Shown here: in pieces, positions 1 through 41,293 of the stretch
How positions within the stretch are numbered: position 1 is the stretch's first letter
Layout: each line of letters opens with the position of its first letter
Origin: a virus
Reading direction: 5' to 3' (one strand)
Virus record (IMG/VR): IMGVR_UViG_3300006793_000079
Location: 1 to 41,293 of that record
DNA length: 41,293 nt
Made by a program: the position numbers and the translations under genes
The notes under the pieces: generated by a model
Told to the model about the DNA's origin: nothing
The model's input: only the letters and a program-made list of their open reading frames with translations
Database searches by the model: none

Positions 1-326
1 TCAAACTGTTCTCTTGCCTCTATGTAGGACATTTCGCCCCTACCTTTACATAGGTATAATATTTCTCTTGTAAACTTGTCTTCGCCTAGTTGTGCAACGT
101 CTGCGTTTAGTCTATCACTAGATCCCCAGTAATCTCGCCAATCGCTTTCTTTTGTTCCACGTCTTTTATTTTTTCTGCCTTTAAGTGGTGGCTTAGTAGT
201 TTTAAATTTTGCTAGTTTCTTGCCTATGTATTTTTGACCTGTAGTGGTATTTGTAATTAGATAAACAAATCCTTCATACTCATCTGGTATTTCTTTAACT
301 TTTTTACCTTGATACGTCCACTGCAT
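1..326 (-). CDS. GIY-YIG endonuclease-like protein, 5' part only
   Basis: This reading frame on the minus strand stays open from an ATG at 326 to the window edge, so about 108 N-terminal residues are visible and the C-terminus is outside. Near residues 19-37 it reads GFVYLITN...GQKYIGKK, which matches the first two strands of the GIY-YIG nuclease fold: FVY stands for GIY and YIG is exact. Further on, DYWGSS and REILYLCKG resemble the small Seg-like GIY-YIG proteins seen in T4-like marine phages. The family cuts DNA, either as homing endonucleases or in repair and degradation. The catalytic Arg and Glu are hard to assign because the protein is incomplete, although an EARE segment is present near the cut. 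It follows the 66-residue gene by 20 bp and is probably the last visible member of the gp47 operon. The ATG has no strong ribosome binding site, so the start is likely but not certain. Confidence 0.7.
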   Translation of the reverse strand, partial: MQWTYQGKKVKEIPDEYEGFVYLITNTTTGQKYIGKKLAKFKTTKPPLKGRKNKRRGTKESDWRDYWGSSDRLNADVAQLGEDKFTREILYLCKGRGEMSYIEAREQF

Positions 327-346
327 CAAGTATATATGCGAGCCTG

Positions 347-547
347 TTATTTTTTGCCTTCTCGTTTGGCTTTGAACTTTGTATGTATTTCATCACCGCG
401 GATTTTACTTAATTTTCGTATTTCTCTCAGCCATCTTCTGCTGGCTGCATGTGTTCTAAACGAAACTCTTGATTCAAATGCTTCGTTTGCTTTAAAATAT
501 TCTATATATGCTTTGGTTAACTTATCATGGATGTCATCTTCAATCAT
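347..547 (-). CDS. conserved small phage protein, unknown function (66 aa)
   Basis: A 66-residue, strongly charged and probably all-helical protein with a basic C-terminal half (RRWLREIRKLSKIRGDE, then a Lys/Arg-rich tail). Its ATG lies inside the end of hemC, an 8-nt overlap, which suggests translational coupling and supports it as a real gene. I think similar short proteins with a W-L-x-E-I-R-K-L core occur in T4-like marine phages, but I cannot name a function. The basic helix could bind nucleic acid or a protein partner; that is speculation. It is not a displaced HemC C-terminal domain, because no HemC motif can be matched. Confidence 0.6.
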   Translation of the reverse strand: MIEDDIHDKLTKAYIEYFKANEAFESRVSFRTHAASRRWLREIRKLSKIRGDEIHTKFKAKREGKK

Positions 548-1283
548 AATACATTGCCTTTAGTGTAATAGGATTACTTCCAGTAGCATGAGCTGCAAGT
601 TTTGTATGACAATCACCGCCTATGCCTTTTAAAAATGCACGTTCAACTTGTGCTTGGGCAAAAGTTTTCTTATCATTTACTTTTTTAACTATATCAATAG
701 TATCAACATCATTCTTTCTAGTTTGTAGTGCAATTATTCCTTGACCAACTGCCGGAATAGTTGGAATCTTAATCCAAGTACGCCTAATATCCAATGCTTT
801 AAGGCCAGCTTCAGCTAATACTATAGCATCATATTCTTTATTGTCAAGTTTTTCTAACCTAGTGTCAATGTTGCCTCTGATAGGCTTAATTTTTATATCT
901 AAATTGTCGTATAGTTCTTTTAATTGAGCAGTTCGTCTAGGACTGCTAGTACCAATAGTACATCCGTAGCCTACACTACCAACAATTACGTCATGAGGGC
1001 TATTACGTTTCAACATTGAAGCAATAATCAAATCCGGATGTTCTTCTCCAGGCATGTCTTTGAGACTATGCACAGCAATATCAATGTTTTCTTCTAATAA
1101 TTCGTTTTCAATAGCAGTACAGAACACACCTTTACCGCCAATTTCGTTAATTGGAGTATCGTTGTTTAAGTCACCATGTGTTTGTATTACAACTATTTCT
1201 GTTTCGTGAGAAATTTCACTGCACACACGTTCGGCGTATGCAAGTGCTAGTTTACTTCCTCTTGTTCCGACCTTTAGTTTCAT
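540..1283 (-). CDS. hemC: hydroxymethylbilane synthase (porphobilinogen deaminase), C-terminally shortened
   Basis: HemC joins four porphobilinogens into hydroxymethylbilane in tetrapyrrole (haem) synthesis. The 247 residues carry the family motifs in order: GTRGSKLAL (R8), GGKGVF (49-54), HSLKDMP with catalytic D76, GTSSPRR (R116, R117), IRGNIDTRL (R136, R142), PAVGQGI (177-183) and the cofactor loop GGDCHT with dipyrromethane-binding C225. Two features are odd. The protein ends 22 residues after the cofactor cysteine, where E. coli HemC has about 70, so most of domain 3 is missing. The residue matching E. coli R176 (AGLKR) is alanine (A163 in AGLKA). The start overlaps gp46 by 4 nt (ATGA) and the end overlaps the next gene by 8 nt, so it is cotranscribed with recombination genes. 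Family assignment is sure. Full catalytic activity is not. It is a host-derived auxiliary metabolic gene by inference. Confidence 0.95.
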   Translation of the reverse strand: MKLKVGTRGSKLALAYAERVCSEISHETEIVVIQTHGDLNNDTPINEIGGKGVFCTAIENELLEENIDIAVHSLKDMPGEEHPDLIIASMLKRNSPHDVIVGSVGYGCTIGTSSPRRTAQLKELYDNLDIKIKPIRGNIDTRLEKLDNKEYDAIVLAEAGLKALDIRRTWIKIPTIPAVGQGIIALQTRKNDVDTIDIVKKVNDKKTFAQAQVERAFLKGIGGDCHTKLAAHATGSNPITLKAMYYD

Positions 1284-3052
1284 TCTACAATGTCAATATC
1301 ATTCTCATATGAGGTAAATCCGTTTTCTTTGACAACTTTCATTACATAATTGACCCTTCCTATAAGTTCATCTTTGTGTGAGATAAGGAAAACGTTCTTG
1401 TCTCCGTCTCTGCCCATCTTTTTAAGAACAGCAAGCGATCCTTCAACTCCTGCTGTATCCATACCACTATCGATAAGTTCGTCAATAAACAATAAATTAA
1501 TTTTTTGATACAGACTTTCCCAAACATCACGGAATGCAAAGCTCATACCAAGTATAAGTCTGTTACGTTCACCTCTTGACAAGTTATCAAAGTCTAAGTC
1601 TTGTCCTAGTTGTGTAATTTCAACATTTAAATCGTTTTGGAATACAACACTGTGTGGTAATCCTAGTTTATCAAGATAGTATGTAAGTCTATTGTTAAGA
1701 TATGCTAAGTTTTGATCAATAATCTTCTTGCGAATAAAGCTATCTTTGTTGGTTAATAGTTTTAACAAGAAGTCTTGGTGTTCTTTATAATTTGTAAGAT
1801 CATTTACTGGCGACCAATCAATTTCTTGCATAGCAGTATGATTCAATTCATCAATTTGTGCTTGGTAAGGATCGGCTTCTTCTTGTTTTGATGTAAGAGA
1901 TTGTTTTAAACTGTCAACATTCTGCCTATGCTCGTATGCTTCTTTTGCAGTTTCATAAAACACAGTAGGTTTACCATTAATGTCACCAATTTCTTCCAGT
2001 GTCATAATTACTTCAGAACATTTTGCATTTATTTCTTGTGCATATGCTTTTGCGTCTTCGAGCTCTTTAGTTTTACGCTCTGCAATCTCTGCTTTTTTGT
2101 CTGCGTGTAGTTCTTGACCGCACGTATAACATGTAGCATCTTCTAAATCTGCGATGTCTTTATTTGCTTTATCAACAGACTTGTCAGCACGTTGTAGTGC
2201 TGGTTCTAATGTGCTTAATTCCTTTTTAAGAGCCAAAATAGCATTATTATGCTCAGTCCAGTTTGATAGTTTTTCATGCGATTCTAGTTCAGATTCAATA
2301 TCTAAATGCTCTAATTCGGCGATTCCTTCTTTGAGCTTCATTACATCGTTAGTACGTTTTGCTAACCAAGCCTTCTGATTACTTTGCAAACTACTGATAG
2401 TAGTTTCAATTTTGCTGTTAGCAGACTGTATTGCTTCAATTTTAAGTGTTTCTTGTGTAATTGAATCTTTAGTTTGCTTAACTTGTTCTTTTAAGTTGTC
2501 AGCCTTCTCAGACAGTATAGTAATACCCAACAATTGTTCGATAATAGCACGTTGGTCATTAGTGCGCATTGCAAGAAATGGCTCTGAGTAAGTATTAAGT
2601 GCAACAATATGTTTGAACATATCATGACTCATACCTAACAATGTGTTGATATGTTCTTGCGTCTTTCGACTATCACCTTGGCTTTCATCTGTTTGTTCTT
2701 GTTCTTGATTATTAATAAAGAATTTTAAAAATGTAGGAGAACGTCCTCTTTCAATTCTGTAGTCTATACCATCCTTTTCAAAATCAAGAGACACTAACAT
2801 ACCTTTTGAGTTAGTTTTGTTGATCAAGTTGTTGCGTTTGATATTTGTAAGTGCAGTACCGTATAATGCATAACTTAGTGCATTAATAATTGTAGTTTTA
2901 CCAGTACCGTTACGTGATCCGCTATCGTCGCCTCCTTGATCTAGGTTCTCTCCTAACACTAATGTTAGGTTCTCCTTACTAAAGTCAATTGCTTGAGTCT
3001 GGTTGCCCACACTCATAAAGTTTTTTACGGTTAAGTCTTTTACTTTTATCAT
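1280..3052 (-). CDS. 46: gp46 recombination endonuclease subunit, Rad50-like SMC ATPase
   Basis: Large subunit of the T4-type gp46/gp47 nuclease, the phage counterpart of Rad50/Mre11 (SbcC/SbcD). It resects DNA ends for recombination-dependent replication and host DNA breakdown. The 590 residues show a Walker A site (GSRNGTGKTT, 45-54), long coiled-coil arms around a zinc hook CYTC (C308, C311), the ABC signature LSRGER (about 491-496), Walker B LLFIDE (520-525) and the switch histidine in FLISHKDE. Length is close to T4 gp46 (560). The start overlaps the gp47 stop by one base (TAATG) and the end overlaps hemC by 4 nt, so the three are translationally coupled and transcribed from the promoter at 4086-4114. 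Confidence 0.96.
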   Translation of the reverse strand: MIKVKDLTVKNFMSVGNQTQAIDFSKENLTLVLGENLDQGGDDSGSRNGTGKTTIINALSYALYGTALTNIKRNNLINKTNSKGMLVSLDFEKDGIDYRIERGRSPTFLKFFINNQEQEQTDESQGDSRKTQEHINTLLGMSHDMFKHIVALNTYSEPFLAMRTNDQRAIIEQLLGITILSEKADNLKEQVKQTKDSITQETLKIEAIQSANSKIETTISSLQSNQKAWLAKRTNDVMKLKEGIAELEHLDIESELESHEKLSNWTEHNNAILALKKELSTLEPALQRADKSVDKANKDIADLEDATCYTCGQELHADKKAEIAERKTKELEDAKAYAQEINAKCSEVIMTLEEIGDINGKPTVFYETAKEAYEHRQNVDSLKQSLTSKQEEADPYQAQIDELNHTAMQEIDWSPVNDLTNYKEHQDFLLKLLTNKDSFIRKKIIDQNLAYLNNRLTYYLDKLGLPHSVVFQNDLNVEITQLGQDLDFDNLSRGERNRLILGMSFAFRDVWESLYQKINLLFIDELIDSGMDTAGVEGSLAVLKKMGRDGDKNVFLISHKDELIGRVNYVMKVVKENGFTSYENDIDIVE

Positions 3053-4062
3053 TAAAGCTCGCTATAAATGTCTAGCAACATTTTTTTATTAAAGTTATCG
3101 CTGTCAATTGCACTAATTTCTTTTGATACAATTTCGTCAACGCTTTCAAAAGTTGAAATATCTAAGTCGGTTGTAATTTCTTCAATTTGTTTCTGTGGAA
3201 TTAGTGTTATCTCTCTACAGTTGTGAGTAGAGATATAAGTCTCTTTAATGTATTGTGCTTCTTCATAACTAATTGGCAAGTCAAGTGTAACACGTAGATA
3301 CATTTTAGGTTTGATAATGTCTTGGTTTGGGTCTAGTAGTTTGCTTAATGTAGTTGTACGATACTTAGGACAGTTCCACCAATTAATGTATTCAGGTTCT
3401 TTATTATTTTCTCTATCAAGTATCATCATGCCACGCTCGTCGTCCCATGCATCTGCATAGTTGTGTGGAAATGCATTACCAATGTAATGAATCTTACCTT
3501 GTACTTGACGTTTATGGAAGTGTCCACTAAACACATAGTCTTGATTTTTAAAATGCGACGGCTTTAGATCACCGTGGTCAGGCATTTTAACAAGTGCATT
3601 CATATAAAAGCTAGGAAGTTCAAAGTGACCAAACATGTACTTGGCTTTAATCTTTTCTATCTTCTTCCATTCGTCGCCTACTAACCAAGGAACAAGTACT
3701 ACATCTTCTTCCTCATATATTCCATCAACAAGTGTTACTCCAGGAATATGTCTACCAAAGATAGTAGAGCTTACATCACGCTTGTCTTTATAGTATAAAT
3801 CATGATTGCCAACAAACATATAAAACTTATCAAATGCAGCACCTAGTTTTTCGAGGCATCTTATAGTAGCATCCATAGTTGTAAGGTTAAGACTGTTCCT
3901 GTTATGGTGCCAGTCGCCACAAAATATGCCTGTTTCACAGCCATTAGCTTGTGCTTGTTCGATATACCAGTCTACAAATTCTTCGCAGTCGTCGTTATGT
4001 ACTTTTGAGTTGCCTTTTAGACCAAAGTGAATATCGGTAAAGACAGCAGCTTTCTTAAACAA
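3052..4062 (-). CDS. 47: gp47 recombination endonuclease subunit, Mre11-like phosphoesterase
   Basis: Nuclease subunit partnering gp46. The 336 residues carry the calcineurin-type metallophosphoesterase motifs in order: D10/H12 (FTDIHFG), D50/H52 (GDWHHN), N86/H87/D88 (VGNHD), H146 (GHFE) and H181/H183 (GHFHKR). These are the metal ligands of the Mre11 family. The length matches T4 gp47 (339). The best start is a TTG at 4062: a GGAG lies 8 nt upstream and the resulting N-terminus (MFKKAAVFTDIHFG) has the usual spacing to the first motif, while no ATG fits as well. It is the first gene after the promoter at 4086-4114 and is coupled to gp46 through TAATG. Confidence 0.96.
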   Translation of the reverse strand: MFKKAAVFTDIHFGLKGNSKVHNDDCEEFVDWYIEQAQANGCETGIFCGDWHHNRNSLNLTTMDATIRCLEKLGAAFDKFYMFVGNHDLYYKDKRDVSSTIFGRHIPGVTLVDGIYEEEDVVLVPWLVGDEWKKIEKIKAKYMFGHFELPSFYMNALVKMPDHGDLKPSHFKNQDYVFSGHFHKRQVQGKIHYIGNAFPHNYADAWDDERGMMILDRENNKEPEYINWWNCPKYRTTTLSKLLDPNQDIIKPKMYLRVTLDLPISYEEAQYIKETYISTHNCREITLIPQKQIEEITTDLDISTFESVDEIVSKEISAIDSDNFNKKMLLDIYSEL

Positions 4063-4085
4063 ATTAGAGTCTCCAGTTTTGTATT

Positions 4086-4114
4086 ATTATACATGAAATT
4101 GATTAAAGTGTCAA
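4086..4114 (-). promoter_or_regulatory. sigma-70-type promoter for gp47-gp46-hemC operon
   Basis: On the minus strand TTGACA (4114-4109) and TATAAT (4091-4086) are separated by exactly 17 bp, a perfect consensus for a host-type sigma-70 promoter. The -35 box overlaps the stop codon of gp55. Transcription would start near 4079 and the gp47 TTG is 24 nt downstream of the -10 box, with GGAG between them. Basis: sequence, plus the known bacterial consensus. Confidence 0.85.
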
Positions 4115-4944
4115 GTAGTTTTTTTCTTAGCAGCTTCTTCACGCTTCTGTGCGGCTTCCCACTCCCCAGCATGTTGTCTGGTATAACTTGGATTCATATT
4201 ATTCATTTCAAGAATATCGTCTCTAATGTTTTGATTACGCTTTTCTAAGTTGATAACACGCACAAAACTGTTAGTAACCGCGGCTGTATAGTATGCAAAC
4301 GGATTATTAGACTTTGATTCGTCAAATTGCAAACCAATTTGTGATAATTGAAGAATTGCTTGTCCTTTCATCTCATCGTTGTAAGTATAACCACGTACAT
4401 TGCCACGTGTAGCATAACGATCAACAAGTTTCATCCACATGCGAGCAAGTTCATTAGTCGCTCTAGCATGTTTTAAACTAAATCCACCGTTTTCCATGCC
4501 GCCTTCCCAGTGACTTTTGCCCACTAATATCAATTCACCATCCTCGTTAAACTTGTAGTGTTGAAAAGGTGGAAAATTAAGTTTAACTTTTGTATCGGCT
4601 ATTGTTTTTGGTGTCTTTTTCCGTCCTGGCTCGTCTGGAATATGGTCAAATGTCATTATACGGAAGATTAATTCTTCTTTTGTAATTTTTCTATAGTCAA
4701 CTTCGCATTCAGCCTGTTTAACCTTTTCGCCTGCTTTTCTTCTTGCTTCGTAATCAGCAGTTGATAAGCGTTTTGCTTTGTTTCGTTTTGCTTCTGCAAT
4801 AGTTCTTATGTTAATTTTATCAACATCTGGTAAAATGATGTCAAATTGGTGGTAGTCAGTATCAATAAAGCTACAAAATCCTGACTTTGATTTATGTATC
4901 TGTTTAAGTAAGTCTTTATTGTTGAGGTAATTCACTTTTCTCAT
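4111..4944 (-). CDS. 55: gp55-like sigma factor for late transcription, with a long insertion
   Basis: T4 gp55 is the phage sigma factor that lets host RNA polymerase use TATAAATA late promoters. Residues 3-15 (KVNYLNNKDLLKQ) match the T4 N-terminus (YNYVNNKELLQ). Residues about 162-246 match its sigma-region-2-like core: GYTYNDEMKGQAILQLSQIG corresponds to the T4 [21 protein letters not shown] segment, followed by FDESKSNNPFAYYT (T4 FDETKYKNPHAYIT) and NSFVRVINLEKR. At 277 residues it is about 90 longer than T4 gp55 (185). The excess is mostly a basic stretch of about 130 residues (27-160) between the two conserved parts. The tail is Lys/Glu-rich and lacks the hydrophobic clamp-binding end of T4 gp55 (...SLDFLYEANDY). 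It has its own promoter (4969-4997) and lies next to gp47, as in related marine phages. Confidence 0.82.
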   Translation of the reverse strand: MRKVNYLNNKDLLKQIHKSKSGFCSFIDTDYHQFDIILPDVDKINIRTIAEAKRNKAKRLSTADYEARRKAGEKVKQAECEVDYRKITKEELIFRIMTFDHIPDEPGRKKTPKTIADTKVKLNFPPFQHYKFNEDGELILVGKSHWEGGMENGGFSLKHARATNELARMWMKLVDRYATRGNVRGYTYNDEMKGQAILQLSQIGLQFDESKSNNPFAYYTAAVTNSFVRVINLEKRNQNIRDDILEMNNMNPSYTRQHAGEWEAAQKREEAAKKKTT

Positions 4945-4968
4945 AGTTTCTCCTGGAGTTATCTATAT

Positions 4969-4997
4969 ATTATAATATACTCTGATAATTTTGTCAA
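4969..4997 (-). promoter_or_regulatory. sigma-70-type promoter for gp55
   Basis: On the minus strand TTGACA (4997-4992) and TATAAT (4974-4969) are 17 bp apart, a perfect consensus. An AGGAGA ribosome binding site precedes the gp55 ATG at 4944. Beyond the two boxes it shares TTGACAAAAT and AGAGTATAT with the promoter at 38318-38346, which suggests a common phage early-promoter type. The -35 box touches the divergent late promoter at 4997-5004. Confidence 0.87.
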
Positions 4998-5004
4998 CTA
5001 AATA
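4997..5004 (+). promoter_or_regulatory. late promoter (gp55 type) before the virion module
   Basis: ACTAAATA lies 19 nt upstream of the ATG at 5023 and resembles the T4 late promoter TATAAATA, with two mismatches at the weak 5' end. A TAGGAG ribosome binding site follows at 5011-5016. The same core TAAATA precedes four other virion gene blocks in the window, always within 19-30 nt of the start codon, which makes chance unlikely. Confidence 0.65.
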
Positions 5005-5022
5005 ATACTATAGGAGATTATT

Positions 5023-5796
5023 ATGCCAAACAACCCATTATCTAGTATTGAAAATTTACAAGGTAGCAATCCGTCATCTGGTAACTCAGTTTCTAGCACT
5101 AGCAACGTTATAATTGATCCTAGTGCAAGGCGCCGAGGCAATTTACCTCCAGGAGCAGTTCCAACAAACGATTTAAATTTCGTTGAAGCTGACTGGGGAT
5201 CACAAACTGATCTTGATTGGAGAGTAAGATTGTCTATGCCTCCAAATTTTCAAAACAGTTCAGTGATGTCGCCGTTATTAGAAACTAACGGATTTATGTT
5301 TCCTTTTACTCCGCAAATTACTATGGAACACACAGCTAACTACAATGCTCTTCATCCTACACATAGTAATTATCCCTTTCCTGCTTATCAGAACAGTCAA
5401 GTGAGTTCTTTAACTATGATTGGAGAATTTTTTGTAGAAAATGCAAAAGAAGCAGAATATTGGGTAGCTGCAACACATTATTTAAGAAGTGTAACTAAAA
5501 TGGCATATGGTGCAACTAGCAATCAAGGTTCGCCACCACCAGTAGTAAAGTTAAATGGGTATGGCGACTTTGTATTTAAAGACGTTCCTGTAACAGTAAC
5601 ATACTTTACAGTTGATATGCCAAACGATGTAGATTACATTCAGTGTAACGTAGGAGAAAACGGAACATGGGTTCCGGTTAGAAGTCAAGTTAACGTTCAG
5701 GTACAGCCTACTTACAGTAGAAAAGCGGTAACTAAGTTTAGCTTAGATACATTTGTTTCCGGCGGCTATATTTCAAGCGGTAAAGGATTTATTTAA
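5023..5796 (+). CDS. tail tube cap/initiator-like structural protein (gp48/gp54 type, tentative)
   Basis: First gene of the virion module. The first ~45 residues of this 257-residue protein are Ser/Asn/Pro-rich. The body shows a pattern I associate with tube-like baseplate proteins of marine T4-like phages: DLDWRVRLSMPP, FMFPFTPQI, THSNYPFPAYQNSQ, EAEYWVAATHYLRSVTKM, PPPVVKLNGYGDF and VDMPNDVDYIQ. T4 gp48 and gp54 cap the baseplate and start tail-tube growth, and the next gene is gp53, so a cap or tube-initiator role fits. The match is by remembered family pattern and context, not by a diagnostic motif. It could equally be another hub or tube-adaptor protein. Its stop overlaps the gp53 start (TAATG). 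Confidence 0.6.
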   Translation: MPNNPLSSIENLQGSNPSSGNSVSSTSNVIIDPSARRRGNLPPGAVPTNDLNFVEADWGSQTDLDWRVRLSMPPNFQNSSVMSPLLETNGFMFPFTPQITMEHTANYNALHPTHSNYPFPAYQNSQVSSLTMIGEFFVENAKEAEYWVAATHYLRSVTKMAYGATSNQGSPPPVVKLNGYGDFVFKDVPVTVTYFTVDMPNDVDYIQCNVGENGTWVPVRSQVNVQVQPTYSRKAVTKFSLDTFVSGGYISSGKGFI

Positions 5797-6101
5797 TGAA
5801 AATATCTTACGAAAACAATAGTCCTTGGTTTAATACTAGTGTTGTTAATAATGAATATCTAGACATCTTAACTATTAGACCAATACCAGTTAGTGATGAT
5901 GACATATTATATGAAGTACAACCTCAATATACATATAGACCAGATTTGTTAGCATTTGATCTATATGGAACAAAGAATTTATGGTGGGTTTTTGCACAGC
6001 GCAATATTGACCTACTTAAAGATCCAGTTTACGACTTAGTTCCTGGAGTTAAAATATTTTTGCCTAAGGGCGATTCGTTAGCAAGACAATTAGGATTTTA
6101 A
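5796..6101 (+). CDS. 53: gp53-like baseplate wedge subunit
   Basis: A 101-residue protein with the compact gp53/LysM-like layout: RPDLLAFDLYGTKNLWWVFAQ (about 48-68), then a NIDLL...DPVYDLVPG segment and KIFLP. The pair 'YG...WWV' and the closing 'G..I.LP' are typical of the small phage gp53-like wedge proteins. T4 gp53 (196 aa) attaches the wedge to the central hub. The short length is common in marine T4-like phages. It sits between the tube-cap candidate (1-base overlap) and the hub candidate (start at the next base), consistent with assembly of the inner baseplate. Confidence 0.75.
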   Translation: MKISYENNSPWFNTSVVNNEYLDILTIRPIPVSDDDILYEVQPQYTYRPDLLAFDLYGTKNLWWVFAQRNIDLLKDPVYDLVPGVKIFLPKGDSLARQLGF

Positions 6102-8477
6102 ATGCCATTTGTACCCGAAGATAGCGGTAATATAATAGTTGGAGACCCAGGAGTTGATGCTGTTGGTAATCGCGGCACTGCGACAGTAAGTGATAGAGAT
6201 AGTACAACTAGTCAAACTATAAACTTTTTACAGAATCCAAGTCTTGCAGGTGCTAGTGCGTTATATGGCGCAGATATTTTTCCTTTTAGAAACGAATTAG
6301 ATCAGTTTGCAAGTTATGCTCCAGTTTTTACACTTGGATGTCTTACTAATATTGAATTTAATTTTCCACTAAGTTATAGAACACTTGGACCAGCAGTTAA
6401 AATAATTAGAAGTGGAGGCGGCGGTGGCCCAACAATACCATCATTGTATGATTTAGACGGTAAACGAGAGTTTTTTATTGAAGATTTAAACATAAAAAAT
6501 ACAGTTGCACCAAATCCAAAGTCAAGACATTCAAATGCTACTGCAATTAACTTTAAAGTTATTGAACCGTACTCAATGGGTCAATTTTTTCATAACTTAA
6601 GAAGTGCATCATTGGTAACTGGGCATAAAAATTATTTAGAAGCACCATTTTTAATTAGTATTGCATTTATAGGATATGATGATGACGGAAATGTTAAATC
6701 TCCGTTTTTTAGTCAGCGACATTTTCCTATACAAATAGTACAAGCTGAAATGAATGTTTCAGAATCAGGCGCAACTTACGATATTCAAGCAGTTCCGTAT
6801 ACAGAAAAAGCAATGACTAATCGAGCGCAAAGATTAAAAACAGATGTTGCGATTAAAGGACGTACAGTAGCTGAACTTTTACAAAATGGCCCACAAAGTC
6901 TTACAGCTGCGTTAAATCAAGTAACTGTTGAACAAAAAGCTGCTCAACAAAGTAGCGGCGACGAATTTGTAATACAATTTCCTAACACAAGTATTCTTGG
7001 AGCACTTGGCGGAGTAGTAGACGGACTAGCATCAGTTGCAAGTTCAGTAACAGGCTCACTTTCAGGTGTTGGTGGCGCTGTGAATGAATGGTATCAAGGA
7101 TTAGTAGGTGGTGATAATTCTCCGCCACCGAGATTATTAGAAAAAGTTTCAGAAAATACGGCTGTGTTTAGTTTAGGAACCCTTATTGGCAATAAATTAA
7201 AAGCACAAGCTGCGGCAGATATTAATGCAATTGGTAGATCTCAATTATTACGCCCCGGAACTCAATATAATTTAGGTAATACTCCTTACCAACTTCCTTC
7301 ATTTGCTGAAGATCCAGCCAACCCCGGGTTTCTAAAGCGTAATCTAATAAGTTATAATCCTGGCACATCGGTATATCAGTTTGAACAAGGCTCAAAAATA
7401 CAAGATATTATTGAAGAAGTTTTAATTACTTCACAATACGGTAGAGATTTTGCAAGTGCAAACGGAGACTTTTCAGGACGTAGATCGTGGTTTAGAATTG
7501 AACCTCAAGTATACAATGGTGGCGGGCTATTAGGAGGTTTAATAACTGGAAAATCTCCTAAAACATATGTTTATAGAGTGCGTCCATATAAAACTGACGG
7601 ATCAAATTTTTCAGCACCAGGATTTACAGGGTTTAGTAGAACACTTATAAAACAACTATTAACACCGAAAGCATACAGTTACATTTATACAGGGCAAAAC
7701 AAAGATATTATTGATTTTGATTTACGGTTTAACATGATGTACTACACTGGTGTGCAAGCCGCAAGAAACCAAAAACAATTAGCATCAGTATTAGGCGGAG
7801 CTGCATTGTTTGGACCAAAAGAAAGAGATGCTATTACAACAACAGGTGCAAATCCAAATATTTTGCCTGCTGGTGATGCAGTAGGCGGCGAAGTAAATGA
7901 TGATGGATCATCTACAGACAACGAACAAGGTGCAAATGGCGGTAATGCTGCTGGTGACGATCCGGAAACTGGAACAGCAAGATATTTTAATGATATGATG
8001 ATTAATTCTGGTAACGATTTACTACAAGTTGATTTAAAAATACACGGCGATCCGTATTTTATATCTGATGTTGGAGTAGGAAACTTCTTAGGACTTCCGA
8101 GCTCGCCGTTATTACCAGTAACTATAGATGGTAGTATGAATCCTATGGACGGTGAAGTATATGTTATTTTAAATTTTAGAACACCAATTGATTATGACGA
8201 AGAAGATGGATATGTAAAATATCCGTTAGGTGGGTTTTTACCAGTGTCAATGTTTAGCGGAATATATCAAGTTATTCAAGTTAATAATAGTTTCGATAAT
8301 GGAAAATTTGAACAGACACTCCAATTGGCTAGAAAGCGTAATCAAGATATTTCAATTGAAGCAGTTGCTGGAAAAGTAATCAGCTTCTTAATGGGCGGCA
8401 AAGGCAATGCCCAAGAAACTAGCGGCATACCATTTGTTAATAATATTGGAGAAACAGGCGTGGATGAAGGTGTATAA
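6102..8477 (+). CDS. baseplate hub protein, gp27-like candidate
   Basis: A 791-residue structural protein that overlaps the gp5 start by one base (TAATG). In T4, gp27 and gp5 form the hub-spike complex, so position suggests the gp27 role. The mid-region segment HFPIQIVQAEMNVSESGATY (about 208-227) and the C-terminal FSGIYQVIQVNNSFDNGKFE (about 720-740) with TLQLARKR look like the tube-like barrels of hub proteins (gp27, gpD). It is twice the length of T4 gp27 (391). The extra length includes a Gly/Ala/Val/Ser-rich hydrophobic stretch at about 297-340 and an acidic Asn/Gly/Asp-rich linker at about 592-625. No enzyme motif is seen. The hub assignment is inferred from context and pattern. That it is a virion protein is much more secure. 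Confidence 0.65.
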   Translation: MPFVPEDSGNIIVGDPGVDAVGNRGTATVSDRDSTTSQTINFLQNPSLAGASALYGADIFPFRNELDQFASYAPVFTLGCLTNIEFNFPLSYRTLGPAVKIIRSGGGGGPTIPSLYDLDGKREFFIEDLNIKNTVAPNPKSRHSNATAINFKVIEPYSMGQFFHNLRSASLVTGHKNYLEAPFLISIAFIGYDDDGNVKSPFFSQRHFPIQIVQAEMNVSESGATYDIQAVPYTEKAMTNRAQRLKTDVAIKGRTVAELLQNGPQSLTAALNQVTVEQKAAQQSSGDEFVIQFPNTSILGALGGVVDGLASVASSVTGSLSGVGGAVNEWYQGLVGGDNSPPPRLLEKVSENTAVFSLGTLIGNKLKAQAAADINAIGRSQLLRPGTQYNLGNTPYQLPSFAEDPANPGFLKRNLISYNPGTSVYQFEQGSKIQDIIEEVLITSQYGRDFASANGDFSGRRSWFRIEPQVYNGGGLLGGLITGKSPKTYVYRVRPYKTDGSNFSAPGFTGFSRTLIKQLLTPKAYSYIYTGQNKDIIDFDLRFNMMYYTGVQAARNQKQLASVLGGAALFGPKERDAITTTGANPNILPAGDAVGGEVNDDGSSTDNEQGANGGNAAGDDPETGTARYFNDMMINSGNDLLQVDLKIHGDPYFISDVGVGNFLGLPSSPLLPVTIDGSMNPMDGEVYVILNFRTPIDYDEEDGYVKYPLGGFLPVSMFSGIYQVIQVNNSFDNGKFEQTLQLARKRNQDISIEAVAGKVISFLMGGKGNAQETSGIPFVNNIGETGVDEGV

Positions 8478-10186
8478 TGGCACAGGATAGAAGAACTAAT
8501 GATAGAACTAGCAATACTGTAGGAGTTTATCTTGGTAAAGTTGTTAACCATCTTGATACTACTTTTATGGGCGGCTTACAAGTTGAAATTTTAAGAAGAA
8601 CTAAAACAGGTAGTTTGCAAGGCGAAACAGTTAATTGTAAGTATGCAAGTCCGTTTGCAGGACAAACTCCGTATGCAGGATTAGGATATGGATCAGACTA
8701 TGCAAGTACACAAAAAAGTTATGGCTTTTGGGCAGTCCCGCCAGACATTGGAACACAGGTAATTGTTCTAATGCCTGAAGGCGATTTTTCTCAAGCATTT
8801 TGGGTAGGATGTGTTGCTGATGTTGGCATGAATTTTTCAGTTCCAGGAAATGCCGGTACTACATACAATGATACTGATCCTTCTAAAGCATTGCCTGTAG
8901 CAGAATATAATAAAAGAGCTACAGAACTCAGCGGAAAAGATCCTACACAGGCTATAAAGCCAGTGCCTCCAGAAAGATATAAACGACTTGACGAAGCAGG
9001 ACTAGCTTCTGATCACGTTCGTGGTACAAATACGTCAAGTGCTAGACGAGAGTCGCCTAGTACAGTATTTGGTATATCTACTCCAGGACCACTAGACTTA
9101 AACGGACCAAAACATGCATACGGCCCAACGCCAGGCAGTTCAATTCAACGTCCCTTTAGTAGGTTAGGCGGACATTCTTTTATTATGGATGACGGTGACT
9201 TAACATTACAGCGAAAGGCTGCGGCAGGCGGCAATGACGGTGACAAGCTGGAATATGCTAATTTTGAAAAAGGTGATAAATCTGGAAAAAAAGAAATCCC
9301 TGCAAACGAAATGATAAAAATTCAAACACGTACAGGACATCAAATAATGATGAATTGTAGTGAAGATTTAATTTATATTGCACATGGTAGCGGAAAGAGT
9401 TGGATTGAAATGACATCCAACGGTAAAATTGATATTTACTCAGAAGATAGTATAAGTGTTAATAGTGACAATGATTTAAATCTTAATGCTGGCCGTAATA
9501 TTAATATGAGTGCTACAGAAAATATTAACATTATTTCTGATAAAAATACAGCAATACATTCACTTGAAAATACAAGTATGCAAGCAAAAAACTTTAGTCA
9601 ATTTATAGAAGAAGATTTTAATCTTAGAGTTGACGGAGAATCTAATGTTTATGTAAAAGGTAATCATAATTTAGTTGTAAAGGACAATTATTATATTTCT
9701 GTAGACTCTAACATGGAAACAAAAGTAGATCAAAATTCTGTAACACAGGCAAACACTATTAAAGAAAGAGCAATGGTCGATCATACGATTGGATCAAATA
9801 ATTTATATCTAGATGTTAATGTTGAAATTAACGGTGAAGCTAAAATTAAAAAATTAAAAGCAGGAATTATAAACAATACAGTAGCTGGATTAGCTTGGGA
9901 AGATAAGCCAGGAACCGATAATCAAATACTAAGTGAGTTTTCTTTTGGCTATAGCGGCGGTTCCCCTGGACAAGCAGCATCGGCAAAAGAAGCCAACGAA
10001 ATAGGAGACGGAGATAAAGCATTGTATCCAAAGCGTATTCCGTTACATGAACCTTGGGAAGGACATGAAAATTTAGATCCTAAATCTTTTAAACCAGATC
10101 GAACACTAGCAGAAGAATCAGAGCGTCCTAAGGAAGAAGAATCAAAATTTCAATTCCCTCCAATCGACGATACATTTAAAAAGTAA
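8477..10186 (+). CDS. 5: gp5-like baseplate hub/spike protein, no lysozyme domain
   Basis: Residues about 13-120 form the gp5/VgrG OB-fold: GVYLGKVVNHLDTTFMGGLQVEI, then YGFWAVPPDIGTQVIVLMPEGD and FWVGCVAD. A linker (about 125-225) is followed by GHSFIMDDGDLTL and the start of a beta-helical spike. This gives way to short repeats such as NDLNLNAGRNINMSATENINI (about 334-355) and later D/N-V-x-V repeats, like the T4 gp5 C-terminal needle. The T4 lysozyme domain between the OB-fold and the helix is absent: the linker is only ~100 residues, mostly Pro/Ser/Gly, with no Glu-Asp-Thr catalytic pattern. This is usual in marine T4-like phages. The C-terminal ~90 residues after the spike repeats are Glu/Lys/Pro-rich. 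Membrane puncture at injection is the inferred role. Confidence 0.88.
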   Translation: MAQDRRTNDRTSNTVGVYLGKVVNHLDTTFMGGLQVEILRRTKTGSLQGETVNCKYASPFAGQTPYAGLGYGSDYASTQKSYGFWAVPPDIGTQVIVLMPEGDFSQAFWVGCVADVGMNFSVPGNAGTTYNDTDPSKALPVAEYNKRATELSGKDPTQAIKPVPPERYKRLDEAGLASDHVRGTNTSSARRESPSTVFGISTPGPLDLNGPKHAYGPTPGSSIQRPFSRLGGHSFIMDDGDLTLQRKAAAGGNDGDKLEYANFEKGDKSGKKEIPANEMIKIQTRTGHQIMMNCSEDLIYIAHGSGKSWIEMTSNGKIDIYSEDSISVNSDNDLNLNAGRNINMSATENINIISDKNTAIHSLENTSMQAKNFSQFIEEDFNLRVDGESNVYVKGNHNLVVKDNYYISVDSNMETKVDQNSVTQANTIKERAMVDHTIGSNNLYLDVNVEINGEAKIKKLKAGIINNTVAGLAWEDKPGTDNQILSEFSFGYSGGSPGQAASAKEANEIGDGDKALYPKRIPLHEPWEGHENLDPKSFKPDRTLAEESERPKEEESKFQFPPIDDTFKK

Positions 10187-10199
10187 AAAGGCGTAAGTT

Positions 10200-10652
10200 A
10201 TGAGTACATTAGAAAAATCGTTATATCAACAAACTAAAGTAGCAGTAGGATCGAAAAAAGATAACATCTACGTAAAAAGTCCAACCTACAAAGGATTTAG
10301 TACAGCAGATGATTCTCAATCGAGCAATAAGCTATACGACATTGCATTGATTAAACAGGATATTATAAATCATTTTCATATTAGAAAAGGTGAAAAACTT
10401 AGTGATCCTGAATTTGGAACTATAATATGGGACGTATTATTTGAACCGTTAACTGATCAAACTCGCAATCTTATTATTAAAGATGTTTCAGATATTATAA
10501 ATTATGATCCTCGAGTTTCAGTTAATCAAATTACTGTTGACACATACGAGCATGGTATTCAAGTAGCATGTGAGTTAGTGTACAAACCGTATTCTATTGT
10601 TGAAAAAATACAGTTTCAGTTTGATGAAAACGCTGGATTTTTTACAGGATAA
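10200..10652 (+). CDS. 25: gp25 baseplate wedge subunit
   Basis: A 150-residue member of the GPW/gp25 family, which is conserved in contractile injection systems and starts sheath assembly at the baseplate. Diagnostic is the run RKGEKLSDPEFGTIIWDVLFEP (about 61-82), containing the conserved E-P core of the family, followed by LIIKDVSDIINYDPRVSV. Length is close to T4 gp25 (132), with a short N-terminal addition. It follows gp5 by 13 bp, with a weak AAGGCG ribosome binding site, and precedes gp6 across a 56-bp gap that holds a late promoter. Confidence 0.92.
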   Translation: MSTLEKSLYQQTKVAVGSKKDNIYVKSPTYKGFSTADDSQSSNKLYDIALIKQDIINHFHIRKGEKLSDPEFGTIIWDVLFEPLTDQTRNLIIKDVSDIINYDPRVSVNQITVDTYEHGIQVACELVYKPYSIVEKIQFQFDENAGFFTG

Positions 10653-10676
10653 TTATATACGCGGTTATTTAATACT

Positions 10677-10684
10677 GCTAAATA
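10677..10684 (+). promoter_or_regulatory. late promoter (gp55 type) before gp6
   Basis: GCTAAATA lies 25 nt upstream of the gp6 ATG (10709), in the 56-bp gap after gp25, with AAGGG at 10698-10702 as ribosome binding site. It shares the core TAAATA with the other late promoters. It would let gp6 and the giant gene behind it be transcribed separately from the hub genes. Confidence 0.6.
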
Positions 10685-10708
10685 TTACAAAGATATAAGG
10701 GAATAAAG

Positions 10709-13700
10709 ATGTCCTCAACTGACAGACAAAATAGATTGTTATTATCGGAAGATTGGAAGCGTGTCTACCAGTCATTCCGTAACGCAGACTTTCAGAGTTA
10801 TGATTTTGATAACTTGCGTAGAACTATGATTCAATACCTAAGGGATAATTATCCTGAAGATTATAATGACTATGTAGATAGTTCAGAGTATCTTGCACTA
10901 ATAGACCTTATTGCATACTTAGGACAAAATATTGCTTTCCGTATTGACTTAAATGCTCGTGAAAATTATATGGAACTTGCAGAGCGTAGAGAATCAGTTC
11001 TCCGTCTAGCAAGATTGCTTTCTTATAACCCAAAGCGTAATCAAGCTACTAACGGACTTGTAAAATTAGATAGTATCAAAACTACTGAACAAGTAATTGA
11101 TAGTAACGGAAATAACTTACAAGAACAAACTATTGTCTGGAACGATGTTTCAAATCCTGACTGGTATGAACAATTCATTAAAGTAATGAATACAGGATTA
11201 CCGTCAAATTCAGAGTTTGGAAAACCAAACAAAAAAGAGTTGATATCAGGAATATCAACAGAGCAATATAGATTTAATTCTATTAATTCAGACATTGCAA
11301 CTTACCAATATAATAAAATTATTGACGGAAGAAACTTACCGTTTGAAATAGTGTCAACTGATGTTACAAATACATCTATTAAAGAAGAAGCACCGTTTCC
11401 GGGAAATAAATTTGCATTAATTTATAAAGACGACGGAAAGGGTGTTGCTAGTAATTCAACAGGCTTCTTTAGTCACTTCCGCCAAGGGTCTTTAGACCAG
11501 GGTGTATTTACAATAAACAATCCTAGTTCTAATCAATCAATTGCAGTTGAAGCACCAGACATTAATGATACTGATGTTTGGTTATATAAATTAGATTCTG
11601 AAGGAAATGAACAAGAACTTTGGTCCAAGGTTGATGCATTACAAGGTAATAATGTTGTTTATAATAGCTTATCTAAATCAGAAAGAAATATTTACAGTGC
11701 GCTAACAAGAGTTGACGACAGAGTAACCTTAGTGTTTAGTGATGGTGTCTTTGGTAATTTACCACAAGGTACATTTAGAGTATACTTTAGATCTAGTCAA
11801 AACGAACGCATTGTTCTTACGCCTAAAGACTTCAGTAATATTGCAGTTAGCATTCCTTATACTTCTAAATCAGGAAAAACAGAAGAATTAACATTATTGT
11901 ATAGTTTGTATTACACAGTTGATAACGGCGCAACAAGCGAAAGTACTGATACTATTAGATTTAATGCACCGTCAACATACTATACACAAAATAGAATGGT
12001 AACTGGCGAAGACTATCAAGTTGCCCCACTTGGCATTAACCAAAAAATTGTAAAAGTAAAAAGTGTTAATAGAACAGCAAGCGGCATTAGTAGATATTTT
12101 GATTTAATTGATGCAACTGGAAAATATTCTCAAACTACACTTTACGGAAACGATGGTGTATTATATAAAGAGTATCAAAATAAGTTAGAAGGCTTTACTT
12201 TTACAACAAAGACTGATGTAGAAGGTGCTACTGAAAATACTATTGTTCCGTTATTGTCGGATAAGAAACTTCGAAATTTTTACTTTGACCAATTTCCTAA
12301 AATACTAACAGACGACTTAGGTATTAACTGGAGTAGAACAACAGTTGAAACTAACTTAGTAACAGGATTATTTAAAAGTGCAGACGGTATTGATATTAAA
12401 TTAGGTTCATTTACATCAACAATTATGTCTTTGTTAAAGCCAGGAACTTTAATTAAATTTATTGCTCCAACAGGAAAACATTTTGATAAAAAATTAAACA
12501 TAGTTGATGGGCCGTCATCTAAAATTGGTGACTTAGATTATAAGTGGGTAAAAGTAATTTCGGTTAATGGTACAGGTATTGAAGAAAGACCAGACGGAAC
12601 CGGAGCTGTATACTTAAATGACGAAATTCCTACTGGTGCTCTTTTAGGTGAAATTAAACCTGCATTAGCAAATAATTTAATTGGCAGTGTTAAACAACAG
12701 GTAATTGATCAAATATTTGTATATAAAACATTTGGACTACGCTTTGATCAAATAAGCGGCGAATGGAGACTAGTTACCGAAAATAACTTATCAATAGGCA
12801 CTGAATTTTCATCTGGAAAATCAGGAGATACTACTAATCAACAATTAGATGCTAGTTGGACACTACTATTTGAAAATGACGGTGAACGTTATACAATTAC
12901 ATACCGCGGTATGCGTTATGTATTTGAAAGTGATAAAGAGATTAAGTTTTATTACGATCCTAAAGAAAAAATTTACGATAGTAAAACCGGTAAAATTATT
13001 AAAGATGCAATTACAGTTTTAAATATAAATTATAAACCAGATGATGTTAATGCATTTACAAGAGATTTTGATTGGGAAATTGTTGATGCATATAGAGATT
13101 TAGAAGGTTATGTTGATAGTAAAAAATTAGAAATTAGTTACTTTGATGCAGACGAAGACGGTATTGTTGACGATGCAGATTTGTTTGAAGAAATTGTTTC
13201 GCCAACAGTTAACGTAAGATCTAAGTATGTTATATTTCAAAAAATAACCTCAGTTGACGGAGTTGAAGATTTTAATTATCTAAACAATGATGACGATGCA
13301 GTTATTATATTAGCTACAAAATCTGAATTAAGGCCATTTAGCGAATATAAGGATGGACAAGTATTTTATTACATTGATACTGATGTATTTGAAGTGCTAA
13401 GCCAAACATCATTAAAGTTAACTATTAGTGCAGATTATAAAGCACGTCTTGGTCGTAATAATTTAAAATTTAGATATTATCATGCAGCGAGTGCAGAAAC
13501 ACGTATTGATCCTAGTGCAAGCAATATTATTGATATGTATATTCTTGATAGAACATATGATGCAAATTACCGTATATGGTTATTAGAAAATTCAATTAAA
13601 CAGCCACTTCCGCCAAGCAGTGACGAGCTGTTTATATCTTATGCTAGTGAATTAAATAAAATTAAATCATTAACAGATGAAATTATATACCATCCGGTTA

Positions 13701-14200
13701 AGTACAAAGTACTATTTGGTAATAAGGCAACAGAAGATTTGCAAGCTACATTTAAAATTGTAAAAAACAAAGACAAAGTATTAAATGATAACGAAATTAA
13801 AACACGTATCATAACAGCAATTAATCAATTTTTTGCTTTAGACAATTGGGATTTTGGAGAACAGTTTTATTTCTCAGAACTTGCAAACTATGTTATGTAT
13901 CAACTTGCTCCAGATGTATCTACATTTATTATTGTACCAAAACAAGAAGAACAAAGTTTTGGTAGCTTATACGAAATTAAAGCAGAAGCTGACGAAATTT
14001 TTATTAGTGGCGCTGATGTTACTAACATCGAAGTTATAGACGCAGTAACAGCTTCGAGACTCAAAGCACAAAATACAATAACCACACAAGCTGCTTCAGT
14101 AAATGCTGGAATACAAAGTTCAGCATTAGACGATGCTTCGGCAAGAGTTACATCTACAAACAATGTAATTAATAATACTAACACAGGGACAACTTACTAA
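10709..14200 (+). CDS. 6: gp6 baseplate wedge protein (BaseplateJ-like)
   Basis: gp6 forms the ring that joins the baseplate wedges. The N-terminus (DWKRVYQSFRNADFQSYDF, then YLALIDLIAYLGQNIAFRID and RRESVLRLARLLSYNPKR, to about residue 115) is the typical gp6 helical start. A BaseplateJ-like region lies at about 395-470 (IRFNAPSTYYTQNRMVTGED, then VKSVNR). The C-terminal part (about 985-1110) holds IIYHPVKYKVLFG and FGEQFYFSELANYVM. The 1163 residues far exceed T4 gp6 (660). The extra mass is mostly beta-rich sequence between about 490 and 980. This includes an acidic DADEDGIVDDAD loop (about 812-823) that looks like a calcium-binding EF/thrombospondin type-3 loop. The stop overlaps the next ATG (TAATG at 14200), tying its translation to the giant gene. 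Confidence 0.9.
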   Translation: MSSTDRQNRLLLSEDWKRVYQSFRNADFQSYDFDNLRRTMIQYLRDNYPEDYNDYVDSSEYLALIDLIAYLGQNIAFRIDLNARENYMELAERRESVLRLARLLSYNPKRNQATNGLVKLDSIKTTEQVIDSNGNNLQEQTIVWNDVSNPDWYEQFIKVMNTGLPSNSEFGKPNKKELISGISTEQYRFNSINSDIATYQYNKIIDGRNLPFEIVSTDVTNTSIKEEAPFPGNKFALIYKDDGKGVASNSTGFFSHFRQGSLDQGVFTINNPSSNQSIAVEAPDINDTDVWLYKLDSEGNEQELWSKVDALQGNNVVYNSLSKSERNIYSALTRVDDRVTLVFSDGVFGNLPQGTFRVYFRSSQNERIVLTPKDFSNIAVSIPYTSKSGKTEELTLLYSLYYTVDNGATSESTDTIRFNAPSTYYTQNRMVTGEDYQVAPLGINQKIVKVKSVNRTASGISRYFDLIDATGKYSQTTLYGNDGVLYKEYQNKLEGFTFTTKTDVEGATENTIVPLLSDKKLRNFYFDQFPKILTDDLGINWSRTTVETNLVTGLFKSADGIDIKLGSFTSTIMSLLKPGTLIKFIAPTGKHFDKKLNIVDGPSSKIGDLDYKWVKVISVNGTGIEERPDGTGAVYLNDEIPTGALLGEIKPALANNLIGSVKQQVIDQIFVYKTFGLRFDQISGEWRLVTENNLSIGTEFSSGKSGDTTNQQLDASWTLLFENDGERYTITYRGMRYVFESDKEIKFYYDPKEKIYDSKTGKIIKDAITVLNINYKPDDVNAFTRDFDWEIVDAYRDLEGYVDSKKLEISYFDADEDGIVDDADLFEEIVSPTVNVRSKYVIFQKITSVDGVEDFNYLNNDDDAVIILATKSELRPFSEYKDGQVFYYIDTDVFEVLSQTSLKLTISADYKARLGRNNLKFRYYHAASAETRIDPSASNIIDMYILDRTYDANYRIWLLENSIKQPLPPSSDELFISYASELNKIKSLTDEIIYHPVKYKVLFGNKATEDLQATFKIVKNKDKVLNDNEIKTRIITAINQFFALDNWDFGEQFYFSELANYVMYQLAPDVSTFIIVPKQEEQSFGSLYEIKAEADEIFISGADVTNIEVIDAVTASRLKAQNTITTQAASVNAGIQSSALDDASARVTSTNNVINNTNTGTTY

Positions 14201-17200
14201 TGGCAAAAAATGACCAAAACGAATTTCCATTGCCAAATGGTTCTAACTCTAATAAAAGAGAAAGTGCTAGACATTTACCAAAGTATTTTAGAACAGATAA
14301 AAATCAAAAGTTTTTAAAGTCTACATTAGATCAAGTATTACAACCTGGTGTAGCTGAAAAAATTAGTTCATTTGTTGGTAGAAAAACTGCAAAGTCATAT
14401 GTTAAAGATGACAACTATTTAAGTGATATATCAGCAGACAGAACTAACTATCAATTAGAACCTGCTAGTATTATACAAGACTCAAATGGAAATGTTGATT
14501 ACTATGCCGATTACCGAGATTACATAAACCAAATTGCTAACTTAGGCGGTTCAAATATTAATCATGGTAGAAATACAAAAGAAGAATTTTATTCTTGGGA
14601 TCCAAAAATTGACTGGGACAAATTTAGTAATTTTAGAGAATATTACTGGTTACCAAACGGTCCAAGATCTGTAATTGTACCTGGCGAACAAAAAGAAATT
14701 AAAAGTACATATACAGTTGAGTTAGCAGAAGCGTTAGGCGACTATTCTTATGTTTTTACTCCAGACGGGCTAACTAACAATCCTATACTAAAATTATATA
14801 GAGGTGTAAAATACAGATTTGAAATTAACACTCCTGGGTTACCATTAACATTTAAAACTCAACGAACGTTAGATGATGCATTTTTATTAGTAGACGGAAT
14901 ATCAGCCCAAAAAGTTGATGAAGGTGTTATTGAATTAGAATTAGGAACAGATGCACCTGATGAGTTATTTTATGTTTCAAATGAAGATATTAATGCTGGT
15001 GGATTAATTAGAGTAGCAAATCAAAGCGATGCTCAGTTTATTGATGTCGTTGCAGAAATTATTGGTAAGAAAGAATATCAAACAAGAGATAATTGGTCAT
15101 TAACTAACGGATTAAAAGTTAGATTTAGAGGCGATGTGCAGCCAGAAATATATCGAGATAAAGAGTGGTATGTTGAGGGTGTTGGTGAAGAAATTGAATT
15201 AATATCATCAGCTGATGTAGAAGTTTCTTTTCCTGTAGGTATTGATGTTGATGTTCCGTTTGATAGTGACGAAGGATTCGATCAGTTTCCTTTCTCACAA
15301 GCAACAGGATATCCAAGAGATAAAGACTATATTACTATCAATAGAGCAAGTATTGATGGAAATTTTTGGTCAAGATATAACAGATGGTTCCATAAAGATG
15401 TAATTGAATTAGTAGATACAATTACAAATAATTCTATTGCAGTTGATGAAACTTCTCGTGCAAGTAGACCTATTATTGAATTTGAATCTGGTTTAAGATT
15501 GTATAACTTTGGATCATTCTCTAAAGGAACTGTTGACTTAATTGACACATTTACGACAGATGCATTTAGCACTATTGAAGGTAGTTTAGGTTATAATATT
15601 GATGACATACAGTTATCAACAGGCATGCGTGTTATATTCTTAGCAGACACTGATCCACTAGTAACCGGTAAAGTATTTGAAGTAAAACTTATTAATTTCA
15701 AAGGAAGCGGAACAGCCGGACAGATAACTCTAGTCCCAACCACAGACAGTGAGCCGTCTAGCGGTGAAAACATACTTGTAACTCGCGGCACAGAAAACGG
15801 CGGCAAAATTTGGTATTACGACGGTAATGAATGGAGTGTTGCGCAGGAAAAAACGTCAGTAAATCAACCACCAATTTTTGATGTATTTGATGAAAACGAT
15901 ATTAGTTATTCTAACATAAATGTATATCCTGCATCGTCTTTTAGAGGAAGTAAGATATTTGGGTATAAAGTTGGAACAGGTGCAAACGATACTGCATTAG
16001 GATTTCCGTTAAGTTATAAAAGTATTGAAAATGTTGGAGACATAGTATTTGATTTTAATTTTAATACAGACACTTTCCAATATCAAACTAATGATACATT
16101 AAATGTAGTAGATGTTAAACAAGGATTTTTAAGAAAATATAAAGGTAAAAATTTTACAATAGCAAATGTTTATACTAAGGCTAATACATTAAGTGAGCAA
16201 AAAGTTATTCTTCAATATGTAAATGATAACACACGCATTACGTATCCAATTAATTGTTATGATCGAAGTGCCGAGCTTACTGATTTATCTATCACAGTAC
16301 TATGTGATAATGTTATAAAATATGAAAATATTGATTACGAATTTGAAGATAGCGTTGATAAAATTAGAAGTATTAAATTTAAATATGATCTAAAAAAAGA
16401 TGCATCAATTGTTATAAAATGCTGTTCGTCGGCTGTAAAAAATAATAATGGTTATTATGAAATTGCTAATAACCTTGAAAAGAATCCGTTGAATGAAGAT
16501 TTAACTTCATTTACCCTAGGCGAAGTTAACGATCATGTTTTTAGTATAACTGAAAATGTTCCTAATTTTAATGGAATATTTCCTGGGCCGTCTAATTTAA
16601 GAGATCTAGACGGGTTAAGCAAATACGGAAGAAAGTTTATTAAACATAGTTCGCCGTTAAACTTATCAATGTACAGTCTTATCGATAAGCCGTCAAATAT
16701 AATTAACGCTGTTAGATATTCTAAAAAAGAATATGCTAAATTTAAACGTTTGTTTATTGAAACAGCTGAAAGTATAGGGTATTCAGGAAACGTAAAAGGG
16801 CATGTTGATAAGATTATTACTGAGCTAGTAAAAAGTAAAACAAATGTTATGCCATTTTACTTTAGCGATATGATACCTTTTGGTACAGCAATTACAACTA
16901 AAATAATAGTAGAAGATGTAGCAACTCAGTTCTATGCTTTAAATACTAATTTTACACTAGAAACATTAAGCACTCGGGCAGTAACAGTATATTTAAATAG
17001 TGAACAATTAATACACAATAAAGATTATACATTTAATACTGAAGGCTTTTTAGTAATTACTGCTACTAAGGCTGTTGGTGACATTCTTGAAATAAACGAA
17101 TACGATACAACTAACGGGTCGTTTATACCACCTACACCAAGTAAGTTAGGTCTATATCCAGCATTTGAACCATATCTATATCAAGATACTTCATTTAGTA

Positions 17201-20200
17201 GTAATCCTACAGTTATTAAAGGACATGACGGAAGCATAGTAAAGGCTTTTGGAGATTATAGAGATGCACTAATTTTAGAATTAGAAAAAAGAATCTTTAA
17301 TAACATTAAAATTAATTACGACCCTACGTTGTTTAATATCCATTCATATGTACCTGGACTTAATCGTAATACTTCGTTTACTAGAAAAGAAATTAATGAT
17401 CCGTTAACTACAGATTTTTTACAATGGATGACATTAGTTGATAAAGACTATACTGTTAACTCTTATTTTGATACAGACAATCCGTTTACTTTTAATTATT
17501 CATTATTGATGGATAAGAATGGAGACAAGTTACCAGGATGGTGGAGAGCAATATACAGATATTACTTTGATACAGATAGCCCGCACTTAACACCGTGGGA
17601 AATGCTAGGATTTAGTATTAAACCAAACTGGTGGCAAGATCAATATGGTCCTGCACCTTACACAAAAAATAACTCCTTACTTTGGGAGGATTTAGAAAGA
17701 GGAATAATTAGAGATCCTAGCGGTTCATTTAAAATTAATAAATTATATAAACGTCCTGGATTAAAAACGTTTATTCCAGTTAATGCTTCAGGTGAATTAT
17801 TAGGTCCTTCTGATTGCAATATTCCAAAACGATTTGATACACAGTCATTAGATAGAGGATTTGTTTTTGGTGATGGAAGCCCAGTTGAAGATGCATGGGT
17901 AAACAGTTCAGAATATCCATTTGCAATTTTAACTAGTTGGCTGATTAATAGCACACCATCCGCACTTGCTACTGGATTTGATAGATCAAGACAAGTTCGT
18001 AATTCTATTGGACACATAGTTTATAAAGATACAAAGAATCATATTAAATTAGAAGACTTATGTTTTCCAACAGGTATTAATGAATCTACACAAAAATTAA
18101 CATCAGGATTTGTAAATTATATACAAGATTATATGTCATACAATCTTGCTGATAGATTTGTTGAATATCAGAATAATATAAAATCAATTAAAAACAAACT
18201 TACCTTTAAACTAGGCGGATTTACTGATAAATCTAAATTTAAATTAATACTTGATAGTAGAACACCTACAAACGAAGGTAATGTTTTTATACCAGAAGAA
18301 AATTATCAAGTATTTTTAAATACAAGTACTCCGATAAAAACTATAAATTATAGCGGTGTTATAGTTGAAAAAGTACAAGGCGGATTTTCAATAAGAGGTT
18401 ATGATAGCGAGTTACCCTATTTTAAATACTATCAAGCATTAACATCTTCAAAAGATATCGAAGTTAATGTTGGCGGCGTGTCAGATTCATACATAGAGTG
18501 GAATGAAAATAGAACCTATGCTAAAGATACTATTATAGAAAATAACGGATCTTATTATAGGACAAATGTTACCTTTACTTCGGGTGACGTATTTGACCCT
18601 AGTCAACCTACAGAGTTAACAAAACTTGCTAAACTTCCTATTACTGGCGGCCGCGATGCAACCTTTAAAAATAGGTTTAATAAAGATAATGTATTAACTT
18701 TATCGTATGGTACAATCCTTACATCAATACAAGATGTTATTGACTTTTTATTAGGATACGAACATTGGCTAGTTGAACAAGGATTTAGATTCCAATACTT
18801 TGACGGCACAGAAAATATAATTTCAGACTGGAAAAATGCTTCGAGAGAGTTCTTATTTTGGACAGCACACTCTTGGGGAGAAGGCGCACTTATATCTTTA
18901 AGCCCTGCAGCAGATCAAGTTTGGTTTAATACTGAGTATGCTAAGGTCGATAGTGTAACTGATAATTTCTTTGGGTATGGATTATTAAAATCAGATGGCA
19001 AACCTTTAGAAAGTAAATTTTTAAAGATTGACAGAATAGATAGAAATAATTTTAAAATAACACCAACTATTACAGCTGACGGAGTTTACTCTATTAAAAT
19101 TCCGTTAACACAAACAGAACATGTTGTAATGATTGATAACTCGTCGGTATTTGGTGATGTAGTTTATCAACCAGCTACAGGATATAGACAAGATAGAATA
19201 AAAGCGTTTGGATATCGTACTACTGATTGGAACGGTAGTCTTGACATTCCAGGATTTATATATTCTGAAGTTATTATAAAAGATTGGCAACAATGGACTG
19301 ATTATGCAGTAGGTGATATAGTTAAGTATAAAGAATTTAATTATACAGCTGATGCAGTTATTACAGGATCAGAAACTTTTGATTATAATCAATGGGTACG
19401 GTTAAATGAAACGCCTCAAAGTAAATTAATACCAAACTTTGAATATAAAACAAATCAGTTTGCAGACTTTTATGATCTAGACACAGATAATTTTGATATA
19501 GTACAGCAACAACAAGCTCAACACCTTATTGGATATCAAAAACGTAAGTATCTTGAAAATATTATTAACGACGAAGTTAGTCAGTACAAATTTTATCAAG
19601 GAATGATTCAAGAAAAAGGAACTCGTAATAGTCTTGATAAACTGTTTGATGTATTAAGTGCTAATGATAGAGAAAGTTTAGACTTTTATGAAGAATGGGC
19701 AATTAAACAAGGGCAGTATGGTGCAAGCGAAGGATTTGACGAAGTTGAATTTAAATTAGACGAAAAGAAATTTAGATTAAACCCACAGCCAATACAGTTA
19801 ACAAATAGTGATGACGTCGACGGGCTCGTATATAATATTAAAGATTTTGAAGTTTATAAAAAGCCATTAACGTATAATAATAATTTTCTTCCTCCAAAAA
19901 CAGATTTAAAATCATTTACTCGTAGTCCTGGATTTGTTAACTTATCAGATGTAAATGTAGTGTTAGCTGATTATAATAGTATAGCTAATTTAGATATCGA
20001 ATCACTTAGTAATAAAGATTATTTATGGGTTGGATCTAAAGAAAATAAATGGAATGTATTACAGTACGTTGCATTGGATACTACTATTACTTCTATTGAA
20101 ACCTTACAACAAAAAGTTACCGACACTGCGGCAACGTATGAGTTAGAAATAACATTAGATAATTCACCTCCAGGAATTAAAGCTGGCGACATATTAGGTA

Positions 20201-23200
20201 TATTTAATATACAAATTAATGACGATGCTGAAGACGGATCTACTGAGACTGAAACTGTTAACACTAAGTTATCACAGTTAAAAGGATTTTACAAAGTCAC
20301 TAAAAAGTTACTTAATAAAATTTATTTTGAAAGTGATGTCCAGATTGAAAAAATACCTTCATGTCAAGGATTAGTTACAACTTTTAACTCTGTAAAAGTA
20401 AGCGATTATGTTGAAGCTAATAAGATAGCACAACAAGGCATTGACGAAGGATCGTTAATATGGATTGAAAATAATGAAAATGATTGGAAAGTCTTAAAAA
20501 ACTCTCAAGGATTTAATTTATTACAACAAATACCTGCAGAAGAAACTGGCGAAAATAATTATGGCGGATCAATTACAGTTGATAACAGAAACAGTATTAT
20601 GTCAGTGTCGTCGCCGATTGCTAGTAATAACGGAAAACTTTTTATATATAGTAGAGGCGGAAACAGTCAAAACTATCAATTTACACAAATAGTAGAACCA
20701 GCAACAAGTGCATCAGTAGGATCAGGACAACTGTTTGGTACAGGACAAGCTATTAGTGCAGACGGAAAATACTTAGTAGTAGGTGCTCCGGGTGCTTCAA
20801 ATGTTAAGTCAAGATACAAAGGTGAATTTGTACCTTCGCAAAATTATGATAACAAAGATATTGTTCAATCCGACGGACTATTATGGGAAGTAGTAGTTGA
20901 TATTCAAGGTGCCCAAGCACAACAACAATTTGGAAGTTTTGGGTCCATAGCAGAAGTATTACAAAATAACAATATTTTTGCAAATGAAGCATTTTTCAAA
21001 AATATGTTAACGGGTAATTATCCATTTACTGAATCTGAAGAAGATACACATCCTCAGCACATTCTTGTAAGAGCTCCTGCGGACCAGTATTCAGGAACTA
21101 CAGCAGGTGATGTAGTTTATATGGAATGGAACGAATTTACAACAGCAAATCAAGATATATCAAACACAACAGCAAGACTTCCATTTAATAATGAATTCCC
21201 TGCAATTACACAAGAATTTTTAGAATCGGGATTAACTATACAAAAGAAAGTCGATGTAATTTTAGAGATTCCAGTATTGTCAATATTGCCACAGATTGGC
21301 GATCAAGTTGAAGCAACCGGAGTGTTTGGATATGTAAACTACGTATATGTATCAAATAATAGAGCAGTAATTTATATTGAAAGAACAAATGGTGTTTGGC
21401 CTCTTATTGGACAATTATTTAAGGAATCTGGAGAAGTTGTTGGAGCATTTCAAAGAGCTGCACCTACAGATTCAATTGATGTTGATGCAGAGCTCGGCGG
21501 TTATTGGTTCTTTAATACCGGCGCTGATATTGAACTTTCTGCAAATAATGTTGATGAAGCTAGAGGCTTAGTAGTTTATAATGTTATACCAACAGGCGAA
21601 GTAGACACAAATGCATTTGGTGCAAATATTTGGAAGTATAATAATACGCAGTCTGGAATTTATGGTTCTAATGCAGATAATAGTTATATAAGAACTCTTA
21701 CATATCAAGGTACTCCAGGACCAGCAGATAACTTAGATATTATACCAAGTGATTTGTTTATTGTTCGAGCTCCTAAAGCACTAACTGACAATATAGTAGT
21801 TGGTGACGAAATAGGACTAGAAATATTACGCTTTCCAAGTGATGCTGACGGATCCTTTATTGATATTACACCAACAGGGTTAACTTATACTCAAACAAAT
21901 AAGAAGCATACGTTGTATGATTTATGGGACGGCTATATTGATTTTGATTTAGACGAAACAAATTCTGTTACTGGCGCACCATTTGAACCTAAAATAGGAC
22001 AGTTTGTTAGAGAGCGTACACCTAACCCAGGAGCAACGGCAAAGGTAGTATACTATCAAAAATTTAATAACAGTAAAGCTCGAGTATATGTTACTGATGT
22101 ATTAGGCGACTGGGGAGCATTAGGGACAGGTAGAACTATTGAATATATAGGTATTCCGACAGACCCTGATCCAGCATATAACCAAGACCAATTACTTGGC
22201 GATATTAATGCAGTGTCATTAGGCGATTTAGTTGCAGATAATTTAGGTATAGGTAAATTATGTGTATTTCAATTAGATGCAGAAATTGAAACAGTGCCTG
22301 TTAATAGTACAATAATAGGTGCAGAATATATTATATATAAAGATACATTAATTTCAGGACAACCGTTATTAGCTAATCCTCCAAGCTCTATTAACCTTGA
22401 CTACAAACAAGTATTTAAAATACCAGTCAATCCAGATGCTCCTGGAAACAATTTAAATAACTTTGGTTATTTCTCAGTATTCCAAAAAGAAAATGTGTCG
22501 TCATTTAACCCAATTGATACATTCATACTACCTGATGTAACAGAAAATCTGCGTATAGGTAGTAAGATTAAAATAGCTAAAAGAAATGACTTATATAAAG
22601 TTCTTATAGGAGCACAAGGAAACGGAACAGTTAGTAATCCAGGAAAGATATTCTTTATTAACAAAGGTACCGACGCTGAAGGTATAGTATACGATTGGGA
22701 AACTTCTAAAGATAAGCGTTACAAAGGTGTGTTTAGCACATCAACAAATTATATAATTAATGACTATGTTTATTATAGCGGATATTTTTACAAAGCATTA
22801 ACAAACATAGCCGGAGACGGAACAACATTCACTGCTACAGAATGGCAATTAGTAAATAACGATCAAATAAGAAGCATTGACTACTTAGGATACATTCCGA
22901 ATGATACAGGAACTATTCCAGAGGATCTTGATTATAAAGGATTCTTTACTCCGCTATCAACGTACATAATAGATGAAATTATACAATATTTTAATGGTAA
23001 TTTTTATAAAGCCAAACGTAATATTCCATTAGGATATAACGAATTTGTTGATGTTAACGGAACAATTGAAGTTCCTGCAGAAGATTGGGAATTAATTAGT
23101 TTTGTACCTGGAGGTGACACTGAGTTAAAACTTGATCAAACAGGGTTAATAGAATTTGGGCGTGACTTTGATATTAGTGACAACGGTGAAGTATTAGTAG

Positions 23201-26200
23201 TAAGTGCTAAGTTTAATAATGATATTACTAAAGTTGTTGTATATAGAAATATAAACGATAATTATCAAAAATCACAAGAATTAATTCATCCGTCAGTAGA
23301 CGAAACTGACTCACAATTTGGAACATCAATAAGTATCAGCCAAGATGGAAAAATGATAGCTATTGGTGCCCCGTTAGCAGATGACTCAACTAGTACTAAT
23401 GTTGGAAAAGTATTTGTTTACACACAAAAAGGTAACACGTTTGTATTAACACAAACATTATCAAGTGTCAATGAAGTTGATGGAGAATTATTTGGTAAGA
23501 AAATTGAATTTGACGGCAACTCGTTATTTGTAAGTGCATTTAATGCATCTAGTGATGATGTCACAACATTTGATAGTAACGCTACAGTATTTGATAATGA
23601 ATTTACAACATATAAAAATGAAATAGCTAGTAATGGAGTAGTATATGCGTACGAAAGAATTGATGAATCATTAATCTTTGGACAAAGTATTGACTACCAT
23701 ACATATGCAGGTAGAGATAGTATTGCTGAAGTTGATTTCTTTGGTAGAAATATTCTTGCTAAAAATAATCACTTATATGTTTCAGTACCGCAATATCAAA
23801 ATGCTAACGGCAAAAAAGGACTTATATTAGATTACAGACGCCCTGATAATAAAAGAGTTTGGACACAGCATAGAGTACATAATCCGCCGGCTGATATTGA
23901 TAAAATTAAAAAAGTAATGCTTTACGATTTAGATAAAAACGAAGTAATTACTAACCTAGACTATATTGATCCAATACAAGGAAAAATTGCAGGACCTGCA
24001 GACGAGGAAATACGTTATAAAACACCAAACGATCCTGCAGTGTATACTAACAATAGTAACTCATTAGATAATATAAATGTTGACTCTAATAGAAGTTGGG
24101 GACCAGAACAAGTTGGCAGAGTTTGGTGGAATTTAACTAATGCAAAGTTTTATAATGTATATCAAAGTAATTTAATTTATAAATCAAATAACTTTAATAC
24201 ATTATTTAAAGGATCGTCAGTTGATGTATATGAATGGGTAGAATCAACATTAACACCAGATGCGTGGAATAGTGATACTGATACTACAGGCACAGCAATT
24301 TATGATTCTCAGGTCTACAGCACTCGAAGAGTGTACGATAGTATTGCTAAAAGATTTACAAATTACTATTATTTCTGGGTTAAAGATAAAACAACAATTC
24401 CTAATATACCAGGTAGATCGTTAAGTATTGATGCAGTAGCAAAATTAATTGCAGATCCAAGCGGACAGAAATATAAATTTATATCATTTAGTGATACTAG
24501 TTCTTTTGTATTACATAATGTAGGATCATTAATTAAAGATACTAACACAGTTTTAAATATTCAGTATTGGACATCAGGCGACAAATATAGTAACATACAT
24601 AATCAGTATCAGATAGTTACTGAAGGATTGTCAACTAGTATACCGAATGATCAAATAGTTAACAAACTTATTGACAGTCTTGTTGGATACGATGTAAACA
24701 GTCTTCCTGTACCTAATCCAAATTTATCACCTAAAGAAAAATACGGCATTCTTAACAGACCAAGACAGGGATGGTTTATTAATAGAGTTGAAGTTCTTAA
24801 ACAAGTTATTGAAAGAGTTAATGTTACATTACTGCAAAATTTAATTACTGATGAAAAAGACATTTCAGCTTTACAATTAAATGATTTAAAACCAACTGTT
24901 AATACTAATAAATTTGATACTACTGTTGATAACTATATTGACTTAAATTTTGTTAGTACAGTTCGTGCAAAATCAGCAGTACTAACTCCTATAATTGAAA
25001 ACGGAAAACTAGTACGTGTTGATATAGTTGATGGAGGCAGAAGTTATAAAACAGCACCAACATACACAATTAATGGACAAGGAACTGGCGCAGACGTTGA
25101 ATTTACTTTAGATGTATTAGGACAAATTACTCAAGTAACAGTAATTAGTCAAGGCTACAATTATGATGATAATACGTCAATTGAAGTTAGACCATTTGCA
25201 GTTCTTGTAAATGCCGATGAAACAGTTAACAATAAATGGGCAATCTATCACTTTATTAATAACAATTGGGTTAGAGTAGCATCACAAGCATATGATGTAA
25301 CAGCATATTGGGATTATGTTGATTGGTATGCAACTGATTATAATAAATTTACAGAAATTGATCATGTATTAGATTATACATATAATCTTCAAGGGCTAGA
25401 TGACAATTTTGGTGATATTGTAAAAATCTTAAATGTTGGCGGCACCGGTTGGTTACTATTAGAAAAAATTGATAATCAAGATACTACTGATTATACAGTA
25501 AATTATAAAACTATTGGTAAAGAAAACGGTACAGTGCAGTTATCATCTTCATTGTATAGCTTTGCAGATAATCTAGTAGGATTTGATAACCAAACATTTG
25601 ATACACAGTTCTTTGATAAACAACCAGTTGCAGAATTAAGAATCGTGTTAAATGCATTAAAAGATGATATCTTTATTACTAACTTAGCTAATGAATTTAA
25701 CAACATATTCTTCTTATGCTTACGTTATGTATTTACAGAACAAGGATATGTTGACTGGGCATTTAAAACAAGTTTTGTTAAAGCTCAACATAATGTTGGA
25801 GAACTACAGCAAAAAACTACATTTAAGAACGACAACTTAACAAGTTACGAAGCATATATTCAAGAAGTTAAACCTTATAAAGCTAAAATTAGAGAGTATA
25901 TATCAAATTACAGTAAACTTGAAACAGCGTCAAACGTAGTTACAGATTTTGATAGTCCACCAAGATATGACAATAGTAAAGGGACAATTACTACAGCAGA
26001 TATTAAAGTTTTAAACGGTGTATTATTTGGTACAGGTAATGCGTTAGATATAGATTCTAATTGGTTAAACAATTTAAGTTACGAAGTTACAAAAATTGAA
26101 ATAAGTGATGCAGGCGAAGGATATATTACTGCTCCAGAAATAATTATTGATGGCAATGCTACAGCATTAGCGTCATTAGGACCAACAGGAAACATATCTA

Positions 26201-29200
26201 GCATAACAGTAATTGAACCAGGTAGTGGTTATATCGAATTACCAACTATAACAATTAATGGAACGTTAAAAGATGGTGGCAGAGATGCAGTACTAACAGC
26301 AGTTTTAGGTAATTCTCCAGTACGTAATATGCATACAATTATTAAATTTGATAGATTAAGCGGAACATTCTTTATTACACAAATGAATGAAACTGAGTTA
26401 TTTACAGCTTCAGGCGGTATATCACGTTTTGATTTAAAATGGCCAATGGATTTAAGAACTAATACTATTGATATTACTGTAGATGGCGAATTAATTTTAA
26501 GTAGTGATTATACTTTTAGTAATGTAAAAGATACTACATCAACAGTCGACAAATACTTTGCTAGAATTGAATTTATTAATCCGCCAGCCGCAGAAGCAAT
26601 AGTGCAAATTAATTATAGAAAGTCAATAGACTTACTTGATGCACAGGACAGAATAAATTTATTTTATAATCCAACAACAGGACAATTAGGCAAGGATTTA
26701 AGTCAACTCATGGACGGAGTTGATTACGGCGGCGTACAAGTTAAGAGTTTTGAGTTTGGTGCACCTCCAGGATGGGATACAGGCGACTGGTATACTGATA
26801 ACTGGGATATCTTCGATGAAACATTTGACGATGAAACATTTGAAACTGACGGTAGTACAGTTACATTTGATCTAGTAAAACCTTTGGCTAAAGATGTAAA
26901 ATATAACGTTTATATTAACGGACAGAGAGTTGATGACGATACTTGGGACGGGACATCTAGTGTTGACGGAAACAAATATGCATTTATGGCTCCAATAGTC
27001 GGTGACGGTTTAACAAACACATTTACATTTGAAAATGAAATACGTTATAGACAAGTAGTTGAAGAACTTGATAGTAGTGGATTTGATAATCCTCCGTCAA
27101 ATGTTATTACTTTACGTAGAGCTACATCAGACGGAAGTAGAGTAATTGACGAAAGTGCATACGATACTGCAATAACAGGCGGCGACCTTGCATACAGTAC
27201 TGCTACTGGTATTAAAGCTGAAGATATTAATGTTGATGGCGACGGATTCGTTACAGCTACTACATCTAAAGGTCCGGAAGAAACAGTTCCTGGACAAGTT
27301 ATGGACACACTCGATTTACAAGTCTATGAGCGTCCAACAAGCGGTACAGGAGTTATTGAAGTTGATAGTTTCCGAGGCAACGGAACAACTACAACTTATA
27401 CACTAACACAACGTCCATATTCAGTAGAAAGTGTAATTGTAAAAATTGATTATATCATAGTAGACAGTAGTAAGTATACAATTAATTTTGAAACTAACGA
27501 AGTTTTATTGTATGAAGCTCCTGCTGTTGGAGCAAAGATATCAATTATATCAATTAGTTTAGGCGGCACAAACTTACTCGATTACGGTAATTTTACAACA
27601 GATGCAAGTACAACAGATTATGAAACAGCAATTCCGTATAGTGAAAATAATAGTGCATACGTTACTGTTAACGGAAGTGTATTACCATTTACATTAGAAA
27701 ATGTAAGCGGAGTAACACACATTAAATTTGCTGAAACACCTCCTGAAAATAGATTAGTACAATACGGAATTTTTGATAGTACAGTTGAAACATTTAGCCA
27801 AATATCAATAGATAAAATCATAACAGATGGAAGTTCAACAGCATACGAATTATCTCGTGCACCATTTGAACAGCAACCAACATCATATCATACTATTATT
27901 ACTGCTACAACAACTGAAGGAGATGTAGTTACTGAGAATGTATTAACAGCAGGCTATAGTGAAGCATTTACTGTTGAAACAGATGTATTAGAATATAAAA
28001 TGAAAGTATGGCAAATTCCAGTAGGTTCAGTTGAAGGATCAGAACTTAAGGTGTTCTTAAATGACAGAGAACTTACATTCTTACAAGAATGGACCTATGA
28101 AGGTGCAGGCAGTTTTAATAGAAATATTTCAGCAGATGCGCAACCAGGTAGTACAATTATTTTACAACGTGGAGTTGCAGCACCGGGCGATGAACTTAAA
28201 GTGTTTATTTTAAGTAGTGGTGAATATAGATTTGGTTACTTTGATTCGGCAAACGATTTTATCGATACTAGCGGTAAACAAATACCAGCAGTATTAACAC
28301 CTGTAATTGAAAGTGGACAAATAACAAGTGTAACAGTGGTATCTGGAGGTAGAGGATATAATACAGATTCTGGTATATCGGCAAATTCTGATGCAGGTGT
28401 CGGTGCGCAATTTACCATTGATGTTAATGAAGTTGGTAGTATTATAAATGTAACAGTAATAGACGCAGGAACAAATTACGATACAGATACTACATTAAAT
28501 GTAGAAATTGTACCAATTCCAGCAGTTATATATTTTGATAAAACGTATCCAGCTGATACAGTTATTAAGGTATATCAGTTTAGCAATCATAACGGACTTG
28601 GAATAGAACGAGAAAAATATGAAGTAGTACAACAAACAGAAATGACTGTAGGAACAAAAGGATATTACGATTATAGAAACTTAACAAATAACTTTATTAA
28701 CTTGCGTTCGGCTGCTATTAGCGTAAATTTTGTATGGATTAGCGTCAACGGTAAGTTACTAACACCAACTGCTGATTATATTTTAAGAGAAAACAAAAAA
28801 CGTATTCAGTTTATAACACCCCTTAAAGATTACGATACAGTTGATGTTATACAGTTTGCAGCACCTCCAGTATCAAATAGATTTGGCTGGCGTCAATTCA
28901 AAGATATGCTGAATAGAACTACTTATTTAAGACTATCTTCAGAAGATGAACATACTTTATCGGCACCGTTACGCTGGTACGACAGATCAATTCAAGTTGG
29001 TGAAGGATATGAAACATTACCGGAACCAACTTCTACAGTTCCAGGTGTACTTTTCATTGAAGGTGAACGAATTGAATTCTTTAGAAGAGACGGCAATGTA
29101 CTTAAACAAATACGTAGAGGTACTATGGGAACCGGAGTCAAGGACGAATATACTGCTGAGACAATATTTTATTATCAAGGTGCTGACAGTATTTTACCAT

Positions 29201-30036
29201 ATAAAGATGAAGAAGAAAGATTTAAAGTAATCAGTGGAGTTTATACTGACACAAGTAAAATATATCCTAATTCTTCAGTAGATATCACAGCAACTTCAAT
29301 TACATACAGTTTTAATAACAATACAGTGTTTCCAGTAAGAGTTCCTGGTACATACGATCAAATTGCTACAGTTACAGGAACAGGATTTAGACCTGGTGTA
29401 AAAGTATTAATGCAAAATGAAGCAGGGGATATAAGAGAGCTTGAAAAAATATCAAGCACTACAACAGAGATACAATTCTATACAGAAACAATGTCAGTTG
29501 GTGCATATGATTTAGTAATACTGAATCCAAAAGAAACAGCACCTGCTTTAAGAGCTGAAGAATATTTAGTATTGCCAAAATACTTGCCTTATGTGCAAAT
29601 ATTAGTACCTTATAATCCTGAAGCATTTACAGATGTTGTTAAAAATCCAACAGAACTCGGAGAATGGTATAAAGCACCGTTTGACGAAGGCGGTATACCA
29701 GAAGAATATTGGCAAGCACTTAACATTGAAGTATTTGCGAACGGTAAAAGACTACGTAAAACACCAACTAAGGTATACGATGTAACTAAAGGTCCAGATA
29801 GTCCAGATGCAGACATTGATATTGAAGCTGATTATGCTGTTAATAAAAACGAAGGAGCATATGTGCGCCTAACTGAGCCACCGGAAGCAAATACAACACT
29901 AATTATAATAAGAAAACTAGGAACAGAATGGCGTGAATTAGATGAAGATACAAGTTCTACATTTAAACCGCTGGGAGAATCGAATACAGAAATTGCAACT
30001 TTCTTACGTGGAAAGACAATTAATTTGCCGCGATAA
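14200..30036 (+). CDS. giant multi-module virion protein in the gp7 position (5278 aa)
   Basis: One uninterrupted frame of 15.8 kb encodes about 580 kDa. It sits where T4 has wedge initiator gp7 (1032 aa), coupled to gp6 by TAATG, so a peripheral baseplate or fibre role is inferred. Visible modules (approximate residues): N-terminal anchor 1-140; beta domains with 'VYLNSEQLIHNKDY' type strands (907-969, again about 4072-4454); short aromatic modules resembling CBM5/12 carbohydrate-binding units (W/Y-x3-Y-x3-D-I/V...Y-x-A) at 1430-1475, 1693-1737, 2205-2237, 2840-2885 and 2911-2967; FG-GAP-like propeller blades at 2124-2200 and 2984-3215 (FGTGQAISADGKYLVVGAPG is the clearest); three 'GG.GY' repeat domains at 3593-3672, 3962-4037 and 4696-4779; an IPT/TIG-like domain at 5043-5112; and a C-terminal domain 5128-5278. 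No signal peptide, protease or enzyme motif is seen. Domain names are by eye. Confidence 0.85.
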   Translation: MAKNDQNEFPLPNGSNSNKRESARHLPKYFRTDKNQKFLKSTLDQVLQPGVAEKISSFVGRKTAKSYVKDDNYLSDISADRTNYQLEPASIIQDSNGNVDYYADYRDYINQIANLGGSNINHGRNTKEEFYSWDPKIDWDKFSNFREYYWLPNGPRSVIVPGEQKEIKSTYTVELAEALGDYSYVFTPDGLTNNPILKLYRGVKYRFEINTPGLPLTFKTQRTLDDAFLLVDGISAQKVDEGVIELELGTDAPDELFYVSNEDINAGGLIRVANQSDAQFIDVVAEIIGKKEYQTRDNWSLTNGLKVRFRGDVQPEIYRDKEWYVEGVGEEIELISSADVEVSFPVGIDVDVPFDSDEGFDQFPFSQATGYPRDKDYITINRASIDGNFWSRYNRWFHKDVIELVDTITNNSIAVDETSRASRPIIEFESGLRLYNFGSFSKGTVDLIDTFTTDAFSTIEGSLGYNIDDIQLSTGMRVIFLADTDPLVTGKVFEVKLINFKGSGTAGQITLVPTTDSEPSSGENILVTRGTENGGKIWYYDGNEWSVAQEKTSVNQPPIFDVFDENDISYSNINVYPASSFRGSKIFGYKVGTGANDTALGFPLSYKSIENVGDIVFDFNFNTDTFQYQTNDTLNVVDVKQGFLRKYKGKNFTIANVYTKANTLSEQKVILQYVNDNTRITYPINCYDRSAELTDLSITVLCDNVIKYENIDYEFEDSVDKIRSIKFKYDLKKDASIVIKCCSSAVKNNNGYYEIANNLEKNPLNEDLTSFTLGEVNDHVFSITENVPNFNGIFPGPSNLRDLDGLSKYGRKFIKHSSPLNLSMYSLIDKPSNIINAVRYSKKEYAKFKRLFIETAESIGYSGNVKGHVDKIITELVKSKTNVMPFYFSDMIPFGTAITTKIIVEDVATQFYALNTNFTLETLSTRAVTVYLNSEQLIHNKDYTFNTEGFLVITATKAVGDILEINEYDTTNGSFIPPTPSKLGLYPAFEPYLYQDTSFSSNPTVIKGHDGSIVKAFGDYRDALILELEKRIFNNIKINYDPTLFNIHSYVPGLNRNTSFTRKEINDPLTTDFLQWMTLVDKDYTVNSYFDTDNPFTFNYSLLMDKNGDKLPGWWRAIYRYYFDTDSPHLTPWEMLGFSIKPNWWQDQYGPAPYTKNNSLLWEDLERGIIRDPSGSFKINKLYKRPGLKTFIPVNASGELLGPSDCNIPKRFDTQSLDRGFVFGDGSPVEDAWVNSSEYPFAILTSWLINSTPSALATGFDRSRQVRNSIGHIVYKDTKNHIKLEDLCFPTGINESTQKLTSGFVNYIQDYMSYNLADRFVEYQNNIKSIKNKLTFKLGGFTDKSKFKLILDSRTPTNEGNVFIPEENYQVFLNTSTPIKTINYSGVIVEKVQGGFSIRGYDSELPYFKYYQALTSSKDIEVNVGGVSDSYIEWNENRTYAKDTIIENNGSYYRTNVTFTSGDVFDPSQPTELTKLAKLPITGGRDATFKNRFNKDNVLTLSYGTILTSIQDVIDFLLGYEHWLVEQGFRFQYFDGTENIISDWKNASREFLFWTAHSWGEGALISLSPAADQVWFNTEYAKVDSVTDNFFGYGLLKSDGKPLESKFLKIDRIDRNNFKITPTITADGVYSIKIPLTQTEHVVMIDNSSVFGDVVYQPATGYRQDRIKAFGYRTTDWNGSLDIPGFIYSEVIIKDWQQWTDYAVGDIVKYKEFNYTADAVITGSETFDYNQWVRLNETPQSKLIPNFEYKTNQFADFYDLDTDNFDIVQQQQAQHLIGYQKRKYLENIINDEVSQYKFYQGMIQEKGTRNSLDKLFDVLSANDRESLDFYEEWAIKQGQYGASEGFDEVEFKLDEKKFRLNPQPIQLTNSDDVDGLVYNIKDFEVYKKPLTYNNNFLPPKTDLKSFTRSPGFVNLSDVNVVLADYNSIANLDIESLSNKDYLWVGSKENKWNVLQYVALDTTITSIETLQQKVTDTAATYELEITLDNSPPGIKAGDILGIFNIQINDDAEDGSTETETVNTKLSQLKGFYKVTKKLLNKIYFESDVQIEKIPSCQGLVTTFNSVKVSDYVEANKIAQQGIDEGSLIWIENNENDWKVLKNSQGFNLLQQIPAEETGENNYGGSITVDNRNSIMSVSSPIASNNGKLFIYSRGGNSQNYQFTQIVEPATSASVGSGQLFGTGQAISADGKYLVVGAPGASNVKSRYKGEFVPSQNYDNKDIVQSDGLLWEVVVDIQGAQAQQQFGSFGSIAEVLQNNNIFANEAFFKNMLTGNYPFTESEEDTHPQHILVRAPADQYSGTTAGDVVYMEWNEFTTANQDISNTTARLPFNNEFPAITQEFLESGLTIQKKVDVILEIPVLSILPQIGDQVEATGVFGYVNYVYVSNNRAVIYIERTNGVWPLIGQLFKESGEVVGAFQRAAPTDSIDVDAELGGYWFFNTGADIELSANNVDEARGLVVYNVIPTGEVDTNAFGANIWKYNNTQSGIYGSNADNSYIRTLTYQGTPGPADNLDIIPSDLFIVRAPKALTDNIVVGDEIGLEILRFPSDADGSFIDITPTGLTYTQTNKKHTLYDLWDGYIDFDLDETNSVTGAPFEPKIGQFVRERTPNPGATAKVVYYQKFNNSKARVYVTDVLGDWGALGTGRTIEYIGIPTDPDPAYNQDQLLGDINAVSLGDLVADNLGIGKLCVFQLDAEIETVPVNSTIIGAEYIIYKDTLISGQPLLANPPSSINLDYKQVFKIPVNPDAPGNNLNNFGYFSVFQKENVSSFNPIDTFILPDVTENLRIGSKIKIAKRNDLYKVLIGAQGNGTVSNPGKIFFINKGTDAEGIVYDWETSKDKRYKGVFSTSTNYIINDYVYYSGYFYKALTNIAGDGTTFTATEWQLVNNDQIRSIDYLGYIPNDTGTIPEDLDYKGFFTPLSTYIIDEIIQYFNGNFYKAKRNIPLGYNEFVDVNGTIEVPAEDWELISFVPGGDTELKLDQTGLIEFGRDFDISDNGEVLVVSAKFNNDITKVVVYRNINDNYQKSQELIHPSVDETDSQFGTSISISQDGKMIAIGAPLADDSTSTNVGKVFVYTQKGNTFVLTQTLSSVNEVDGELFGKKIEFDGNSLFVSAFNASSDDVTTFDSNATVFDNEFTTYKNEIASNGVVYAYERIDESLIFGQSIDYHTYAGRDSIAEVDFFGRNILAKNNHLYVSVPQYQNANGKKGLILDYRRPDNKRVWTQHRVHNPPADIDKIKKVMLYDLDKNEVITNLDYIDPIQGKIAGPADEEIRYKTPNDPAVYTNNSNSLDNINVDSNRSWGPEQVGRVWWNLTNAKFYNVYQSNLIYKSNNFNTLFKGSSVDVYEWVESTLTPDAWNSDTDTTGTAIYDSQVYSTRRVYDSIAKRFTNYYYFWVKDKTTIPNIPGRSLSIDAVAKLIADPSGQKYKFISFSDTSSFVLHNVGSLIKDTNTVLNIQYWTSGDKYSNIHNQYQIVTEGLSTSIPNDQIVNKLIDSLVGYDVNSLPVPNPNLSPKEKYGILNRPRQGWFINRVEVLKQVIERVNVTLLQNLITDEKDISALQLNDLKPTVNTNKFDTTVDNYIDLNFVSTVRAKSAVLTPIIENGKLVRVDIVDGGRSYKTAPTYTINGQGTGADVEFTLDVLGQITQVTVISQGYNYDDNTSIEVRPFAVLVNADETVNNKWAIYHFINNNWVRVASQAYDVTAYWDYVDWYATDYNKFTEIDHVLDYTYNLQGLDDNFGDIVKILNVGGTGWLLLEKIDNQDTTDYTVNYKTIGKENGTVQLSSSLYSFADNLVGFDNQTFDTQFFDKQPVAELRIVLNALKDDIFITNLANEFNNIFFLCLRYVFTEQGYVDWAFKTSFVKAQHNVGELQQKTTFKNDNLTSYEAYIQEVKPYKAKIREYISNYSKLETASNVVTDFDSPPRYDNSKGTITTADIKVLNGVLFGTGNALDIDSNWLNNLSYEVTKIEISDAGEGYITAPEIIIDGNATALASLGPTGNISSITVIEPGSGYIELPTITINGTLKDGGRDAVLTAVLGNSPVRNMHTIIKFDRLSGTFFITQMNETELFTASGGISRFDLKWPMDLRTNTIDITVDGELILSSDYTFSNVKDTTSTVDKYFARIEFINPPAAEAIVQINYRKSIDLLDAQDRINLFYNPTTGQLGKDLSQLMDGVDYGGVQVKSFEFGAPPGWDTGDWYTDNWDIFDETFDDETFETDGSTVTFDLVKPLAKDVKYNVYINGQRVDDDTWDGTSSVDGNKYAFMAPIVGDGLTNTFTFENEIRYRQVVEELDSSGFDNPPSNVITLRRATSDGSRVIDESAYDTAITGGDLAYSTATGIKAEDINVDGDGFVTATTSKGPEETVPGQVMDTLDLQVYERPTSGTGVIEVDSFRGNGTTTTYTLTQRPYSVESVIVKIDYIIVDSSKYTINFETNEVLLYEAPAVGAKISIISISLGGTNLLDYGNFTTDASTTDYETAIPYSENNSAYVTVNGSVLPFTLENVSGVTHIKFAETPPENRLVQYGIFDSTVETFSQISIDKIITDGSSTAYELSRAPFEQQPTSYHTIITATTTEGDVVTENVLTAGYSEAFTVETDVLEYKMKVWQIPVGSVEGSELKVFLNDRELTFLQEWTYEGAGSFNRNISADAQPGSTIILQRGVAAPGDELKVFILSSGEYRFGYFDSANDFIDTSGKQIPAVLTPVIESGQITSVTVVSGGRGYNTDSGISANSDAGVGAQFTIDVNEVGSIINVTVIDAGTNYDTDTTLNVEIVPIPAVIYFDKTYPADTVIKVYQFSNHNGLGIEREKYEVVQQTEMTVGTKGYYDYRNLTNNFINLRSAAISVNFVWISVNGKLLTPTADYILRENKKRIQFITPLKDYDTVDVIQFAAPPVSNRFGWRQFKDMLNRTTYLRLSSEDEHTLSAPLRWYDRSIQVGEGYETLPEPTSTVPGVLFIEGERIEFFRRDGNVLKQIRRGTMGTGVKDEYTAETIFYYQGADSILPYKDEEERFKVISGVYTDTSKIYPNSSVDITATSITYSFNNNTVFPVRVPGTYDQIATVTGTGFRPGVKVLMQNEAGDIRELEKISSTTTEIQFYTETMSVGAYDLVILNPKETAPALRAEEYLVLPKYLPYVQILVPYNPEAFTDVVKNPTELGEWYKAPFDEGGIPEEYWQALNIEVFANGKRLRKTPTKVYDVTKGPDSPDADIDIEADYAVNKNEGAYVRLTEPPEANTTLIIIRKLGTEWRELDEDTSSTFKPLGESNTEIATFLRGKTINLPR

Positions 30037-30039
30037 ATA
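30032..30039 (+). promoter_or_regulatory. late promoter (gp55 type) at the end of the giant gene
   Basis: GATAAATA overlaps the TAA stop codon (30034-30036) of the giant gene and lies 21 nt upstream of the next ATG (30060). It differs from T4 TATAAATA only at the first base. A new late transcript here would free the downstream fibre genes from having to be read through 16 kb. Confidence 0.7.
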
Positions 30040-30059
30040 CTACTGACAGGAAAACAAAC

Positions 30060-30674
30060 ATGGCTGATATATTTAAAGATACACAAGGAACTTTGTTACA
30101 AGGACATATAAAAATACATGATCCCAAAACGGGCGAAGTAATTATAGATAAACGTAACGCAATCCATTACGAGAACATGAGTATAGCTCTTGCAGAGAGT
30201 TTATCTAACTCAGGTGAAGGGTGGATACATGAAATGAGCTTCGGTAACGGAGGAACAAGTGTTGATCCAACTGGCGTTATTACATATTTAACACCAAACT
30301 CAACAGGAGTTAATGCAAGTTTGTATAATCAAACTTATACGAAAGTTGTTGATGATAGAAGTGTTAATAATATTGACCCTGCTAGAAATAAAACTGAAAT
30401 AAGACATGTTAGTGGTACAAACTATACTGATATTTTAGTAACCTGTTTGTTAGATTACGGCGAACCAAATGGACAAGACGCATTTGATACAGCTTCAAAT
30501 GCTGAGAATTTATTTGTATTTGATGAATTAGGACTAAGGAGCTACGATAGCGATGGGTCAGGTCGCTTGCTTACACATGTTATTTTTCATCCAGTACAAA
30601 AATCATTAAACAGGCTTATACAGATTGACTATACAGTAAGAATACAAAGTTTAACTGGTTTTAACGAGGGATAA
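30060..30674 (+). CDS. baseplate wedge-like structural protein in the gp8 position
   Basis: A 204-residue protein directly after the gp7-position gene. It has a clear pattern seen in phage baseplate proteins: an N-terminal IKIHDPKTGEVIIDKRNAIH (about 18-37), NMSIALAESL, an EMSFGNGGTSVDPTG segment, then FDELGLRS (about 159-166), LTHVIFHPVQKSLNR and a final IDYTVRIQ strand. The 'ELGL...TH..FHP..K...R...I.Y..RI' ending recurs in wedge or fibre-attachment proteins of marine T4-like phages. Position suggests the gp8 role, but T4 gp8 is longer (334) and I see no direct match, so the symbol is left empty. The ribosome binding site is CAGG, 9 nt before the ATG. Confidence 0.6.
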   Translation: MADIFKDTQGTLLQGHIKIHDPKTGEVIIDKRNAIHYENMSIALAESLSNSGEGWIHEMSFGNGGTSVDPTGVITYLTPNSTGVNASLYNQTYTKVVDDRSVNNIDPARNKTEIRHVSGTNYTDILVTCLLDYGEPNGQDAFDTASNAENLFVFDELGLRSYDSDGSGRLLTHVIFHPVQKSLNRLIQIDYTVRIQSLTGFNEG

Positions 30675-30678
30675 TTAG

Positions 30679-32781
30679 ATGGCATATACAATTAGTTACA
30701 CTGACGTTTCAAAAGAAGGCACCATTACAATTGAAGATGGTACTATTAACACTACAACGAGTTTAAAAATACCAGGACGTAATACTACAGCATACGGTGC
30801 TGTAATTGCAGAAAACTTTTTACACTTATTAGAGCATTTTGCTGCAACGTCTGCACCATCTAATCCGTCAGAAGGACAAATTTGGTACAATAATGATCCG
30901 CTAGTAGAAGCACTTTTTGTTTATAATGGTACTAACTGGGTTCCGGCAAGCGGAATTACAAAGTCAATTAGTGCTCCGGCATTTGCAAACACAGGCGATT
31001 TATGGGTTGATATTGATAATCAGCAACTATACTTATTTACAGGTGGTGGTTGGATCCTAGTAGGACCAAGTTTCTCAGAAGGTTTAGCAACTGGTGCTAG
31101 GGCAGATCAAATTGTGGGACAAGATAACGTTTCGTACACTGTTTTAAAAGTTGAAGTTAACGGAGTTGTAGTTGGTATTATTTCCGGATCCGATGCATCG
31201 TTTATACCAAAAGCAACAATCGCAGGATTTCCATTAATTAATCCAGGATTTAACGTTATTAGTAGAGATACTGATTCCGATGGCCTAAGTAACTTTAAAT
31301 TCTTTGGTACTGCTGAAAAAGCAGAAAGTTTAATTGTTAATAATTCAGTTGTTGCCGCAGGAGACTTTTTAAGAGGCGATGTAACAAGTACAACAACATT
31401 TCCCATCAATGTCCAAAACAACCAAGGCATTAATTACGGTATTAACGGCGAGTTAACAGTTGGAGTTGTAGGGCAAGCTGGTATTATACAACATAATATT
31501 GGTGGTTCTAATATTGATATTCGTGTTAGAAATAATAACCAAACAAAAACAGTTATACGTGTTGATTCAAACTTACGTGTTGGTGTTAACACAGAAGCTC
31601 CAGAACAAGCATTGGATGTTGTAGGTACTATACAAGCAAGTCAAGACTTGCTAGTTAACGGTACTACAGAAAGTACTACTATTAATAACGGTGCGTTAAA
31701 AGTAGCTGGTGGCGCAGCAATTAAGAAAAACTTAAATGTTGCAGGCGAAACAACACTTAGTAATATACTGTCAACAAATGCTGTTGTTCCTGATGATAAT
31801 AATATTAGAGATATCGGAACATCGGAAAACAAGTATAGATTTGTTCATGCACAACGGTTCTTTGGCGATATCACAGGAACAGTAACAGGTACTATTGATG
31901 GACGTTCAACATCTTCGGACAAACTTACTGATAGAACTTCGTTTATTATGGAAGGCGATGTTACTACTGTAGTTCCTGTAGAATATGACGGCGCATTCCA
32001 AGATCCTAATTTTAACAACGGAAACGATGCAAACGGAAATCCACTTACACCAGGTGAGCAACCTTTGCAGAAGAAGTTTAGAACAGAAATATCAAATTCA
32101 TTTATTACAGGTAAGCCATTAGTAGAATCTGTAAGCAACAATGATTTACTTTTACTTAATGATACCTCGTTAGCATCTCCAGGATTAAAGTCAGTAACAA
32201 AAAGAGCTTTCTTAAATGATTTACCAAGAACTCCAGCAGGAGTTATTCTTCCATATGGTGGCGAAACAGCACCAATAGGATGGTTAATATGTGATGGTAG
32301 AGAAATAGAACGTGATTTATGGGCAGAATTATTTACTGCTATTGGATTTAATTTCAAAGGTTCAACACAAGTAACGCCAGGATATTTTGGTTTACCTGAT
32401 TTACGTGGTAGAATGCCAATGGGTGCAGACAATATGGGCGGAACAAATGCAAATGTTGTCCAAACTAACTCTGCAGATGTTATAGGCGCTTCAGATGGAT
32501 CGGCAGAAAAGTTAATTAACATCGCACAAATACCGGAACACAAACACGATTTACAAGATGCTGATAATAACCAGTTTTATGCATATCAAGATAGATTAGA
32601 TCCGACAACAGATACTAACGTAGAAACAGGTATAGCTGGTCCAGGACAAGCTGGTATAGCACAACGACTTAATAATAGTGGAGGCATAGTTGGTAATTCG
32701 CCGAGTGTGCCACAAAGTACATTTAATGTTATGCCACCAACAGTAACACTAAATTATATAATTTACGGCGGGCGAGAATAA
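30679..32781 (+). CDS. tail fibre protein 1 with phage tail-collar domain
   Basis: Residues 1-135 are a repeated attachment-like module also present in the next two genes: IEDGTINTTTSLKIPGRN, GAVIAENFLHLLEHFA, SEGQIWYNND and GDLWVDIDNQQLYLF then LVGP. The middle is beta-repetitive (LNVAGETTLSNIL, DIGTSENKYRFVHAQRFFGD), as in trimeric fibres. Residues about 514-590 form a Phage_Tail_Collar domain: PAGVILPYGG, APIGWLICDG and YFGLPDLRGRMPMG. These are followed by IPEHKHDL, whose HxH resembles the metal-binding histidines of T4 gp12, and the terminal FNVMPPTVTLNYIIYGG. A short-tail-fibre (gp12-like) receptor-binding role is inferred. It is 700 residues long, against 527 for T4 gp12. The stop overlaps the next start (TAATG). 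Confidence 0.82.
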   Translation: MAYTISYTDVSKEGTITIEDGTINTTTSLKIPGRNTTAYGAVIAENFLHLLEHFAATSAPSNPSEGQIWYNNDPLVEALFVYNGTNWVPASGITKSISAPAFANTGDLWVDIDNQQLYLFTGGGWILVGPSFSEGLATGARADQIVGQDNVSYTVLKVEVNGVVVGIISGSDASFIPKATIAGFPLINPGFNVISRDTDSDGLSNFKFFGTAEKAESLIVNNSVVAAGDFLRGDVTSTTTFPINVQNNQGINYGINGELTVGVVGQAGIIQHNIGGSNIDIRVRNNNQTKTVIRVDSNLRVGVNTEAPEQALDVVGTIQASQDLLVNGTTESTTINNGALKVAGGAAIKKNLNVAGETTLSNILSTNAVVPDDNNIRDIGTSENKYRFVHAQRFFGDITGTVTGTIDGRSTSSDKLTDRTSFIMEGDVTTVVPVEYDGAFQDPNFNNGNDANGNPLTPGEQPLQKKFRTEISNSFITGKPLVESVSNNDLLLLNDTSLASPGLKSVTKRAFLNDLPRTPAGVILPYGGETAPIGWLICDGREIERDLWAELFTAIGFNFKGSTQVTPGYFGLPDLRGRMPMGADNMGGTNANVVQTNSADVIGASDGSAEKLINIAQIPEHKHDLQDADNNQFYAYQDRLDPTTDTNVETGIAGPGQAGIAQRLNNSGGIVGNSPSVPQSTFNVMPPTVTLNYIIYGGRE

Positions 32782-34754
32782 TGAGTTATAAAATAAACAA
32801 AACTAACGGAGAACTAATTGTTGATCTAGTAGATGGGCAGATAGACGAAACTTCTACAGACATTACGCTAATTGGGCGTAACTATAAAGGCTTTGGTGAA
32901 AAAATGAACGAAAACTTTGTAAAGTTAATAGAAAACTTTGCACAGTCAAGCGCACCTGGAGCTCCATTAGTCGGACAACTTTGGTATGACACTTCCGAAC
33001 AACGATTAAAAGTTTATACCGGTGACACATTTAAAACAGCTTCCGGAGCATTAGTAAGTCAAACACAGCCAAACTTAGTTACAGGTGATATTTGGATTGA
33101 TAGCTTCAATAATAAACTTTATTTTTATGACGGTGCTGACATTGTACTAGTCGGACCGCAATATAACGCAGGTCAAGGAAAAACGCTTGTTGAAGCAGTA
33201 ACAGTTATTGATAGAACTGGACAAGAACAAACAGTATTATTCATGTATATCGGAGGACTACTAACAGGTATATATTCTAGAACAGAATTTAGACCACAAT
33301 TAAACATAACAGGGTATCCGATAGATCAAGATGATGTTAATATACCAAAACGCCAGATAATACGTAAAGGATTTAATCCTATTGATACAGCATTTGCATG
33401 GCAAGGCACTGCAAAAAGTACACAATCGTTAATTAGTGTAAGTGGCGAAGAGTTTAGTGAAGTTAACTTTATGAAAACTGATAGAGATACTAGTACAACT
33501 GGTAGTTTAGCAGTTAAAAATGAGAATGGATTAACAGTTGGAGTTGACGATACAGTATATACAGCTTTAAGAATTGAAACTACGAATAATAATATTACAT
33601 CACTAGAAAACCAACAAAAGAATAAAGATTTTGTATTAAGAGTTAAACGTGGCAATGCGTTCGACGATGTATTATATGCAAATGCTTCAATAAAACGTCT
33701 TGGTATATATACAAATAGTCCTTCAGTAGGATTTGATGTTAATACTGATGCAAGAGTTACCGGAGATTTTACGGTTGACGGCAACTTTACTGCCAACGGT
33801 AGTACTACATTTATTAGTGCTGAAACATTACAAGTTAACGATAAGAATATTGAACTAGCAACCGATTCAAACGGAAATGCAGGCGGTAATGATGTTGCAA
33901 TTGATGGTGGCGGTATTACCCTAAGATCAACTGATGGAGACAAAACGTTTAATTGGATTGGTGCAGAAGATGCCTGGACATCAAGCGAGAATATTGATAT
34001 AGCTGCATCAAAGCAACTTAAAATAGGCGGCACTACTATACTTACAGCTGACAGAATACATAACACAGTATTGTATGCAGAAGGACTAATTAGAGTTGGC
34101 GTATTACAAGACTTAACAGTTGATAATATTAGTTTGGACGGTTCGGCAATATCGACTACATTGCCGTTGTCAATATCGTCAACAGGTACTATTACTGTTA
34201 ATAATCAAAAAATTATAGGCGTAGGCACACCTTTGAGCTTACGAAAGAAAACATTAAATTCACTTGCTGATCCAGTTGATCCTGATAATTCAGTAGCAAG
34301 TAAAGGATATGTTGACGAAGAATTGAAAGCAGAACCGTTAATTGTTTCTTTAGATGTAACAGGATATAGTAATCCTAGTGCAAATTTAGCAGCAAACGGT
34401 CCTTACAATAATGTTAGACCTGTACTTGAAGAATTATATAGTGCAGTAGGCAAAACAAACTCAACAATTGCAAAGGTTTATTGCACAAGTTATTCAACTA
34501 CATCAGTTACAGGTATTGATGTTGATCAACTAGTTGATGATCCTAATAATCCAAGCGGCCCACAAATTAGTGCAGTTCGTAAAACGTTTATTAGTGTAGA
34601 CAAAGATGGCAACGCAAGTGACGAGTCGGTCTTACAAGATGTTGACTTTTTACCAGTATCAGCTAGTGCAGGGCTAATACCAGAACGAGCAATTATGGAG
34701 TTTGAAAATCAAAGCGGGGTATGGACATGGATTCGAACCACCGTACTTTCTTAA
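32781..34754 (+). CDS. tail fibre protein 2
   Basis: Paralogue of its neighbours through residues 1-125: VDGQIDETSTDITLIGRNYKGFG, ENFVKLIENFA, GQLWYDTSEQRLKVY, GDIWIDSFNNKLYFYDG and VLVGP. The middle (about 330-420) contains a fibre segment common in marine phages: DFTVDGNFTANGSTTFIS, LQVNDKNIELA and DGGGITLRS, then TFNWIGAEDAWTSSENIDI. The C-terminal ~130 residues (after ASKGYVDEELKAEP) form a different domain from those of the flanking fibres and end ...WTWIRTTVLS. At 657 residues it has no collar domain, so it is probably a shaft or side-fibre protein with a different tip. Translation is coupled to fibre 1. Function is inferred from family resemblance. Confidence 0.75.
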   Translation: MSYKINKTNGELIVDLVDGQIDETSTDITLIGRNYKGFGEKMNENFVKLIENFAQSSAPGAPLVGQLWYDTSEQRLKVYTGDTFKTASGALVSQTQPNLVTGDIWIDSFNNKLYFYDGADIVLVGPQYNAGQGKTLVEAVTVIDRTGQEQTVLFMYIGGLLTGIYSRTEFRPQLNITGYPIDQDDVNIPKRQIIRKGFNPIDTAFAWQGTAKSTQSLISVSGEEFSEVNFMKTDRDTSTTGSLAVKNENGLTVGVDDTVYTALRIETTNNNITSLENQQKNKDFVLRVKRGNAFDDVLYANASIKRLGIYTNSPSVGFDVNTDARVTGDFTVDGNFTANGSTTFISAETLQVNDKNIELATDSNGNAGGNDVAIDGGGITLRSTDGDKTFNWIGAEDAWTSSENIDIAASKQLKIGGTTILTADRIHNTVLYAEGLIRVGVLQDLTVDNISLDGSAISTTLPLSISSTGTITVNNQKIIGVGTPLSLRKKTLNSLADPVDPDNSVASKGYVDEELKAEPLIVSLDVTGYSNPSANLAANGPYNNVRPVLEELYSAVGKTNSTIAKVYCTSYSTTSVTGIDVDQLVDDPNNPSGPQISAVRKTFISVDKDGNASDESVLQDVDFLPVSASAGLIPERAIMEFENQSGVWTWIRTTVLS

Positions 34755-34758
34755 TACA

Positions 34759-34766
34759 GATAAATA
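34759..34766 (+). promoter_or_regulatory. late promoter (gp55 type) before fibre gene 3
   Basis: GATAAATA is 27 nt upstream of the ATG at 34793, with AGGGG at 34779-34783 as ribosome binding site. It is identical to the promoter at 30032-30039 and forms the left arm of a palindrome. Confidence 0.7.
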
Positions 34767-34774
34767 CATTTATC
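34759..34774. repeat. perfect palindrome overlapping a late promoter
   Basis: GATAAAT (34759-34765), AC, ATTTATC (34768-34774): a 7-bp perfect inverted repeat with a 2-bp centre, in the 38-bp gap between fibre genes 2 and 3. Its left arm is the GATAAATA late promoter itself. It lacks a GC-rich stem and a T-tract, so it is not a convincing terminator. It could be a protein-binding site. Confidence 0.5.
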
Positions 34775-34792
34775 GCATAGGGGTTATAACGA

Positions 34793-36322
34793 ATGGCATA
34801 TACAATAGACACATACAGCAATAGTAAAAGCTGGAAAATTGAAGATGGTACTATTGACCAAACAACTGATTTAAAGCTAGTTGGTAAAAACTATGCTGGC
34901 TACGGTGAAATACAAAACGAAAACTTTGTATTTTTACTAGAAAACTTTGCAGGGCAGGTTGAACCTCCACGTAAAGTTCAAGGTCAGATTTGGTTCGATA
35001 GTGGCAATTCTAAATTAAAATTTTACGATGGACTTAAATGGCGTACAACAGGCGGCGCAGAAGTTAGTTCATCAGTTCCAACAGGACTTAAACAAGGTGA
35101 TTTTTGGTGGGATACAGGTAACGAACAACTTTATACATACAATGGCGGAGACTTTGTACTTATTGGACCCCAGAGTGCAGGATCAGGTCAAACACAAATT
35201 GTAAGTCGTTCGGTACGTGATACAACAGGCGGAAGTAGAAATATTATTACAGCCGTTGTTGAAGATGAAACAATAATGGCATTTAGTTCACAAGATTTTA
35301 CTATTGATACTAGTGACGTTGATTCAAACATTACTGGCTTTGATAGAATTAGACCAGGATTAACCCTTAAAAACACAATTAATAGTTCAGGCGGTGTTAC
35401 ATCAGGCGCATTTAGGTTGTTTGGTACCGCATCTAACTCTGAAAAGTTAGGCGGCATACTTGCTACAGACTATGTACAAGCTAATAACCCGTCATTTACA
35501 GGACTTGCGCAGTTCCAAGAAGCAGGTTTACAAATTGGCGATAGTGGCGACTTTACAATTAAAGTTGAAAATGATATTAATGCTATTATTGAGAACGGTA
35601 ATGGTAATCAAATTATTATACGTGCTAAAGACTTATTCGGTAATATCTTAAACCCAGTTAGATTCTTCTATAATGCAGTAACTCCAGGGCTTGTTGGTAA
35701 TACACAAACAGTTGCGGCAACGACATTAGGTACAGCAGATTATAGATGGCCTAGTGTATTTGCATTAGACTATAAAGGTTTAGGCGAAGTAAGTAAAGGT
35801 ATTATGAAACCAGGTGCTAGTTATGACCCAGACCCGGTAACAGGCACAGTAGCAAATGGAGATTTGTTATTACCAAGTGAAGCTACAGCAGCAGCTACTG
35901 TTCCAATTAGAGATGTAAACGGAGATATTTTTGCTAGACGTTTCCAAGGTATTGCAACAGAAGCATGGTATGCTGACTTGGCAGAAATGTACACAACTGA
36001 TGAAGAATATCCAGTTGGAACATGTATGGCAGTGGGCGGAGATGCAGAAACAACAGCTGCAAAGGCAAGTACTATGTGTATTGGCGTTATATCTGCAGAA
36101 CCTGCTTATTTAATGAATAAAGGTTTAGAAGATGGGCAAGCTGTTGGTCTTAAAGGGCGTGTTCCTGTAAGAGTAAGTGGCCCAGTATCAAAAGGTATGG
36201 CAGTTTATGCATGGCAAGACGGCGTTGCATCAACTATACAAACCATAGGATTAGTAGGTATTGCATTAGAGTCAAGCACTGACGAGTCTGAAAAATTAAT
36301 TGAGTGCGTACTCAAAGTATAA
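34793..36322 (+). CDS. tail fibre protein 3 with a conserved C-terminal tip domain
   Basis: Third member of the fibre set, 509 residues. The shared N-module spans 1-125: IEDGTIDQTTDLKLVGKNYAGYG, ENFVFLLENFA, GQIWFDSGNSKLKFYDG, GDFWWDTGNEQLYTYNG and VLIGP. A short beta middle follows. From about residue 388 there is a distinct domain: WYADLAEMYTTDEEYPVGTC, then MCIGVISAEPAYLMN and GRVPVRVSGPVSKGM. This resembles the C-terminal domain of many marine phage fibre proteins. It is loosely reminiscent of Peptidase_G2-type self-cleaving fibre chaperone domains (YAEM...G..V..P), but I cannot identify the catalytic residues. Role: fibre tip or folding domain, by inference. Confidence 0.75.
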   Translation: MAYTIDTYSNSKSWKIEDGTIDQTTDLKLVGKNYAGYGEIQNENFVFLLENFAGQVEPPRKVQGQIWFDSGNSKLKFYDGLKWRTTGGAEVSSSVPTGLKQGDFWWDTGNEQLYTYNGGDFVLIGPQSAGSGQTQIVSRSVRDTTGGSRNIITAVVEDETIMAFSSQDFTIDTSDVDSNITGFDRIRPGLTLKNTINSSGGVTSGAFRLFGTASNSEKLGGILATDYVQANNPSFTGLAQFQEAGLQIGDSGDFTIKVENDINAIIENGNGNQIIIRAKDLFGNILNPVRFFYNAVTPGLVGNTQTVAATTLGTADYRWPSVFALDYKGLGEVSKGIMKPGASYDPDPVTGTVANGDLLLPSEATAAATVPIRDVNGDIFARRFQGIATEAWYADLAEMYTTDEEYPVGTCMAVGGDAETTAAKASTMCIGVISAEPAYLMNKGLEDGQAVGLKGRVPVRVSGPVSKGMAVYAWQDGVASTIQTIGLVGIALESSTDESEKLIECVLKV

Positions 36323-36325
36323 ATA
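36318..36325 (+). promoter_or_regulatory. late promoter, exact TATAAATA
   Basis: TATAAATA matches the T4 late consensus at all eight positions. It overlaps the stop codon of fibre gene 3 (TAA, 36320-36322) and lies 30 nt before the ATG at 36355. AAGGA at 36341-36345 is the ribosome binding site. This is the strongest of the five late promoters seen. Confidence 0.82.
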
Positions 36326-36337
36326 TATACGTATATA
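36324..36337. repeat. 14-bp perfect palindrome next to the late promoter
   Basis: TATATACGTATATA reads the same on both strands. It starts within the TATAAATA box and covers the expected start site of the late transcript. It may be an operator-like site, or simply an easily melted AT tract. Confidence 0.45.
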
Positions 36338-36354
36338 ACTAAGGACAATTTCGG

Positions 36355-37275
36355 ATGGCAGTAAACCAATACACACTTGTTACAGCAGCAAATTATAATA
36401 CATTGCAAAATAGAGTTTCTCGAATCCTTGGGGCTGGTAACGGACAAGAAGGATTTGGACAAACATTAAATAGTGCTCCTGTTGGTGCAGAAAGCATTGT
36501 TTATGCATCCGATATGAATCTACTTTTAGAAGATATTAATAGGATTAGTATACATCAAACAGGTAGTCCTAGTGACTTAAACCCTGTTACATCAAGTTCA
36601 AAAATACGAGCTAACGAAGACACACCTGCTGATAATAATGGATTTAACCAATATATTAGTGCAGTTGATATTTTAGAAGCTAATGGTAATGTAGTTGACG
36701 GTACTCAAGTTACACTTGAAACTCTTGCTTCGGATAGTAGATTTTCTCCTTGGAACGGACAACTTTCACATTCATTTACACTTACATTTGATGATGCAGA
36801 TCATAGAAGAAACTTTTTCAATGCAGGCGGACAAATATATATTAGTGCGCAATTAGAAACTGCTACTGGATCAAAAGCACTTGACTGGAAACAAATGTTA
36901 ACTAATATGGGTGTAATACAATTTAAAGCAAATACTACTTCAAAGACAGGCGTTGGCGGAACACTATTTCCAAACGGAGATGGTCCTTTTGGTAACTTTA
37001 GCCTAACAGCATCAAGTGTAACATTATTTGAAAGAACTGGGCAACAAGCATCATACTCAGAAAATAGATATTATATTTTTGCTAAAGAAGTAAGTACTCG
37101 AGCAATACAGTTTACAATACAGTTTCAGGATCAAGATTTGGGTGATCCAAACATTGACGAACAAGTAACTGGAACACTTGTAAGTAAAATACAACAAATT
37201 AGACCTACAGGAACTTTTGTATCTGTAGATTCTCCAAGTTATTCGGCGCAGTCAAGTTTAGAACTGGGAGCGTAA
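36355..37275 (+). CDS. virion structural protein A of a paralogous pair
   Basis: A 306-residue protein of a type found next to fibre genes in T4-like marine phages. It shares a full-length pattern with the next gene: an N-terminal helix ending VSRILGAGNGQEGFGQ (22-36), then DHRRNFFNAGGQI (about 148), a W-x-x-M-x-x-N-x-x-V-x-F segment, GNFSLTASS, then SENRYYIFAKE and IQFTIQFQDQDLGDPNIDE near the C-terminus. The even beta spacing suggests a beta-sandwich. The exact role (collar, whisker or fibre-associated) is not known to me. It has an exact late promoter, so late expression is well supported. Confidence 0.7.
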   Translation: MAVNQYTLVTAANYNTLQNRVSRILGAGNGQEGFGQTLNSAPVGAESIVYASDMNLLLEDINRISIHQTGSPSDLNPVTSSSKIRANEDTPADNNGFNQYISAVDILEANGNVVDGTQVTLETLASDSRFSPWNGQLSHSFTLTFDDADHRRNFFNAGGQIYISAQLETATGSKALDWKQMLTNMGVIQFKANTTSKTGVGGTLFPNGDGPFGNFSLTASSVTLFERTGQQASYSENRYYIFAKEVSTRAIQFTIQFQDQDLGDPNIDEQVTGTLVSKIQQIRPTGTFVSVDSPSYSAQSSLELGA

Positions 37276-37276
37276 T

Positions 37277-38308
37277 ATGGTAGCCGTAGCAGGTTTAATT
37301 CAAGATAGTGATTACAAAGATGCACTTGACAGAGTAAACGCAGTTCTCGGTAACGGAACTGGCCAAAGTGGATACGGTCAGGTAGTTAGTAGTTACGAAA
37401 ATCACAAAGATATAAGTGCAAATGACGAGTTAGTTGAAGCAGATATCTTAAACGATATAAAAGCCGACGCTAATAAATGTCGCCAACATCAAACTAGTGC
37501 AAATGTAATTTCATCTACATGGGCAACCGGTAATATAATTGGTGCGAACGCTAGTGGTTCATCTGCAGATAGTCTTACACAAAGCTCTAAAGGTTTTAAT
37601 GATGTATTGTCTGCTATTACTACTATTGAAAATAATGCTGAAGATGTTGACGAATTTACAGTTACAAATAATAGAACATTATGTAGTAGCACACGAACAT
37701 CAGCCTGGGGAGGCGATGGCGATCCAGATGATAATATCTTTACTGAATTAGATGTGACATTCGACGGCGGGTATGCTACAACAAATAGTAGTGGTAGCAC
37801 TACAGCTTCGGGATCAGATCACCGTAGGCATTTTTTTAATAGTGGCGGCGATCTAAGATTTACATTTTCCAGTGGTAGTAATACTGCTAAAGACCAAAAT
37901 TGGGCTTCGATGTTTAATAATGTTCAAGTAGTTTTTGGTAAAAACGCTACTACTACTAATAGCGGACAAGCTAGAGACGGTAGCACTGACGTAAACGGAG
38001 GCGGTATTGATACTGCATTTGGTAATTATCAGCTTACTACAAGTTATAATCTTATATTTAGAAAATATGGGTCTGGTGTGTACGATGAAAACTATTATCA
38101 AATACGTGCAAAGCGTATTGGTCAAAATGTTATACGTTTTAGAATAGACTTTAATGACGTAAACGAAGGCCAGCCAAACTTTGACGAACGTGTAAACACC
38201 GGGTCGCAAGAACAATCGGCAGGTATACACATGAAACGTGCAACAGGCACAAATGTTGAAGTTTCAGCACCAACTGGCAGCGAAGCTGTTTCCTTCCAAG
38301 ATACCTAA
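37277..38308 (+). CDS. virion structural protein B of a paralogous pair
   Basis: A 343-residue paralogue of the preceding protein, starting 1 base after its stop, with GGGAG as ribosome binding site. Matching blocks are VNAVLGNGTGQSGYGQ (N-terminal), DHRRHFFNSGGDLRF (about 181), NWASMFNNVQVVFG, GNYQLTTSYNLIF, DENYYQIRAKR and IRFRIDFNDVNEGQPNFDE. The extra ~40 residues are mainly Ser/Thr/Gly/Asn/Asp-rich loops (about 84-100, 142-180 and 225-240), which suggests surface-exposed variation on the same fold. Tandem duplication followed by divergence is inferred. It is the last gene of the late block, because a sigma-70-type promoter follows. Confidence 0.7.
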   Translation: MVAVAGLIQDSDYKDALDRVNAVLGNGTGQSGYGQVVSSYENHKDISANDELVEADILNDIKADANKCRQHQTSANVISSTWATGNIIGANASGSSADSLTQSSKGFNDVLSAITTIENNAEDVDEFTVTNNRTLCSSTRTSAWGGDGDPDDNIFTELDVTFDGGYATTNSSGSTTASGSDHRRHFFNSGGDLRFTFSSGSNTAKDQNWASMFNNVQVVFGKNATTTNSGQARDGSTDVNGGGIDTAFGNYQLTTSYNLIFRKYGSGVYDENYYQIRAKRIGQNVIRFRIDFNDVNEGQPNFDERVNTGSQEQSAGIHMKRATGTNVEVSAPTGSEAVSFQDT

Positions 38309-38317
38309 ATTCACCTC

Positions 38318-38346
38318 TTGACAAAATCATTCTAAGAGTATATAAT
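38318..38346 (+). promoter_or_regulatory. sigma-70-type promoter starting the right-arm operon
   Basis: TTGACA (38318-38323), a 17-bp spacer and TATAAT (38341-38346): a perfect consensus. The expected start is near 38353, and TAGGAG at 38361-38366 precedes the ATG at 38374. It shares TTGACAAAAT and AGAGTATAT with the gp55 promoter. The 65-bp gap has no TAAATA late box and no convincing terminator hairpin. An AGTATACT palindrome lies at 38351-38358, around the start site. Confidence 0.87.
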
Positions 38347-38373
38347 TAATAGTATACTTCTAGGAGAATCTGT

Positions 38374-38721
38374 ATGGACGAGCGTCTTGAAAAAGCATTA
38401 GAGTTTTCTAATTACATGACAACGCTGAATAATCAACGAAGGATTATTAAAGAGCAGTTTTTGGAAAATTGTGTACATTATATTAACGGTGGAAAATTCT
38501 CAGTTAATCGAGAGCTAATAACATTCTGTCAAACACTACGACATAATCACCAAGATGATGCAATTGTTATTGACGATAACGAAACACCAATTAAAATAGA
38601 TGATTTACAAACTTTTCTAGATGAAATTTTAAATATCTATTTTACTTCTTCGTATGAATACTTAGACAAATATAATGAAATTAAATCAAATAGATCAGTA
38701 GAAGGGTTAATTGATTTATGA
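38374..38721 (+). CDS. conserved phage protein of unknown function (115 aa)
   Basis: First gene after the sigma-70-type promoter. The 115 residues begin MDERLEKALEFSNYMTTLNN and look mostly helical at both ends, with a short beta stretch (AIVIDDNETPIKI, about 63-75) in the middle. Cys32 is its only well-placed candidate functional residue and no catalytic motif is visible. I recognise the overall pattern (helix, 'YINGGKF', 'DDNETPI', 'FLDEIL..Y') as common among T4-like marine phages, always without a known function. The stop overlaps the next start by 4 nt (ATGA), so it is coupled to the glycosyltransferase-like gene. Confidence 0.65.
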   Translation: MDERLEKALEFSNYMTTLNNQRRIIKEQFLENCVHYINGGKFSVNRELITFCQTLRHNHQDDAIVIDDNETPIKIDDLQTFLDEILNIYFTSSYEYLDKYNEIKSNRSVEGLIDL

Positions 38722-39572
38722 GCAAAGGTGTAGTACTTTTTGCACAAAATAACCATACAATTGACTATGTAAAGCAGGCTCTTTTTTGTGCAAAGAAAAT
38801 AAAGAAACATCTAAAACTATCTGTTGCTATTGCTACAGACAATGTCGAGTATCTTGAAACTACGTATCCGTTTTATAAAAAGTATATAGACCACGTTATT
38901 CCCTTAGAATGGAAAGAATGTACACAAAAAAGAACATTTAGTGACGGCACTATGAGTACTCGTGATTTAGAATGGAGAAATCACGATAGGAGTACTATAT
39001 ATGATATAACTCCGTATGATGAAACATTAGTAATGGATACTGATTTTATAGTTGGTAATAATTTATTACTAAACGCATTTACTACTAATGACGACTTTTT
39101 AATTTGTAGAGATGTTACTGATGTTAACCCTGAACGTGCAGAAAGTTTTAATAAAATAAGTGACCGAAGTGTTGATATGTATTGGGCTACTTTGTTTTAT
39201 TTTAAAAAAAGCAAACGCACAGAAATATTTTTTAATTTAATTGAACATATTAAAGAAAACTGGACATATTATAGACTGGTGTATCAAATACCTAATATAA
39301 CATACCGCAATGATTTTAGTTTTAGTATTGCAATACATATATTAAACGGCAATCAAAAAACAAACTGGCCTAAAGCAATGCCTGGAAAACTTTGGTTTAC
39401 TACAGACAATGATGTACTAATAAATATGGATGACGAAAAATATACGTTTTTATTAGATAAGAAGGACTGGCGCGGACATTATACGCTATCTAGTATTAAA
39501 AATACTAACATTCACATCATTAATAAATTCAGTCTAGATAGAGCAATAAGCGAGGAATTTATCAATGAGTAG
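38718..39572 (+). CDS. glycosyltransferase-like protein, GT-A fold with DxD
   Basis: A 284-residue protein with the outline of a GT-A glycosyltransferase: N-terminal strand GVVLFAQNN (4-12), SVAIATDN (35-42), then PYDETLVMDTDFIV (99-112) with D107-T-D109 in the place of the metal- and nucleotide-sugar-binding DxD motif. A later 'WATLFYFKKS' segment (about 155-164) fits the acceptor side. Likely substrates would be a nucleotide sugar and either phage DNA bases, a virion protein or a host surface sugar. The sequence does not decide between them. It is paralogous to the next gene (8-nt overlap). The sigma-70-type promoter suggests expression before the virion genes. Family assignment is by motif and not certain. 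Confidence 0.65.
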   Translation: MSKGVVLFAQNNHTIDYVKQALFCAKKIKKHLKLSVAIATDNVEYLETTYPFYKKYIDHVIPLEWKECTQKRTFSDGTMSTRDLEWRNHDRSTIYDITPYDETLVMDTDFIVGNNLLLNAFTTNDDFLICRDVTDVNPERAESFNKISDRSVDMYWATLFYFKKSKRTEIFFNLIEHIKENWTYYRLVYQIPNITYRNDFSFSIAIHILNGNQKTNWPKAMPGKLWFTTDNDVLINMDDEKYTFLLDKKDWRGHYTLSSIKNTNIHIINKFSLDRAISEEFINE

Positions 39573-40404
39573 AGGCTTTTGTTTACTTGCACAAAATAAT
39601 GATACAACAGATTATGTACGTCAAGCATATGCACTTGCTGTAAGTTTACACAAACATAATGTAGGACAAAAAATTAGTCTAATAACCAATGACGATGTTC
39701 CGGCTGAGTGGCAAAGTGTTTTTGACCAAATCATTACTATTCCTTGGACTGATCAAGCAGATGAGTCTAAATGGAAAATTGAAAACAGGTGGAAAGTATA
39801 TCACGCTAGTCCTTATGACGAAACTATTGTTGTCGAGGCTGACATGCTGTTTACATCAGATATAACACATTGGTGGAAAGAATTAGAAAAATATGATTTA
39901 TTCTTTACAAGTAATGTAAAAACATATCGAGACGAAGTTGTAACTAGCAGATTTTATAGAAAAACATTTGACGCAAACGAATTACCTAACTTATATAGTG
40001 CATTGCATTATTTTAGAAAAGGCGATGTTGCAAAACAGTTTTATGTATTACTTGAAATAATAATAGCTAATTGGGAGTTATTCTACAGTAAGTACGCAAG
40101 AGAACGTTATCAAAAATGGTGTAGTGTTGATTTGTGCGCTGCTATTGCTAGTAAGATACTAGGTAACGAAAAAGAAATTACAAACACAAATAGCTGTGTT
40201 ACCTTTACTCATATGAAACCTCAAATACAAAATTGGGAAATTGCTCCAGATAAATGGACTAGTGTTTTAGGAAAATACTACCGGAATGATGATAAACTTA
40301 TGCTCGGCAACTTTTTACAATCAGGAATGTTGCATTATGTTGAATCAGAATTTTTGTCAGACGAGATGCTAGGGAGAATTGAAAATGCAACAAACGTATC
40401 TTAA
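39565..40404 (+). CDS. glycosyltransferase-like paralogue, EAD in place of DxD
   Basis: A 279-residue paralogue of the preceding protein: GFCLLAQNN (4-12) matches GVVLFAQNN, KISLITND (36-43) matches SVAIATDN, and PYDETIVVEADMLF (83-96) matches PYDETLVMDTDFIV. The motif reads E91-A-D93, so the first acidic residue is conservatively changed. Further segments are ALHYFRKGDVAKQFY (about 145-159) and SVDLCAAIASK. I recall similar proteins in T4-like marine phages near structural genes, usually labelled unknown or glycosyltransferase-like. Activity is plausible because EAD can still bind metal, but it is unproven. It overlaps the upstream gene by 8 nt and the downstream gene by 20 nt. Confidence 0.62.
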   Translation: MSRGFCLLAQNNDTTDYVRQAYALAVSLHKHNVGQKISLITNDDVPAEWQSVFDQIITIPWTDQADESKWKIENRWKVYHASPYDETIVVEADMLFTSDITHWWKELEKYDLFFTSNVKTYRDEVVTSRFYRKTFDANELPNLYSALHYFRKGDVAKQFYVLLEIIIANWELFYSKYARERYQKWCSVDLCAAIASKILGNEKEITNTNSCVTFTHMKPQIQNWEIAPDKWTSVLGKYYRNDDKLMLGNFLQSGMLHYVESEFLSDEMLGRIENATNVS

Positions 40405-40957
40405 TTTTCAAGAAGACGGTAAAATAATAAAAATATCTAATGTAATAGACGAATCGTCTCCGTACATCATAGTTGATAAGTCTTGGGCATATGATTTTGC
40501 AGATTGTAAAAAAAGTATGGACGATTATATTGTTGTGCCTAGTGATACTGCCGAATCCATGTTTGAAATAAAATTTAAACATTCGTCAATATTAGAAAAT
40601 TTTAACGTAGACGATAGTATACATCAAATAACAAAGAAACATACAACAACAAAGTTATTATTTGCTATTATACAAGATACTAAACTTGGTATATGGAAAA
40701 TAAAAATATCAGACGATTTAAAATATTTACTAAACAGCACAACTTTTTATAAAGATAAAAAGCACCATTTGTTTGTAACACAAGAAAATGATCCTAATTT
40801 TTTATTAGATACGCTAGTAGTTGATTTTGGAGAGTTACTTAGTGGGCAAACATATTTAATAGAAAACGCAAATAAAGAAGTTGCTCAAACCCCTAATGTG
40901 AGTGTATACTGTGGTAAAGCGTTTGAAAATTATAAACACATTGTGGAAAGTTATTAA
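40385..40957 (+). CDS. hypothetical protein in the glycosyltransferase operon (190 aa)
   Basis: I do not recognise this protein. The ATG at 40385 is preferred because GGAG lies 8 nt upstream. A TTG at 40379 is in frame but only 2 nt from the same GGAG. The coding start lies within the last 20 nt of the glycosyltransferase-like gene, and the stop overlaps the next ATG by one base. The sequence is beta-rich with alternating charged and hydrophobic residues (IIKISNVIDESSPYIIVD, KLLFAIIQDTKLGIWKIKIS). There are no membrane segments or signal peptide. The compact operon position suggests it works with the sugar-modifying enzymes or their target. Confidence 0.6.
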   Translation: MQQTYLNFQEDGKIIKISNVIDESSPYIIVDKSWAYDFADCKKSMDDYIVVPSDTAESMFEIKFKHSSILENFNVDDSIHQITKKHTTTKLLFAIIQDTKLGIWKIKISDDLKYLLNSTTFYKDKKHHLFVTQENDPNFLLDTLVVDFGELLSGQTYLIENANKEVAQTPNVSVYCGKAFENYKHIVESY

Positions 40958-41293
40958 TGACAAAAATTAAAGTAGTTGATCAAGATATTATTTTCTTATC
41001 ATATGACGAACCTAACGCTGAAAAGAACTATGCAGACTTGTGTAGCAAAATACCTTGGGCTAAACGTGTACATGGGGTAGAAGGTTCTGACGCCGCACAC
41101 AAAGCCTGTGCTGACATAAGTGAAACTGAATATTTTGTTACTGTAGATGCAGATAATATTATTGACCCAGAGTTTTTAAATCAAGTAGTTGATTATGAAG
41201 CATTAGGACTATCAGCAGAGCATGTGTTTAGTTGGTGTGGTAAATTGCATGTCAACGGACTAATGTACGGCAACGGCGGATTAAAAATGTGGA
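40957..41293 (+). CDS. glycosyltransferase-like protein, N-terminal part only
   Basis: The frame opens at ATG 40957 (TAATG with the previous gene) and is still open at the window end, giving 112 residues. It starts MTKIKVVDQDIIFLSYDEPN and continues with AEKNYADLCSKIPWAKRVHG, GSDAAHKAC and then EYFVTVDADNIIDPEFL. D64-A-D66-N in this setting is the DxD-type motif of GT-A (GT2-like) enzymes, and the 'LSYDEPN...NY..L' start with 'VDADN' is one I associate with glycosyltransferase-like genes of T4-like marine phages. It is not obviously paralogous to the two upstream GT-like proteins, so the operon seems to hold two GT types. Confidence 0.65.
   Translation, partial: MTKIKVVDQDIIFLSYDEPNAEKNYADLCSKIPWAKRVHGVEGSDAAHKACADISETEYFVTVDADNIIDPEFLNQVVDYEALGLSAEHVFSWCGKLHVNGLMYGNGGLKMW

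Follow-up and report, generated by a model that had tools for sequence, protein, structure and literature searches.

Hydroxymethylbilane (HMB) synthase, the product of hemC, builds a four-pyrrole chain on its own cofactor, and the parts of the enzyme that govern this chain are still argued over. HemD closes hydroxymethylbilane to uroporphyrinogen III, and HemE and HemF act in the next steps. In the E. coli enzyme, domain 3 spans residues 222–313 (92 residues), chain and product are handled by R11, Q19 and R176, R176H harms the enzyme, and simulations show contacts of E305, V306 and N308, near the C-terminus, with the active-site loop at its residue K55 (consulted sections of PMC3945110). Pelagiphages are described as carrying genes for 5-ALA synthase, heme oxygenase and bilin reductase, and one phage 5-ALA synthase was active (consulted sections of PMC11480375); these are SAR11-type phage tetrapyrrole genes like the one studied here, but they serve other steps of the pathway, and hemC is absent from the main text of that report. 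Porphobilinogen deaminase was found as a phage gene in only one open-access report, PMC7029224, whose consulted part names it together with coproporphyrinogen oxidase in a putative deep pelagimyophage ecotype. No open-access report was found of a truncated HemC, of a hemE-hemF-hemC block or of the SAR11 variant at Q19 and R176 that are described below; these three are apparently new, while HemC in pelagimyophages is already published.

The hemC gene studied here lies in a stretch of viral DNA of 41,293 nucleotides (hereafter the window; IMG/VR record IMGVR_UViG_3300006793_000079, positions 1 to 41,293), with the following features:

347–547, minus strand: 66-aa ORF downstream of hemC, kept among the neighbours of relatives
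540–1283, minus strand: hemC, truncated HMB synthase of 247 aa, with Ala163 at the R176 position, Tyr16 at Q19, Glu47 at K55 and the cofactor cysteine Cys225
540–671, minus strand: domain-3 remnant of hemC (codons 205–247), with helix 205–221, strands 229–234 and 240–245 and Cys225, supported by AlphaFold model, structural alignment and dN/dS
1280–3052, minus strand: gp46-like recombination endonuclease subunit (SbcC), directly upstream of hemC
3052–4062, minus strand: gp47-like recombination endonuclease subunit (SbcD)
4111–4944, minus strand: probable late sigma factor, from its position in the sigma-SbcD-SbcC block shared with PA5oct (NC_071039)

The hemC reading frame runs from an ATG at 1283 to 540, shares four bases with gp46, which ends at 1280 (a common ATGA), and overlaps the next ORF by eight bases at its 3' end, in agreement with the initial annotation, which had described an intact gene overlapping both neighbours. 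It stands among phage genes, between gp46 and phage ORFs, and the order is identical in long relatives. The encoded protein scored 260.7 bits against the HemC equivalog profile TIGR00212, above the cut-off of 164, and 216 bits against PF01379, while the domain 3 model PF03900 matched at positions 3–38 of 74 only, with 23 bits, under its cut-off of 26; a SAR11 HemC used as control (L125) matched the same model at positions 1–73 with 45.4 bits. Because a complete domain 3 was tested with PF03900 and not found, we regard the window HemC as a variant rather than a typical HMB synthase. Another naturally short HemC family, whose members we take to be chlamydial, is represented by the model NF002202 (PRK01066, 241 positions); the window protein (P0001) scored 99.3 bits against it, below the cut-off of 251, and the match ended at residue 200, before the cofactor cysteine.

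Alignment showed that the cofactor cysteine (C225), the catalytic aspartate (D76) and the cofactor-binding arginines (R116, R117, R136 and R142) are present and, together with R8, correspond to E. coli C242, D84, R131, R132, R149, R155 and R11, respectively; K59, Q198 and R232 (E. coli numbering) are also kept. Ala163 indeed aligns with R176, Tyr16 aligns with Q19 and Glu47 with K55, so that the earlier view that all catalytic residues other than R176 are kept holds for R8, D76, R116/R117, R136/R142 and C225 and fails at Q19 and K55, and two of the R11/Q19/R176 trio are replaced. Position K55 is mostly Glu or Asp in SAR11 and other alphaproteobacteria too. The equation of R176 with human R173 had to be withdrawn, since R173 corresponds to E. 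coli R155 in the consulted part of PMC3945110, a residue kept in the phage protein as R142. R176 fits human R195, with the offset of 19 that is also found in A170/A189, Q198/Q217 and G199/G218, and R195 is listed with porphyria changes to Cys or His (consulted parts of PMC3945110 and PMC7907807); the human label was thus wrong, yet by this numbering the true counterpart is also a disease position.

An AlphaFold model built with 128 sequences was confident (pLDDT 93.2, pTM 0.89), replacing one built with 8 sequences (pLDDT 54.4), and its least certain stretch was residues 41–50, within the active-site loop. Structural alignment gave Z scores of 32.2 to 4htg and 31.0 to 1pda. The window protein shares with the E. 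coli and human enzymes (1pda and 7ccy) the fold of domains 1 and 2, the catalytic aspartate, the cofactor cysteine and the arginines; by contrast, it replaces Gln19 and Arg176 (human R195) and its last residue corresponds to E. coli 265 and human 284. The nonsense mutation W283X of human HMB synthase is reportedly prevalent in acute porphyria, to judge from reference-list titles. With the end at E. coli 265, domain 3 has lost about 48 of its 92 residues, including the counterparts of E305, V306 and N308, while the helix (205–221) and two strands (229–234 and 240–245) stay; the protein does stop 22 residues past C225, as first noted, and a part of domain 3 is missing, although "most" of it was an overstatement. 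By profile, residues and fold the window protein is an HMB synthase, with predicted activity and product. The face of the remaining hairpin, which is covered by helices in the full enzyme, should lie bare, going by the domain description in the consulted part of PMC3945110, and this would suit a split enzyme that receives the missing half of domain 3 from another phage or host protein. We consider such an arrangement highly improbable: AlphaFold reached a confident model with no partner present, PF03900 matched just once in each of 14 virus records (fragments), and in the five records with gene lists (the window and G533–G536) this match was the end of hemC itself. The 66-aa ORF downstream had no Pfam or PHROGs match and by eye is unlike the missing half.

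Phage HemC rows were sorted by tail length after the cofactor cysteine (at most 30, 31–52, or more residues), so the finding is the number in each class and not a gap within a class. Class counts refer to the rows kept in the viral scans (best 80 of 212, best 80 of 177 and best 80 of at least 597 relatives); one contig may give several rows, and distinct proteins were counted separately. Among the matches listed, proteins of the window class (120 rows, 68 distinct) end 22–25 residues past the cysteine, exactly 22 in 64 of the 68, and the commonest tail is 49 residues in a sister phage class (27 rows, 18 distinct) and 56 in a pelagiphage-type class (11 rows, 7 distinct). The cellular rows (157) have tails of at least 60 residues in SAR11 (commonest 62), at least 51 in other alphaproteobacteria and at least 47 in the others, and the open frames at HemC matches in SAR11-order genomes, measured between stop codons, span no fewer than 298 aa, apart from one split gene. 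Against the cellular minimum of 47, the sister class lies inside the cellular range and the window class far outside it, and among the rows compared the halving of domain 3 was seen only in phages. R11, K59, K83, D84, R131, R132, R149, R155, Q198, R232 and C242 are invariant in all 120 listed rows of the window class. Sister-class proteins (275–281 aa, for example L353, L361 and L389) resemble those of the window class in a deletion of seven residues and in often adjoining gp46 or hemE, but retain more of domain 3. In the phage collection, the window hemC gave 10 matches, all just 32.6–39.1% identical, of which H5 is a bacterial hemC-hemD pair and H1 and H9 are without annotation; the phage HTVC008M is absent from these matches and has no hemC listed in its first 50 kb. 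Genome contigs scanned with the window HemC alone gave 22 pattern matches and no relative, and a first narrow scan of viral contigs for SAR11-type hemC gave 62 pattern matches and no relative, although a broader scan did find such genes.

Across 359 pairs from 71 equal-length sequences, which are not independent and include some contigs twice, median dN and dS were 0.048 and 0.660 for residues 1–204 (domains 1 and 2) and 0.036 and 0.477 for residues 205–247, and the domain-3 remnant is thus under purifying selection. The first viral scan gave 59 loci (among the matches listed), of which 57 have an intact ORF of 245–248 aa with a nearly identical end and the other two are a contig-edge fragment and a broken copy. 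The broken copy, on contig IMGVR_UViG_3300032085_001050 (L046, L091 and L414), has an internal stop after 179 aa, with tblastn matches reaching the end of the gene, and reflects either decay of the gene or a faulty assembly. Among 77 further gp46 relatives (from the best 80 of at least 597, three being already known), hemC lies downstream in 9, is missing in 43 despite at least 900 bases of downstream sequence, and cannot be scored in 25 that end too soon; its lack in 43 of the 52 scorable relatives makes hemC an accessory gene in this phage group. This patchy presence and the broken copy are what could be expected of a decaying passenger gene or an assembly artefact, a reading that is scarcely credible given the intact loci, the low dN/dS, which extends to the remnant, and the same end in 64 of 68 listed distinct proteins from many metagenomes; the selection result contradicts it. 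The proposal that the gene is selected and not decaying is upheld by this fixed C-terminal end, by the dN/dS values and by hemE and hemF beside hemC in relatives.

The replacement of Q19 and R176 proved to be shared with cells. Cellular HemC sequences came from a pattern scan (best 80 of 585), from SAR11-order genomes and from other alphaproteobacteria; the SAR11 rows were not a random sample, consisting of the 30 best-scoring loci, 20 picked down the list (2 of 492 aa dropped) and 4 named ones. The two dropped loci (L257 and L258, from SAR11-order genomes) encode HemC of 492 aa with 233 residues past the cofactor cysteine. They sit on a very long branch, may be fusions and were excluded from later SAR11 counts. 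R176 is lacking in 42 of 52 SAR11 rows, 12 of these having Ala, and 41 of the 52 have Tyr at position 19 as in the phage; none of these 41 has Arg176, residue 176 being Ser in 16, Ala in 12, Tyr in 4, Asn in 3, Phe in 2, Thr in 2, Val in 1 and His in 1 (loci L125, L129, L132, L133, L212 and L226 are examples). The other 11 SAR11 rows have Gln19 with Arg176 (10) or Lys176 (1), and all 105 other cellular rows have Gln19 and Arg176 (29 of 29 other alphaproteobacterial and 76 of 76 other cellular rows, E. coli included). HemC was found in 133 of 147 SAR11-order genomes, as a single match in 132 and as two matches from a split gene in one, so the enzyme without R176 seems to be the sole HemC of those SAR11. 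Since 41 of 52 SAR11 rows lack both residues, Q19 and R176 do not define the HemC family, and because most SAR11 rows are also without R176, the alanine can be dismissed both as a phage invention and as a sign of damage. The suggestion of the initial annotation that Ala163 makes the enzyme slow or its chain shorter accordingly loses force. The comparison with SAR11 and other phage HemC that it had proposed separates two features: the residue, alanine included, recurs in SAR11, the putative host lineage, and the short length does not, truncation being seen in phages only.

A tree was built from 94 thinned rows over E. coli columns 5–246, with columns 19, 55 and 176 removed. SAR11 and the phages formed one group (100/99), within which the window class (100/98) and the sister class (97/87) were each one clade and were joined to each other (100/99). 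Pelagiphage-type rows fell inside SAR11, beside one SAR11 row (100/97), and this nesting points to a separate capture at a later date. For the older phage clade, a place within SAR11 fits as well as one next to it: SAR11 without this clade had support of 44/91, and a tree holding Tyr19 SAR11 and the phages together was equally good (p-AU 0.584). Two changes at position 19 and three at position 176 were placed on the tree, which indicates few events rather than many independent ones. The three best matches of the window protein among 385 alphaproteobacterial genomes all belonged to the SAR11 order (48, 48 and 45% identity). SAR11 chromosomal HemC, the closest cellular relative and alike at positions 19 and 176, differs from the phage protein in its complete domain 3 and in the absence, in most rows, of the deletion at the start of domain 2. 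These relationships suggest that hemC was probably taken from SAR11-type ocean bacteria, the putative phage hosts; tRNA genes as a host hint were found neither in the window nor in two long contigs. The pelagimyophage-type HemC (L342–L352) is likewise phage-borne, derives from SAR11 and has Tyr19 and Ser176, but represents the separate recent capture and is nearly full length. Accompanied by hemB and hemF or hemE, it is probably the gene named in the consulted part of PMC7029224.

Baseplate genes, the sigma factor, gp47 and gp46 form a block that is common, in the same order, to Pseudomonas phage PA5oct, which lacks hemC at this place; the window gp46 and gp47 are about 50% identical to those of PA5oct, their best matches, and the sigma factor candidate had no Pfam match. 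Positions 1280–10652 hold a core block nearest to PA5oct-like (Arenbergviridae) jumbo phages, although the phage group is marine and its hemC groups with SAR11; the GC content of the window is 34.1%. Among the baseplate and tail genes, positions 14200–30036 are taken up by a single ORF of 5278 aa, which is about 5000 aa long in four long relatives. At positions 3–329 an ORF starts whose full-length relative (L112, 6957–7403) matches the SegE-type GIY-YIG endonuclease family PF19835 with 122.5 bits, making a homing endonuclease two genes from hemC possible. Many ORFs with CxxxCxxC-type motifs, like those of radical-SAM proteins, were seen by eye in G533 (1–12841) and G534 (41729–67096).

The window holds no other heme gene beside hemC; several relatives do:

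L112 4239–6744, L121 1774–4267, L419 5270–7775 and L118 4242–6747: hemE-hemF-hemC block (uroporphyrinogen decarboxylase, oxygen-dependent coproporphyrinogen oxidase, HMB synthase)
L389 3210–5802: hemF-hemC-hemE block of the sister class
L347 2429–4867 and L342 2220–4867: hemF-hemB-hemC or hemE-hemB-hemC on pelagimyophage-like contigs

Among the matches listed, the 67 distinct window-class hemC genes were arranged as gp46-hemC alone in 48, gp46-hemE-hemC in 10, gp46-hemE-hemF-hemC in 3 and hemE-hemF-hemC in 1, with none of these neighbours recognised, often near contig ends, in 5, so that hemE accompanies hemC in 14 and hemF also in 4 of these. The 18 distinct listed sister-class genes were found as gp46-hemC (8), hemC-hemE (5), hemF-hemC-hemE (2) or alone (3), and all seven pelagiphage-type genes scored among the matches listed stand beside hemB, five with hemF and one with hemE. 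Two viral contigs with alphaproteobacterial-type hemC that has Q19 and R176 (L370 and L400) were left out of the neighbour scoring. One HemE, one HemF and one HemB passed the Pfam cut-offs. With NCBIfam models, three HemF passed and so did the HemE of L342 (306.6 bits), while the HemE of L057 and L389 reached 197–200 bits, under the cut-off of 303, and HemB reached 143 bits, under 297; HemE of the two older classes is thus below the NCBIfam cut-off and far above that of Pfam. On the L347 and L342 contigs, HemB is a short protein of 263 aa that stays below the NCBIfam cut-off. A search of five contigs with E. coli hemD as query gave no match, and such a search is weak because hemD diverges fast.

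Taken together, the gene probably encodes a working minimal HMB synthase, derived from phage capture of a SAR11-type hemC, that would add to tetrapyrrole supply during infection; the analysis established its conservation, relatedness, purifying selection, confident predicted fold and gene linkage, while its activity, product, host and physiological role are inferred. In this scenario, a SAR11-type lineage would first have swapped the substrate-handling pair Gln19/Arg176 for Tyr and a small or varied residue, and the phage lineage would then have trimmed the C-terminal half of domain 3 and, in domain 2, a seven-residue loop where the domain starts and a stretch of four residues. What is left of domain 3, a helix and a hairpin, is predicted still to hold Cys225 in the cleft between domains 1 and 2. 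Since this remnant carries the Cys loop, the trimmed domain is probably tolerated, and since the cleft, the catalytic aspartate, the cofactor cysteine and the arginines are present, the enzyme should load two porphobilinogens as its dipyrromethane cofactor, join four more to it and release hydroxymethylbilane. Host HemD would take over the product, followed in relatives by HemE and HemF of the phage, giving more heme or another tetrapyrrole during infection. Against this explanation we counted the loss of E305/V306/N308, the harm done by R176H in E. coli (consulted part of PMC3945110), the lack of another heme gene beside hemC in the window, the gp46-hemC arrangement alone in 48 of 67 listed genes and the lack of a hemD match in the weak search, as well as the sub-cut-off HemE of the older classes, the one broken hemC and the placement of the phage clade relative to SAR11.

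With half of domain 3 lost, the active-site loop and the cofactor loop could move differently, leading to an early stop, to shorter or longer pyrrole chains or to slow work. The lost residues contact K55 in the E. coli simulations (consulted part of PMC3945110) and K55 is Glu here, but this position is mostly Glu or Asp in SAR11 and other alphaproteobacteria as well; the class also differs at the P245 column (window K228), three residues past the cofactor cysteine, which is Lys in 112 of 120 window-class rows, Ala in 27 of 27 sister-class rows and mostly Pro in cells (among the matches listed). Altered chemistry nevertheless appears unlikely, because the cofactor and catalytic residues other than Q19 and R176 are kept throughout the class, and because the presence of hemE and hemF next to hemC suggests that an ordinary tetrapyrrole is made. 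A bolder form is about as unlikely: this would be the smallest cofactor-bearing HMB synthase, in which the halved domain 3 alters chain-length control or turnover, yielding precursor faster or a different linear pyrrole, with SAR11 and the phages using Tyr and a varied residue for the Gln19 and Arg176 of the 105 other cellular rows. We know of no smaller cofactor-bearing HMB synthase. Having lost Q19, R176 and one half of domain 3, the protein might also have a non-enzymatic or regulatory role, such as binding porphobilinogen or host HemC, but this is very unlikely, as the catalytic Asp84, the cofactor Cys242 and the surrounding arginines are invariant in 120 rows.

The sequences offer a natural series of tail lengths past the cofactor cysteine, most commonly 62 residues in SAR11, 56 in the pelagiphage type, 49 in the sister class and 22 in the window class, and they show Q19 and R176 replaced together in an abundant lineage of marine bacteria. 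With these, it can be tested directly whether domain 3 is needed and what R176 does, a residue for whose human counterpart, R195, the consulted part of PMC7907807 lists porphyria changes. The sequences also show that marine phages carry blocks of heme-pathway genes, in the forms hemE-hemF-hemC, hemF-hemC-hemE and hemF-hemB-hemC.
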